The notes below the pieces were generated by a model, which was given only the letters and a program-made list of their open reading frames with translations, searched no databases and was not told the DNA's origin. Positions 1-48,599 of a stretch of 48,599 nucleotides of DNA are shown one piece after another. This stretch comes from a virus, in IMG/VR virus record IMGVR_UViG_3300020183_000129, positions 1 to 48,599 of that record; one strand, given 5' to 3'. Made by a program: the position numbers and the translations under genes. Positions within the stretch are counted from its first letter, which is position 1. Each line of letters starts with the position of its first letter.

Positions 1-476
1 TGCTTGATCCTGTCAGTGCCATCGCCCTTGCGTCGAGTGCGTACAACGCAATAAAAAAGGGCATAGAGTTCGGTAGAGAACTCCAAGACATGGGTGGACA
101 ACTGTCCCAATGGGCCAGTGCCATCTCTGACCTTGAGTACTTCGAGAAGAAGGCCGAAGACCCGCCTTGGTATAAAGCCTTCAGCGGCAGCGCCCAAGCC
201 GAGGCTATGGAGGTCTTCGCTGCCAAGAAGAAGATCGAGGCGCAGCGCAACGAGTTGAGGACGTACATCCAGTTTAGCTATGGGCAGAGTGGATGGGAAG
301 AGTTTCTCAAGATGGAAGGTGACATCCGCAAGCGGCGGCAAGCCCACGAGCACCGTCGTGCTGAGATGAAAGAGATGCTGATCAGTGGTGCTTTGATCTT
401 TTTAATAGTATCATCCATCAGCGCGACGCTCGGCCTGATCGTATGGCTCTACTTTCAGCAGAGGGGTGGTCTCTAA
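1..476 (+). CDS. Membrane-anchored phage protein, start codon cut by the window edge
   Basis: The frame is open from base 3. Bases 1-2 are TG, so the codon straddling the edge is very probably ATG and only one base is missing, giving about 158 aa. The N-terminal part (DPVSAIALASSAYNAIKKG) and the following charged helices are cytoplasmic in character. One strong membrane segment lies near the C-terminus (ALIFLIVSSISATLGLIVWL) and ends in a short charged tail. It opens the holin/endolysin cassette, and its TAA overlaps the next ATG (TAATG). I recognise it as a type often found beside lysis genes in environmental podoviruses but know no proven function; a role in lysis control or as a holin-like factor is inference. 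Confidence 0.75.
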   Translation, partial: LDPVSAIALASSAYNAIKKGIEFGRELQDMGGQLSQWASAISDLEYFEKKAEDPPWYKAFSGSAQAEAMEVFAAKKKIEAQRNELRTYIQFSYGQSGWEEFLKMEGDIRKRRQAHEHRRAEMKEMLISGALIFLIVSSISATLGLIVWLYFQQRGGL

Positions 477-712
477 TGTCGAAAGCAATTCGGGCAATCT
501 GGGGCCTCGTGACCTACGGGCCGTTTCTCATTCTGCTGATCGGCTCTCTGACGTTTGCCTACCTGTTCACGCAGGCCGGTGATGGCTTCTACCGCTACCC
601 GTGCCAAGATCCGGCTATGTGGGGCGATCCTCAATGCCACCCCCCGGCGTGTGAGGCATCCGGCACTTGCACCGACTACCTGATCGAGAAGGGAGGTCAG
701 AATGAGAACTGA
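476..712 (+). CDS. Small single-span membrane protein, Cys-rich C-terminus
   Basis: 78 aa. The ATG at 476 shares a base with the upstream stop codon, so translation is probably coupled; an in-frame upstream start at 443 would only lengthen it inside the previous gene. Residues about 8-30 form one transmembrane helix. The rest is polar with four cysteines (C at CQD, QCH, ACEA and GTC), suggesting a disulphide-bonded periplasmic domain. It lies between another membrane protein and the holin candidate, so a spanin-like or holin-accessory role is possible. There is no lipobox, so it is not a clear Rz1. Function unknown. Confidence 0.65.
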   Translation: MSKAIRAIWGLVTYGPFLILLIGSLTFAYLFTQAGDGFYRYPCQDPAMWGDPQCHPPACEASGTCTDYLIEKGGQNEN

Positions 713-974
713 CGAATATGCCGACACGCTCGAAGCGAAGCTGCGTTTCTTCGTCGGCATCTGCCTTGCGCTGACGCTGACCGGCACGATCTTCGCCGTG
801 CTCTATTCTTTGATCTTCGTGACGCAGCCGATGAACGGCAGCGCGCCGAACGACCAGAAGTTCTTCGAACTGATCCAGCCCATCGCGACATTCTTGACTG
901 GCACGTTGTCTGGCATCATGCTCGCCACACGTCGTGGCGCTGACAAGGGGAAGCCTGATGACACTCCTGAGTGA
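702..974 (+). CDS. Putative holin
   Basis: 90 aa with two hydrophobic segments (around residues 15-40 and 58-76), a short charged N-terminus and a basic/acidic tail. This is the usual topology of small two-span holins, which make the inner-membrane lesion that lets the endolysin out. The start overlaps the previous gene by 11 nt, with a GGGAGG sequence about 5 nt upstream. Its 3' end overlaps the endolysin start at 958. Position directly before a GH19 endolysin is the main support; the sequence itself only shows a small membrane protein. Confidence 0.65.
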   Translation: MRTDEYADTLEAKLRFFVGICLALTLTGTIFAVLYSLIFVTQPMNGSAPNDQKFFELIQPIATFLTGTLSGIMLATRRGADKGKPDDTPE

Positions 975-1875
975 GGCACAACTTGCCAAGATGATCCCGA
1001 CCAACAAGGAGGTCGCAGAGTGGTGCAAGACGCTCAATGACATGCTCCCGAAGTACGGGATCACCACGCCGCAGAGGATCGCCTCTTTCATCAGCCAATG
1101 CGCGCATGAAAGCGCGGACTTCAAATTGCTGGAGGAGAATCTCAACTACAGCAAGGAATCGCTGGAGCGCGTGTTCCCGAAGTACTTCGGTGCCAACAAG
1201 CGCAATGCGAACGAGTATGCTCGCAAGCCAGAGAAGATCGCGAACTACGTCTATATGGACGAGTTTCGTTCGAAGGGTGGTGCTCTTGGCAACGTCCAAG
1301 AGGGTGATGGCTGGCGCTTCCGTGGTCGTGGGCTGAAGCAAGTGACAGGCCGCTCCAACTATACTACCTTCGGCAAGGCCATTGGCAAAACAGCCGAAGA
1401 GGCTGCTGAGTATCTGACGACAAAGGAAGGTGCGCTTGTCTCTGCGCTTTGGTTTTGGGACAGTCGCAAGTTGAACGACGTGGCCGACACGGGTGATGTT
1501 GCCCGTGTCACCAAAATCATCAATGGGGGCGACATTGGCCTCGAAGATAGGAGAAAACGCTATGATGCGGCTCTTGCGATCCTTGCTGGGAAAGACGCCA
1601 CAGGGAATGGTGGTGGAAGCGGTGGCGGGCAAAGTTCTGGACAAGGTTCAGGACAAGGTGGAGGAAGCAGTGAAGGAAAAGGTGGAGGATCTCAAGTCCT
1701 CCGCGCTGGAAGCCGTGGCGCAGAAGTCGCCGCTCTCCAAAAAGCCCTCGGTATCACAGCCGACGGCAGCTTCGGCCCCGGCACCGAAAAAGCCCTCAAG
1801 CAGTGGCAGCAAGCCCAAGGCATGACGCCTGACGGTGTGGCTGGGCCGAAGACACTCTCCAAATTATTGGTTTGA
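958..1875 (+). CDS. Endolysin: GH19 (chitinase-like) muramidase with peptidoglycan-binding domain
   Basis: 305 aa. Residues about 1-210 form a GH19 lysozyme-like domain: the AHES motif supplies a catalytic glutamate at residue 51, followed by GRGLKQVTGRSNY, typical of phage GH19 endolysins. A Gly/Ser/Gln-rich stretch (about 213-243) links it to a C-terminal PG_binding_1 domain with the usual VAALQKALGI and TPDGVAGPKTL pattern. It cuts peptidoglycan at the end of infection after holin opening. No signal peptide is seen. ATG 958 is preferred over GTG 934 because AAGGGGAAG lies just upstream. The linker region also carries a second, overlapping frame (separate entry). Confidence 0.93.
   Translation: MTLLSEAQLAKMIPTNKEVAEWCKTLNDMLPKYGITTPQRIASFISQCAHESADFKLLEENLNYSKESLERVFPKYFGANKRNANEYARKPEKIANYVYMDEFRSKGGALGNVQEGDGWRFRGRGLKQVTGRSNYTTFGKAIGKTAEEAAEYLTTKEGALVSALWFWDSRKLNDVADTGDVARVTKIINGGDIGLEDRRKRYDAALAILAGKDATGNGGGSGGGQSSGQGSGQGGGSSEGKGGGSQVLRAGSRGAEVAALQKALGITADGSFGPGTEKALKQWQQAQGMTPDGVAGPKTLSKLLV
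1562..1825 (+). CDS. Candidate overprinted gene inside the endolysin gene (+1 frame)
   Basis: 87 aa in the +1 frame relative to the endolysin. ATG 1562 (a second ATG follows at 1565) has AGGAG at 1549-1553, eight bases upstream. The product starts MMRLLRSLLGKTPQG, continues as an amphipathic helix with repeated VxDKV/VxEKV spacing (about residues 16-45), then a Lys/Pro/Ser/Ala tail. The endolysin frame over the same bases is a Gly/Ser/Gln linker plus the start of its cell-wall binding domain. Either frame could be the passenger: Gly-rich codons produce Val/Glu/Ala codons when shifted by one, and the SD also encodes the DRRKRY segment of GH19. Function unknown; a membrane-surface helix is possible. 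Confidence 0.45.
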   Translation: MMRLLRSLLGKTPQGMVVEAVAGKVLDKVQDKVEEAVKEKVEDLKSSALEAVAQKSPLSKKPSVSQPTAASAPAPKKPSSSGSKPKA

Positions 1876-1878
1876 TCC

Positions 1879-3792
1879 ATGCCTCTAACCAAACTTCAGT
1901 TCCAGCCGGGTATCAACAAAGAGACCACCTCATACAGCAACGAGGGTGGTTGGTTCGACATGGACAAGATGCGCTTCCGCGCAGGCTTTCCAGAGAAGAT
2001 CGGCGGTTGGGTCAGGCTTGGACTGAAGTCGTTCTTGGGGACGTGCCGCGCTTTGCATGCGTGGCGAACGATCAACCTAGACAACTATCTGGGTCTCGGC
2101 ACGAACCTCAAGTACTACATCGAAGAGGGAGAGGGCTACTACGACATCACGCCGATCAGGGCTACGACCGCTGCTGGTGATGTGACCTTCGCGGCTACTG
2201 ACGGGTCTTCCGTTCTGACCGTATCGGACACGGCACATGGCGCTGTGGCTGGTGACTTCGTCACCTTCAGTGGTGCCGCCAGTCTTGGCGGCAACATCAC
2301 AGCCGCTATCCTCAATCAAGAGTACCAGATCGCCAGCATCGTCAACGGCAACTCATACACTATCGTGGCGCGCGCTGTGGGCACGGTGGCCGATATCACG
2401 GTCAATGGGCAGTACACGCCGACGCCTGTAGTCGCAAACGCTTCTGACAGTGGTGATGGTGGCGCTGCTGTGATCGGTGCCTATCAGATCAACACAGGTA
2501 TCAATACATCGATCTATGGCAACGGCTGGGGCGCGTCGTTCTGGGGCCGTGGCACTTGGGGTTCTGGCGCATCCATTAATGCGCTGACCGATACTCTGCG
2601 TGTCTGGACTCACGACAACTTCGGCGAAGATCTGATCATCAACGTGTATAACGGCGGTATATACTACTGGGATGCGTCATCAGGTTTGTCAACTCGGGCG
2701 GTTCCCTTAACAGCCTTGTCTGGTGCCAGCAATCCCCCCACAGTTGCGGCCAAGATCTCGGTCTCTGATGTGGACAGGCATGTTATCGCCTTTGGGTGCA
2801 ACCCGCTTGGCTCTTCTACCCAAGATCCTCTTCTCATTCGCTTCTCCGATCAGGAGAATGCAGCAGATTGGACGCCTACAACCACGAACACGGCGGGAGA
2901 TCTTCTGGTCGGCTCTGGCTCTCGGATCATCACTGCTGTTGAAACGCGCCAGCAGATACTCGTGTTCACGGACATCTCCGTCCACGCGATGCAGTATCTT
3001 GGGCCACCCTTCACTTTCGGCATCAACATGATGGCTGAAGGCACAACTATTGTTGGGCCGAATGCTGCGGTAGCCATAGACGACAGCGTTTACTGGATGG
3101 GGCAGACTGAGTTCTACATCTACAACGGTGCCGTGCAGAAACTTCCTTGCTCTGTCAGGGACTATGTCTTCTCAGACTTCAACACCAATCAGGTAGAGCA
3201 GGTGTTCTGCTCTGTGAACTCTTCGTTTGCTGAGATCTGGTGGTTCTATCCGTCTGCCAACAGCGACAACCTCGACAGGTACGTTGTCTACAACTACGAG
3301 CAGAACCTCTGGTACTATGGTTCGATGGCGCGCAGTGCGTGGATCGACCGTGGCGTTGTCGGGTTCCCGATAGCTGCTGGTCTGGATGGCTACCTCTACT
3401 ACCATGAGAACGGATTTGACGATGGCAGTACAAACCCTGCCTCGGCGATCAACGCCTACATCGAGTCCAGCCAGTTCGACATTGGCGATGGCAACAACTT
3501 CAGCTTTGTCAGCCGCATCATCCCTGACATCACCTTCAGGAACTCCAGTGCTGCATCGCCGTCAGTCATCTTCACGATGAAGGCACGAAACTTTCCGGGT
3601 GGTGCCTACCTTCAGGATGACGATGAGACCGTTACCAAGATTGCATCGACGCCAGTCGAGCAGTTCACCAATCAGGTGTACGTCAGGCTGCGTGGCAGGT
3701 CGATGGCGCTCAGGGTCGAGTCTTTGACGACAGGAATCGGATGGCGACTGGGCTCTCCGAGGATTGATATCAGGCAAGACGGTAGGCGCTGA
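1879..3792 (+). CDS. Tail/packaged-DNA stabilisation protein (P22 gp10-like)
   Basis: 637 aa. It begins MPLTKLQFQPGINKETT and is rich in beta-strand and aromatic residues throughout, with motifs such as NNEGGWFDMDK-like and GGWVRLG near the start, and repeated blade-like segments (YWDASSG, VYWMGQTEFYIYNG, YNYEQNLWYYG). This matches the propeller-type tail hub proteins related to P22 gp10 that close the portal after packaging. An inserted Ala/Thr/Val-rich stretch (about residues 95-200) looks like an extra beta domain. It starts 3 nt after the endolysin stop. Family placement rests on recognition of pattern and length, not on a computed match. Confidence 0.65.
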   Translation: MPLTKLQFQPGINKETTSYSNEGGWFDMDKMRFRAGFPEKIGGWVRLGLKSFLGTCRALHAWRTINLDNYLGLGTNLKYYIEEGEGYYDITPIRATTAAGDVTFAATDGSSVLTVSDTAHGAVAGDFVTFSGAASLGGNITAAILNQEYQIASIVNGNSYTIVARAVGTVADITVNGQYTPTPVVANASDSGDGGAAVIGAYQINTGINTSIYGNGWGASFWGRGTWGSGASINALTDTLRVWTHDNFGEDLIINVYNGGIYYWDASSGLSTRAVPLTALSGASNPPTVAAKISVSDVDRHVIAFGCNPLGSSTQDPLLIRFSDQENAADWTPTTTNTAGDLLVGSGSRIITAVETRQQILVFTDISVHAMQYLGPPFTFGINMMAEGTTIVGPNAAVAIDDSVYWMGQTEFYIYNGAVQKLPCSVRDYVFSDFNTNQVEQVFCSVNSSFAEIWWFYPSANSDNLDRYVVYNYEQNLWYYGSMARSAWIDRGVVGFPIAAGLDGYLYYHENGFDDGSTNPASAINAYIESSQFDIGDGNNFSFVSRIIPDITFRNSSAASPSVIFTMKARNFPGGAYLQDDDETVTKIASTPVEQFTNQVYVRLRGRSMALRVESLTTGIGWRLGSPRIDIRQDGRR

Positions 3793-4091
3793 TGTCAAAC
3801 AGGCTTGTACCAGCACCATACTTCCCGATCCCGCCGAAGGAGTACGACCAGCGGTACTTCAACGAGGTCATCCGAGCGTTCTCTCTGTATCTGGATCAGG
3901 CACGGAACCCCGGCGAGGGCAGGAATACCTTCACTGTCTTCACTGCGCTGCAGACGGACGATGTAGGGCTGGAGCCGGGGGCTATCTTTAACCACGGCGG
4001 ATATGTTAAAGTCAGCGAGACAAACACGCCGCACGTTCGTGGGTCATCTGGCACTGCATCAGTTGGCTCAGTCACAGTGATCACAACGTAG
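3792..4091 (+). CDS. Small conserved virion-associated protein
   Basis: 99 aa. ATG shares a base with the preceding TGA. The opening MSNRLVPAPYFPIPPKEYDQ followed by a helix (RYFNEVIRAFSLYLDQ) and a C-terminal beta-rich part is a layout I recognise from podovirus structural operons, where it sits beside the tail hub gene. No catalytic motif is visible. A small tail or connector component is the likely role, inferred from position. Confidence 0.6.
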   Translation: MSNRLVPAPYFPIPPKEYDQRYFNEVIRAFSLYLDQARNPGEGRNTFTVFTALQTDDVGLEPGAIFNHGGYVKVSETNTPHVRGSSGTASVGSVTVITT

Positions 4092-4106
4092 ACTGGAGAA
4101 CCAGAG

Positions 4107-5297
4107 ATGCGCCGTGGAGCGTCTAGCACAGACAAATCTTCTTCTGGTGGAAGCAGTAAGGGTGAAACTCCCAGCTTTAAAAGTTTGAAGGACGCGGCGG
4201 AGGCTGGGTATCATGGCAAGGCTGTGAACATTGAGGGCAAGGGCGTCCAGAAGGTTTCGTTTGCTGACAAGGCTTATGACAAGGCCATGGCGGCTAAGAG
4301 CGCCTCTGCGTCTTCCGCTGGTGGTGTGGGCGGCGGCGGCAACGCTGCTGCATCTACTCCAGACAAGGACAAACCCGGATTTCTTGAGGGCATCAAGAGT
4401 TTTGGTTCCGCGCTTGCCGCCGCTCCCGGTGCCATAGCCAGAGATCTGTCCATGGGCGCTACTGCACTCAAGGGAGGCTTTAGCTTTGAGGGGCAAAAGG
4501 CCGCTCTTGAAAAGGCTGGCTACACTCCGCAGCAGGCACAAGACTACATTGACAGAACCAAGGCGACCATAGCCAGAAACGAAGCTGAGGCAATTGCTGC
4601 GCAGCGGGACAAACCTGATCGCCCGTTTGATGCGGCACCCACATCGCCTACTGTGCCTGTTGCTCCTGAAGAGCAGATGCCTGTCTACCGCAGCCCTTTT
4701 GGGACTGCTCCGCCTATCGGCACAACCATGGCTCCTCCGGGCCCTGAGATCACACCTCAGATGCGTGCCGCTGCTCTCCAGATGTTCGAGTCTCAGCGTG
4801 GCGCTGGCCAGATCCCGTATCAGATGCTGCCGTATCAGCAGGGTATTGGAAGCATGCGTCGTCCCGGCTTTCTTCCCAGAGAACCCGACCCGTATGACGG
4901 CATGCGCAACATTGGCTTGCCAGTTGGTCAGCCTCGGATGCCCGGCATTCAGCCGATGCCGCAGCCCCGTATGCCGCAGCAAAACGTCAGCCCTGCATTC
5001 CAGTATGCTGCTCAGAACTACCAGCGTCTTGGCGGATCTCAGCGCCTGATGGATCGCCCTATGGAGATGATGAGCGCAGCCGAGCGTCAGCGCATCAATG
5101 AGATGAGCCGCGCCATGGCGGAACAGCAAGAGTACGATATGGGCCGTCGCATGATGGGGAAAGGCGGCGGCGTCGTCGAGCCTAGACTCCCGTTGCCTAG
5201 GGGCTTTGGTGATGATGTTGCGCCCGGTATGCGACCGCGCCCTGTTGGTGCTGGAATTGCGTCACTCCGGGGCCTTCCATCGTATCTCGTGAGGTAA
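4107..5297 (+). CDS. Low-complexity internal virion protein candidate
   Basis: 396 aa. The N-terminal third is Ser/Lys/Ala-rich with short helices; the central and C-terminal parts are Met/Pro/Gln/Arg-rich (many PRMP, MRP and QMLP runs), consistent with an unfolded, DNA-associated or ejected protein. AACCAGAG precedes the ATG and the next gene starts 4 nt after the stop. No known domain is recognised. It lies between the tail hub and other presumed ejection proteins, so packaging into the particle is the likeliest role. Confidence 0.6.
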   Translation: MRRGASSTDKSSSGGSSKGETPSFKSLKDAAEAGYHGKAVNIEGKGVQKVSFADKAYDKAMAAKSASASSAGGVGGGGNAAASTPDKDKPGFLEGIKSFGSALAAAPGAIARDLSMGATALKGGFSFEGQKAALEKAGYTPQQAQDYIDRTKATIARNEAEAIAAQRDKPDRPFDAAPTSPTVPVAPEEQMPVYRSPFGTAPPIGTTMAPPGPEITPQMRAAALQMFESQRGAGQIPYQMLPYQQGIGSMRRPGFLPREPDPYDGMRNIGLPVGQPRMPGIQPMPQPRMPQQNVSPAFQYAAQNYQRLGGSQRLMDRPMEMMSAAERQRINEMSRAMAEQQEYDMGRRMMGKGGGVVEPRLPLPRGFGDDVAPGMRPRPVGAGIASLRGLPSYLVR

Positions 5298-5301
5298 TCA
5301 C

Positions 5302-6456
5302 ATGCTGCCTCTTCTCTTCAGCGTCGGCCTTCCTGCTCTAGTTGGGTCTGGTGCCTTGGGTGCCGGAACATTCTTGGCTGGCCTGTCAGCACCTGCTCTG
5401 GCTGGCATTGGTGCTGGCCTTGGCTCCCTGCTACAGACGGGAGATCTTGGAGAGGGGATCAAGACCGGCCTAACCGGCTTCATCGGTGGGAAGCTTCTTG
5501 GCGGTCTGTCTGCAACTCCAAGCCAAGCTGCCGCGACAACTGCGACAACTACTGGAGTTGAGGCTGCAAGGCCGGGGTTCCTTCAGGCTGCTCTAGGGCC
5601 GAGCCCGTCCATCACCGAGGCGATGAAGACTGCTACGGCACCAAAGTTCCTTAGCACTTTTGCGCCGAATGCTGGCGCTGGGCTGACTGGCTTTGCCACA
5701 GCAGCAACGCTGCCGGGAGTTCTTCCTGCTGCGTTCATAGGTCAGAGCAGGGCTGACTACTCCAGCCAAATGAAGCGAGCGCGTGACGCTGAGGGAGAGG
5801 ACGAGGATACACGTCCCCCCATGCCGCGCCCCATGAGGAGGACGCTCAGTCAAGATCCGTACGCCACCAGCACTGGCGAGGGCCTGTACTTCCAGTACCA
5901 GAGGCCACCTGCTCCTCTGGGTTATGAGCCGCAGTACCCGTACTACTACCGTGGTGGTGGCATCATCGATCTTCGCCGCATGCAGGAAGGTGGTGAGGTC
6001 GCTACGCAACCTGAGATGCAAGCGCCTGATGCTGGCATGAACGAGAAGCAGGTAATCGTCGAGGCGATCAAGGCGATCAAGGGCGCATCCGACAATCCTG
6101 AGATCGCGCTTGGTATGTTCGTGCAGAAGTACGGCGAAGATGCGCTGCGTGATCTTGTCACCCGCGTTCAGTCTGGCGAGTTCGACCAGACGGTCGAAGA
6201 TAGCGAGGGCATGATCCGTGGGCCGGGTGACGGCATGGATGACATGGTGCCTGCGTCTGTCGAGGGAGAGCAGGACGTTCTTCTGGCCGACAACGAGTAT
6301 ATCGTGCCTGCGGATGTAGTGAGCGGCCTTGGCAATGGGTCGTCAGACGCTGGCGCTCGCGAGTTGGACAGGATGCTTGAGCGCGTCCGCATGGCTCGTA
6401 CGGGCACCACGCAGCAAGCGCCGCAGGTCAATGGTAGAGAGATGCTGCCGGTATGA
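5302..6456 (+). CDS. Internal virion protein with glycine-rich hydrophobic N-terminus
   Basis: 384 aa. Residues 1-75 are Gly/Ala/Leu-rich and hydrophobic (LPALVGSGALGAGTFLAGL), suited to membrane insertion during genome ejection. A central Pro/Tyr/Arg-rich linker follows. The C-terminal region (about 240-384) contains GPGDGMDDMVPASVEGEQD, DNEYIVPADVVSGLGNG and SSDAGARELDRMLERVR, a pattern I know from structural proteins of environmental podoviruses. Its stop overlaps the next ATG. Role as an ejected or head-internal protein is inferred from composition and place. Confidence 0.65.
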   Translation: MLPLLFSVGLPALVGSGALGAGTFLAGLSAPALAGIGAGLGSLLQTGDLGEGIKTGLTGFIGGKLLGGLSATPSQAAATTATTTGVEAARPGFLQAALGPSPSITEAMKTATAPKFLSTFAPNAGAGLTGFATAATLPGVLPAAFIGQSRADYSSQMKRARDAEGEDEDTRPPMPRPMRRTLSQDPYATSTGEGLYFQYQRPPAPLGYEPQYPYYYRGGGIIDLRRMQEGGEVATQPEMQAPDAGMNEKQVIVEAIKAIKGASDNPEIALGMFVQKYGEDALRDLVTRVQSGEFDQTVEDSEGMIRGPGDGMDDMVPASVEGEQDVLLADNEYIVPADVVSGLGNGSSDAGARELDRMLERVRMARTGTTQQAPQVNGREMLPV

Positions 6457-6878
6457 GGATCAGCCTTGTTCCGCATGAAGCGGTCGGTCTTGTGTGGAAA
6501 GATGTCGAGCGAGTGCTGGCCAGAAGTGTTGCGACCGTCAAGGATAGGTCAACGCTGATCGACATACTGGATGGTGTGTACGATGGGATATACGCGCTCT
6601 GGGTTGTTCTGGATGACGACAACAACATCGTTGCCGCTTTCACCACCAGAGTGATCGTGTACCCCAGACGCAGGGCGCTTGCCTTGGACTGGATCGGCGG
6701 ATCGAAGATGAGGGAATGGTCTGAGCAGCTAGTGGATGTGATGACCAAGTACGCCAAAGAATTGGACTGCCAGCACCTTGAGGGATATGGTAGAAAGGGC
6801 TGGTCTAGGTTCTTCGACAAGAGGCACGGTGTCTACCCAGAGTACACGGCCTACCGGATGGAGTTGAGCGATGGGTAA
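6453..6878 (+). CDS. Small acetyltransferase-like internal virion protein (T7 gp13-like)
   Basis: 141 aa, overlapping both neighbours by 4 and 8 nt (ATGA and ATGGGTAA). The pattern of beta strands (YALWVVLDDDNNIVAAFTTRV) followed by LALDWIGGSK and a helix, then LDCQHLEGYGRKGWSRFF, resembles the GNAT-like fold of T7 gp13-type internal virion proteins. The acetyl-CoA binding loop is not obvious, so enzymatic activity is doubtful. An assembly or ejection role is inferred from its place between two internal proteins. Confidence 0.6.
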   Translation: MRISLVPHEAVGLVWKDVERVLARSVATVKDRSTLIDILDGVYDGIYALWVVLDDDNNIVAAFTTRVIVYPRRRALALDWIGGSKMREWSEQLVDVMTKYAKELDCQHLEGYGRKGWSRFFDKRHGVYPEYTAYRMELSDG

Positions 6879-8262
6879 GGGCAGTCAGCAGGTTCCCACC
6901 GAAGGCACAGTGCGCCAGACGCAACTGCCCGAGTACGCCGATCCGTACTTCCGCAGGCTCCTTCAGGGTGCTGAAGAAGTCACCATGCCGTTTGACCCAA
7001 TGACGGGTCAGTCAACCTACATCCCGTATGGCGGTGAGCGCATCGCTCCGTCAAAAATGTACGGTGACATTCAAGCATCCCGTGCCATGGTCAGGGGCAT
7101 TGCAGAGCAAGGCATCCCCGGCATGAAGGAGGCCATGGGTGCCCAGCGCGAGGGCATGGATATCACGCGCCGTGGTGTTGGCTACACCGATGAAGGCATC
7201 GGTCGTCTTCGTGGTCTGTCGGATTACAAGACTGGAGAATTCACTCCGTTCGGAGAGTTCCAGCAGTACGACTTCCGCGATCCGTTTCAGTTCTCCCAGT
7301 ACGGGTTCCGCCCGGACTTCCAGTTCCAGCAGGCACAGTTCCGCGAACCTGAGAGGTTCGCTGGTGCGCAGGTTCAGGAATATATGTCGCCCTACATGCA
7401 GTCTGTTGTTGAACAGCAGCAGCGTCAGGCGCAGTTGGAGTTCGAGCGTCAGGGCGCAGCGCGCGCAGCACAGGCTGTACAGGCTGGCGCTTTCGGCGGG
7501 TCTCGTCAGGCGGTGCAAGAGGCTCTGGCTGAAGAGGCTCTCGGTCGCCAGATGGGTGACATTCAGGCGCGTGGGTCGCAGGCTGCATTCGAGCAAGCGA
7601 CACAACAGTTCGGCGCTGATCGTGCGGCTCGGATGGCGGTTGATCAGGCTCGTGCCGCTGAACTCGCTCGTGTGCAATCGTCCGCTGCTGCGGAGCAGGC
7701 GCGTGTTGATCAGGCCCGCTATACTGAACTCGCCAACCGTGAGCAGGCGCAGGCTGCTGAGTTCGCCCGCGCGGGCAATGTAGAAGCCGCCGAGGCAGCG
7801 CGCGTTCAGGCTGCGCGTTATGACGACTTGGCGCGCCGTCAATCCGCTGTCGAGCAGTCCCGGCAGTTCGGTGCCAGTCAGGCTCTTGCAGCAGAGCAGG
7901 CAGCAATCGCTGCCGCAGGTCAGATGGGGACAATGGCACAAGGGCTTGGGTCTCTTGGTCAGTCGCTGGCTGGCCTTGGTGAACGTCAGCGTGCTGCCGA
8001 CATTCAGGGGGCACAGCTTCTTGAGACCATAGGTCGTGACATCAGGGCTGAGGATCAGGCCCGCCTTGATCTTGCCTATGAGGACTTCCTGCGTCAGCGC
8101 GACTATCCGATCCAGCAGTATGAGCGGATGGCTGGCATTCTGCGTGGTGTGCCTGTCTCGCCGAGTGTGGAAGAAACGCGCTTTGCGTCGTACAATCCGA
8201 CTGCACAAGCACTAGGTGCAGGCCTCTCTGCACTTGGACTGTATAAGGGTCTTTCGTCATGA
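6871..8262 (+). CDS. Coiled-coil internal/ejection protein
   Basis: 463 aa. A proline- and aromatic-containing N-terminal part with repeated FQ-rich segments (residues about 120-165: EFQQYDFRDPFQFSQYGFRP) leads into a long Ala/Gln/Arg/Glu helix region (about 170-350) with heptad-like spacing, then a Gly/Ala-rich C-terminus (ALGAGLSALGLYKGL). Such proteins in podoviruses are packed in the head and leave with the DNA. The Ala/Gln helices contain imperfect repeats (AAELARVQ, ARYTELANR, ARYDDLARR). ATGA overlap with the next gene. Confidence 0.65.
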   Translation: MGKGSQQVPTEGTVRQTQLPEYADPYFRRLLQGAEEVTMPFDPMTGQSTYIPYGGERIAPSKMYGDIQASRAMVRGIAEQGIPGMKEAMGAQREGMDITRRGVGYTDEGIGRLRGLSDYKTGEFTPFGEFQQYDFRDPFQFSQYGFRPDFQFQQAQFREPERFAGAQVQEYMSPYMQSVVEQQQRQAQLEFERQGAARAAQAVQAGAFGGSRQAVQEALAEEALGRQMGDIQARGSQAAFEQATQQFGADRAARMAVDQARAAELARVQSSAAAEQARVDQARYTELANREQAQAAEFARAGNVEAAEAARVQAARYDDLARRQSAVEQSRQFGASQALAAEQAAIAAAGQMGTMAQGLGSLGQSLAGLGERQRAADIQGAQLLETIGRDIRAEDQARLDLAYEDFLRQRDYPIQQYERMAGILRGVPVSPSVEETRFASYNPTAQALGAGLSALGLYKGLSS

Positions 8263-9752
8263 ACATCATCGATCTTCAGGATAGGCTGAAAGACTTCCCT
8301 GAGCAGGCGCTGATGCAGGAGATGCAGGCCCCGTCAGGGATGGCACCTCAGTTTCTTGTGCTGAGTGAACTCAAGCGCCGCAAGCGGATGCGCGATGACT
8401 ATCAGCGTACGCAAGCAGCCGACATGAAGACCGTTGCTGAAGAGGCCATCACTGGCGCTGGTGTGCCGCAGGCGGGCATCATGCAGATGGCTGGTGCGAT
8501 GGCACCCAACACGAACGTCGCTCAGGACACGGGCATCAACGATGCCATGGAGCGCACACCGACGCAGGCACCCCAGCCGCAGGGCATCATGAGCATGGCC
8601 CGTGGCGGGTATGTGAAGAAGATGCAGGAGGGGAGGCTTGCTGGCGCACCTCAGACTGTTGTCGTTGACGGAAGGCAGTACCTTGTTTCTCCTGATGGAT
8701 CGGTGACGTCCGCTCTTGGGGAGCCTGTGTCATTCGCCGAAGCTGAAAGAGCAAAGGTTGCTGCAAGCGGCCAACCAGTTTTGGGCGGTATGGGTGATGT
8801 CAGCACTGACCTTGCTGACTTCGACGCTACGCAAGAAGTCCCTCTTGGAGAGGGTGATGCCGCTCGTCTGCTTGAGGGCATTGGTGTTGGCAAAAATGCT
8901 GACATTCCCGTTGTTCAGCCGCCTCCTAAAAAGAGGGTTCAAGGCATCCCACCGGATGCGACAGGAGTTGGCGGATTTTTTGCTGACATCGCGAAAGCCG
9001 TGCAGAACCCCGCAGGCGGCGGTCTCGGGCCTCGTCGTGGCTCAGGGACGGAAGCTACAGAACCTGTTACGAAAGTGGATCTTGGAGAAATAACAGTTTC
9101 TCCTGAACCAGAAATTCCTATCTCAATGCCCTTCGGCGACCTTAGTGCTCTGACTGCTGAACAACCTGCTGCTCCTGTTCCTGAAGCCCCAACTACTCCC
9201 GATGGTGGCGGTGGTGCTGGTGGCGGTGGTGCTGGTGGCGCTGGTGGTGTCGGTGGCTTCGGCCCCATCGAAAGCCGCATTGCGCAGATGCTTCAGGAGC
9301 GTGAGCAGTCTGCTGCCGCTGATAAGTGGATGGCTCTTGCACAGACTGGTCTTGCATTGATGTCCTCTCGCCAGCCCACTCTCGGTGGTGCCATTGGCGA
9401 AGCTGGCCTTGCAGGCATCGGTGCCATGCGTCAGGCTCGTAGTCAGTACGACAAGGACGTGCTTGGTCTGCTTGAGATGCAGGCTGGCATCCAGAGGGCT
9501 AAGGCCTCTGGTACTCGCACTGCCGCCCCAAAAGCCACCAGCCCTTCAGAAATCAACGCGGCACTTGATTATCTATCTGGCGTTGCTGATCGGCAAGCTA
9601 CGGTTGTTTCTGTGAACGAACTTGGGCAGGAAGTTACCACTAAGGACTATAGTCGCGTGTCCCCAGCCGTGGCGTCACAAATAAAACAGCTAGAAGACCA
9701 GTACATGGCTCTTTTAAGAGGCGGGTCTGTTGATCTAAACCTTGTGCAGTAG
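8259..9752 (+). CDS. Structural protein with glycine-rich linker and C-terminal helices
   Basis: 497 aa. It opens MNIIDLQDRLKDFPEQAL, then PSGMAPQFLVLSELKRRKRM, a signature I recognise from environmental podovirus structural proteins placed just before the giant protein. The middle is Pro/Gly-rich with a run of GGGGAGGGG type (about residues 310-330). The C-terminus is helical (QMLQEREQSAAADKWMALA; GLLEMQAGIQRAKASG). No enzymatic motif. Coupled to the upstream gene by ATGA; AGGAAG precedes the next ATG, 14 nt on. Confidence 0.6.
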   Translation: MNIIDLQDRLKDFPEQALMQEMQAPSGMAPQFLVLSELKRRKRMRDDYQRTQAADMKTVAEEAITGAGVPQAGIMQMAGAMAPNTNVAQDTGINDAMERTPTQAPQPQGIMSMARGGYVKKMQEGRLAGAPQTVVVDGRQYLVSPDGSVTSALGEPVSFAEAERAKVAASGQPVLGGMGDVSTDLADFDATQEVPLGEGDAARLLEGIGVGKNADIPVVQPPPKKRVQGIPPDATGVGGFFADIAKAVQNPAGGGLGPRRGSGTEATEPVTKVDLGEITVSPEPEIPISMPFGDLSALTAEQPAAPVPEAPTTPDGGGGAGGGGAGGAGGVGGFGPIESRIAQMLQEREQSAAADKWMALAQTGLALMSSRQPTLGGAIGEAGLAGIGAMRQARSQYDKDVLGLLEMQAGIQRAKASGTRTAAPKATSPSEINAALDYLSGVADRQATVVSVNELGQEVTTKDYSRVSPAVASQIKQLEDQYMALLRGGSVDLNLVQ

Positions 9753-9766
9753 TCTGAGGAAGTGCC

Positions 9767-12700
9767 ATGGCTATCATACAAGTTCAGGGTCAACGCTCAG
9801 GTAGGCCCTACTCTATCAACATAGCTGGAAGCACCCCGACTCCAGAAGAACAGGAAAAAATCAATCAGTTTGTCTCCCAACGAGAGGCAGAGTTTGAGAG
9901 TTTTTTCGCCGAAAGATTTGGCACCCCTCAAGTTGAGGCACCTGTCGAGGCCCCGCCAGAAGACGATGGCACTGCCATTGGCCGTGGCTTTCGCCGTGGT
10001 ATCCAGACCGTCAAGTCTCTCACTGGCACGGCGGTCGAAGAGGCTGGGCGTGGCCTTGGCTTCGAGGGTGTGCAAGAGTTTGGCCGTGGCATGGAGACTG
10101 CGGCAGAAGAAGAACTGCGCAGGCTTCAGGAGATCCGGGCACGCACTGGCCTCTATGACGTAGAGGGCGTGAGTAGTGCTCTCACCTACGGCGGTGAAAC
10201 GTTTGGCGAGCAGGGCCCCATCTTAGGCATGACACTTGCTGGCGCTGGCGCTGGCTTTGCTCTTGCAGGCCCTCCGGGCGCTCTGGCGGGTGGTGCTCTT
10301 GCTTCGTTCCCCTTGCTGTTTGGCGGCAACGTCCAGCGTCAGGAAGAGCAGGTAGCTGCTGGAGAACTGGACAAGGTTAGCGTTGAGCGTGCCCTGTACA
10401 CGGCTATCCCACAAGCTGCGCTCGAAGGTATCGCTGGTCGCATCCTCGCTCTTGCCCCGTTGCGCCCCGGCGTTGGCAGCATATGGGCTAGGACTGCCAA
10501 GGGTGGTGCCCTAGGTACTGCGGCAGAGGTGCCGACCGAGATCACCCAGCAACTGCTGGAGAGGGCACAGGCTGGCCTTCCCATCGACGACGACGAGGCC
10601 ATCAGGGAATACATCGAAGCTGGTGTTGCCGCTGCAATTGTCGGTGCCCCTGTCGGTGGTATCGGCGGCGCGATCCAGAAGGACGCGGCACAGGACGAAC
10701 TCGATCAGGACTACAAGGAACTGGCGCTTGAGGGGTCGCGTCGTTTCCGTTTCGCAGAGGAGACGGAGCAACAGATCGAAGCAGAGCGGCAGAAGGCCAT
10801 GGCAGCGGCTGGGATCGACCCAGACGCGCCTCTCGGCCTTGAGGCACCTCAGCAGCGGCTTGGCCTACCTGCGCCTGAGAGCGTGGATGTAGCGCCTGAG
10901 ACGGCCATTACCGACGCAGAGTTCGAGAACCGCACCTTCGACCGCGCTCAGTACGAGCGCGTTCTCCAGCAGATCAAGGCTGACATCACCAGCGACAAGC
11001 CGATCAATGTTGCCGCTATCCATCAGCGTGTAAAGTCCGACCTCCCCGGCATCAAGGTGGCACAGGTCAAGGACGTGCTGACGGAACTGCAAGCGCGTGG
11101 GTTCATTGCAGAGAACCCTGTGCCGAAGAAACAGAAGTACATCCCCATGGGTGCTTTGGCACCCGAGGTGAAGACGCCTGATGTCTCGTACCGCCGCCAG
11201 ATCGACACTGCGACTGACTTCATCAAGGCGGATCAGTCGCGCATAGAGCGGCTGAACTACGACCTGCAATCGGCTGAAGCTTATGGTCGGGATCTGGACG
11301 GCAACCGTGTTACGCCCAACCAGATCAACGCAGAGATCGCCAAGGTCGAGCAGAGAATAGCGGACAATCAACGGCGCATCGACGTAGCGCAGCAGAGACT
11401 GCAAACCCTCGGGCAGGACATGCATGTGCCCCGCTTTGAACGGGTGGGTCTGCCGCGTAATCTCAAGGCTGTGCCCATCCCAGAGGCCGCACCTGACGCT
11501 CTTCGCCCGCGCTTTGAGGCGCAACAGCAGGCGATTACCGGGTACAAGGAGCAGCTTGCTTCCGTCAAACGGCAAATCGTCAAGCTTAACGAGCAGGCGA
11601 AGAAACGGCAGCTAAGTTCAAACGAACTTAACCGCATGCAGAAGCTTCAGCAGTCGCAGGGCGAAATATCGACGCGGCTTGCTGAGGCACAGGCAAACCT
11701 CAAGACGCCTGAGAAGATTGTTCAGGAGGCGAAGGGCGAGCAGTTTCGTGAACAAGAACGTCAACGTGAGATTGAGCGTAAACTTGCTGCGGCGCAGGCT
11801 CGTGCAGCGGCTGATCAGGTCAAGGCTCAAGAAGATCAGGGAGTGTCCCCGCTCTCTGATCGTTTCAATGCGAAGCAGGATGCTGTTTTCAAGCGGCTTC
11901 AGGGGCGACTGAGCAACCTTGGCCTGAAGGGCGTCAAGCTTGATCGTCGTCAGAAGATCGATGGCGCTGAGGGTTCGTTCGATCCGCTGACGCGAGTGTT
12001 GACACTTGCCATGGGTCTATACAACCCGAACCTTTCTGAGCAACAGTTGTTCAATGCCATTGCGGAGGTGATGGATCACGAGATTATCCACGCGCTGAAG
12101 GCTCTTGGGGCACTAAGCCCGAAAGAGTTCTCCATGCTGGAGAAGGCGGCAGGAAAGACGCGCTATGTCAAGCTGACCAACGACGGTGTGCAGAAGCGGT
12201 CTTACACCTACCTCGACCGCGCCAAGAAACTGTACCCTGACCTGAACGAGACACAGCAGAAGGAAGAGGCAGTAGCGGAGATGTTCCGCGACTACGTCGC
12301 TGGACGACTGAAGATCGGTGGCGGGCCTCGTGCTTTCCTTGAGAAGATCAAGAAGTTCTTCAAGGCGCTGGTCGGTGCCAATGTGGACGAGGGCTTCACC
12401 AGCGTTCAAGACATCTTCAACAACATCAGCGTCGGCAGGATCGGGGAGCGTGTTGCTCCTGCTGCCGCTCCTGCTGCCGCTGCACAACCTGCCTTGTCTC
12501 GTGTTCCGGTGACAGAAGAGGACGTGTCTCCTCTTCAGGACATCCGCATGCCGATCAATCCGAACCTGCCCAACGATCAGGTTCGCGCTCAGATCCAGCA
12601 ACTGACGAACCAGAACAGACCGATTGTCAGGCAACTGATCTCCCGCATCGATCAGCGTTTTGGTGCCAAGTCTGGTGACAGTGTCAAAGACCTGTCGAAG

Positions 12701-15700
12701 GTGACGCAGAAGGCCAAGCGCCCGTCTATCTTGGCGACTAAGCCGTGGCACGATGTCTCCCATATTCGCGACAGCTATCGCTTCAAGACTGTCATCGATG
12801 ACTTCAGGGATGTGCCTGCCATCTTCAACGAGTTGCTGGATCAAGGCATCCAGCTTGTGAAGATCGACACCAACAAGCTGTTCAATCCAAAGGAGTGGGG
12901 ATGGCGCATCATTGCGTTCGATATGCGCATGCCAAACGGACAGCTTGTCGAATGGTATCTGCCGCTCAAGGAACTGGAGGCAGAGAAGAAAGCGCGCGGC
13001 CACCTGATCTTCGAGGAGTGGCGCAACAAGACGGAAAACGAACTTGAAGCGCAACAGGTCGAGTTCTTCGACGCGATGGGTCGCAGCTATGATGGCTACG
13101 ATCAGGCGTTTCAGGCGGCACTAGACCGTATCGGTCTGTCGCGTCAGGAGGCTGAAGCTTCTTGGAGCAGCGCAGAGAGTTCCATCTCTGATGCTGCGCG
13201 GAATGCGCGCAGGTCGTCCACCGTGGGGATCTCGGAGCCCTTGAGTGTGCCGACGCGCTTGATGACGCCGTCCATGGTGCGCACTGACTTGGAGCCGTCA
13301 GCAGCAAAGATGATGGCCCGCGAGGTTCCGTCCTCTACGAGCGCGAAAGCTTCTGCCATTGTATCTACCTCTGATGATTACATGCCTGACGCACCTGCTG
13401 AGGAGCGTCCTCTCTTCTCTAGGATACCACGTTCGCAGCTTGCGGCAAGCTTGGCGAACTTCATCAGGAACAACCCTGATGGGTTCACGGTCAGGCCCAC
13501 TACGCTTGAGCCTATGTCTGGTGGGTTCGTCGTCGCACCGCTGAAGGAAGCGGAGATTATCGTTGGTGAGTCCCTGCCCGAAGAAGTTCTATTGGGCTAT
13601 ATCGAGGACAACAAGGACATCTCCCGTGCGATAGGCAGGCCGGTCTACCTTGGCGGCTGGTTCGACAACGAATCGAAGCAGTACTTCTTGGACAACACAC
13701 TCATTCTGCCCAATGCGGAGGATGCGCTCTACATCGCGGAGGCGGCTGATCAACTCGCCATCTTCGACCTCAACAACTTTCAGGAGATCAGGACAAATGA
13801 AGGAATCAGACGCCTCAGAGAAAGTGGATCTTATCGAGGTTACACCGCAGACGGATACAAGAGAAGCCTTGAGGCAGTTGGTCGCCGCTTTAGAGAAGCA
13901 AGGGATGCGCGTCGTGCCCGCCTCGAAAGGCAGCTTGTTGGGCAAGTAAAGCGCCCGCTTGAGTCGCGTCTGGTTCTGCCCCTCTCCAATGAGGAGAGGG
14001 CTGCAAGCATCATTGACTACCTGAACCCGAACACTGGACAGCCTCTCTTCAGGAAGAAGGCGGGGTCTGAGACGCTCGTCAGCTTTGCCAACAAGCTTCT
14101 GGAACTGCGGGGCACACGGCCATACGACATCATCAACTCCCAAGAAGACAGGGAGACGGTGGCCAACATCATGGCCGCAGAGGCTGAGGCGGCACTCCTG
14201 TCAAGCAGTGATGCCATCGGTTGGTATGGCGACATCCTCAATCTTGCCAAGCAAATCCTCTACCCTGTCTACCCCGAGGTATCTCGCACTCGCCCTGATG
14301 GCAGTGCCAATCCTTCCTATGACCCCGCTGCCGAACATGCGTTCGACTACGTCACCGCTGTGACGTCGAATGGTCTGGCTGTCATCGACAACTATCAGTT
14401 TGCTGCGTCCAAGTATGATGCGTGGAAGGCAAGCCCTGACGGGAAGTTTCCCGTGGAGGGCAAGGGCGATCAGGGCAAATCGATGATCGCTGCGTTCGAG
14501 TTCTGGAACCATCTGGTCGATCTCGGCTACGACTCGAATGCCATCTCCGAACTGCTTTCTCAGCAGATGCCTAGGTCAGAGTTGAATAGCATCCTGAAGG
14601 ATGTGTTTGGCGTTTCAAGGATCGCCGATCTTCCGATCAAGGCCGACACGAAGGAAGAAGCGGACACGGTTGTGTCTCTAGCCTATGTTATCGGGCCGAA
14701 GATCGGGAACGGATTCTATCAGAACCTGCGCGGTAACTTTGACCCTCTGACGATGGATCGTTGGTGGATGCGGTTCGTCAATCGCATCACTGGCAAACCG
14801 ACTGTCGTTTACTCGGAAGAGAACCTCGGCAAGAACTTCGAAACTGTCTGGAACTACGTCCGAAATCCAAGCCGTCTTTCCGACATGGAGCGTGCCATCC
14901 TGCGTCGTGCGCAGGAGAACCTGAACATGATTTCCATGGAGAAGGCGGATGTGCCTCTCCTCTCAAAGGAGATGGACAAGGTCTGGAACAAGGACTTCTT
15001 CAACAAGGCGTACAACGACAAGCTTCGCGATCTCCTCAATGAGGGCAACGACTTCAGGATCGTGGGAAGTTCTGTCGTCGGCCCTTATGCCAACACAGCC
15101 AAGAAGCTTGCCAGAGGCGCGCGCCCTGAAAAGCCTGCCATGGCCAAGGCAGTGACGACGCTTGTCAAGAAGATGAAGCCGTCTCTTCAGGAGGCACCAC
15201 GCAGCGCGAAAGACCGCACTGCCATGCGTGCCTCTGCCAACATGGCGCGCCAGATACTGCGTGACAATCTTGGCGTTCAACTGACCAATGCCGACTTCCA
15301 AGCACTGATGTGGTACGCAGAGAAGCGCATCTTTGAAGCGGGAGGTGTGCGCAAGGGACGTGGAGAAGACAACGATTACGCGGATGGTGCCATCGCCATC
15401 CTCAAGTCGAAAGGAATGTCTGATGAGCAAATCAAAAATACACTCCCCGAGGCAGAACGAGGACGAGTCGATAGTGTCGAGTCTGACATCAGAGGAGAAC
15501 AAGAGGCTGGCGGCAGCGTTGGCGAACTGGCACGAGGCCCGCAAGAAGGGGACTTCTTCGCCCCAAGAAGTCTGAACCTCGTACCCGAACAGCAGTCCAT
15601 TCAGGCTGGTATGACGCCTGAAGAGGTGATCGAGATTGAGGCACCTCTGGCTGGCCTTGAGATCGACCCTGAGATGCCGAGGCAGATGTATTCGCGCGTT

Positions 15701-18700
15701 CCTGTAACGCAGGCATACATGCCTGTGCGCGCGCCAGTGGACATGAAGGACGGGTCGCCCAACCCCATCTACGGATCGATCAGAGATGGCGCTCGTCTCC
15801 TGCCTGTTGTGCTGCCCAAAGGATCGCACGTTGTCTACGACAATGGTATCGAGGCTGGGAACGGGCTGTTCCACATCCAGCAGCGCAAGCATGACTTGGA
15901 ACTGTTCGAGAACTCCAAGTACAAGCGTGTCGAGAACGCGATCTACGACCTGATGCGGCGTTGGCAGACGCAGGGCTACGATGATGGCAACGACGTCATC
16001 TCCTACCCGAGCGGGGGCAACCTTGTTCTGGAGTGGCGCGAGAACATCGGCTTCGGCGCGCCGCCACTAACGCTCGTTCTGGAGCGTGGCACCGACGTGC
16101 GCAACGCGCCGGTCAAGGAAGCTTACTACGTCAAGACCTTCTATCCAGTGCTAGAGAAGAAGGACAGAACGACGCAGGTGCAGCGTGGCCGCAACTTCAT
16201 CAACATGGACAAGGGAGACAGCAGGCGCAGGTTTAGCCGCCTTTTGTCCAGCACTGCACCGACGCAGGGCACGCCGCAGTTTGGCCCGTCAGATCTTGAG
16301 ACCGTCATGCAGAACCTGCGCTACACTGGCGTGCAGGAGAAGGTGGCGAACGTCTTCAAGAAGATCGGCAAGCCCTTCAAGGCTGACGAGAAGGCCATCG
16401 AGGACGGCACTCAGTGGGTGTTCAACAAGCTTCAAGACAACTTCGTCTCAGTCGGCAAGATGTACGACGCACTGCGCAAGCAGGGTGCCAACATCACCAG
16501 AGACATGGATGCCTACTTCCAAGAACTGCTGATGCACGGCGTGGCTGGAGCAAAGAAAGAACGCTTCAAGACCAATGAGTTCACGCCCATTGTTGAACAA
16601 GTTGCGCGCCTCAATGTGACTGACGTGGAGAGGGACGCGCTCAAGCGCGTGTCGAACTACTACGGCCAGATCCTAGAGAAGACAGGCAGCAAGTCCCACG
16701 CTCTGGCGAACGCCTATCTCTATGCACTACATGCAGTGGAACGGAACCGGCGCATCAGCGAACTGTCCAAGGGTCAGATCTCCAACGGCTCTGGCATGTC
16801 TGATCAGGAAGCGCAGAACATCATCTCCTTTGTGAACAGCATGGATGCCACACGTCGCAATCAGGTGGTCGCCATTGCTGATGGCGTGCGCTCGATGGTT
16901 GATGGCACCAATGATGTCTACATCGATGGCGGTCTGATCCCTGACTACAAAGATGGCGTGGACGTAGACGACGAGACCAAGGCGGCGTTCACCAAGTACA
17001 AGAACTATGTGCCGCTGCGTGGCTTCGCAGACCCAGAGAGCGAACTCGATACCACAGCCGGTGACTTCTCGACGACCAACCGCTTCGGCGCTCTTGGCAA
17101 GCCGAACAAGACGGCGCTCGGTCGGGAGTCCTACGCTGGCGACATCCTCGCCAATGTGGCTGTGCAGAGAGAGAACGCCATCGACAAGGCGGAGAAGAAC
17201 AAGGTCGGCGTTGCGTTCCTGAACCTGCTTGAGAGCAACATAGACACCGACGCCTATGCAGAAGTGCTGGAGCGTCATCCCTTGCGCCGTGTCATGCGCA
17301 ATGGCCGCATCACGGTCATGCCTGACAGGGACTTCAACGATCCGAACCTGCCGATCCTCGCTGTGCGCAAGGATGGTGAGGAGGTGCTGATTGGTTTCAA
17401 AGACCCGCGCCTTGCCACTGCATTCAAGGGCACATCAGGCAAGCAGATGAATGCCATCATGGGTGGTCTGCATACGATCACCCGCTTCTACGCCAACCTG
17501 CTGACAAGCTGGAACCCTGCCTTCCTTCTGTCCAACCTGCCGCGCGACATCGAGACAGCACTCTTCAACGCACAGCAGTACAACATGGAGGGATCTTCGA
17601 AGGACATCCTCAAGGGCGTTGCTCCTTCCATGAGGGCGATCCTGCGTGTTCTGAACAACAAGCCGGGTGCCAATCCTTACTGGGCTAACCGATACAAGCA
17701 GTTCTACGACAACGGCGGCCAGAACGTCCTCAACCAGATGGGGGATGTGGTCAACAACTCGAAGGACATCCGCAACACGATCAGCAAGATCGTGGCGGCA
17801 GACAATGCTGGCAACCGACGCCTCATGGATACGCTGTGGAACGGCACCAAGAAGGGCGGTGGTTCCCTGCTCAACTACATCGAGGCTGTGAACACGGCTG
17901 TGGAGAACGCCACCCGTGTGGCTTTCTTCGATGCTGTGGTGCGCAATCTGGAAGCGCAGGGTGTGCCGACAGAGAGGGCTGTGAGAGAGGCTGCTGCCGC
18001 AGCACGGCAGCTTACCACGAACTTTGGCAAGGGCGGAGAGATGAAGGCGGGGCTGAACACGCTCTACCTCTTCTTCAACGCATCGCTGCAAGGTTCGATG
18101 GCGATGTTCAACTCGCTCATCAACAACTCCAAGGCGCGCAAGCTGGTGGCGACTGTGGTCGTTGCTGGCTTCATGCAGGACATGATCAACGGCCTGATCT
18201 CTGGCGATGAGGACGAGGATGGCATCAAGGACTACGACAATCTGAGCGACTACAAGCTGGCTCACAGCATCGTCCTGCCCGATCTGAATGGCGACGGCAC
18301 CTTCATCACCATCCCGTTGGCCTACGGCATCAACATGTTCTACAACTTCGGTCGCGTCATGGGTAACTTGGCCCGTGGTGCGATGGGCGACAACGGCACC
18401 TACACGCCGGAAGAAGCGGCGTCCTCGACGATGGGCACTGTGTCGGAGACGTTCAATCCGTTTGGCGGCAACAACTTCTGGACGTTCCTGTCGCCCACGC
18501 AACTCGACATGCCCATCGAGTTGATGACCAACCAGAACTTCATGAACCAGCCGATCTACAAGGAGTTGTCGCCATTCGAGCAGTACAAGTCCCGCAGCGG
18601 CATGTACTGGTCAACGACAAGCCCGAGTGCGATCTGGATCTCGAAGTTCATCAACGACACTATTGGCAGGGGAACCGACATCGTGCCGGGTGAGGTGCTT

Positions 18701-19207
18701 GGTAAGCGCGTGGACATCCAGCCGGATGTCATTGAGCATGTCATCGACTTCATGCTGGGTGGTGCAGGAAGGTTCGTCATACAGATGGGCGAGGCTGGCA
18801 CGACCTACGCACCCGCTGCGATCATGGGTCAGTTTGAAAAAGACATGGTTCGCAGAACCCCCATCGTTAACAAGTTCGTCACTGCCGTGACGGAGCGTGA
18901 TCGGTCTGGGGATTTCTACGAAAAGCGCGATGACGTCTTGGCGATCTACGCCGAACTCAAGGATGCCATCGACAACGGCGACAGGGATCGTGTCGATGCA
19001 GTGAGAAACAGGTACCCTGAGTACCTGCCGCTGATCCAGCCTATCCGCGCCATCAACAATGAAATCAAGAAGCTAAACCAGTTGAAGCGCACAGTCCTCA
19101 AGAACCCTGCGCTGTCTGAGAATAGGAAGCGGGAACTAAAGGACAAGATCGACGAGAGGATTGCTGCCTTCGTGGCTCGCGGCAATCAGTTGATGCTCAA
19201 CATCTAA
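9767..19207 (+). CDS. Giant polyvalent virion protein (3146 aa) with HExxH peptidase-like region and LPD38-like C-terminus
   Basis: Likely carried in the particle and injected. Visible order: polar N-terminus; hydrophobic Gly/Ala segments (about 142-188 and 285-303); long coiled coil (about 480-700); a zinc-peptidase-like segment with HEIIH at 771-775 and a downstream EAVAEMF (834-840) that could give the third ligand; further mixed domains; a C-terminal part with TSWNPAFLLSNLPRD (about 2574) and hydrophobic helices (about 2762-2812), resembling the LPD38 domain of phage polyvalent proteins. The short motif SR[VIL] after a hydrophobic residue recurs at about 910, 1218, 1976 and 2157, dividing the chain into modules; it may mark processing or linkers (inference). 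Three other frames are overprinted in it. Its stop overlaps the convergent gene by 11 nt. Confidence 0.85.
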   Translation: MAIIQVQGQRSGRPYSINIAGSTPTPEEQEKINQFVSQREAEFESFFAERFGTPQVEAPVEAPPEDDGTAIGRGFRRGIQTVKSLTGTAVEEAGRGLGFEGVQEFGRGMETAAEEELRRLQEIRARTGLYDVEGVSSALTYGGETFGEQGPILGMTLAGAGAGFALAGPPGALAGGALASFPLLFGGNVQRQEEQVAAGELDKVSVERALYTAIPQAALEGIAGRILALAPLRPGVGSIWARTAKGGALGTAAEVPTEITQQLLERAQAGLPIDDDEAIREYIEAGVAAAIVGAPVGGIGGAIQKDAAQDELDQDYKELALEGSRRFRFAEETEQQIEAERQKAMAAAGIDPDAPLGLEAPQQRLGLPAPESVDVAPETAITDAEFENRTFDRAQYERVLQQIKADITSDKPINVAAIHQRVKSDLPGIKVAQVKDVLTELQARGFIAENPVPKKQKYIPMGALAPEVKTPDVSYRRQIDTATDFIKADQSRIERLNYDLQSAEAYGRDLDGNRVTPNQINAEIAKVEQRIADNQRRIDVAQQRLQTLGQDMHVPRFERVGLPRNLKAVPIPEAAPDALRPRFEAQQQAITGYKEQLASVKRQIVKLNEQAKKRQLSSNELNRMQKLQQSQGEISTRLAEAQANLKTPEKIVQEAKGEQFREQERQREIERKLAAAQARAAADQVKAQEDQGVSPLSDRFNAKQDAVFKRLQGRLSNLGLKGVKLDRRQKIDGAEGSFDPLTRVLTLAMGLYNPNLSEQQLFNAIAEVMDHEIIHALKALGALSPKEFSMLEKAAGKTRYVKLTNDGVQKRSYTYLDRAKKLYPDLNETQQKEEAVAEMFRDYVAGRLKIGGGPRAFLEKIKKFFKALVGANVDEGFTSVQDIFNNISVGRIGERVAPAAAPAAAAQPALSRVPVTEEDVSPLQDIRMPINPNLPNDQVRAQIQQLTNQNRPIVRQLISRIDQRFGAKSGDSVKDLSKVTQKAKRPSILATKPWHDVSHIRDSYRFKTVIDDFRDVPAIFNELLDQGIQLVKIDTNKLFNPKEWGWRIIAFDMRMPNGQLVEWYLPLKELEAEKKARGHLIFEEWRNKTENELEAQQVEFFDAMGRSYDGYDQAFQAALDRIGLSRQEAEASWSSAESSISDAARNARRSSTVGISEPLSVPTRLMTPSMVRTDLEPSAAKMMAREVPSSTSAKASAIVSTSDDYMPDAPAEERPLFSRIPRSQLAASLANFIRNNPDGFTVRPTTLEPMSGGFVVAPLKEAEIIVGESLPEEVLLGYIEDNKDISRAIGRPVYLGGWFDNESKQYFLDNTLILPNAEDALYIAEAADQLAIFDLNNFQEIRTNEGIRRLRESGSYRGYTADGYKRSLEAVGRRFREARDARRARLERQLVGQVKRPLESRLVLPLSNEERAASIIDYLNPNTGQPLFRKKAGSETLVSFANKLLELRGTRPYDIINSQEDRETVANIMAAEAEAALLSSSDAIGWYGDILNLAKQILYPVYPEVSRTRPDGSANPSYDPAAEHAFDYVTAVTSNGLAVIDNYQFAASKYDAWKASPDGKFPVEGKGDQGKSMIAAFEFWNHLVDLGYDSNAISELLSQQMPRSELNSILKDVFGVSRIADLPIKADTKEEADTVVSLAYVIGPKIGNGFYQNLRGNFDPLTMDRWWMRFVNRITGKPTVVYSEENLGKNFETVWNYVRNPSRLSDMERAILRRAQENLNMISMEKADVPLLSKEMDKVWNKDFFNKAYNDKLRDLLNEGNDFRIVGSSVVGPYANTAKKLARGARPEKPAMAKAVTTLVKKMKPSLQEAPRSAKDRTAMRASANMARQILRDNLGVQLTNADFQALMWYAEKRIFEAGGVRKGRGEDNDYADGAIAILKSKGMSDEQIKNTLPEAERGRVDSVESDIRGEQEAGGSVGELARGPQEGDFFAPRSLNLVPEQQSIQAGMTPEEVIEIEAPLAGLEIDPEMPRQMYSRVPVTQAYMPVRAPVDMKDGSPNPIYGSIRDGARLLPVVLPKGSHVVYDNGIEAGNGLFHIQQRKHDLELFENSKYKRVENAIYDLMRRWQTQGYDDGNDVISYPSGGNLVLEWRENIGFGAPPLTLVLERGTDVRNAPVKEAYYVKTFYPVLEKKDRTTQVQRGRNFINMDKGDSRRRFSRLLSSTAPTQGTPQFGPSDLETVMQNLRYTGVQEKVANVFKKIGKPFKADEKAIEDGTQWVFNKLQDNFVSVGKMYDALRKQGANITRDMDAYFQELLMHGVAGAKKERFKTNEFTPIVEQVARLNVTDVERDALKRVSNYYGQILEKTGSKSHALANAYLYALHAVERNRRISELSKGQISNGSGMSDQEAQNIISFVNSMDATRRNQVVAIADGVRSMVDGTNDVYIDGGLIPDYKDGVDVDDETKAAFTKYKNYVPLRGFADPESELDTTAGDFSTTNRFGALGKPNKTALGRESYAGDILANVAVQRENAIDKAEKNKVGVAFLNLLESNIDTDAYAEVLERHPLRRVMRNGRITVMPDRDFNDPNLPILAVRKDGEEVLIGFKDPRLATAFKGTSGKQMNAIMGGLHTITRFYANLLTSWNPAFLLSNLPRDIETALFNAQQYNMEGSSKDILKGVAPSMRAILRVLNNKPGANPYWANRYKQFYDNGGQNVLNQMGDVVNNSKDIRNTISKIVAADNAGNRRLMDTLWNGTKKGGGSLLNYIEAVNTAVENATRVAFFDAVVRNLEAQGVPTERAVREAAAAARQLTTNFGKGGEMKAGLNTLYLFFNASLQGSMAMFNSLINNSKARKLVATVVVAGFMQDMINGLISGDEDEDGIKDYDNLSDYKLAHSIVLPDLNGDGTFITIPLAYGINMFYNFGRVMGNLARGAMGDNGTYTPEEAASSTMGTVSETFNPFGGNNFWTFLSPTQLDMPIELMTNQNFMNQPIYKELSPFEQYKSRSGMYWSTTSPSAIWISKFINDTIGRGTDIVPGEVLGKRVDIQPDVIEHVIDFMLGGAGRFVIQMGEAGTTYAPAAIMGQFEKDMVRRTPIVNKFVTAVTERDRSGDFYEKRDDVLAIYAELKDAIDNGDRDRVDAVRNRYPEYLPLIQPIRAINNEIKKLNQLKRTVLKNPALSENRKRELKDKIDERIAAFVARGNQLMLNI
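13144..13359 (-). CDS. Candidate antisense gene inside the giant virion gene
   Basis: 71 aa on the minus strand, wholly inside the giant gene. ATG at 13359 is preceded by AGAGG with eight bases between. The product (MAEAFALVEDGTSRAIIFAA... KGSEIPTVDDLRAFRAASEM... LLQEASAS) has alternating beta-like and amphipathic helix segments and normal composition. The sense frame over the same bases (giant residues about 1126-1198) is a Ser/Ala/Arg/Met-rich stretch that reads like a linker, typical of an antisense reading. This suggests a small gene was inserted in reverse and kept the giant frame open. Function and expression unknown; late sense transcription would interfere with it. Confidence 0.5.
   Translation of the reverse strand: MAEAFALVEDGTSRAIIFAADGSKSVRTMDGVIKRVGTLKGSEIPTVDDLRAFRAASEMELSALLQEASAS
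13797..13949 (+). CDS. Candidate overprinted small gene in the giant gene (+1 frame)
   Basis: 50 aa in the +1 frame. ATG 13797 has AGGAG at 13782-13786 (ten bases away) and a second AGGA closer by. The product starts MKESDASEKVDLIEVTP and continues TREALRQLVAALEKQGMRVV, a strand-helix-strand pattern of ordinary composition ending at TAA 13949. The giant protein over this stretch (residues about 1344-1395) is an Arg-rich helical segment after a globular region, so both frames could be meaningful. Function unknown. Confidence 0.38.
   Translation: MKESDASEKVDLIEVTPQTDTREALRQLVAALEKQGMRVVPASKGSLLGK
15423..15575 (+). CDS. Candidate overprinted small gene in the giant gene (+1 frame)
   Basis: 50 aa in the +1 frame. 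ATG 15423 follows AAGGA (15411-15415) by seven bases. The product has a basic, Ser-rich start (MSKSKIHSPRQNEDES) then a clear amphipathic helix (LTSEENKRLAAALANWHEAR) and a short tail. The giant frame here (residues about 1886-1937) is Glu/Gly/Arg-rich and linker-like, just before the SR motif at 1976. It resembles small phage proteins in size and make-up but no family is recognised. Confidence 0.4.
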   Translation: MSKSKIHSPRQNEDESIVSSLTSEENKRLAAALANWHEARKKGTSSPQEV

Positions 19208-19670
19208 GGCGAGGAAACCAGCGAACGTCAAAGATGTAACTGTCTTTGGCGTTCCCTGATCCGTCGTCGCCTCTGTACTTGTACTTGTGCAACTGAACTT
19301 TTCCAGAGCGCACCAGCAACTCCAGCCTGTTCATGTCAGTCCAGTGCGTTGCCCGATAGTCTGGGTACTGCACGTCGAAGATGATGATGATGTTGGGGTA
19401 TAGTGCGTGGTACCTGCGCAGGTCTTTTCTGTTTATGGATATGGCGTAAGACGGGGGGATGCCGAACATATCCTGAGAGTACATCCACGGCGTGGTGATA
19501 GTCTTCAGGTCGCACGGCATCTCTATCCGCATGTCATAGGTGAAGACGTCATCCGACTTGTCGGGGTTGATCTTCAGCTTGACATCGCGGAAGCTTCGCT
19601 CTTGGACGAAGATGTCCTCAAGCTTTCTCCCCTCTTCGCACCAAGCAGGCTTGTCGTTTGGATCAAGCAT
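19197..19670 (-). CDS. PD-(D/E)XK nuclease-like protein
   Basis: 157 aa, last gene of the leftward early cluster, converging on the giant gene with an 11-nt overlap. The core FTYDMRIEMPCDLKTITTP, then AISINRKDLRRYHALYPNI and IIIFDVQYPDY, fits a restriction-endonuclease-like fold, with DLK as the possible (D/E)xK and an upstream acidic residue. The ATG lies within the stop region of the HTH gene (GCAATGCTTGA). Function as a DNA-cleaving or recombination enzyme is inference from motif spacing only. Confidence 0.6.
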   Translation of the reverse strand: MLDPNDKPAWCEEGRKLEDIFVQERSFRDVKLKINPDKSDDVFTYDMRIEMPCDLKTITTPWMYSQDMFGIPPSYAISINRKDLRRYHALYPNIIIIFDVQYPDYRATHWTDMNRLELLVRSGKVQLHKYKYRGDDGSGNAKDSYIFDVRWFPRLRC

Positions 19671-19830
19671 TGCTCTTTGAGTCCAGCCACTGGATGATCT
19701 CAGAGTATCTCCAGCGCGTCATCCTCTCGCCAAACTTAATCGGCTTGGGGAAGGTCTCGTCCTCCGCTGCGATCTGCCGAAGCGTCCTCGGGTGGATCGC
19801 CATCAGATTGGCAACGGCATCAGCGTTCAT
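19663..19830 (-). CDS. AlpA/excisionase-like HTH DNA-binding protein
   Basis: 55 aa. ATG 19830 overlaps the upstream TGA (ATGA), which favours it over an in-frame GTG at 19845. The sequence NADAVANLMAIHPRTLRQIA is a MerR/AlpA-type helix-turn-helix, followed by the wing-like FPKPIKFGERMTRWRYSEI and ending WLDSKS, the usual pattern of small excisionase or AlpA regulators. It could regulate early genes or act as a recombination directionality factor, but no integrase is visible in the window. Confidence 0.75.
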   Translation of the reverse strand: MNADAVANLMAIHPRTLRQIAAEDETFPKPIKFGERMTRWRYSEIIQWLDSKSNA

Positions 19831-20276
19831 CAGCTTCTCTTCCACTGACGAAACTCCTCTCTCAGTGTATCGAACTTCTGCCGTGCGTCCGGGTCATTGC
19901 GGAAGTCCGCACGGGACTTGATGCCGCAGTAATCCCTGACCGCATTGATGGCGTCAGTCTCCATGGTTGAAGGGTTGGTGTTGGTGATCAGCCCTGCTTC
20001 GTAGAGGTAGCGACCGAACTCCTTGTTGCGGCACAGAAGACCAGCGGACGCGATCATGCGCTCGACCCTCTGGTGTTCCTCTCGTGTCTCCGGTTCGTCC
20101 TGATCGTTGAGGCGAACCATGGCGACCATGTATCGAGTGCCCACCCAGTCGGTGTGGAGTTCTGGCGGGCAATCGTTGGGGTGTACATTCAGCCTCAGCA
20201 CTACGCCGTTCCTGTCTTGGGACATCGAGACCTTGACGGCCTCAAAGCCCATCGCTGCGTCTCTCATGCTTTCCAT
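19830..20276 (-). CDS. Conserved hypothetical early protein
   Basis: 148 aa from ATG 20276 (GGGAG upstream); ATGs at 20267 and 20252 are alternatives, the last removing most of the overlap with the upstream HNH gene. Beta-rich N-terminal half (VVLRLNVHPNDCPPELH, GTRYMVAMVRL) and a helical C-terminal half (YCGIKSRADFRNDPDARQKF). I recognise no domain. Coupled to the HTH gene by ATGA. It belongs to the early DNA-metabolism cluster. Confidence 0.65.
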   Translation of the reverse strand: MESMRDAAMGFEAVKVSMSQDRNGVVLRLNVHPNDCPPELHTDWVGTRYMVAMVRLNDQDEPETREEHQRVERMIASAGLLCRNKEFGRYLYEAGLITNTNPSTMETDAINAVRDYCGIKSRADFRNDPDARQKFDTLREEFRQWKRS

Positions 20277-20553
20277 CAAGGTATGTCTCCCAGTTCTGTT
20301 TGGCCCACTCGATGGCATCTATGCCTTGCAAGTCCCACCAAGTTTGCTCGTCTCCGAAGTGATGCAGTTCCATGTGGCAGCGGTGGCAGAGAGGCACGGC
20401 CCAGTTGTCTCCCGTCTTGTAGCCTATGCCTCTTTGCTCCGCTCTTTGCAGGTGGTGCGCTTCTCCTTCTGCCTTGCAGACCAAGCAGGGCGCGCCCCGT
20501 AAGGTCTTCAGGTAGGCCTCATCCCGAGCCTTGTCGTGCTTCGGGATCAGCAT
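20242..20553 (-). CDS. DUF968/YbcO-like HNH-type nuclease
   Basis: 103 aa. Cys/His pattern CLVC ... AHHLQRA ... PLCHRCHMELHH followed by WWDLQGIDAIEWAKQNWE is characteristic of the DUF968/YbcO group of phage metal-dependent nucleases that act in recombination or resolution. The first pair and the CHRC pair probably bind zinc, with AHH as the catalytic beta-beta-alpha-metal histidine. It overlaps the next leftward gene by 35 nt. Confidence 0.82.
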   Translation of the reverse strand: MLIPKHDKARDEAYLKTLRGAPCLVCKAEGEAHHLQRAEQRGIGYKTGDNWAVPLCHRCHMELHHFGDEQTWWDLQGIDAIEWAKQNWETYLDGKHERRSDGL

Positions 20554-20555
20554 TC

Positions 20556-21014
20556 TCAGAACCTATGTTTTTCAACGTGGCATGCGGGGCAAAGCCATTC
20601 GACATCTAGCGGCCTTGAGTAGTCACTGTGATGGCCGTGGATGATGCCACCTTTCCCACAGCAACTGCACACATCAGGCTTCACAACTTCACCTTTTCTT
20701 ATTCTGTTGCCCAAAATTATATGGGCTGCACGTTTTTCTAGGTTCCGTTCTACCCACCTTAGCCTCGTCTCCTGTATTGATTTTTTCCCATTTTCTGTTT
20801 TTTGATATCTCCTGTGCCTTTCACGAACTTTTGGGTCTGTCTGAAAGCGATCCCTATCGTACTGACGATAGTAGTCAGCGTGCAGTGTCCTGTTTTCCTT
20901 CGTGTCACGTTTCGCACATTCCTTGCACTTGTTTAGGAATCCGTCTTTCATTTGACTGTGCTTGTAGAACTCAGTGAGGGGCTTGCTGGCCCCACACTTA
21001 AAGCAAGTTTTCAT
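20556..21014 (-). CDS. Zinc-binding HNH-like endonuclease, possibly a mobile homing type
   Basis: 152 aa. An N-terminal CxxC pair (KTCFKCGASKPLTEFYK ... NKCKECAK), a basic helical middle, and a C-terminal CSCCGKGGIIHGHHSDY with CPACHVEKH form two zinc sites around an HNH-like core. The coding sequence is visibly richer in A and T than its neighbours, and such free-standing genes are commonly mobile endonucleases in phages. AGGAGG precedes the ATG. Whether it still cuts DNA cannot be told. Confidence 0.75.
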   Translation of the reverse strand: MKTCFKCGASKPLTEFYKHSQMKDGFLNKCKECAKRDTKENRTLHADYYRQYDRDRFQTDPKVRERHRRYQKTENGKKSIQETRLRWVERNLEKRAAHIILGNRIRKGEVVKPDVCSCCGKGGIIHGHHSDYSRPLDVEWLCPACHVEKHRF

Positions 21015-21063
21015 CGCCCCGCCTCCTTATACCGCTTAGAACGGTATCATAACAGGAAGCGGG

Positions 21064-21411
21064 TCAATCAAAAGGGATTTCATCGTCGAAGGTTTGCTGT
21101 GCTGGCGCACGACGCTCCTGCTGACGGCCATGAGGTGTGCTGTCGGGCTGACGCTGCTGCGGTGCGCGCTGCTGGCCACCGTCCTTCGGCACCCACACCT
21201 TTGCAGACAGGGAAAGGAACTTGTTCCCAGCCTTCGACTCACGACGCCATCCAGCGAGAGATGCCTTGGGAACTTCTCCCTTCTTCATCTGCGCATAGAG
21301 ATCTTCGACAACATCGTTGGGGAACTCGATCTCTCCCCTGTAGTCGGGGTGGCGGTCGTTGGCCTTGTTGTTGTTGACCCACAGTATACCTGACGGCGGA
21401 TAAGCACTCAT
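21064..21411 (-). CDS. Single-stranded DNA-binding-like protein
   Basis: 115 aa. A compact beta-rich N-terminal part (SGILWVNNNKANDRHPDYRGE; FLSLSAKVWVPKDG), a Gln/Arg/Pro-rich disordered linker, and an acidic tip ending DDEIPFD, the classic SSB C-terminal signature used to recruit partners. It lies directly after an annealing protein and an exonuclease, as expected for a phage recombination set. AAAGGAG lies seven bases before the ATG, which overlaps the annealing-gene stop. Confidence 0.78.
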   Translation of the reverse strand: MSAYPPSGILWVNNNKANDRHPDYRGEIEFPNDVVEDLYAQMKKGEVPKASLAGWRRESKAGNKFLSLSAKVWVPKDGGQQRAPQQRQPDSTPHGRQQERRAPAQQTFDDEIPFD

Positions 21412-22148
21412 TTTGACGCTCCTTTGATTTCAGTTTTCCGTGTCTTGAATACCTCAACGATCTCCTCGAAGCGGCTGGGTGCCAGCTTCTTCATCTCGTT
21501 GATCACTTCGGTGTTCTTCGACCATGTCTCTTTCAGGTCGTCTTCCGTGTTGCACATCTTGCGGATGATGGTGGACAGCACGTCGGCGACATCGTTGAAG
21601 TCGCCAACCTCATGCACCTCATCCTTGCTCCTGACCGGCGGTATGCTCGGAGCCGCGTTGGCAGGGGCGGTAAAGGCCAAAGCCTTGGCGGAGGTGCCGC
21701 CGACCTCCGCCACAGTATCCGCCTTCTGCCGGGTCTCTGGTGGCGTCTGAGAGGCATCGTCCGGTTGGGGCAGGTCTTCGCCTGCGTAGATGTAGTGCCC
21801 CAGCCCGTGGTAACTGATGGCCTTGGCCAGTGCCCGCTGCATCGACGTGTTGATAGCGAAGCTGTCAGGGTCTCTGATCGACTTGTTCTTGTAGTCCAGC
21901 ACCGGGAAAAGTTCAGTAGCACTTATCCCCTCGACGGTGACGGTTACCTGCACATAGGCGTAGCCATTGTGGTCGGTGATGTAAGGCATGCCGTTGGGCT
22001 GGATGTGCTTCTCGAACGTGGCGCTCGGGTAGTGCTTTTTCAGCACACCCCAAGCCCAAGCCCAAGAGAGGTAGGTCAGCCCGTTCTTCTTCTCCGTATG
22101 CTCGTTCACGTTGATCGCTGATAGTGTTTCCCACACTGACTTTGTCAT
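21408..22148 (-). CDS. DUF1071-type single-strand annealing protein (Rad52-like)
   Basis: 246 aa. MTKSVWETLSAINVNEHTEKK followed by LTYLSWAWAWGVLKKHYPSA and the later SIRDPDSFAINTSMQRALAK is the DUF1071 pattern; this family is grouped with phage recombinases that anneal complementary single strands. An Ala/Pro linker (about 165-190) and a helical acidic C-terminus complete it. ATG 22148 is chosen over upstream in-frame ATGs because those would read deep into the exonuclease gene. It pairs with the exonuclease upstream and the SSB downstream. Confidence 0.8.
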   Translation of the reverse strand: MTKSVWETLSAINVNEHTEKKNGLTYLSWAWAWGVLKKHYPSATFEKHIQPNGMPYITDHNGYAYVQVTVTVEGISATELFPVLDYKNKSIRDPDSFAINTSMQRALAKAISYHGLGHYIYAGEDLPQPDDASQTPPETRQKADTVAEVGGTSAKALAFTAPANAAPSIPPVRSKDEVHEVGDFNDVADVLSTIIRKMCNTEDDLKETWSKNTEVINEMKKLAPSRFEEIVEVFKTRKTEIKGASK

Positions 22149-22149
22149 A

Positions 22150-23046
22150 TCATTCCACCTTCTTCCACCCTTTGAACTGCTCGCAGAACTCTGCCACCGA
22201 GCAGTAGTTGCCTTCACAGCGGGTGCGCTCACCACGCCGGAACTCGATCTCTGTCTTGTCGTTCTGTTCTTCCGAGAACTTCTTGGCGTCGTCCTCATTG
22301 TCGAAGACACGCAGCGCCCTCTTGCCACCCACCTTCTTCACAGCCCACTGATTGGGCTTTGCCCACTGATCCTCTGCCGTGCATTCCGGCAGTTCGTCGT
22401 AGAGGTCGAACTCGATCTGTGCCCCCTGATGCAGGGACACCTGCTCGTAGACGTACTCGTTGCGGCGCTCCTCGCTCCACAGTGGTAACTCCACGACCAC
22501 CACAGGAGACGAGGGATAGCCCTCTTCAAACTCAGCCTTGCGCCGCTGCCAGTCACGCAGGATCGCACAGATGCGGATGCTGCTGACCTTCTTGTTGCGG
22601 TTGACTCCAGCGTTGGAGTTTTCAACCAGCCATGCGTAGCAGTTCTGCTGGGTCTCCCATTCCCTCTTGCCGAGGATAACAGACCAGACCGACGTCACCT
22701 TGTAGTCGGTGATCCTGACTGTGCCGTCAGGCAGAACCTCCTGATGATCGAGAGCACCCGACAGCGTCCACCCCGCTACCTCAGCGTAGAGGCGCTCCTC
22801 CATCATGACGTGGCTGGGATCGTCGGCACTCTCGAGGATGTGGTGAACAGCCGTCCCGAACAGAGGCCATATCATGTCGGACGCATCGACCTCGATCTGG
22901 TCGTCGTGCCTCACCTTCATGATGCGAACTCTGGGCGAGTCGATCAGCGTCGTGACGCTGATGTCAGCTTTGCCCTTTGAATACTTGTCGTCCCGTGCGA
23001 AGTTGTAAAACGCATCGGGCAGGTTGAACCTGTTCGTGATCTTCAT
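22150..23046 (-). CDS. RecB/Cas4-like PD-(D/E)XK exonuclease
   Basis: 298 aa. Motifs: GTAVHHILE (64-72), GALD with D100, then VRITDYK with D114 and K116, matching the RecB-family nuclease core. Near the C-terminus CEGNYCSVAEFC puts three cysteines close together, like the Fe-S-associated cysteines of Cas4/AddB relatives, though an N-terminal fourth is not evident. It probably resects DNA ends to feed the annealing protein next door (inference from pairing). First gene after the leftward promoter at 23070-23098; GAAGGGGAG gives a strong SD. Confidence 0.82.
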   Translation of the reverse strand: MKITNRFNLPDAFYNFARDDKYSKGKADISVTTLIDSPRVRIMKVRHDDQIEVDASDMIWPLFGTAVHHILESADDPSHVMMEERLYAEVAGWTLSGALDHQEVLPDGTVRITDYKVTSVWSVILGKREWETQQNCYAWLVENSNAGVNRNKKVSSIRICAILRDWQRRKAEFEEGYPSSPVVVVELPLWSEERRNEYVYEQVSLHQGAQIEFDLYDELPECTAEDQWAKPNQWAVKKVGGKRALRVFDNEDDAKKFSEEQNDKTEIEFRRGERTRCEGNYCSVAEFCEQFKGWKKVE

Positions 23047-23069
23047 CGATGTCTCCCCTTCTGTCAGAC

Positions 23070-23098
23070 GTTAGATCATGGTTCGCGGACGATGTCAA
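23070..23098 (-). promoter_or_regulatory. Leftward early promoter candidate
   Basis: On the minus strand a perfect -35 TTGACA (23098-23093) is followed by a 17-base spacer and TCTAAC (23075-23070), a four-of-six match to the -10 box. It sits in the divergent gap between the exonuclease and RusA genes and points to the exonuclease, giving a leader of about 20 nt before its ATG. This is a host sigma-70-type signal, fitting early expression. Confidence 0.6.
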
Positions 23099-23112
23099 AT
23101 AGGGATGTATAA

Positions 23113-23490
23113 GTGGAAAGAAGTGTAACTTTCACAGTGCTTGGCGAGCCAGCATCCAAGGCGAACAGCCGGAAGGCTGTGATGTTTGGCAAGCGACCAG
23201 CCTTCATCAAGTCCGACAAGGCGCGGCACTACGTCGATGCCTTCGCTCTTCAGTGCCCCAAGCTTGAAGAACTCTTCGATGGCGACGTGCGCGTGGAGAT
23301 GGTGATCTACTACGCATCGCGGCGACCGGATCTCGACGAGAGCCTGATCCTCGACTGCATGCAGAGTGCCATCTACGCCAATGACCGACAGGTCAAGCAG
23401 AAGCTGATCTACTGGGCGCTCGACAAGGGCAGACCTCGTGCCGTCATCCGAGTGAGTGCCTGCGACAATCTGACCCCGCCTAGTATATAA
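23113..23490 (+). CDS. RusA-like Holliday junction resolvase
   Basis: 125 aa. FTVLGEPASKANSRKAV at the start and SRRPDLDESLILDCMQSAIYAND with D73, D75, D81 and D91 give the RusA fold and its acidic metal-binding cluster; the family cleaves four-way junctions during recombination and before packaging. The start is GTG 23113 with AGGGA seven bases upstream; no good ATG is in frame. It is transcribed away from the exonuclease gene and followed by the structured element at 23484. Confidence 0.85.
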   Translation: MERSVTFTVLGEPASKANSRKAVMFGKRPAFIKSDKARHYVDAFALQCPKLEELFDGDVRVEMVIYYASRRPDLDESLILDCMQSAIYANDRQVKQKLIYWALDKGRPRAVIRVSACDNLTPPSI

Positions 23491-23563
23491 GGGACTATAA
23501 GATCTATCTCTCTCTCTCAAGAGAGAGAGATCAGTCTACAGTCCCTTTAGTATAAGGCGAGAT
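23484..23563 (+). promoter_or_regulatory. Structured leader element, copy 1
   Basis: Outer arms AAGGGACT (23489-23496) and AGTCCCTT (23540-23547) enclose an 11-bp CT/GA hairpin (23506-23516 with 23521-23531, loop TCAA). The left flank TATATAAGGGACTATA and the right flank AGTCCCTTTAGTA plus AGGCGAGAT (23555-23563) recur at 37926-38037, while the inner stem does not. It stands 37 nt before the primase-helicase gene. A promoter plus a structured 5' leader, or an antitermination site, would fit. Confidence 0.55.
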
Positions 23564-23599
23564 GGGAAGGCTGTTGACCGGCACCTTTGGCATGCTAGG

Positions 23600-25393
23600 A
23601 TGGCCGGATCAGAGTGGAGACATGCCGTGCAAATCGAACATCAAGTTCGTGGCGAGGCGTACAGACTGGGACTAGGACAACACAAGATCAAGTGCCCATC
23701 CTGTTCGAGCAGCCGCAAGAACAAGAACGACAAGACGCTTTCCCTGCGCATCGAGACCGACCGTATCCTCTACCAGTGCTGGCACTGCCAGATGCACGGC
23801 ATCGTTCCGACGCGCGAAACAGAACAAAAGGTGCGACAGATGTCAGTAGCAAAGAACGTCATCAAGGAGCCGCTGTCAGAGCAGGCAGTGGCATGGCTCA
23901 AGGCCCGTGGCATATCCAAGGCAACAGCAGAAAAGGCAGGTGTCACATCGACACGGCACTGGATACAAGGCATAGGCAAAGAGACAGAGTGCATACAATT
24001 TCCGTATAAAAACAAAGGCCAAGAGTACGCATTTAAACTGAGGTCTATTGAGGAGAAAGGGTTCTCAAGCAACGGTGCTGCTCAGTCCTTCTTCAATCTG
24101 GACAACGTACAGAAGCACGACTGGATGATCATCTGCGAGGGAGAGATGGACGCGCTGGCCTTCATGGAGGTTGGTTACGAGAGCGTCGTGTCTGTTCCCA
24201 ATGGCGCTGTGATGAAGGTTGTTGATGGGCACATTGACCCTCGTGATGACAACAAGTTCAAGTTCCTGTGGGACGCCAAGAAGCAGATCGACGCCGCTGC
24301 TCGCATCGTGATCGCGACGGATGCGGACGGCCCCGGTCAGGCTATGGCTGAGGAGATGGCACGTCGCATCGGCAAGGACAGGTGCTGGAAGATCGAGTAC
24401 CCGGAAGGGTGCAAGGACGGCAACGACGTTCTGATGAAGCTGGGCAAGGACGGCATCGACGGGATCGTCACCACCTGCAAGCCGTGGCCAGTCGCGGGCC
24501 TCTACGACGCCGAGCATTTCTACGATCAGCTTGACGAGATCTATGATCGTGGCATCGGCAGAGGCGAGAGCACAGGCTACGACAACGTCGACGAACTCTA
24601 CAGCATAGTACCGGGCCAGCTTACTGTCGTCACAGGCCACCCATCATCCGGCAAGTCAGAGTTCATAGACCAGATCATGATCAATGTGGCGCGTGCCAAG
24701 GGATGGAAGTTCGCCATCTGCTCCTTTGAAAACGAACCGAGATTGCACATCGCCAAGTTGATCAGCAAGTACACGCGCAAACCATTCTTCAGCGGCATGA
24801 TCGACAGGATGTCGAAGGAAGACCTAGAGCGCGGGAAGCAATTTGTTCAGTCGCACTTTTCATTCCTCTATCAGGCAGACGGTTCGCTCTCCTCCGTCGA
24901 TAGCATCGTCGAAAGACTGAAGGTCGCAGTGCTGCGACATGGTGTCAGGGGGGCGATCATCGACCCCTACAACTACATCCAGAAGAACCGGGACATCAGC
25001 GAGACAGACTGGGTATCAGAGGTTCTGACCAAGCTGCGTGTCTTCGCTCAGGCCCACGGCATACATCTGTGGTTCGTGGCACACCCGACCAAGATGATGC
25101 GTGGCACTGACGGCAAGGTGCCACCGCCCAAAGGCTACGACATCTCGGGATCTGCCGCATGGTTTGCCAAGGCTGACGTTGGCCTGACTGTCCACCGCCC
25201 TGATCCGTCGCACTCGATCACGTCCGAGATCCACATATGGAAGTGCCGCTTCTCTTGGGTGGGCAAGCAGGGCGAGACCGAACTGGACTTCGATGTGCCC
25301 ACCTCAACATACAGGAAGCATGTCTATGATCCGATACTTGAGGAGCCTGTTCCCGTCCGCTCTTACAAGGACGACGAGGACTTCCCATTCTAG
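23600..25393 (+). CDS. Primase-helicase (T7 gp4/Twinkle-like)
   Basis: 597 aa, replication protein. The N-terminal zinc ribbon uses C32, C35, C60 and C63. The Toprim domain has WMIICEGEMDALA (E180, D184) and IVIATDADG (D241, D243), giving RNA-primer synthesis. The C-terminal RecA-like helicase has Walker A GHPSSGKS (346-353), Walker B GAIIDPYNYI and motifs WFVAHPTKM and ISGSAAWFAKAD. It ends acidic, DDEDFPF, like tails that bind polymerase or SSB. Length is close to T7 gp4. The SD at ATG 23600 is weak (CTAGG abuts the start). No DNA polymerase is visible in the window. Confidence 0.93.
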   Translation: MAGSEWRHAVQIEHQVRGEAYRLGLGQHKIKCPSCSSSRKNKNDKTLSLRIETDRILYQCWHCQMHGIVPTRETEQKVRQMSVAKNVIKEPLSEQAVAWLKARGISKATAEKAGVTSTRHWIQGIGKETECIQFPYKNKGQEYAFKLRSIEEKGFSSNGAAQSFFNLDNVQKHDWMIICEGEMDALAFMEVGYESVVSVPNGAVMKVVDGHIDPRDDNKFKFLWDAKKQIDAAARIVIATDADGPGQAMAEEMARRIGKDRCWKIEYPEGCKDGNDVLMKLGKDGIDGIVTTCKPWPVAGLYDAEHFYDQLDEIYDRGIGRGESTGYDNVDELYSIVPGQLTVVTGHPSSGKSEFIDQIMINVARAKGWKFAICSFENEPRLHIAKLISKYTRKPFFSGMIDRMSKEDLERGKQFVQSHFSFLYQADGSLSSVDSIVERLKVAVLRHGVRGAIIDPYNYIQKNRDISETDWVSEVLTKLRVFAQAHGIHLWFVAHPTKMMRGTDGKVPPPKGYDISGSAAWFAKADVGLTVHRPDPSHSITSEIHIWKCRFSWVGKQGETELDFDVPTSTYRKHVYDPILEEPVPVRSYKDDEDFPF

Positions 25394-25541
25394 GAAGCTT
25401 GTAACCTTCCGGCATCATGAGGGTGGTGTGCTGATGATGGTGTGGGTGGATGGTGTAGAGGTGGCCAGCATTGTGATGAATAGGCATCACATCACCAACC
25501 ACATCTACGAATTGTTGAAGCAGGCGCGGCATAACGTTTGA
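25326..25541 (+). CDS. Small protein overlapping the helicase 3' end
   Basis: 71 aa in another frame, starting inside the helicase gene at ATG 25326 with AGGAAG seven bases upstream (ATG 25320 is possible too). The part beyond the helicase stop (LVTFRHHEGGVLMMVWVDG, then an NHIYELLKQA helix) has normal protein character, while the overlapped N-terminus is Arg/Ser/Thr-rich. A shorter product from ATG 25434 is the alternative. Function unknown; the terminator follows about 80 nt later. Confidence 0.5.
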   Translation: MIRYLRSLFPSALTRTTRTSHSRKLVTFRHHEGGVLMMVWVDGVEVASIVMNRHHITNHIYELLKQARHNV

Positions 25542-25623
25542 CGCTCGACGTATGTGATGCTACATCTTGTGTCGGAAAGCCTGCTCGCACCTTCTGCTGG
25601 TTGTCCACTCTGATCTGTCCAAC

Positions 25624-25652
25624 TGGGTGGCCTAGTGCCACCCATTTTTTTT
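25624..25652 (+). terminator. Rho-independent terminator of the replication island
   Basis: Perfect 8-bp stem TGGGTGGC / GCCACCCA (25624-25631, 25637-25644) with a CTAGT loop and eight Ts after it on the plus strand. It ends rightward transcription from RusA and the helicase before the convergent leftward genes. Confidence 0.9.
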
Positions 25653-25863
25653 AGTGCTTGGTTGCTTCTTCGCACTCTCTCTCGGCGAGTTTGATCTGTT
25701 CTAGGATGGCGGTGATGCCGAAAAAAACCGGCACCCATTGATCCCTCATCCTGTAGGCATAGAGGATGCAGACGAACAGTTCGACGATCTTGTCGCCGCT
25801 GGCCCTCTCTGGCATGCCTCTTACCATTTCATTGATCACCTCAGACGTCAGGTCATCCTTCAT
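25651..25863 (-). CDS. Small hypothetical protein
   Basis: 70 aa, last gene of the leftward accessory cluster; its stop touches the opposing terminator. AGGAG six bases before ATG 25863. Amphipathic start (EVINEMVRGM), a hydrophobic centre (KIVELFVCILYAYRM, VPVFFGITAILEQI) that may form a buried or membrane-associated helix, and an acidic tail. No family recognised. Confidence 0.65.
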   Translation of the reverse strand: MKDDLTSEVINEMVRGMPERASGDKIVELFVCILYAYRMRDQWVPVFFGITAILEQIKLAERECEEATKH

Positions 25864-25872
25864 GCGTGGCTC

Positions 25873-26637
25873 CTACATCGTGAGTGCATCGACGACGGCT
25901 CGTTTGATGCGCGACCTTAGCATGCGCTCCGACAAATAGAACTCCTTGTTGATGGACAAGACAGTGGTGTCGTGCCCCTTCCACTTGAGCACCCAGTATT
26001 TCTCCACAGACGGGCGACCGTTTTTGTACTTGAGGCCAGCGCATTCGAAGCACTCGACGCCCTCATCCTGCATGCGCTTGACGTCACTCTTCTTGGCGTA
26101 GAGGATGAAGACCAAGCCATCACCCGCCTTGACAAGGTCTATCCCTCTTGCGTGGACTGACTTCCCCCAGTGTATGGGTAGTGTGATGATGGTCTTTCTG
26201 CTCACGTTGCCGTATATGTCTGTGTGCTTGCCGACAGTGACGTAGTGGGTGACTACCTTCTCCATCTTGATTGCTACATCGAGGTTTGGGAATGCGTACC
26301 TTACTCCTGTTTCCGCCCATATTTTTGCGGTCTTCTTGATCTTTGCCATGAAGGTATCCTCATCGTTCAACCTAGATTTCTTTCTGAAATGTCTGAGGTG
26401 ATCGAGGCTATACATCATGCTGCGAAGCCAAGGCCCTACGTCAGAGTGGGTAAACCCGGTAAGCGCCTTGGGCGCTGTGTCTGGTGTCAGGCTTCTCGTG
26501 TAGTCCTGCAGGTCTTTGGCGGCACAGAAGTCTTCTCTCTGCTTGCCGGTGAACTTCATCAAATCGAAGTGCATCTGCAATGTTTTGCGTGAGATGGTCG
26601 CGAGTGCCAACTCCTTCATCACGTTGCTCCTGTCCAT
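25873..26637 (-). CDS. Hypothetical protein, 254 aa
   Basis: SD AAAGGT before ATG 26637. Helical N-terminal half with many charged residues, then a beta-rich part (VVTHYVTVGKHTDIYG, KTIITLPIHWGKSVHA, GLVFILYAKK, KYWVLKWKGHDTTVLS) and a basic C-terminal helix (ERMLRSRIKRAVVDAL). The arrangement is compatible with a nucleic-acid-binding protein, but no motif is decisive. A related GTTC-N4-GAAC dyad lies about 14 nt upstream of its start. Confidence 0.6.
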   Translation of the reverse strand: MDRSNVMKELALATISRKTLQMHFDLMKFTGKQREDFCAAKDLQDYTRSLTPDTAPKALTGFTHSDVGPWLRSMMYSLDHLRHFRKKSRLNDEDTFMAKIKKTAKIWAETGVRYAFPNLDVAIKMEKVVTHYVTVGKHTDIYGNVSRKTIITLPIHWGKSVHARGIDLVKAGDGLVFILYAKKSDVKRMQDEGVECFECAGLKYKNGRPSVEKYWVLKWKGHDTTVLSINKEFYLSERMLRSRIKRAVVDALTM

Positions 26638-26641
26638 CTGT

Positions 26642-27076
26642 CTACCTTTCGTTCATTTGAACTTCTTCTTGATTGCCGACTGCATGCCACCACACGACGT
26701 AGCCGCGCAGTTCCTTGGTCACCATGTTGCGCGCGACCATCCTTGATAGGGCGTGCCTGACGGTATCCTTCGACAGGTTGAGTGTGTCGGCGATTAACGT
26801 CATCGGCATCGACTGACGGCGCAGTACCTTGAGGATGATCTCGTCGGTTGAGTTGTTCTGCCTGCCTTGAGTGATGGCTGTCTTACGCGTGTCGTTGTCT
26901 GGCAGTTTACCTTTGCCTATCGGAGGTATGTTGCGCCCCTCTTTTGGGGGCGCTTTGGTTTCTTGGAACCTGTTGATTTCCTCTTCTATTTTCATATGCA
27001 TGATGGCAGCGATCTGCGATTCGAACCTCGCGGCCTGTTCCGGCTTCACGTTGTAGGCGGGGACGATGATTTTCAT
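26642..27076 (-). CDS. Winged-helix DNA-binding regulator
   Basis: 144 aa from ATG 27076, which overlaps the upstream stop; AAGGATG acts as SD. The N-terminal half is helical and charged. The C-terminal half holds a winged helix: DEIILKVLRRQSMPMTLIA, DTLNLSKDTVRHALSRM (recognition helix) and MVTKELRGYVVWWHA (wing), as in MarR/replication-initiator-like domains. It may regulate the leftward operon. Targets are not known; the recurrent AAGTTC-N4-GAACT dyads are candidates (inference). Confidence 0.7.
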   Translation of the reverse strand: MKIIVPAYNVKPEQAARFESQIAAIMHMKIEEEINRFQETKAPPKEGRNIPPIGKGKLPDNDTRKTAITQGRQNNSTDEIILKVLRRQSMPMTLIADTLNLSKDTVRHALSRMVARNMVTKELRGYVVWWHAVGNQEEVQMNER

Positions 27077-27297
27077 CACACATCCTTCCACGGGTTCGGG
27101 TTGTCGTTCGACAACATCCTGTCCAGCTTATTCAGTTCGTCGGCCACGGTCAGGTTAGGCTCCTTGAAAGTGGGGTCTACCTGCAACAACCTGTTCGCTG
27201 CGCGCGACCACATCTGCCGCCAGTATTCGGCGCGCTCCTGCCAATACTTTGCCTGACGCGCCTGCTCTTGCAGTTGGATGCGGAGGTCGTCAGTCAT
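27076..27297 (-). CDS. Small coiled-coil protein
   Basis: 73 aa from ATG 27297, preceded by GGAGGGG. Residues about 5-40 are a long helix rich in Gln/Ala/Trp/Arg (QARQAKYWQERAEYWRQMW), then a Pro-containing linker and a second helix (VADELNKLDRMLS). Overlaps both neighbours. Function unknown. Confidence 0.6.
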   Translation of the reverse strand: MTDDLRIQLQEQARQAKYWQERAEYWRQMWSRAANRLLQVDPTFKEPNLTVADELNKLDRMLSNDNPNPWKDV

Positions 27298-27484
27298 CCC
27301 GCCCCTCCTCAATGAGCTTCAAGACCAGATGCGCGCGCAGATACCGACCTTGCAGCGTCAGGTGGTCGGCCTCGGTCAGGGGATAGTCATGCTTTGATCC
27401 AATGCCGTGGTGGCGGTTGTACAGTACGTCGTCGAGCGCGCAGTACACTTCCCACGCTTCGGCTGCCGTGAGTTTAATCGCCAT
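27290..27484 (-). CDS. Small hypothetical protein
   Basis: 64 aa, AGGAG before ATG 27484. Two helices (AAEAWEVYCALDDVLYNR and LQGRYLRAHLVLKLIEEG) around a loop with HHGIGSKHDYPL. Tight coupling to the coiled-coil gene. No known domain. Confidence 0.6.
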   Translation of the reverse strand: MAIKLTAAEAWEVYCALDDVLYNRHHGIGSKHDYPLTEADHLTLQGRYLRAHLVLKLIEEGRDD

Positions 27485-27542
27485 CGTTCTGGTCTCCTGT
27501 CTGTCCGAAGATTGTCTCGCGTCTCACATGCGCGTTTATCAT
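27474..27542 (-). CDS. Possible 22-aa micro-ORF
   Basis: ATG 27542 overlaps the stop of the Ala-rich gene (ATGA) and the frame runs INAHVRRETIFGQTGDQNDG-like to TAA 27474, spanning the SD of the next gene. It could couple translation of the two genes rather than encode a functional peptide. Confidence 0.25.
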   Translation of the reverse strand: MINAHVRRETIFGQTGDQNDGD

Positions 27543-28204
27543 GGCTTGGCTCCTGTCAGATAAGTCATGCGCTCAAGCACCCCGATGGGCTCGATGGTCG
27601 CCCAAAAGTCAGCACGAGCATCAGAAGCATAAGCAGCAGCAGCAGCATCAGCAGCATAAGCAGCAGCATCAGCAGCATAAGCAGCAGCAGCAGCATAAGC
27701 AGCAGCAGCATGAGCAGCAGCATCAGCAGCAGCATCAGCAGCATAAGCAGCAGCAAAAGCAGCACGAGCATCAGCAGCAGCATCAGCAGCATCAGCAGCA
27801 GCCGCCGTCCTGTCGTGACACATCAGCCGCCATGTCTCCCCAAAGCCGCGCCTGTCTGCGATGGGCTGGAGTTGAGGCAGCACCACACCCCACATCCAAT
27901 CCATGAGGATTTCAAGCCGCTCTTTTTCCTGATCCCGACCAGTGCCGGGCATGTCGGGGATGAGTCGCTTGTAACGCGAGCTATTCCGCATCTCGTCGGG
28001 CATCGCATCTTGCAGGCCGATTGCGGCCCGGCCCAAAACCTCCGACATGCAGTCGGGTATAGCATCCGTCAGCCTGCCAGACATGGCGAGATTGATCGCG
28101 GCCAAGGTGCAGGCGCTTTTTGTTTTGCCCACGCCTTTAGGCAAGTTGTGGCTCGCAAGATACGCCTCAAGCTGGTGTCGATGGGCGGTGGTGTAGTCGG
28201 TCAT
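27539..28204 (-). CDS. Ala-rich repeat protein
   Basis: 221 aa from ATG 28204 (CAGGAG upstream). Residues about 1-125 are an ordinary globular part (MTDYTTAHRHQLEAYLASHN; DCMSEVLGRAAIGLQDAMP; LEILMDWMWGVVLPQLQP). Residues about 135-200 are almost wholly Ala with Asp, Tyr, His or Phe every few positions, encoded by a GCN-rich triplet repeat, then WATIEPIGVLERM closes the protein. The tract would be a long regular helix. Similar tracts occur in phage and bacterial proteins of unknown role. Repeat length is likely to vary by slippage. Confidence 0.75.
   Translation of the reverse strand: MTDYTTAHRHQLEAYLASHNLPKGVGKTKSACTLAAINLAMSGRLTDAIPDCMSEVLGRAAIGLQDAMPDEMRNSSRYKRLIPDMPGTGRDQEKERLEILMDWMWGVVLPQLQPIADRRGFGETWRLMCHDRTAAAADAADAAADARAAFAAAYAADAAADAAAHAAAAYAAAAAYAADAAAYAADAAAAAYASDARADFWATIEPIGVLERMTYLTGAKP
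27611..27802. repeat. Imperfect AGC-type triplet repeat
   Basis: About 190 bases of AGC/ATC/ATA triplets (plus-strand view), all in frame with the Ala-rich gene on the minus strand. On the plus strand it would read as Gln/His/Lys, a by-product. Confidence 0.9.
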
Positions 28205-28491
28205 GGCTGGTCTCCTGTCAGTTCTGCGAGGGTGGTGCGGGCAGGATTGGCTGCGTAGTCCCGCTGCCTGCAACGCTCTTGGATAGGGTGATCGTGTGGG
28301 TATTCATACTGGATGTATGCGTCGATTTCCTTTTCGCACTCTTTCAGCCCGTCCATCGCCTTCGCCAGCGCATCCCGCAGCCTCTCGATCTCGGCGGCTT
28401 GGGCCTCGATGCGGTCGGCGGCGGCCTCCACGAACTTCTCTGCCTCTTTGAAAGAGGCCCGCATCTTCATGAATAATTCGGCGTCGGTCAT
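28201..28491 (-). CDS. Small coiled-coil protein
   Basis: 96 aa from ATG 28491, which shares a base with the stop of the upstream 25-aa gene (TGATG). A continuous heptad-like helix (KFVEAAADRIEAQAAEIERL, RDALAKAMDGLKECEKEID) is followed by IQYEYPHDHPIQERCRQRDY. Possibly a dimeric adaptor. Overlaps the Ala-rich gene start by 4 nt. Confidence 0.65.
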   Translation of the reverse strand: MTDAELFMKMRASFKEAEKFVEAAADRIEAQAAEIERLRDALAKAMDGLKECEKEIDAYIQYEYPHDHPIQERCRQRDYAANPARTTLAELTGDQP

Positions 28492-28568
28492 CACTTCTGT
28501 TCCCCCTTCCTGAACCACGCCTTGAAAGCCTCGATCACGGCGCGCTCGACTTCTTCCTCGGTGATCAC
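28491..28568 (-). CDS. 25-aa mini-protein
   Basis: GTG 28568 overlaps the upstream TGA (GTGA) and its own TGA overlaps the next ATG (TGATG). The peptide is a charged amphipathic helix (ITEEEVERAVIEAFKAWFRK). An AGGAAGGGGG tract near its end serves as SD for the next gene. Gapless coupling on both sides argues it is translated. Confidence 0.5.
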   Translation of the reverse strand: MITEEEVERAVIEAFKAWFRKGEQK

Positions 28569-28819
28569 AGCCCCAGCCTCTTCGCGTTGAGCAGCACCAT
28601 CGTCCTTTTCTCCTGATCCGGGCCAGCCATGTATCGCTTGAACCACCCGAGGTCGCCAGTTTGCACTCGCTCCCCGGCCATCGCCTTACACGCAGGGCAC
28701 TCAAGCCCCGTCTCCACGCCCTTCGGTGCCACAGCCACCCAGTCCGTCGCACACTCCATGCACGAGACGTACAGCGCCGCGTGCGGCAGGCGCTCCGTCA
28801 TGTCGATCACGTTTGTCAT
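28565..28819 (-). CDS. Small zinc-ribbon-like protein
   Basis: 84 aa. CMEC and CPAC pairs (about residues 20-23 and 41-44) could bind one zinc ion; the C-terminus is helical (LGWFKRYMAGPDQEKRTMV). GAGG lies eight bases before the ATG, which overlaps the upstream stop. May bind DNA, RNA or protein; role unknown. Confidence 0.65.
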   Translation of the reverse strand: MTNVIDMTERLPHAALYVSCMECATDWVAVAPKGVETGLECPACKAMAGERVQTGDLGWFKRYMAGPDQEKRTMVLLNAKRLGL

Positions 28820-29079
28820 CTTAGCGGCCTCATCGGTGGCACCGGCACCGGCCGGCGCAGGTTGTCGGGTCTTGGCGGCGGGATCAGCACCGGCTCACGC
28901 ACGGCGACATCCCGGCAGACGATCACCGCCTGCGGCTGCTCCGCAGCAATCAGTGCCTGCATCTCACGGCAATGCTCGTGCTCGGCGTAGACGCCCACAT
29001 AGCCTGCCCACGGCAGCGAGAGGGCGACGGTCAGGATCGTGACTTTCATCTCAGCACCCACATTGTCGATCTTGGTCAT
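28816..29079 (-). CDS. Small protein with signal-like N-terminal segment
   Basis: 87 aa from ATG 29079 (ATGA overlap with the upstream gene); ATG 29049 is the alternative and would put a signal-peptide-like segment (KVTILTVALSLPWAGYVGVY) at the very N-terminus. The rest has CREMQALI, AVIVCRDVAV and a Pro/Arg-rich tail (LIPPPRPDNLRRPVPVPP). Two cysteines could pair outside the cytoplasm. A periplasmic or membrane-tethered peptide is likely; the Pro-rich tail recalls o-spanins but there is no lipobox. Confidence 0.55.
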   Translation of the reverse strand: MTKIDNVGAEMKVTILTVALSLPWAGYVGVYAEHEHCREMQALIAAEQPQAVIVCRDVAVREPVLIPPPRPDNLRRPVPVPPMRPLR

Positions 29080-29423
29080 GCCGTCTCTTCCCGCTCGCGC
29101 GGATAGTAGATCGACCCGACCGTGACCCATGTGACATAGGTCGCGCCGACGGGCCGGCCGTCGTCATGGTCGTATGTGTCGGCCAGCTTCCGCCATGTCA
29201 CCTTCTGCGCGAGGTCGAAGAGCCTCTCGCGGGTCTCGCCGATAGCGACAACCTCGGATACATCCTGCACCGCGAAGCTCGCTTCGCGCTCGTCACAAAC
29301 AAGCACCCTGCCTTGCACGCGGTCTCCGACTTGAAGTGTGGTCATTTCTGTCTCTCCTCTGTGGGCCTGTGCCCGCAGCTCCTGCTCCAGCCACGCAGGC
29401 AGCGGTTCTTCATGCGTCGCCAT
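29076..29423 (-). CDS. Hypothetical protein with beta-barrel-like N-terminal core
   Basis: 115 aa from ATG 29423, which overlaps the upstream gene. A strong GAGGAGAGACAGAA stands before an internal ATG at 29345, giving an 89-aa form starting MTTLQVGDRVQGRVLV; that may be the true start, with a 23-aa micro-ORF in between. VGDRVQGRVLVCDEREASFAV reads as a small OB- or SH3-like barrel. Function unknown. Confidence 0.55.
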   Translation of the reverse strand: MATHEEPLPAWLEQELRAQAHRGETEMTTLQVGDRVQGRVLVCDEREASFAVQDVSEVVAIGETRERLFDLAQKVTWRKLADTYDHDDGRPVGATYVTWVTVGSIYYPREREETA

Positions 29424-29631
29424 GGCTCAACCACTCCACGTTCGTCGTCTTCACCTCGATGTATTGCGTCCGGATCAGGTTGAACCCAGCCCGGCGAAGA
29501 GCCTCGAACTCACGCATTGCGCGATCTCGGTTCTTAGGGGAATGAGCAGACCGGCAGAGGATGACCCGCTTCTCGACGTTCCCGTTCTTCGTGTTCTCGG
29601 CGATGATCTCGTAGTAGCGGTCACTTCCCAT
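29410..29631 (-). CDS. Small hypothetical protein
   Basis: 73 aa from ATG 29631 (AGGGGGA upstream). Strand-helix-strand pattern: RYYEIIAENTKNGNVEKRVI, AMREFEALRRAGFNLIRT, QYIEVKTTNVEWLS. Overlaps both neighbours slightly. No family recognised. Confidence 0.6.
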   Translation of the reverse strand: MGSDRYYEIIAENTKNGNVEKRVILCRSAHSPKNRDRAMREFEALRRAGFNLIRTQYIEVKTTNVEWLSHGDA

Positions 29632-29812
29632 TATCCAAATCCCCCTGTACCATGCGCGCAGCCATCTGCGCCAACTCCTTGATCTCATTCGCACGGGCAG
29701 TGTTCCACTGATGCCCGCTCGTCCTGTCGTTCGATATGATGTCCGCTACGCGCTCGATCCGGTGCAGCGCAGCCAACAGGTCAATGACCTGCGATGCCTC
29801 CAAGTTTGCCAT
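29621..29812 (-). CDS. Small helical protein
   Basis: 63 aa, GGAG before the ATG. Two helices (SQVIDLLAALHRIERVADII and ANEIKELAQMAARMVQGD). Overlaps the genes on both sides. Function unknown. Confidence 0.6.
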   Translation of the reverse strand: MANLEASQVIDLLAALHRIERVADIISNDRTSGHQWNTARANEIKELAQMAARMVQGDLDNGK

Positions 29813-29972
29813 CTGCTTTCTCCAGTTCTGCCTTGTACATCTTGAGGTCGAGCAGCAGTTCAGCCTTCTCGACGGAAAGCCGAGCCACGACCTGCTGCAA
29901 CCTTGCTATTTCGTTGCGTTGCTTTGCGATCTTTGCGTGCAAAGACGAGGCGTCAGTCGTCTGTGTAAACAT
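29781..29972 (-). CDS. Small coiled-coil protein
   Basis: 63 aa. A nearly continuous heptad helix from residue 9 (SLHAKIAKQRNEIARLQQVV, ARLSVEKAELLLDLKMYKAE). AGAGGAA about ten bases before the ATG. Probably oligomeric; partner unknown. Confidence 0.6.
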   Translation of the reverse strand: MFTQTTDASSLHAKIAKQRNEIARLQQVVARLSVEKAELLLDLKMYKAELEKADGKLGGIAGH

Positions 29973-30141
29973 CCTTTGCGATTTCCTCTGGTATTTCCAT
30001 TGTCCAATATCGGTGCTTGCATCGTGGGCACGTTCGACGACGGCGCAGGGTTTTTACCAACGCCGTTTCGTAGACACGGGTCTCAGTAACTGAGGTTCTC
30101 TCGTTCCCGCAACTTGGGCATCCGACACAGTTGTCCATCAT
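29953..30141 (-). CDS. Zinc-ribbon protein (NrdR/Ogr-like)
   Basis: 62 aa. CPSC near the start and CPRC after an Arg-rich turn (TLRRRRTCPRCKHRYWTME) reproduce the zinc-ribbon half of NrdR, without its ATP-cone. Start may be ATG 30141 or 30138. Phage proteins of this shape are often transcription activators, but that is inference. Confidence 0.7.
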   Translation of the reverse strand: MMDNCVGCPSCGNERTSVTETRVYETALVKTLRRRRTCPRCKHRYWTMEIPEEIAKDVYTDD

Positions 30142-30144
30142 ACC

Positions 30145-31248
30145 TCACGACTGAAGAAAGGTTGTCTCTCCCCAAGGTGCTTTCTTGACGCCGTCCCACG
30201 ACGCCACCCACAGAACCGGATAGTCAGGCTGCTGCGGGAAGTCGTGAACCTCAAGGTCTGTCAGGTAGACCATGTTGTCTACAGGCAATTCGTGCTTCGC
30301 GATGTAGTCGAACACTGGCGTGACGAGTGTGCCGCCTCGGCCACCGACCTTGATGTTCTCGATGACTTCGCCCTGTTCATACCTACGCACCGTCTGCACC
30401 CGCGCATCGCAGGTGATCACTGTGATGGAGTTGGGTCTTGTGTCCTCGCTCAGTGCGTTCAATTCACCGAGGAACTGCGCCAGTTCGCCGTCCGAGACTG
30501 ACCCGCTGGTGTCGATGCCGATCACGATGTCACCGGCACCGATCTTCTGGATGGATGGTGCCACGATCCCAGAGGTGTGGAACATGCGGCGGTTGGGTCG
30601 GCGCATGCTGTAGTCGTCGGGTTGATCGCCGCCAATGAAGCGGCGGAACACATCACGCCAGTCTACCTGCGACCTCTTCATCTTGGTGACGAGGTCATCG
30701 ATCTCTGCTGGTAGCTTGCCCACCGCCTTTGCACCTGACGCAGCCATCATCACCTTGGCGTTGATCTCTGCCTCTAGTTGCTGCGCCTCTGCCTCTGACC
30801 TTGTCTTGGCGTCCTCGACCTCACCGAACCCGCTGCCAGCGGGTGCCTCTACGTTCTGCGGCAGTCGTTCGTAGATCGTCTCGACAGACATGCCATCGTA
30901 TGCATGATCCAGCAGGCCACCCTCTGGTAGGGTGAAGCCGCCCTTCACGAGGATGGGGTTGATCGCGAGGTCGGCGGCGATGTTCCATTTCATGGGATCC
31001 CGGTTGCCACGGCGGAGCATATGCTTCAGCACGACGTGCATGATCTCATGGGCAAGAACGCCGATCACCTCGTCGATGTTCAGCCTGTCCACGAAGGCGG
31101 GACTCCAGAGGATGGACAGCCCGTCCGTACACATCGTCGGCACTGCGTCCGAGGGACTGACGCGGAGCGTCAATCCTATCGAACCGAAGAACGGGTGATG
31201 CACGATCATTCGCGTCATCGCCCGAGACATCTTGGTCTGAGCGTCCAT
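30145..31248 (-). CDS. DUF2201-type metallopeptidase-like and VWA domain protein
   Basis: 367 aa. N-terminal zinc site HEIMH (67-71) with the downstream WNIAADLAIN supplying a possible third ligand; C-terminal VWA-like domain with the MIDAS motif DTSGS (246-250), followed by ITVITCD and GGRGGTLVTPVFDYI. This pairing is the DUF2201 architecture. Together with the MoxR ATPase 27 nt upstream it forms a two-gene module as in MoxR-VWA chaperone or chelatase systems. GGGAGAG precedes the ATG, and an AAGTTC-N4-GAACTA dyad lies in the gap. Confidence 0.88.
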   Translation of the reverse strand: MDAQTKMSRAMTRMIVHHPFFGSIGLTLRVSPSDAVPTMCTDGLSILWSPAFVDRLNIDEVIGVLAHEIMHVVLKHMLRRGNRDPMKWNIAADLAINPILVKGGFTLPEGGLLDHAYDGMSVETIYERLPQNVEAPAGSGFGEVEDAKTRSEAEAQQLEAEINAKVMMAASGAKAVGKLPAEIDDLVTKMKRSQVDWRDVFRRFIGGDQPDDYSMRRPNRRMFHTSGIVAPSIQKIGAGDIVIGIDTSGSVSDGELAQFLGELNALSEDTRPNSITVITCDARVQTVRRYEQGEVIENIKVGGRGGTLVTPVFDYIAKHELPVDNMVYLTDLEVHDFPQQPDYPVLWVASWDGVKKAPWGETTFLQS

Positions 31249-31262
31249 TGGTCTCTCCCGAA

Positions 31263-31278
31263 AAGTTCAAGTGAACTA
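31263..31278. promoter_or_regulatory. AAGTTC-N4-GAACTA dyad in the MoxR/VWA gap
   Basis: AAGTTCAAGTGAACTA lies in the short gap before the VWA gene, 14 nt or so upstream of its start, and overlaps the MoxR stop. It matches the dyad at 36762. Confidence 0.4.
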
Positions 31279-32292
31279 GAGGATCAGCTTCGCGCCCACG
31301 TTCATGATCCAGTTCCGCACCGCTGCGTTCTGCTTGAGTTGCGGCTCCCGTGCGAAGGCATCCTTCAGCACGAAGGCGGAGAACTCCTGCTGCGGCAGTC
31401 GGTCGAGGTATTGCAGAACCTTGTGGGCGTTGGCGTTGTTGATCCGCACAGCGAGGGCAGCGCAGATGGCGTAGGTCACGGCGGGGTTCTCGCTGATCAC
31501 GGCATCGGTCGGGCGCTCGATCAGTTCGTCGATATCGGGCACCGTCTTGTAGAGGTTGAGGTAGCCGGTGAAGTCGGCTGTTGCTGCACGACCGACCTGC
31601 CCTGCGACTGCTTCCATCTCCTCGATGACCGGCATCTTCCAAGACATGATCGACGAGACCCGTTCCCAAGAACGGGGCGATGCGCTGGCGTTTGCATCGC
31701 GGTCGAACTTATGCAGCCACTCGGGACGGAACCGCAGGAAGGCGCAGACCCGTTCGTCAACGCGCTTGGCGTAGAAGTAGCGGATCGTGTCGTCGAGGTC
31801 GGCCTCGATCTCAAGGAACATCAGGCGATCCTTGAGGTGCGACGGCATGGTGTTCGTGCCTGCGCGGTCGGTAGAGCGGTTGCCTGCTGCGACAACGACC
31901 CATCCCTCGGGCAGTCGGTGAGGGCCGACGCGCCGCTCGTTGGTGATCTGTGCCGCGATGTTCTGGTTCGCGGTCGGTGCCTGCGGAAGTTCGTCGAGGA
32001 ACAGGATGCCGCGCCCTTCGGTGGGCATCCAGTCTGGACGCATACGCTTCATGCTATCGGTGCCGTTGGGCACGGGCCATCCACCCAGTTCGCCCGCATC
32101 GTACTGTGCGAGGGGCACTGTGAGGCACTCGACGCCATGCTCAGCTGCGAGGTCGTTGATCATGGTGGTCTTCCCGATACCGGGGCCGCTGATCAGGTAG
32201 GGCACGACATACTGTGCATCGCGCCCGCTCTTGAGGTTCCACGCATGCTCGATGGCATTGCTGACGATGGTCTTGGCTTGGCTGAGTTTCAT
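31276..32292 (-). CDS. MoxR-like AAA+ ATPase
   Basis: 338 aa. Walker A GPGIGKTT (36-43), Walker B GILFLDE (95-101), sensor-1 VVAAGN and the later ASPRSWERVSS (sensor-2 region) define the MoxR group. These ATPases act with VWA proteins to remodel or metallate targets; the neighbour supplies the VWA partner. Leader CGGGAGAGGCCA before the ATG. Encoded in the accessory region, not the replication core, so it may act on a host target or on particle maturation (inference). Confidence 0.9.
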   Translation of the reverse strand: MKLSQAKTIVSNAIEHAWNLKSGRDAQYVVPYLISGPGIGKTTMINDLAAEHGVECLTVPLAQYDAGELGGWPVPNGTDSMKRMRPDWMPTEGRGILFLDELPQAPTANQNIAAQITNERRVGPHRLPEGWVVVAAGNRSTDRAGTNTMPSHLKDRLMFLEIEADLDDTIRYFYAKRVDERVCAFLRFRPEWLHKFDRDANASASPRSWERVSSIMSWKMPVIEEMEAVAGQVGRAATADFTGYLNLYKTVPDIDELIERPTDAVISENPAVTYAICAALAVRINNANAHKVLQYLDRLPQQEFSAFVLKDAFAREPQLKQNAAVRNWIMNVGAKLIL

Positions 32293-32304
32293 TGGCCTCT
32301 CCCG

Positions 32305-32496
32305 TTATTCAAAGTTGATGATGCTGCCTGAAGCAAAGCGCAGGCATTCTTCCAGATCGGCGAAGTCGAAGGAGAAAGATCGCTTCCCTGATGGGCCGTC
32401 GCTCAACTGCCACTCGGGGTCGCCGATCTTGTATTTCTCGCCGTAAATGTTCTGCGTGATCTCGCCTTTCTCAAGCCAGTATTCCTTGAGTTTCAT
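32305..32496 (-). CDS. Small hypothetical protein
   Basis: 63 aa from ATG 32496. MKLKEYWLEKGEITQNIYGE, then GDPEWQLSDGPSGKRSFSF and LEECLRFASGSI. Beta-rich with one helix. It lies 12 nt after the MoxR gene start in map order, so it is translated before MoxR in the same transcript. Function unknown. Confidence 0.6.
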   Translation of the reverse strand: MKLKEYWLEKGEITQNIYGEKYKIGDPEWQLSDGPSGKRSFSFDFADLEECLRFASGSIINFE

Positions 32497-32506
32497 CGAT
32501 CTGTCC

Positions 32507-32695
32507 TCACTTTTCTGAGAATATTTTGACGAGGTCGAGCGGGTCTTTGACAACCCGCTTCACCTCTGCGTTCCAAGCGCCGGTTTTTTTCTTGACCTTG
32601 TCGAGAGCGGCGCTCTTTGCGGCTTCTTCATCAGCCGCATTGACGGTGATCCTGTGCATGCTCTCCGCCGCGACAGTCACCAAGAACTTGGGCAT
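32507..32695 (-). CDS. Small hypothetical protein
   Basis: 62 aa. PKFLVTVAAESMHRITVNAA, DEEAAKSAALDKVKKKTG, AWNAEVKRVV: a beta-hairpin, Ala-rich helix and strand, a fold common in small phage accessory proteins. GGGAGG precedes the ATG. Role unknown. Confidence 0.65.
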   Translation of the reverse strand: MPKFLVTVAAESMHRITVNAADEEAAKSAALDKVKKKTGAWNAEVKRVVKDPLDLVKIFSEK

Positions 32696-32708
32696 GTCTC
32701 CCTCCCTA

Positions 32709-32876
32709 CTACTCCGGGTTTTTCCGTTCCTCCTTCCAGATCCTGATGCTCTTCTGGTGGGGGCCGTAGCCGCTACCGTAGATCTTGAGCATCAGTCCTT
32801 CTTCCGTGTCGGCGATCTCGTCGCGGTCACGGTTGGTGCCGCTCTCCACCCAGATGCCACGCCACACTGTCTTCAT
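32709..32876 (-). CDS. Small hypothetical protein
   Basis: 55 aa from ATG 32876, overlapping the upstream stop (TGATG). MKTVWRGIWVESGTNRDRDE, ADTEEGLMLKIYGSGYG and a basic tail. Function unknown. Confidence 0.55.
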   Translation of the reverse strand: MKTVWRGIWVESGTNRDRDEIADTEEGLMLKIYGSGYGPHQKSIRIWKEERKNPE

Positions 32877-33427
32877 CACAGCCCCCATGCATCGGCGCAG
32901 ATCGGGCCTATCCCGAGCGCCACTGATTTCGGATCTGACAGTTCGCGACCGCAGCACGCGCAGCGGCCTGTCGTCCTGCCATGTTCGATGGCCTTGCCAC
33001 GCGGGTCGGCGGCGATCTCTTGGATCACATCGCCTAACCCGTCAGGCGCGGACGCGACGGGCATGAAGGTGCCCGCCATGATCTTGCCTGCGTATTCACC
33101 CATCATCTTGACGTAGACGGCACCACTGTTCCTTGAGTTTGTGCCAGCTAGCGAGAAGCGAAGATCACCGATCCTGAAGGACGGCGTCTTGAGGCCACTG
33201 TCCCGTGCGGTCTTGAGCAGCGTCTCGATGCGCGACACGTCCACGCGCTTGCGGTTCTGCTCGCGGCGTATGGCCGACTGCCGCGCCTTGACGATAGTTC
33301 TCTCTGCCGCATCCCACTGACGCTCGGAGAGAGCGCCCTTGCGCCCGTGCTGGATTAGCAGGGACGCAGCGAACTCGTTCCACGCCTTCATCTCGTGCAG
33401 ACCTTCGATGATCTCTTCGATTTCCAT
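32876..33427 (-). CDS. DUF6011-like zinc-binding protein
   Basis: 183 aa from ATG 33427 with GGGAGAG upstream. Helical N-terminal two thirds (EEIIEGLHEMKAWNEFAASL; ERTIVKARQSAIRREQNRKR), a middle strand region, and a C-terminal GRCACCGRELSDPKSVALG then IGPICADAW: the CxxCGRxLxDPxS...GIGPxC signature of DUF6011. Its leader holds nested inverted repeats (33442-33479). Function of the family is not known. Confidence 0.75.
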   Translation of the reverse strand: MEIEEIIEGLHEMKAWNEFAASLLIQHGRKGALSERQWDAAERTIVKARQSAIRREQNRKRVDVSRIETLLKTARDSGLKTPSFRIGDLRFSLAGTNSRNSGAVYVKMMGEYAGKIMAGTFMPVASAPDGLGDVIQEIAADPRGKAIEHGRTTGRCACCGRELSDPKSVALGIGPICADAWGL

Positions 33428-33441
33428 TGGTCTCTCCCAAA

Positions 33442-33479
33442 GGGTTAACAATCGGGCTAGCCCGGTTAACCCGATTGTT
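33442..33479. promoter_or_regulatory. Nested inverted repeats upstream of the DUF6011-like gene
   Basis: Three overlapping dyads: GGGTTAAC / GTTAACCC (33442-33449, 33465-33472), AACAATCGGG / CCCGATTGTT (33447-33456, 33470-33479) and the self-palindrome CGGGCTAGCCCG (33453-33464). Only some can form at once. Fits an operator or a switching RNA leader 15 to 52 nt before the start codon. Confidence 0.5.
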
Positions 33480-33500
33480 TTCGCTTAAACCTTGCACTTT

Positions 33501-33587
33501 TCACCATGCGTCGGGCAGCGACAGCATGATGACGATCACCATCGCCATCAGCGCCGCGAAGGCCATGCCGTCGAGGAAGGTCTTCAT
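33501..33587 (-). CDS. 28-aa membrane mini-protein
   Basis: ATG 33587 overlaps the upstream TGA (ATGA) with GAGGGGG eight bases before. After MKTFLDG comes one hydrophobic helix (MAFAALMAMVIVIMLSL) and a PDAW end. Size and topology match small phage membrane peptides (holin-like, toxin-like or membrane-protein modulators). Function unknown. Confidence 0.5.
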   Translation of the reverse strand: MKTFLDGMAFAALMAMVIVIMLSLPDAW

Positions 33588-33928
33588 GCGAAGACCCCCT
33601 CGATCTCACAGGCTTGGGCAAGCATCCGCAGTTCAGTGCTATCGAACTTTTTGCCCGAGACGTTGCCAGCATAGGTGCGGATCACGCTTGATCCGGGTAC
33701 TTCCCTGTGGCTGAAGGCGACCTTGATGCCAGCCCTCTTCGCAGCCAGCATGAAGATCATGACGTCCAGATCCTCTTCGAGGAAGACGAGCGGGACGTAG
33801 GCCTTGCTGAGGTGGGTGTAGCTGTAGCGGCTGATATCGGACAGGCTCAGTCCGACCTGCTTGAGATCGGCGAAGGGCACCTCAAGCCAGCCGTGGCCGT
33901 CGTCGTGATGGAACGTGTAGGTCTTCAT
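33584..33928 (-). CDS. Hypothetical protein, 114 aa
   Basis: ATG 33928 lies just inside the end of the upstream gene; GGGGGAAGAA gives the SD. Beta-rich start (MKTYTFHHDDGHGWLEVPF), helix DLDVMIFMLAAKRAGIKV, then a C-terminal segment STELRMLAQACEIEG. No known domain. Confidence 0.6.
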   Translation of the reverse strand: MKTYTFHHDDGHGWLEVPFADLKQVGLSLSDISRYSYTHLSKAYVPLVFLEEDLDVMIFMLAAKRAGIKVAFSHREVPGSSVIRTYAGNVSGKKFDSTELRMLAQACEIEGVFA

Positions 33929-34089
33929 TTCTTCCCCCATATCAGGACTGTGCCGATAACCTTGGACTGCACGTCAGAACGACCGAGCAGTTCCTTGATG
34001 AAGTAGAGTTCGAGGTCGGCGTGGGTCTCGAACTCCATCCGCTGGTAGGTCTTGCCCCGAGCGGTGATCGTGTCGTGCTTGATGAACAT
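33925..34089 (-). CDS. Small hypothetical protein
   Basis: 54 aa from ATG 34089, GGAG upstream. MFIKHDTITARGKTYQRMEF, helix ADLELYFIKELLGRSD, strand VIGTVLIWGKK. Codons upstream of this ATG in the same frame are Arg-rich and belong to the overlapping 228-aa gene. Confidence 0.6.
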   Translation of the reverse strand: MFIKHDTITARGKTYQRMEFETHADLELYFIKELLGRSDVQSKVIGTVLIWGKK

Positions 34090-34124
34090 GATATCTCCGA
34101 GGTGGGGGGCAGTGCCCCCCTTGA

Positions 34125-34811
34125 TCAGAACTCCCCGAGACCTTCGCTGACGAACGCTGCGACGGCGGCATCGACAGTGCCGTTCTCCGCATTGGCGGCA
34201 GCTTCTGCATCGCGGGCAGCCTTGCTGTTGCGGTAGGCCTGACGCGCGGCCATGAGTTCGCGCATGACGTTCTGGAACTCGTCGAGTTCGTCGTCGTCGA
34301 GGCCGTCCTTGAAGACGGCACCCTGCACCGCCTTGCCGCTCTCGTCCTTGGCGGTAGACCATTTGCCCACCACCATCTCAGCGAGGCGCTCGGCCTTCGA
34401 CTTGTCGGCCTCGCCCTTCACGGCCTTCGCCAGCTTGTTCTCGCTGTCAATGTCGTGCGAGTTCAGGAACTCGCGCACCATCTCGGGGGTCGCGTTGCCC
34501 ATGCCCGAGATATCGAAGAGACGGACGGCACCGACCGAGTTCTCGATGTACCGCTTGACGGTCGCCTCTTTGAGGCCAGCCTCTTGCAGCAGGGCGTTGC
34601 GCAGCACCTTCGAGACGGCGCGGGGCAGGTTGCCCTTGACGAGGCGGATCGGCGCGATGGCGGCGATCAGGTCGCAGTAGGCAGCGATCTTGTGCCCGTT
34701 CGCGACGGTGTTGTTTTCTTTGTTCGAGGCCTTGAGGGCGGTGATCTGCGCCTCGGCGTTCTGGACGACATAGATCGTGGCGGTGTTGAGTTCGAATTCG
34801 CGAGCAGTCAT
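34125..34811 (-). CDS. Helical accessory protein, 228 aa
   Basis: ATG 34811 with GGGAGAAACAG. Mostly alpha-helical and Ala/Glu/Lys-rich: FELNTATIYVVQNAEAQITA, AAYCDLIAAIAPIRLV, LQEAGLKEATVKRYIENS (HTH-like), then acidic DDDELDEFQNVMRELMAARQ. Possibly a DNA-binding or regulatory protein; no family is recognised. Its leader has the CAGCCC-type hairpin at 34860-34877. Confidence 0.6.
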   Translation of the reverse strand: MTAREFELNTATIYVVQNAEAQITALKASNKENNTVANGHKIAAYCDLIAAIAPIRLVKGNLPRAVSKVLRNALLQEAGLKEATVKRYIENSVGAVRLFDISGMGNATPEMVREFLNSHDIDSENKLAKAVKGEADKSKAERLAEMVVGKWSTAKDESGKAVQGAVFKDGLDDDELDEFQNVMRELMAARQAYRNSKAARDAEAAANAENGTVDAAVAAFVSEGLGEF

Positions 34812-34859
34812 CTGTTTCTCCCATCTGGTTGACTGGTCATCACGCTGGTGCGTGGCATG

Positions 34860-34877
34860 CCAGCCCCGCAGGGCTGG
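34860..34877 (-). promoter_or_regulatory. Leader hairpin 1 of 3
   Basis: CCAGCCCCGCAGGGCTGG, a perfect 7-bp stem with a small loop, 49 nt upstream of ATG 34811. No T-run on either side, so not a standard terminator. Related hairpins at 35599-35617 and 36409-36426. Confidence 0.55.
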
Positions 34878-34888
34878 ACAACGACACA

Positions 34889-35059
34889 TCAGGCATGGAT
34901 GGCGCGGTCGAGCAGGATTGCCCGACGCTCTGCCTCTGCGAGCGAGACCCCAGCCTTGATGGCGTAGGCCTCGATCAGTCCAGCGCAGCGATCAGCAGCG
35001 CCGGGGTAGGTCGCCCGCATGGTGCGGGCTGCGTTCTCAAGGATCATCAGTTCGGTCAT
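34889..35059 (-). CDS. Small hypothetical protein
   Basis: 56 aa from ATG 35059 with GGAGAGAGACC. MILENAARTMRATYPGAADR and LAEAERRAILLDRAIHA: two helices of ordinary composition. Function unknown. Confidence 0.6.
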   Translation of the reverse strand: MTELMILENAARTMRATYPGAADRCAGLIEAYAIKAGVSLAEAERRAILLDRAIHA

Positions 35060-35072
35060 GGTCTCTCTCCTC

Positions 35073-35375
35073 TCAGGCCAGCCCAAGTTCCGTTGCCTCG
35101 TCCATCGTGATGCCTACGTCACGCCACACTCTCCACGAGATATCGCCGCCCTCGGCCTCCACCTGCGCCAGCAGCGCCGCCGAGATGCCGTAGGTTTTGA
35201 AAAGGCGGCAGTAGGCCTCCTCGTCGGGGATTTCTTCGCCGTAGGCGTCAAAGAATGGCCCGGCATCCCGAACAACCTCGGCCCACGCCTCATCCACCGT
35301 CGACCCGATCCCGAAGATCGCGGTGCCTTGGATGTCTTGGATCATGTAGCCCGTCGCGATTGGTGTGTCGGTCAT
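35073..35375 (-). CDS. Small acidic hypothetical protein
   Basis: 100 aa, strongly acidic: TGYMIQDIQGTAIFGIGST, VDEAWAEVVRDAGPFFDAYG, EEIPDEEAYCRLFKTYG, AEGGDISWRVWRDVG. GGGGAGAGACAG before the ATG. An acidic protein of this size in an early cluster could mimic DNA (anti-restriction style), but this is inference only. Confidence 0.6.
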   Translation of the reverse strand: MTDTPIATGYMIQDIQGTAIFGIGSTVDEAWAEVVRDAGPFFDAYGEEIPDEEAYCRLFKTYGISAALLAQVEAEGGDISWRVWRDVGITMDEATELGLA

Positions 35376-35389
35376 CTCTGTCTCTCCCC

Positions 35390-35560
35390 TCAGGCCCGCA
35401 GCATCTTACGCAGTCGACGCTGGGCGTTACCTAGCCGCAGCAGCCCGTAGTCTACGCGCTTCACATCTTTCTGCGCCTCTGCGCGCGCGACGTAATTGTG
35501 CCACTTCGTAATTCTGGCCTCGGCGTAAGCGCGTTTGATCATCCTTTGTATGATGTTCAT
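35390..35560 (-). CDS. Small basic hypothetical protein
   Basis: 56 aa from ATG 35560, GGGAGAGACAGG before it. Basic and helical: NIIQRMIKRAYAEARITKW, ARAEAQKDVKRVDYGLLRL, RLRKMLRA. Possibly nucleic-acid binding. Hairpin 2 lies in its leader. Confidence 0.6.
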   Translation of the reverse strand: MNIIQRMIKRAYAEARITKWHNYVARAEAQKDVKRVDYGLLRLGNAQRRLRKMLRA

Positions 35561-35598
35561 TCCTGTCTCTCCCTTGGTTGGTTCTGGCCGTCAGGATG

Positions 35599-35617
35599 CC
35601 AGCCCGCTCGGGGCTGG
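35599..35617 (-). promoter_or_regulatory. Leader hairpin 2 of 3
   Basis: CCAGCCCGCTCGGGGCTGG, about 39 nt upstream of ATG 35560 and just after the stop of the preceding gene. Same outline as hairpin 1 with loop changes. Confidence 0.5.
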
Positions 35618-35628
35618 TCACCAGAGGG

Positions 35629-35949
35629 TCAGCAGGCATATGCGCCGCGATTATATTCGCTCATGGCCTCTTCGCTTACCTCAGCCCAATACTCGCCGTT
35701 GATGTATTGGCGGTCGTTGATCGCGGCGGCCATCTCGTCTGCCTTGCAGATGCTCCAACGAGTGCGGACGCCTTCGAAACCATCTTCATCGCGATTGCGA
35801 ACGATGCCGTTCGGCAGTTGGAACCAGCGACCGTCACTGGCGACGGCGACCAGAACTGGCATGATGATGGAGGTGGGGTAACCATCTTCGCCCAAGAATT
35901 GAACTGCGGGGCCTTCATACGCGATGGCTTTTTTGATTTGGACTTTCAT
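35629..35949 (-). CDS. Hypothetical protein, 106 aa
   Basis: GGGAGAGAGACAG before the ATG. Beta-rich (KKAIAYEGPAVQFLGEDGY, IMPVLVAVASDGRWFQLPN) with a C-terminal helix (EEAMSEYNRGAYAC). Function unknown. Confidence 0.6.
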   Translation of the reverse strand: MKVQIKKAIAYEGPAVQFLGEDGYPTSIIMPVLVAVASDGRWFQLPNGIVRNRDEDGFEGVRTRWSICKADEMAAAINDRQYINGEYWAEVSEEAMSEYNRGAYAC

Positions 35950-35964
35950 CTGTCTCTCTCCCGT

Positions 35965-36195
35965 TTAGATTTTCATAAAGCCTGCGTAGCGGCCAATGTA
36001 GCCGCCAGTGTTTCGGTCGAGCATCACCAGCGCCGTCCAGCGACCAGCCGGGGTGCGGACGACGATCATGCGGTCGGCGTTCTCAGGGTACATATCCGCG
36101 TCTTGCGCCAGACGCCTCCGCAGGGCGGCCTCCGTGGCGTAGGACTTGACGTAACGTCCGTCGAGCGCGGCGTTGTCGATTTCGCGAAGTGCCAT
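35965..36195 (-). CDS. Small hypothetical protein
   Basis: 76 aa from ATG 36195 (GAGGAGAGAGACA). ALREIDNAALDGRYVKSYAT, helix AALRRRLAQDADMYPENA, strand MIVVRTPAGRWTALVMLD. Function unknown. Confidence 0.6.
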   Translation of the reverse strand: MALREIDNAALDGRYVKSYATEAALRRRLAQDADMYPENADRMIVVRTPAGRWTALVMLDRNTGGYIGRYAGFMKI

Positions 36196-36208
36196 TGTCT
36201 CTCTCCTC

Positions 36209-36382
36209 TCAGGCGAAGAGTGCTTCGAGTGCTTCGACCGCCTCTTCGCGGGTCTCGTGATGGCTGATGACGTAGGTGCCATTGATCGGGCACTGCTCGA
36301 TCAGCATCCAGAGCATCATCTCGCCCTCCCCTGCGGGGAAGATATCTGAGCCGATGAGGTAGCTACGGGTGGGGTAGTCCAT
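36209..36382 (-). CDS. Small hypothetical protein, first gene of the leftward cluster
   Basis: 57 aa, ATG 36382 with GAGGAGAGAGACA. MDYPTRSYLIGSDIFPAGEG, MMLWMLIEQCPINGTYVIS, then helix REEAVEALEALFA. The gene nearest the presumed leftward promoter region, so probably the earliest expressed. Function unknown. Confidence 0.6.
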   Translation of the reverse strand: MDYPTRSYLIGSDIFPAGEGEMMLWMLIEQCPINGTYVISHHETREEAVEALEALFA

Positions 36383-36408
36383 TGTCTCTCTCCTCTGGAA
36401 CCACTGAT

Positions 36409-36426
36409 GCAGCCCCGCAGGGCTGC
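36409..36426 (-). promoter_or_regulatory. Leader hairpin 3 of 3
   Basis: GCAGCCCCGCAGGGCTGC, 27 nt upstream of ATG 36382; same core as hairpin 1. Confidence 0.55.
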
Positions 36427-36761
36427 ACTGAGTCGTTTCAGATTGTGCAGGGGCTTTTCTCTTCCCTGCCGCCAGAGACCGCCTTCGCCAGACCCCCCGT
36501 GTCTAAGTCGACCTCAACGGGTGGGTATCCGTGCTAGGCACTGGACGTTCGCGCTGTCCCCCTCGGGGGCGTCTGCTTCCGGGTCAGGGTGGGGGGGCCA
36601 AGTCGCCGCGCCGTCCCTTCCGGCAACACCCTTCAATCACGTCTCGATACCCTTGTCAACACCTATTTCACCTTGTCTGCCCTTGTCTGCATGAGGGAGA
36701 AAGTGCAAGGAACGCAAGCACTTGCAGGGTGACAGTGCCCCATCGATCAGGTACACTGGAC

Positions 36762-36781
36762 AAGTTCGAGCGAACTTTTTT
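36762..36781 (+). promoter_or_regulatory. AAGTTC-N4-GAACTT dyad with T-run (operator or attenuator)
   Basis: AAGTTC, GAGC, GAACTT followed by four more Ts. As RNA it is a short attenuator-like terminator about 100 nt before the small terminase gene; as DNA it is one of four copies of the same dyad (31263, 11614, 43819). Confidence 0.45.
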
Positions 36782-36882
36782 CGTCACCGCTGGCCGGAGC
36801 AAGACGCGCGAACCCAACTGATTCGTTTCGCCCACAAGTTGAAACCCAAAACCCGGAAAGCCAGCGCAGCGTCGAGGTCAAG

Positions 36883-37431
36883 ATGACAGACAAACCAACC
36901 CTCACAGTCATCGATGGTGACAAGGGCACCAACAAAGGTGCCCAGCAGACCAGAGGCAAAGCATACAAGGGACAGCCAAAGACCAGCGGCCCAAAGACCC
37001 CAGTCAACAGCGAAGGACTGACAGCCAAGCAGGAGGCCTTCTGCCTCGCCATCCTCGACGGCAAGGGCTTCAGCGATGCATACCGCCAAGCCTACGACAC
37101 GCAGAACATGGCACCAGCAAGCATCCATCGCGAGGCATTCGCACTGGCAACCAACCCCAAGATCGCATCAAGGCTGGAGCGTGCAGAGCGGGAGAAACTG
37201 GCGGAACAGCGCATGCAGCGCCTCTCCCGAGCAGATCGCGTCGTGCAAAAGCTTGAAGAAATCGCTCTTCGTGACGGCGGAACTGACGGCACGCAGGTTC
37301 GTGCTCTTGAACTTCTTGGCAAAACGCTCGGCCTCTTCATCGACCGCGTCGAGACCGAGGACAAGACAGAGCGCGACCCCGAATCGATCCGCCGTGAGAT
37401 CGAGGCGAGGCTAGCCCGTCTCACGGGATAA
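36883..37431 (+). CDS. terS: Terminase small subunit
   Basis: 182 aa. A basic Gly/Lys/Thr-rich N-terminal arm (about 1-45), then GLTAKQEAFCLAILDGKGF, SDAYRQAYDTQNM, ASIHREAFALATNPKIASRL: the helix-turn-helix of small terminase subunits that recognise the packaging site. A coiled coil (LERAEREKLAEQRMQRL) for oligomerisation and an acidic/basic C-terminal tail follow. SD GAGGT. Separated from the large subunit by an unusual 725-nt gap. Confidence 0.82.
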   Translation: MTDKPTLTVIDGDKGTNKGAQQTRGKAYKGQPKTSGPKTPVNSEGLTAKQEAFCLAILDGKGFSDAYRQAYDTQNMAPASIHREAFALATNPKIASRLERAEREKLAEQRMQRLSRADRVVQKLEEIALRDGGTDGTQVRALELLGKTLGLFIDRVETEDKTERDPESIRREIEARLARLTG

Positions 37432-38156
37432 GTTCCATCGCACCTTTTGGCGGGGGGTGGTCTCGATGGGGGGGATCACCCCCCTATCGCTCAGAGCGCC
37501 TGAGAGGGCCGCTAGAGCCGCATCTCTGTCCGAGGCTACCTCGGTCACCCCAACATCGAGATGGGCACTCACCGGCCTTCCTATCTCCTCCCAGCGCCAT
37601 CGCCATCGTCAGTGCCGTCCGACACCGGCCCAACCGCTCGACGGATCGGCACCCGGCGACCCCCACCTACCCCCGACCCCCCTGCTGGCGGCGCGGCCCG
37701 CCCGCGCGCGTTACATGTTGTTCCCCACATACGATCTCAAACCCCCACCAAAGGGGGTGCCTGTTCTCCACATACGACCCCATACTCTCCCCAAACTACC
37801 CCCCCCCTATCAAAAAGTGCCGTACTCAACCTGTGATTGGTATAAACCCGGTGTTTTTGGATAGTGCCGTGGGAATCATACAACCGGGGGTAGTATTTCT
37901 GCGTTGGAGAGAGGATCTCGCTTAATATATAAGGGACTATAGTACTATTATACTACTAGTAGCTACTAAAGATGGTATAGAACCCCCCTTATAGGGGGGG
38001 TTCTTAGTCCCTTAGTCCCTTTAGTACTAGGCGAGATCGGGGATGACAGGCACTTACTGCTGGGCTATGTTGGGGATGGACGAGGTCTCTCCCCCCTTTG
38101 TCCGGGCAGGTGGGCTTCTCTCCCGTGGCCCACCTGCCTTCAACTTCGGAGCGTTC
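37432..38156. other. Long non-coding gap between terminase genes, hairpin-rich
   Basis: No credible gene. Contains G-run/C-run hairpins (GGGGGG-ATCA-CCCCCC at 37469-37484; CCCCC/GGGGG around 37742-37757), a near-repeat ACATACGA (about 37727 and 37781), then the structured element copy 2. Could be the packaging (pac/cos) site or a control region for late genes. Confidence 0.6.
37926..38037 (+). promoter_or_regulatory. Structured leader element, copy 2
   Basis: Left flank TATATAAGGGACTATA (37926-37941) and right flank AGTCCCTTTAGTA (38014-38026) plus AGGCGAGAT (38029-38037) match copy 1. The right arm AGTCCCTT is present twice (38006, 38014). The inner stem differs: GAACCCCCC / GGGGGGTTC (37980-37988, 37995-38003). 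TTGGAG at 37904-37909 with a 16-base spacer to TATATA gives a possible promoter. Confidence 0.55.
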
Positions 38157-39662
38157 ATGGATTTGTCGGCACTCAAGGGCAAGATAGGCAGCCTGTCTGT
38201 GCAGGAGCAGGCTGAGTTGCTGGATCTTCTGACCGAACTTGAGGAGGCTGAGAACAAGAAGGCCGCGAAGGACAACTTCCTGCCCTTTGTGAGGATGATG
38301 TGGCCGGGTTTCATTGGTGGTCGGCACCACAAGATCATGGCGGAAGCCTTTGAAAGGGTTGCGAAAGGTGAGTTAAAGCGGCTGATCATCAACATGCCGC
38401 CTCGTCATACCAAGTCTGAGTTCGCTTCGTACCTCTTGCCTGCTTGGTTTCTGGGTAGATTCCCCGAGAAGAAGGTCATTCAGACGGCACACACTGCCGA
38501 GTTGTCTGTTGGCTTTGGTCGTAAGGTGAGGAACCTCATACAATCTGATGATTTTGCTAAGGTTTTTCCCGGCATCACCCTGTCTAGCGACTCGAAGGCT
38601 GCTGGTCGGTGGAACACCAACCGGAAGGGGGACTACTTTGCCATCGGTGTGGGTGGTGCGGTGACTGGCAAGGGTGCTGATCTGCTGATCATTGACGATC
38701 CGCACTCGGAGCAGGACGCGCAGCAGGGCCAGTTCAACCCGGAGGTTTATGATCGGGTGTATGAATGGTACACATCCGGGCCTCGGCAGCGTTTGCAGCC
38801 GGGTGGTGCCATCATTCTGGTGATGACGCGGTGGTCTAAGAAGGATTTGACGGGTCAGATCCTGAAATCGACGGCAGATCGGAGGGGTGTGGACGACTGG
38901 GAGGTGATCGAGTTCCCCGCCATCATGCCTTCTGGCGCTCCTCTGTGGCCTGAGTTCTGGTCTCTGGAGGAGTTGGAGGCACTCAAGTCCGAACTGCCGA
39001 TTTCGAAGTGGTCTGCGCAGTACCAGCAGAACCCGACATCGGAGGAAGGGGCACTTATCAAGCGGGAGTGGTGGCGGGAGTGGCCAAGCAGCAAGCCGCC
39101 CGAGTGCGAAGCCATCATCCAGTCATGGGACACGGCCTTTCTGAAGACGCAGCGCAGCGACTACTCCGCATGCACCACATGGGGTGTGTTCTACCACCCC
39201 GACGACAAGGGAAATTCTGCACCGAACATCATCCTTCTGGATGCTTTCAAGGAAAAGCTGGAGTTCCCAGACCTGAAGCGGGCTGCTTATGACAAGTACC
39301 GCGAGTTCGAACCCGATCAGATGATCGTCGAGAAGAAGGCTTCAGGGGCACCACTGATCTTCGAGTTGCGGGCCATGGGTATTCCTGTGACGGAGTTCAC
39401 GCCCTCCAGAGGTCAGGACAAGATCGCTCGCGTGAACGCAGTGACGGATCTGTTCGCCTCTGGTTCGATATGGTATCCTCCCACAAGATGGGCCGAAGAG
39501 GTGATCGAGGAATGCGCCTCGTTCCCTTCAGGAGAGCACGACGACTTTGTGGACTCGACTACACAAGCACTGCTAAGATTCAGGCAAGGTGGCTGGGTTC
39601 GAGCGGAACTCGATGACTGGGACGACGAGCCGAAATACCGTAGACCCGTCGCGTACTACTAG
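38157..39662 (+). CDS. terL: Terminase large subunit
   Basis: 501 aa from ATG 38157 (GGAG upstream; starts MDLSALKGKIGSLSVQEQ). An ATG at 38043 would add 38 residues that look non-conserved. ATPase: variant Walker A MPPRHTKS and Walker B LLIIDDPHSE; coupling motif VMTRWSKKDL. RNase H-like nuclease: QSWDTAF, VEKKASGAPL, EHDDFVDSTTQALL. It drives DNA into the prohead and cuts the concatemer. Downstream gene begins 9 nt later. Confidence 0.95.
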   Translation: MDLSALKGKIGSLSVQEQAELLDLLTELEEAENKKAAKDNFLPFVRMMWPGFIGGRHHKIMAEAFERVAKGELKRLIINMPPRHTKSEFASYLLPAWFLGRFPEKKVIQTAHTAELSVGFGRKVRNLIQSDDFAKVFPGITLSSDSKAAGRWNTNRKGDYFAIGVGGAVTGKGADLLIIDDPHSEQDAQQGQFNPEVYDRVYEWYTSGPRQRLQPGGAIILVMTRWSKKDLTGQILKSTADRRGVDDWEVIEFPAIMPSGAPLWPEFWSLEELEALKSELPISKWSAQYQQNPTSEEGALIKREWWREWPSSKPPECEAIIQSWDTAFLKTQRSDYSACTTWGVFYHPDDKGNSAPNIILLDAFKEKLEFPDLKRAAYDKYREFEPDQMIVEKKASGAPLIFELRAMGIPVTEFTPSRGQDKIARVNAVTDLFASGSIWYPPTRWAEEVIEECASFPSGEHDDFVDSTTQALLRFRQGGWVRAELDDWDDEPKYRRPVAYY

Positions 39663-39671
39663 GAGCTTGTG

Positions 39672-40640
39672 ATGGCTGACCCGAGAGAGCTGTTTGGCGA
39701 TCTTCGTCTGCCTGAGTTTTTGGGTGGGAGGCAGGTTGATCGCTACATCCCGCCCGAGTTGAGGCAGGGGATAGGTTCGTTTCTGGTTGGTGCGGACATG
39801 TTGAACCCTGTTTCGGCGTATCGGGAGTACTTGAGAGACGTTCGGGAGGGTGACGTTGTTGGGGGCGTGACGAACACTGCGGGCTTTGTGGCACCGGGGC
39901 TAGCTGGTGCGTTGGCGTCTCGGATGGCTCGTCCGGTGGCATCTTCTGTTGCGCCGTATACGGACGACGCGGCTCGCGTGTTGATGGAGATCCTGTCGCC
40001 TGCGGGCGCGCCAAACACTGGAGCTGTTGGGCGCAACGCCCCGCGCGGTGGAGACATGTCGCGCAGGAACTTCTTGCTTGGGGCAGGGGCAGCAGGCGTT
40101 ACGGCGTCGGCTGTGCCATCTAAAGGAATCACAGATCTCATCGGGCATGCAGCGACTCGTGGTGGAGGTCGCGCGATTGACAATCTAGTCGGCCTTCTAG
40201 CCCAAAAAAAACAACTGCACGAAGCATTTGACAAAAACACCAGCAGGATTATTGGAGAATCTGATGACTGGGTAGAAATTATAAAAGGAAATAATTTGGA
40301 GTATAATGCAATGCAATTGGATTTTCAAAAGAAATTTGATGAGGTATTTAATGAGTTTGCAAAAGAAGTTGCAGACTCCAACATCAGTCAGAAGGAGTTG
40401 GAGGGTTTACCATATGACACCTTGTGGGAACTTTTAAGCAATACTGGTCAGTTGAGCAAGCAAGACGACGCGCCCCAGTACGCAGAAGAGTTAGAGCAGA
40501 TGGCTCGACGTATCGCGGACGTGCTGTCTTCAAGACCGGAATCTTCAAGACCGGAATTCGAGTATGATGATACTTTACGCAGGGAGGGTAACAACCGGCG
40601 TCTTGCCAACCGGCAACGCAATCAGGAAGGTCGCAATTGA
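39672..40640 (+). CDS. Hypothetical protein with internal Tat-like motif and AT-rich segment
   Basis: 322 aa, ATG 39672 with AGGAG. Residues 1-90 read as a podovirus structural-type segment (ELFGDLRLPEFLGGRQVDRY; VVGGVTNTAGFVAPGLAGAL). At about residue 129, MSRRNFLLGAGAAGVTASAV is a textbook twin-arginine signal pattern (SRRNFL plus hydrophobic stretch plus SAVPS), and its Met (40056) could be an internal start. The bases from about 40200 to 40450 are strikingly A/T-rich, encoding Lys/Asn/Glu/Asp-rich helices. The gene looks chimeric. Function unknown. Confidence 0.65.
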   Translation: MADPRELFGDLRLPEFLGGRQVDRYIPPELRQGIGSFLVGADMLNPVSAYREYLRDVREGDVVGGVTNTAGFVAPGLAGALASRMARPVASSVAPYTDDAARVLMEILSPAGAPNTGAVGRNAPRGGDMSRRNFLLGAGAAGVTASAVPSKGITDLIGHAATRGGGRAIDNLVGLLAQKKQLHEAFDKNTSRIIGESDDWVEIIKGNNLEYNAMQLDFQKKFDEVFNEFAKEVADSNISQKELEGLPYDTLWELLSNTGQLSKQDDAPQYAEELEQMARRIADVLSSRPESSRPEFEYDDTLRREGNNRRLANRQRNQEGRN

Positions 40641-40704
40641 ACAACTTAGGTGCTATAGAAGTAACACGTCGGCAATCTGCCGCGAGCACTACTAGGAGAT
40701 CTTG

Positions 40705-43197
40705 ATGGCTATCGTCAAACCCTTGGAGCCCTCGGACATCGATCTCGAAGACACCGAAGAGGTTGAGATCGAGATCGTCAACCCGGAAGCTGTCGGCATC
40801 GAGACCGAAGACGGTGGCATGATCATCGACTTCGAGGGCGTTGTAACCGAAGACCTGATGGGGCCAAGTCATGACTCGAACCTTGCCGAGTTCATCGACG
40901 ACAGGACGCTACAGTCCATGGCGTCCGAACTCATCGAGCACTTCAACTCTGACAAGGAGTCCCGCAAGGAGTGGGCACGAGCCTATGTGAAGGGCCTCGA
41001 TCTGCTCGGCATGAAGATCGAAGATCGCAGCCAGCCATGGCAGGGCGCGTCTGGTGTATTTCACCCGGTGCTAACGGAAGCTGTCGTGCGGTTTCAGGCT
41101 CAGGCAATGGGAGAACTCTACCCTGCGTCAGGCCCTGTCAGAACCAAGATCATGGGCAAGCTGACCACGGAGAAGTCCGAACAGGCACAACGTGTCCAGA
41201 CGGAGATGAACTACCTCATCACAGAGGAGATGACCGAGTACCGCGACGAACTCGAGCAGCTTCTGTTCAAGCTTCCTCTTGCAGGCTCTGCCTTCAAGAA
41301 GATCTACTTCGACCCGATCATGGAGCGCCCCTGCGCCATGTTCGTGCCTGCCGAAGACTTCATGGTCTCCTACGGCGCGTCTGATCTCATGACGTGCCCC
41401 CGCTACACCCATGTGATGAAGAAGACCAAGAACGAGGTCTTGGAACTTCAAGTGGCAGGTCTCTACCGGGAGATCGAACTTCCTGCGCCTCAGCCTGACA
41501 TGACCGACATTCAGGACAAGTACGACGAATTGGACGGAGAACAGCCGACCATAGAGGATGATGATCGGCACACGATCCTTGAGATGCATGTGACCATGAA
41601 CATGCCCGAGGACTTCGACGACCCCGACGGGATCGCCCGCCCATACGTCATCACGCTCGACAAGTCATCCCGTGAAATCCTAGCCATCCGCAGGAACTGG
41701 TATGAAGATGACCCGAAGAAAAAGAAGCGGATGCATTTCGTTCACTACAAATATCTTCCGGGCCTTGGGTTCTACGGCACTGGCCTCATCCACATCATGG
41801 GTGGTCTGGCTAAGTCTGCTACGTCAATTCTTCGCCAGCTTATCGATGCTGGCACTCTATCGAACCTGCCTGCTGGCCTTAAAGCTAGGGGTCTTCGCAT
41901 CAAGGGCGATGATACTCCTCTCATGCCGGGTGAGTTCAGGGACGTTGACGTACCGGGTGGCGCTATCCGCGACTCGATCACGTTTATCCCTTACAAGGAG
42001 CCTTCAGCGGTACTCTACTCTCTGCTTGGAAACATCGTTGAAGAAGGACGTCGCGTTGGTTCGGTTGCTGACATTCAGGTAGGCGACATCAACGCACAGG
42101 CTCCGGTAGGCACGACACTCGCCCTCATGGAGCGTTCCATGAAGGTCATGTCCGGTGTGCAGGCAAGACTGCATGCCGCCATGAAGAACGAACTGCGGCT
42201 GCTTGCGACGATCATCCATGACTACATGCCGTCCGAGTACGCCTACGAGATGGACGGAAAGTTCAATCGAACCGAAGATTTCGATGGGCGCATCGACGTC
42301 ATCCCCGTCTCAGACCCGAATGCTGCCACAATGTCGCAGCGCATCATGCAGTATCAGGCGGCACTTCAACTGGCTCAACAGGCACCACAACTCTACGACA
42401 TGGGCAAGCTGCACCGGCAGATGCTTGAGGTGCTTGGTATCCCTGACGCCAACGACATTATCAAGCTGAAGGAAGACATCAAGCCCGCAGACCCCGTGAC
42501 AGAGAACATGATGATCCTGAAGCAGGAGCCCGTGCGGGCCTTCAAGTATCAGGATCACGAGGCACACATCGCAGTCCACATGGCAGCGATGCAAGACCCC
42601 AAGCTGCGCGAACTGGTTGGCCAGTCCCCCTTCGCACAAGCCATCGGTCAGGCCATGGCAGCGCATGTCACGGAGCATGTGGCGTTCCAGTACCGCAGGG
42701 AGATCGAGAAGATGCTGGGCGTGGAAATGCCCAACGAAGATCAGCCCCTGCCCGAAGACGTCGAGATCGAGATCTCTCGCCTCGCCAAGGAAGCGGCAGA
42801 GAAGTTGCTTCAGAAGGATCAGGCAGAGCAGGCTGCGCAGCAGGCACAGCAGCAGATGCAAGATCCGGTCGTGCAGATGCAGATGGAAGAACTCCAACTC
42901 AAGAAGATGGAACTTCAGCACAAGATCAACATGGACAACCAGAAGCTTCAGATCGACGCCATGGCCAAGCAGGCGAACGTCGAACTGCAAGCACAGAGAA
43001 TTGCTTCGGAAAACCAGCGCGAAGGCGCTCGGATCGGTGCTCGCCTTGCATCCGATCTCGACAATGCTCAGAGGGACGACCGCAGGGAAGGCGCGAAGCT
43101 TGGCATCGAGATAGCAAAGGAGTTGGCGCGTGGAGAGGGAGTGGCAGGTTTTGGGTCTTCTCAGGCGCAGAATCGCGGAGTCCAAGGAAAACGTTGA
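40705..43197 (+). CDS. Portal protein
   Basis: 830 aa. It forms the dodecameric ring through which DNA enters and leaves the head. AGGAG six bases before ATG 40705 (TTG 40702 is in frame but less likely). Recognisable portal features: GMKIEDRSQPWQGASGVFHP, LYPASGPVRTKIMG, HYKYLPGLGFYGTGL, APVGTTLALMERSMKVMSGV. The C-terminal 150 residues are a Gln/Glu/Lys coiled coil, as in long podovirus portals with a barrel domain. Position after TerL agrees. Confidence 0.93.
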   Translation: MAIVKPLEPSDIDLEDTEEVEIEIVNPEAVGIETEDGGMIIDFEGVVTEDLMGPSHDSNLAEFIDDRTLQSMASELIEHFNSDKESRKEWARAYVKGLDLLGMKIEDRSQPWQGASGVFHPVLTEAVVRFQAQAMGELYPASGPVRTKIMGKLTTEKSEQAQRVQTEMNYLITEEMTEYRDELEQLLFKLPLAGSAFKKIYFDPIMERPCAMFVPAEDFMVSYGASDLMTCPRYTHVMKKTKNEVLELQVAGLYREIELPAPQPDMTDIQDKYDELDGEQPTIEDDDRHTILEMHVTMNMPEDFDDPDGIARPYVITLDKSSREILAIRRNWYEDDPKKKKRMHFVHYKYLPGLGFYGTGLIHIMGGLAKSATSILRQLIDAGTLSNLPAGLKARGLRIKGDDTPLMPGEFRDVDVPGGAIRDSITFIPYKEPSAVLYSLLGNIVEEGRRVGSVADIQVGDINAQAPVGTTLALMERSMKVMSGVQARLHAAMKNELRLLATIIHDYMPSEYAYEMDGKFNRTEDFDGRIDVIPVSDPNAATMSQRIMQYQAALQLAQQAPQLYDMGKLHRQMLEVLGIPDANDIIKLKEDIKPADPVTENMMILKQEPVRAFKYQDHEAHIAVHMAAMQDPKLRELVGQSPFAQAIGQAMAAHVTEHVAFQYRREIEKMLGVEMPNEDQPLPEDVEIEISRLAKEAAEKLLQKDQAEQAAQQAQQQMQDPVVQMQMEELQLKKMELQHKINMDNQKLQIDAMAKQANVELQAQRIASENQREGARIGARLASDLDNAQRDDRREGAKLGIEIAKELARGEGVAGFGSSQAQNRGVQGKR

Positions 43198-43324
43198 ACA
43201 ATTTCTGTCTGGAGGAGGGGCAGACAGCATGGAGAAGTACAACAGGATCGTTGGTCGATATGAGGCCTTGACCATGATCGAGGAAGAAATAAAGGAACTG
43301 GAGCAAAGATACGTTGAAAGTTAG
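43130..43324 (+). CDS. Small coiled-coil protein overlapping the portal end
   Basis: 64 aa, GTG 43130 with AAGGAG seven bases upstream, overlapping the portal gene by 68 nt. Helical: EREWQVLGLLRRRIAESKEN, EQFLSGGGADSMEKYNRIVG, RYEALTMIEEEIKELEQ. Small helical genes of this kind follow portal genes in several podoviruses; role unknown, perhaps assembly. Confidence 0.7.
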   Translation: MEREWQVLGLLRRRIAESKENVEQFLSGGGADSMEKYNRIVGRYEALTMIEEEIKELEQRYVES

Positions 43325-43376
43325 AACTTTTGGAGTATTGTAGCGACCGGGAGAACCTCGCGGGTAACCGCGCAAG

Positions 43377-43778
43377 GTGACTGTGAACCTTAAATCACTG
43401 CGGGTGAAGATGTATACGGGCAATACTGAGACAGAGGCACGAGTGGCTTCGAAGCTGCCGCAGCCTCAAGGGTACAAGGTACTCATAGCTGTCCCTGAAA
43501 TCAGCGACAAAACGGATGGTGGCGTGCTGCTTCCTGACGGCATGAAGCATGCCGAGGAGACCGCCTCCATCGTGGGTTTTGTCATGAAGCTTGGGCCTGA
43601 TGCCTATATCGACGTGAGCAAGTTCCCGAACGGCCCCTACTGCAAGGAGGGAGACTTCGTGATCTTCAGGTCGTACTCGGGCACGAGAATCAAGATCCAT
43701 GGCAAGGAGTTCCGCCTCATCAACGACGACACGGTCGAGGCGGTAGTCGAAGATCCAAGGGGGTATAGCAGAGCATGA
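43377..43778 (+). CDS. GroES-like co-chaperonin
   Basis: 133 aa from GTG 43377 (GTG 43383 and ATG 43410 are alternatives). PQGYKVLIAVPEISDKTDGG then VLLPDGMKHAEETASIVGFV forms the Cpn10 barrel start and mobile-loop region; CKEGDFVIFRSYSGTRIKIH, EFRLINDDTVEAVVEDP is the C-terminal half. It probably works with host GroEL to fold the capsid or other large proteins, as T4 gp31 does. It sits between portal and scaffold. ATGA overlap with the next gene. Confidence 0.82.
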   Translation: MTVNLKSLRVKMYTGNTETEARVASKLPQPQGYKVLIAVPEISDKTDGGVLLPDGMKHAEETASIVGFVMKLGPDAYIDVSKFPNGPYCKEGDFVIFRSYSGTRIKIHGKEFRLINDDTVEAVVEDPRGYSRA

Positions 43779-44695
43779 ACCAGACAGGCGAAGAAGACTT
43801 CGACGACGACGTCGAAGAAAGTTCATCTGAACTAGAAATCGAGATCGTCGATGATACCCCCGAAAAGGACAAGGGTAAGCCTCGGCGTCCTGATAACGCG
43901 GAACCTCAGATACCTGACGACGACGAGATCCAGTCGTACAGCGAGAGTGTTCAGAAGCGTATCAAGCAACTGAAGTTCGAGTACCACGAGGAACGTCGCC
44001 GCAAGGAAGAGGCGGCACGTCTTCAGGAGGAGGCACTCCGTTACGCGCAGCAAGTCAAGGCCGAGAACGAACGGCTGGTGAAGACGCTGCAAGACGGAGA
44101 GAAGGTTCTGGTCACACAGGCCAAGGGCCGCGTTGAGGCAGAACTGGACAAGGCGCGTTCTGCCTACAAGAGCGCCTATGAGTCGGGCGACTCCGACGCG
44201 CTCATCAAGGCACAGGAACGCCTGACCGAACTTCAGACGGAGAAGATGCGCTATGCTGGCTATCAGCCGCAACAGCGCCCTGCCGCGCCAGCGCCGACTT
44301 ATACGCAACCCCAGCCAAAGCCTCCGACCCCGGATGCTATGGCATTGGAATGGGCGGAAAAAAATCCGTGGTTTGAGAAAGACCCGGAGATGACAGGCTA
44401 TGCTTATGGCCTGCATGAGAAACTCGTGCGAAACGGAGTTGATCCGCGAAGCAAAGAGTATTACAATCAGATAGATCGCGCGGTTCGCCGCGTGTTCGCT
44501 GATCGGTTTGGCGAAGAGACAGTCGAGGCAGCACCTCTTCGTCAGGCGGGCAACGTGGTCGCCCCCGCGCAAAGAAGCGGAAAGACACCACGCAAAGTGC
44601 AACTCACCTCGACCCAGCTATCACTCGCCAAGAGGCTTGGGTTGAAGCCTGAAGTGTATGCGGCGCAGCTTCTGAAGGAGAGAGCCAATGGTTGA
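43775..44695 (+). CDS. Scaffolding protein
   Basis: 306 aa. Very acidic N-terminus (EEDFDDDVEESSSELEIEIV), a long Glu/Lys/Arg coiled coil (about 55-165), a Pro-rich hinge, and a C-terminal helical part (TSTQLSLAKRLGLKPEVYAA) that would bind the capsid protein. This order is typical of podovirus scaffolds, which shape the prohead and leave before packaging. It is directly upstream of capsid genes. Confidence 0.85.
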   Translation: MNQTGEEDFDDDVEESSSELEIEIVDDTPEKDKGKPRRPDNAEPQIPDDDEIQSYSESVQKRIKQLKFEYHEERRRKEEAARLQEEALRYAQQVKAENERLVKTLQDGEKVLVTQAKGRVEAELDKARSAYKSAYESGDSDALIKAQERLTELQTEKMRYAGYQPQQRPAAPAPTYTQPQPKPPTPDAMALEWAEKNPWFEKDPEMTGYAYGLHEKLVRNGVDPRSKEYYNQIDRAVRRVFADRFGEETVEAAPLRQAGNVVAPAQRSGKTPRKVQLTSTQLSLAKRLGLKPEVYAAQLLKERANG

Positions 44696-45134
44696 CAGGA
44701 CGCCACGTCAGAATACGACTCGCGAAGCTACCGAGCGTAAGCGTTCGTGGCAGCGTTCGGCCATGATCCCTGCCCCCGAACCCAGAGATGGACTGAAGTT
44801 CCGCTGGATTCGCACCTCCACTATGGGCCAAGCGGACAACACGAACGTCTCCCGGCGTTTTCGTGAAGGCTATACCCCTGTCAAGGCAGAGGACTTTCCT
44901 GAACTTCAGATCCTTTCGGACATGGATTCCCGGTTCAAAGGCAACATCGAGGTCGGCGGTTTGCTGCTGTGCAGCATCCCCGAAGAGTACGCGCAGGAAC
45001 GTGCCCAAGGCCAACTTGAGGATGCTCAAGCACAAATTCAGGCCGTGGATAATAGCTTCATGCGCGAAAACGACCGTCGTATGCCGCTTTTGAAACCCGA
45101 GCGATCCACCCGCACATCCTTCGGACGGGGCTAA
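44688..45134 (+). CDS. Small head-associated protein
   Basis: 148 aa, overlapping the scaffold by 8 nt. Basic N-terminus (RTPRQNTTREATERKRSWQR), a beta-like middle (GLKFRWIRTSTMGQADNTN) and Gln-rich helix (AQGQLEDAQAQIQAVDNSF). I recognise its type from scaffold-capsid neighbourhoods in environmental podoviruses. Function unproven. Confidence 0.65.
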   Translation: MVDRTPRQNTTREATERKRSWQRSAMIPAPEPRDGLKFRWIRTSTMGQADNTNVSRRFREGYTPVKAEDFPELQILSDMDSRFKGNIEVGGLLLCSIPEEYAQERAQGQLEDAQAQIQAVDNSFMRENDRRMPLLKPERSTRTSFGRG

Positions 45135-45166
45135 TGCCCTTCAACCTCAACCATTAGGAGAGAAAC

Positions 45167-45829
45167 ATGGCCACTGTCGCCACTCCCTACGGCCTCAAGC
45201 CGATCAATCTGATCGGCGGTCAGGCTTTCAATGGCGGGGTCATCCGTGAGTACAAAGTCGCAGCGAACAACTCGAATGCGATCTTCAATGGTGATCTCGT
45301 CGTCCTTTCCACTGCTGGTCAGCCCTCGGCTGTCAGCGCAACTCCTGTTGCGAACGAACTCGCTGCCACCTCCGTCAACGCGACGGCTGGCATCATGGGC
45401 GTTTGCGTTGGTGCTCGCTACATCAGCAACCAAGGACAGCCGACCTACAACAACTTCCTTCCTGCCAGCACCATCACAGGTGGCGGCTCGGATGTGTTTG
45501 TTCTGGTCATGGACGATCCTGACGCGCTGTTCCAGATCAAGGGCAGCGCCGCTCTTGGCACGTTTAACTCGGGCACTGGTGGCTCGGGCTGGCCGGGTGC
45601 CATTGGCAAGAACGCGCAGCTTGGCTTCGGCACTGCGGGCCTCACCACGACTGGCGTGTCGGGGATGAACCTGCTTGTCGGCACCAATGGTGCGGGCCTT
45701 GTCACCACGCAGACCTACGCTGTGCGTATCGTTGATGTGGTTCGTGGCACTGAGAGTGAGGCTTACCCCGAGTTCATCGTCAAGCTGAACGTGGGCGTCC
45801 ATTCTTACTACAACTCTCTCGGCGTGTAA
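45167..45829 (+). CDS. Capsid decoration/head protein candidate
   Basis: 220 aa, GGAGAG before the ATG. Beta-rich and Gly/Ala/Thr/Asn-rich: MATVATPYGLKPINLIGGQA, GGVIREYKVAANNSNAIFN, FVLVMDDPDALFQIKGSA, VVRGTESEAYPEFIVKL. This is the look of a major head or decoration protein encoded just before the major capsid gene. Abundant expression is expected from the strong SD. Confidence 0.7.
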   Translation: MATVATPYGLKPINLIGGQAFNGGVIREYKVAANNSNAIFNGDLVVLSTAGQPSAVSATPVANELAATSVNATAGIMGVCVGARYISNQGQPTYNNFLPASTITGGGSDVFVLVMDDPDALFQIKGSAALGTFNSGTGGSGWPGAIGKNAQLGFGTAGLTTTGVSGMNLLVGTNGAGLVTTQTYAVRIVDVVRGTESEAYPEFIVKLNVGVHSYYNSLGV

Positions 45830-45842
45830 GGAGGGCTGAAAC

Positions 45843-46748
45843 ATGGCTATTTCGCGCGCACAAGCCCTCAAGGAACTCCTTCCCGGTCTTAACGCACTGT
45901 TCGGTCTTGAGTACGCCAAGTACGAGAACGAGCATGCGGAAATCTACGAGACCGAGAACTCGGAGCGTTCGTTTGAGGAAGAAGTGAAGCTGTCGGGCTT
46001 CGGTGCTGCCCCCGTGAAAGCGGAAGGTGCTGCCATCGAGTACGACAACGCACAGGAATCGTTCACCGCTCGTTACAACCACGAGACGGTGGCGATGGGC
46101 TTCTCCATCACCGAAGAGGCGATGGAAGACAACCTGTACGACTCGCTGTCCGCTCGCTACACGAAGGCCCTTGCCCGTGGCATGGCCTACACGAAGCAAG
46201 TCAAGGCGGCGCTTCTGCTGAACACCGGCTTCACCACGTTCCAGTCGGGCGATGGTGTCACGCTGTTCAACACTGCCCATCCGACCGTTTCGGGTAGCAC
46301 CAACTCGAACCGCCCCTCTGCTGACGCCGACCTGAACGAGACCTCGCTCGAGCAGGCTGTGATCGACATTGCTGCGTTCCGTGACGAACGTGGCCTGCTG
46401 ATCGCTGCCCGCCCGCGCAAGCTGATCGTTCCCCCGGCGCTGATGTTCGTCGCTACGCGGCTCCTTGAGACGGAACTGCGTGTCGGCACAGCCGATAACG
46501 ACATCAACGCTCTCAAGTCCAACGGGTCGATCCCAGAGGGCTATCGCGTCAACCACTACCTGACGGACAACGATGCGTGGTTCCTCACCACGGACGTGCC
46601 GAATGGTATGAAGCACTTTGTGCGTGTCGCGATGCAGACGTCAATGGACGGGGATTTTGACACCGGGAACGTCAGGTATAAATCAAGAGAGCGCTACAGT
46701 TTCGGCGTCTCTGACCCGCTTGGCATTTTTGGTTCCCCCGGTGTTTGA
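45843..46748 (+). CDS. Major capsid protein
   Basis: 301 aa. Helical start (ISRAQALKELLPGLNALFGL), central FTARYNHETVAMGFSITEEA and TLFNTAHPTVSGSTNS, later ARPRKLIVPPALMFVATRLL and GYRVNHYLTDNDAWFLT. The FNTAHP segment and length match the Mu gpT-like/HK97-fold major capsid proteins. GGAGGG precedes ATG 45843, and a strong terminator follows. Position after scaffold and decoration genes supports it. Confidence 0.93.
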   Translation: MAISRAQALKELLPGLNALFGLEYAKYENEHAEIYETENSERSFEEEVKLSGFGAAPVKAEGAAIEYDNAQESFTARYNHETVAMGFSITEEAMEDNLYDSLSARYTKALARGMAYTKQVKAALLLNTGFTTFQSGDGVTLFNTAHPTVSGSTNSNRPSADADLNETSLEQAVIDIAAFRDERGLLIAARPRKLIVPPALMFVATRLLETELRVGTADNDINALKSNGSIPEGYRVNHYLTDNDAWFLTTDVPNGMKHFVRVAMQTSMDGDFDTGNVRYKSRERYSFGVSDPLGIFGSPGV

Positions 46749-46774
46749 GTAAAATCAACCACTTAACACCGATT

Positions 46775-46801
46775 AGGCCCGCTTCGGCGGGCCTTTTCTT
46801 T
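46775..46801 (+). terminator. Rho-independent terminator after the capsid gene
   Basis: AGGCCCGC, TTCG, GCGGGCCT (46775-46794) followed by a T-rich run. Very stable 8-bp GC stem with a UUCG loop. Confidence 0.93.
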
Positions 46802-46818
46802 TCCGCGCGTTTTATGGC

Positions 46819-46848
46819 TTGACTCTTTGGTGTGCCCCACCTTATATA
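46819..46848 (+). promoter_or_regulatory. Promoter candidate for the GIY-YIG gene
   Basis: TTGACT (46819-46824), 18 bases, TATATA (46843-46848), just after the capsid terminator and 31 nt before the endonuclease ATG. Confidence 0.55.
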
Positions 46849-46879
46849 GACTATGTCGAGATCACCAAGGAGTCTTGAG

Positions 46880-47644
46880 ATGGGCTACACCGGAAAGGCG
46901 GTTGTTTACAAAATCATCAACCTGAACAACGCCAAATTCTATGTTGGGAGCACTGTGAAGATAAAAGAGAGGTTTAGGGCGCACCGCCGAAAGCTGCGAG
47001 CGGGTACGCACCATTGTCCGCATTTACAACATGCTTGGAATAAGTACGGTGAAGATGCCTTTGTTTTTAGGGTTATCGCGTATGTTGACAACCCACTAGA
47101 GTTGCATGCTGTCGAACAGGTGTTTTTGGACGAGCATCACGGGTCTGCGCAGTGTTACAACTATGCTCGGTATACTGATAGCTCTAGCCGTGGTGTAGTT
47201 CGCTCATCTGAGCATCGCACCGCTATCTCTGCTGCGCTGAAAGCGCATTATGCTGAAAACGGACACCACGCCGTGGGTCGGAAGCACTCTACTGAGTCTC
47301 GCGAACTAATGCGTAAAAATCGTTCGGGCAAAGCGGTTAGCGATGCGACAAAAGAAAAGTTACGCGAAGCAAACCTTGGCAAGCGCGCTTCGGTAGCAAC
47401 TCGCGCAAAACTTAGCGCTCTGCGCAAGGGCAAGGAGCGCGCGGTGGAGCACGCCGCCAAGTACAACAAGGCTATCGTCGAGGTATCCTCTGGAGAAGTG
47501 TTTTCAAGTCTCAAAGAGGTCAAAGCAAAGTTTAACATGTCCCCCGGCATGCTTGCAAAAGCGTTAGCCGCCGATAGGCCGCTGACCCGTGGAGCGAACG
47601 CTGGCAAGCACTTTAGGTACGCTCCAGCTCCCCCCGGCGTCTGA
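46880..47644 (+). CDS. GIY-YIG homing endonuclease with NUMOD3-like repeats
   Basis: 254 aa from ATG 46880 (AAGGAG upstream). N-terminal GIY-YIG domain: AVVYKIINLNNAKFYVGST carries the variant VVY and YVG motifs, with RFRAHRRKL supplying the Arg and HAVEQVFLDEH the Glu. Then NUMOD3-type repeats (GRKHSTESRELMRKN, GKAVSDATKEKLREA, GKRASVATRAKLSAL) for DNA reading, and a NUMOD1-like helix at the end. Bounded by its own promoter and terminator, so an inserted mobile gene between capsid and the next virion gene. Confidence 0.9.
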   Translation: MGYTGKAVVYKIINLNNAKFYVGSTVKIKERFRAHRRKLRAGTHHCPHLQHAWNKYGEDAFVFRVIAYVDNPLELHAVEQVFLDEHHGSAQCYNYARYTDSSSRGVVRSSEHRTAISAALKAHYAENGHHAVGRKHSTESRELMRKNRSGKAVSDATKEKLREANLGKRASVATRAKLSALRKGKERAVEHAAKYNKAIVEVSSGEVFSSLKEVKAKFNMSPGMLAKALAADRPLTRGANAGKHFRYAPAPPGV

Positions 47645-47685
47645 TCTGTGCTATACAGGGACACTACCTCCCTGTTTGCCAAACT

Positions 47686-47716
47686 GGGCCCCTGCATAGC
47701 GGGGGCCCTTTCTTTT
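47686..47716 (+). terminator. Terminator after the GIY-YIG gene
   Basis: GGGCCCC / GGGGCCC (47686-47692, 47702-47708) with loop TGCATAGCG and TTTCTTTT after it. Confidence 0.9.
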
Positions 47717-47794
47717 ATGGATTGTCTGGTGTATGCTCAGGCATCCCTGACAGCCGCATGATGTGGCTGACGCTCGCCAAGACAGGAGATCAAC

Positions 47795-48337
47795 ATGGCG
47801 AATACCACCTTCAACGGCCCGGTACGTTCTGAGAACGGCTTTCAGTCTGTCACTAAGAGCGAAACGACTGGCGAATACGCTGTTGAATCGACCTATGGAA
47901 CGCGCCCGAACTTCCGCACTGCGGTCAACAACGCGCTCCTCAACACTGGTGCGGCTGTCACGACGACGCTGACGCGGGCTCAATCTGGCACGATTTTCAC
48001 CATTGATGGCACGGACGACATCGTCGTCAACCTGCCTGCTCTCAGCACTGCCAACGTCGGCACGACGTATGAGTTCATCGTTACGACGGCGGTTGGCGCT
48101 GCGAAAACGGCCACATTTGTTCTTCCGGGTGCGGGCGTCTCGAATTTCTATGGTGCGCTCCAGCTTCTTGGCGGTGTTGCGGCTAACCCCGCGAGTGATG
48201 TTGCTGGGGACACGCTGACGCTTCCGAACTCGACGGTGGTCAACAGTCGTGTGAAGCTGACCTGCATCACCGACAACGGCACCAACTCGATTTGGAAAGC
48301 CGAGACGCTGACGAGCCCGATTGCCACCATCGCTTGA
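47795..48337 (+). CDS. Virion structural protein
   Basis: 180 aa, AGGAGATCAAC before the ATG. Thr/Val/Ala-rich beta protein: ANTTFNGPVRSENGFQSVTK, FTIDGTDDIVVNLPALSTA, TYEFIVTTAVGAAKTATFVL. The pattern fits head-surface or tail decoration proteins. It lies after the capsid gene and the inserted endonuclease. Confidence 0.65.
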   Translation: MANTTFNGPVRSENGFQSVTKSETTGEYAVESTYGTRPNFRTAVNNALLNTGAAVTTTLTRAQSGTIFTIDGTDDIVVNLPALSTANVGTTYEFIVTTAVGAAKTATFVLPGAGVSNFYGALQLLGGVAANPASDVAGDTLTLPNSTVVNSRVKLTCITDNGTNSIWKAETLTSPIATIA

Positions 48338-48349
48338 TAGGAGGCCCCT

Positions 48350-48599
48350 ATGGGCATGTACGACGTACTTACGAAGTACATAGCAGCGGATACTACCGCT
48401 GCTGATGCTGATGGCGTGTGCCAGTCGCAGACACCTGCGGCTGGTGGGGTTCAGAACCTGACCATCAATGGTGCGTTGTCGTCTGGTGGGGTGGCGACGT
48501 TCGTTGCGGCCCGCTTCATCACCATCACGTCAGCGGGCGCAGACAGCGGGCGCACGTTCACTGTTACCGGCACTAACGTAAATGGAGTTGCACAAACGG
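48350..48599 (+). CDS. Virion protein, 3' end cut by the window
   Basis: ATG 48350 with TAGGAGG upstream; 83 codons visible. MGMYDVLTKYIAADTTAADA, GVCQSQTPAAGGVQNLTING, ITITSAGADSGRTFTVTGTN: a beta-sandwich-like start common in environmental podovirus structural genes. Remaining length unknown. Confidence 0.7.
   Translation, partial: MGMYDVLTKYIAADTTAADADGVCQSQTPAAGGVQNLTINGALSSGGVATFVAARFITITSAGADSGRTFTVTGTNVNGVAQT

Follow-up and report, generated by a model that had tools for sequence, protein, structure and literature searches.

Four short reading frames nested in two longer genes of a phage are, judged by comparison with relatives, genuine overlapping genes and presumably expressed. The source DNA is the IMG/VR phage record IMGVR_UViG_3300020183_000129, and the whole stretch that was analysed, 48.6 kb (48,599 nt), is called the window. 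Three of the four genes are embedded in a single gene for a giant virion protein. Each of these very probably forms the 3' tail of an exchangeable domain cassette, in which a domain and a nested gene stay together: D1 with AS, D2 with B, and D3 with C. The most far-reaching reading proposed here, to which a probability of about 0.4 is given, is that effector domains of polyvalent proteins are dual-coding cassettes, with an immunity protein or partner encoded in a different frame or on the opposite strand of the same DNA. D1 and AS would then be a virion-borne effector of the RelA/SpoT type and its antisense-encoded immunity protein.

The four frames, three in +1 and one antisense, had been described in an earlier note on this DNA, and they are present as described. 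The endolysin gene (934-1875, plus strand; phrog_181 endolysin by family-library match, GH19-like, with a C-terminal PG_binding_1 domain) is the host of gene A (1562-1825, plus strand). Gene A encodes 87 aa in the +1 frame relative to the endolysin and lies over a Gly/Ser linker and the start of PG_binding_1. Its Shine-Dalgarno site, AGGAG (1549-1553, plus strand), is kept in seven phages. The giant is encoded by a 9.4-kb gene (9767-19207, plus strand) and has 3146 residues. The LPD38 domain at the C terminus of this large multidomain protein (E 4e-29) identifies it as a phage polyvalent protein. Domain D1, a predicted RelA/SpoT-like synthetase, occupies residues 950-1120 (12614-13126, plus strand). 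Gene AS, of 71 aa, is encoded antisense over the 3' tail of the D1 cassette (13144-13359, minus strand), and its Shine-Dalgarno site (13367-13372, minus strand) reads AGAGGT here and GGAGGT or AAGGAGTT in relatives. Domain D2 (residues 1205-1340; 13379-13786, plus strand) has at its 3' end gene B, 50 aa in +1 relative to the giant (13797-13949, plus strand), with the Shine-Dalgarno site AGGAG (13782-13786, plus strand) at a spacing of 10 nt. Domain D3 (residues 1405-1875; 13979-15391, plus strand) has at its 3' end gene C, also 50 aa and in +1 (15423-15575, plus strand), and the Shine-Dalgarno site of C (15410-15416, plus strand) is AAAGGAA here and AAAGGTG/A in relatives. The giant also contains an HEIIH motif (12077-12091), the signature of zincin-type metallopeptidases, which are thought to process polyvalent proteins (PMC5512222).

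Homologues of B, C and AS were found in the same frame in about 20-30 giants each among the IMG/VR relatives of the giant. The ATG, the Shine-Dalgarno site, the stop and the length are conserved in the homologues of all four nested frames. An in-frame stop is often found 1-8 codons upstream of the nested ATG in relatives, which indicates independent initiation rather than frameshifting. The +1 phase of all three same-strand genes would suit programmed frameshift extensions of the host proteins, but this explanation, in which the frames are not separate genes, is contradicted by the invariant ATG with its Shine-Dalgarno site and by the stops just upstream in many relatives. It is impossible for AS and is given almost no weight.

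Conservation of the nested frames was compared with a permutation null in which codon pairs are resampled within amino-acid-pair classes, so that the host protein and the synonymous divergence are kept. Among relatives, conservation lies above this null by z=4.7-7.6 for B, by z=2.5-7.5 for C where C is kept, and by z=2.4-4.8 for AS in every carrier, the phase of AS being one in which third positions face each other and conservation is thus partly forced. Third-position variation across the whole giant gene is lowest in the two 49-codon windows that correspond to B and C. When its windows are ranked phase by phase, AS comes first among 582, and the two highest peaks in a set of 589 are those of B and C. 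Unbiased scans of the 9.4-kb gene single out just AS, B and C. The overlapping genes thus combine a start and a stop conserved in relatives with purifying selection that acts on the nested frame over and above the selection on the host frame.

Six other frames of the giant led by Shine-Dalgarno sites served as negative controls; they mostly contain stops in relatives and give no consistent signal. Elsewhere in the window the search for extra nested genes gave isolated signals in single relatives, none of them recurrent. At 9977-10096 the +2 frame is conserved against the relative L091 only; this segment has no ATG-started frame and perhaps reflects synonymous constraint, for example an RNA signal.

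The count of such frames in one genome is not in excess. In the codon-shuffle control that the earlier note had proposed, the 4 frames led by Shine-Dalgarno sites compare with 2.1+-1.4 (P=0.17). Such a control could therefore not reveal the genes, and only comparison decides. The count and the partly forced conservation of AS would both agree with chance, that is, with open reading frames led by Shine-Dalgarno sites in GC-rich genes or with conservation of the host protein mirrored in another frame. Chance is nevertheless hardly credible, as the permutation tests keep the host protein, codon-position variability is shifted at B and C, and the control frames fail. For B and C it is refuted by codon-pair resampling together with third-position variation.

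Homologues of A in the same frame occur in six other endolysins and are 82-93% identical. When the relatives are compared over the endolysin linker, the A frame is 79-94% identical and the linker itself 56-76%. Synonymous codons of the endolysin are 91-99% identical across the A region versus 67-80% over the entire gene, and the other-frame conservation of A is significant at P<=5e-4 under a permutation null that keeps the endolysin protein. Because the A frame is better conserved than the overlying linker, and endolysins without A have shorter linkers, the linker is plausibly a by-product of A.

The nested genes of the giant are strictly linked to their domains. Across about 40 giants, AS occurs wherever D1 is present and nowhere else, and the same holds for B and D2 and for C and D3, with no exception when truncated contigs are allowed for. 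The whole D1+AS segment has been swapped between close relatives (L094 with L120, and L111 with L114). Searching with D1 recovered 57 loci. Their identity to D1 falls as low as 35%, their host proteins range from 497 to >2,800 residues, and in 55 of them an antisense open reading frame, suitably placed by a permissive geometric criterion, is found at the 3' end of D1. An AS profile built from near carriers only had its top six-frame hit at the expected place in 17 of 19 distant D1 loci. In one locus, L244, the sense protein stops 24 nt past D1 and all three sense frames are closed. AS was recovered there by a leave-one-out profile (E 2e-9) and lies mostly beyond the sense gene, a position that argues against chance mirroring of the host protein. 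L222 (4001-4767) was considered as a free-standing AS and dropped, since the same sense frame is open past its stop. That locus has a single in-frame sense stop just past D1, with the frame open through AS; either the gene is split there or the stop arose by a recent nonsense change.

The D2 search gave 54 loci, down to 33% identity. In 52 of them an ATG-started +1 frame showing the B pattern stands at the end of D2, as compared with 2 of the 2101 control slots taken from these genes; many of these loci are near-duplicates, and the distinct B sequences number about 30. B is missing from 2 of the 54 D2 loci. L298 and L299 (4001-5677) carry two D2 homologues (33%) in 751-aa proteins without B and are natural controls. 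In L117 and L090, differing domains are inserted in the giant directly past B, and the insert of L117 is related to the D1-position segment of L090. No relatives of the giant or of D1 were found in GTDB genomes. If the nested genes move, they are carried along when whole domains are exchanged.

The earlier note had suggested that the linkers of long genes may be landing pads for new or mobile small genes. It was correct in that the nested genes are real, are hidden from annotation and sit at domain junctions. A overlies a Gly/Ser linker, and the sense products of B and C are in the lowest 4% of the predicted foldability of the giant; the sense product of AS is not, being at the 72nd percentile. 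Neutral linkers that tolerate small genes arriving or arising independently would account for the junction position of all four genes and for the disordered appearance of the sense products of B and C, and disordered stretches are known to accommodate overlaps more readily (review PMC8227390). This origin is nonetheless improbable. The linkage to one upstream domain is strict across many host proteins, and the linker over A is less conserved than the nested frame. That linkers are a by-product of the nested genes is suggested also by L244, where most of AS is outside the sense gene. In phage records, free-standing copies of A, B and C were not found, and no copy of AS was found apart from its domain. 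A Vibrio phage match to B (E=1) was rejected, as it lies in the frame of an ordinary gene, and no credible relatives of A, B, C or AS emerged from the phage records. Nor is the generalization to long virion genes established: Vibrio phage giants (27% identical) are without these nested genes.

D1 is here called RSH-like, that is, resembling alarmone synthetases of the toxSAS kind. It is not called a member of the RSH family because it falls below the Pfam curated cut-off for RelA_SpoT (PF04607) and a direct RelA_SpoT search of phage records gave nothing. The resemblance comes from profile comparison. The top three PDB matches of a diverse D1 profile are GTP pyrophosphokinases (E 0.0012, 0.0024 and 0.0025). 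When the same diverse D1 set was compared with a profile of RelA and small synthetases, the alignment covered 111 columns and kept the core motifs in register (P 1.2e-4, probability 55%; P 0.73 for the reversed control), whereas a narrower first D1 profile had put the probability of RSH at only about 5%. More D1 members touch RelA_SpoT (PF04607) than any other Pfam family; 5 of 21 match it, with a best E of 0.011. In the core alignment to RSH, the Asp of DxxxxR, PK..G, VE and one His are aligned and are invariant or nearly so. The departures from the RSH core are the Tyr of PKxxGY, which is replaced by Trp, and the His after GYRS, which is not kept. Phage polyvalent proteins are known to include RelA/SpoT domains (PMC5512222). 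No function of D2 was recognisable in the searches.

The best of five structure models of AS has a pLDDT of 83, and the others have 55-62. In Foldseek this model matched 6ox6_B first, weakly, with E 0.23. In VIA-align 6ox6_B was again first, also a weak match, with Z 4.1 over 61 of 71 residues and the next match at 2.9. A fold search with AS in viral models gave nothing under E 0.1. In 6OX6 the RelA/SpoT-type toxin Tas1 is bound to Tis1, its immunity protein (PMC11782079), and chain B was taken as Tis1 by its size. Tis1-like domains neutralise toxSAS enzymes that make (pp)pApp (PMC11782079). The 6ox6 match was seen before D1 was suspected to be of the RSH kind, and the two leads are thus not mutually blind; the later PDB and Pfam profile searches are independent.

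AS is genetically linked to an RSH-like, putative effector domain. Since D1 is RSH-like and the fold predicted for AS is closest to a component of the Tas1-Tis1 complex, the two are proposed to be effector and immunity protein. From the model and by analogy, AS may be the immunity protein of D1, at odds only slightly short of even. The extension to B, C and A, as cognate partners of the domains that they adjoin, is put forward more tentatively.

The small genes might also be real and unrelated to the adjoining domains, as old overprinted accessory genes, serving in host take-over or counter-defence, which accompany the domains only because the DNA is shared. This alternative is a serious one, held somewhat below an even chance. 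Physical overlap or proximity alone would yield cosegregation, and B and C are without detectable relatives of known function: family libraries gave nothing significant for AS, B or C, and the model of B is a single helix (mean pLDDT 70) and is not informative. Against it, the linkage is always to the upstream domain, down to 33-40% domain identity and in different host proteins, and the resemblances of AS and D1 point to one known toxin-immunity pair.

In the preferred reading, the nested product would most likely be the cognate partner of its upstream domain. A, B and C would be translated by internal initiation on late mRNA. AS would need antisense transcription, perhaps by read-through from the leftward genes at 19197-23046 or from a local promoter; a promoter for AS was looked for and none was found. 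The leftward gene block at 19197-23046 is convergent with the giant gene and meets it at its 3' end, is arranged likewise in Vibrio relatives, and is a possible source of antisense transcripts. D1 would be a synthetase borne by a virion protein, and AS, made from the opposite strand, would protect the producing cell, as Tis1 does for Tas1. The phage would make the virion-borne synthetase inside the very cell that it is using, and protection would be needed until packaging. Because effector and immunity would share the same DNA, recombination could not easily part them.

The putative pair resembles the toxSAS systems Tas1-Tis1 and FaRel-AT2FaRel (PMC11782079) in that a RelA/SpoT-type domain stands beside a small protein, with the predicted AS fold closest, weakly, to the immunity partner of 6OX6. 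Unlike in these systems, the AS gene runs antisense within the reading frame of its putative effector, D1 is part of a giant phage protein, and neutralisation is proposed only. The giant resembles known phage polyvalent proteins (PMC5512222) in its large multidomain build, in having LPD38 and a RelA/SpoT-like domain, and in its domain shuffling; the paper on those proteins (PMC5512222) was not found to mention overlapping frames. Fully embedded genes in another frame are exemplified by phiX174 gene E in gene D (PMC8227390), and genes embedded on the other strand by the antisense overlapping genes of E. coli O157:H7 (PMC9927249, PMC7103648). In contrast to both, three genes are nested here in one gene, each is tied to one domain, and they are conserved over a wide divergence of domains and host proteins. 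Several conserved genes can thus hide in one annotated phage gene, where ordinary gene callers and single-genome tests miss them. With each giant-nested gene tied to one domain, its unknown microprotein becomes a partner that can be tested. If AS is indeed the immunity protein of D1, an effector-immunity pair would be encoded on opposite strands of the same DNA.

In the giant gene of Vibrio phage K249 (L176), weak conservation of an antisense frame is seen at nt 2659-2781 from the start, with z 4.0-4.4 in three comparisons of Vibrio relatives.
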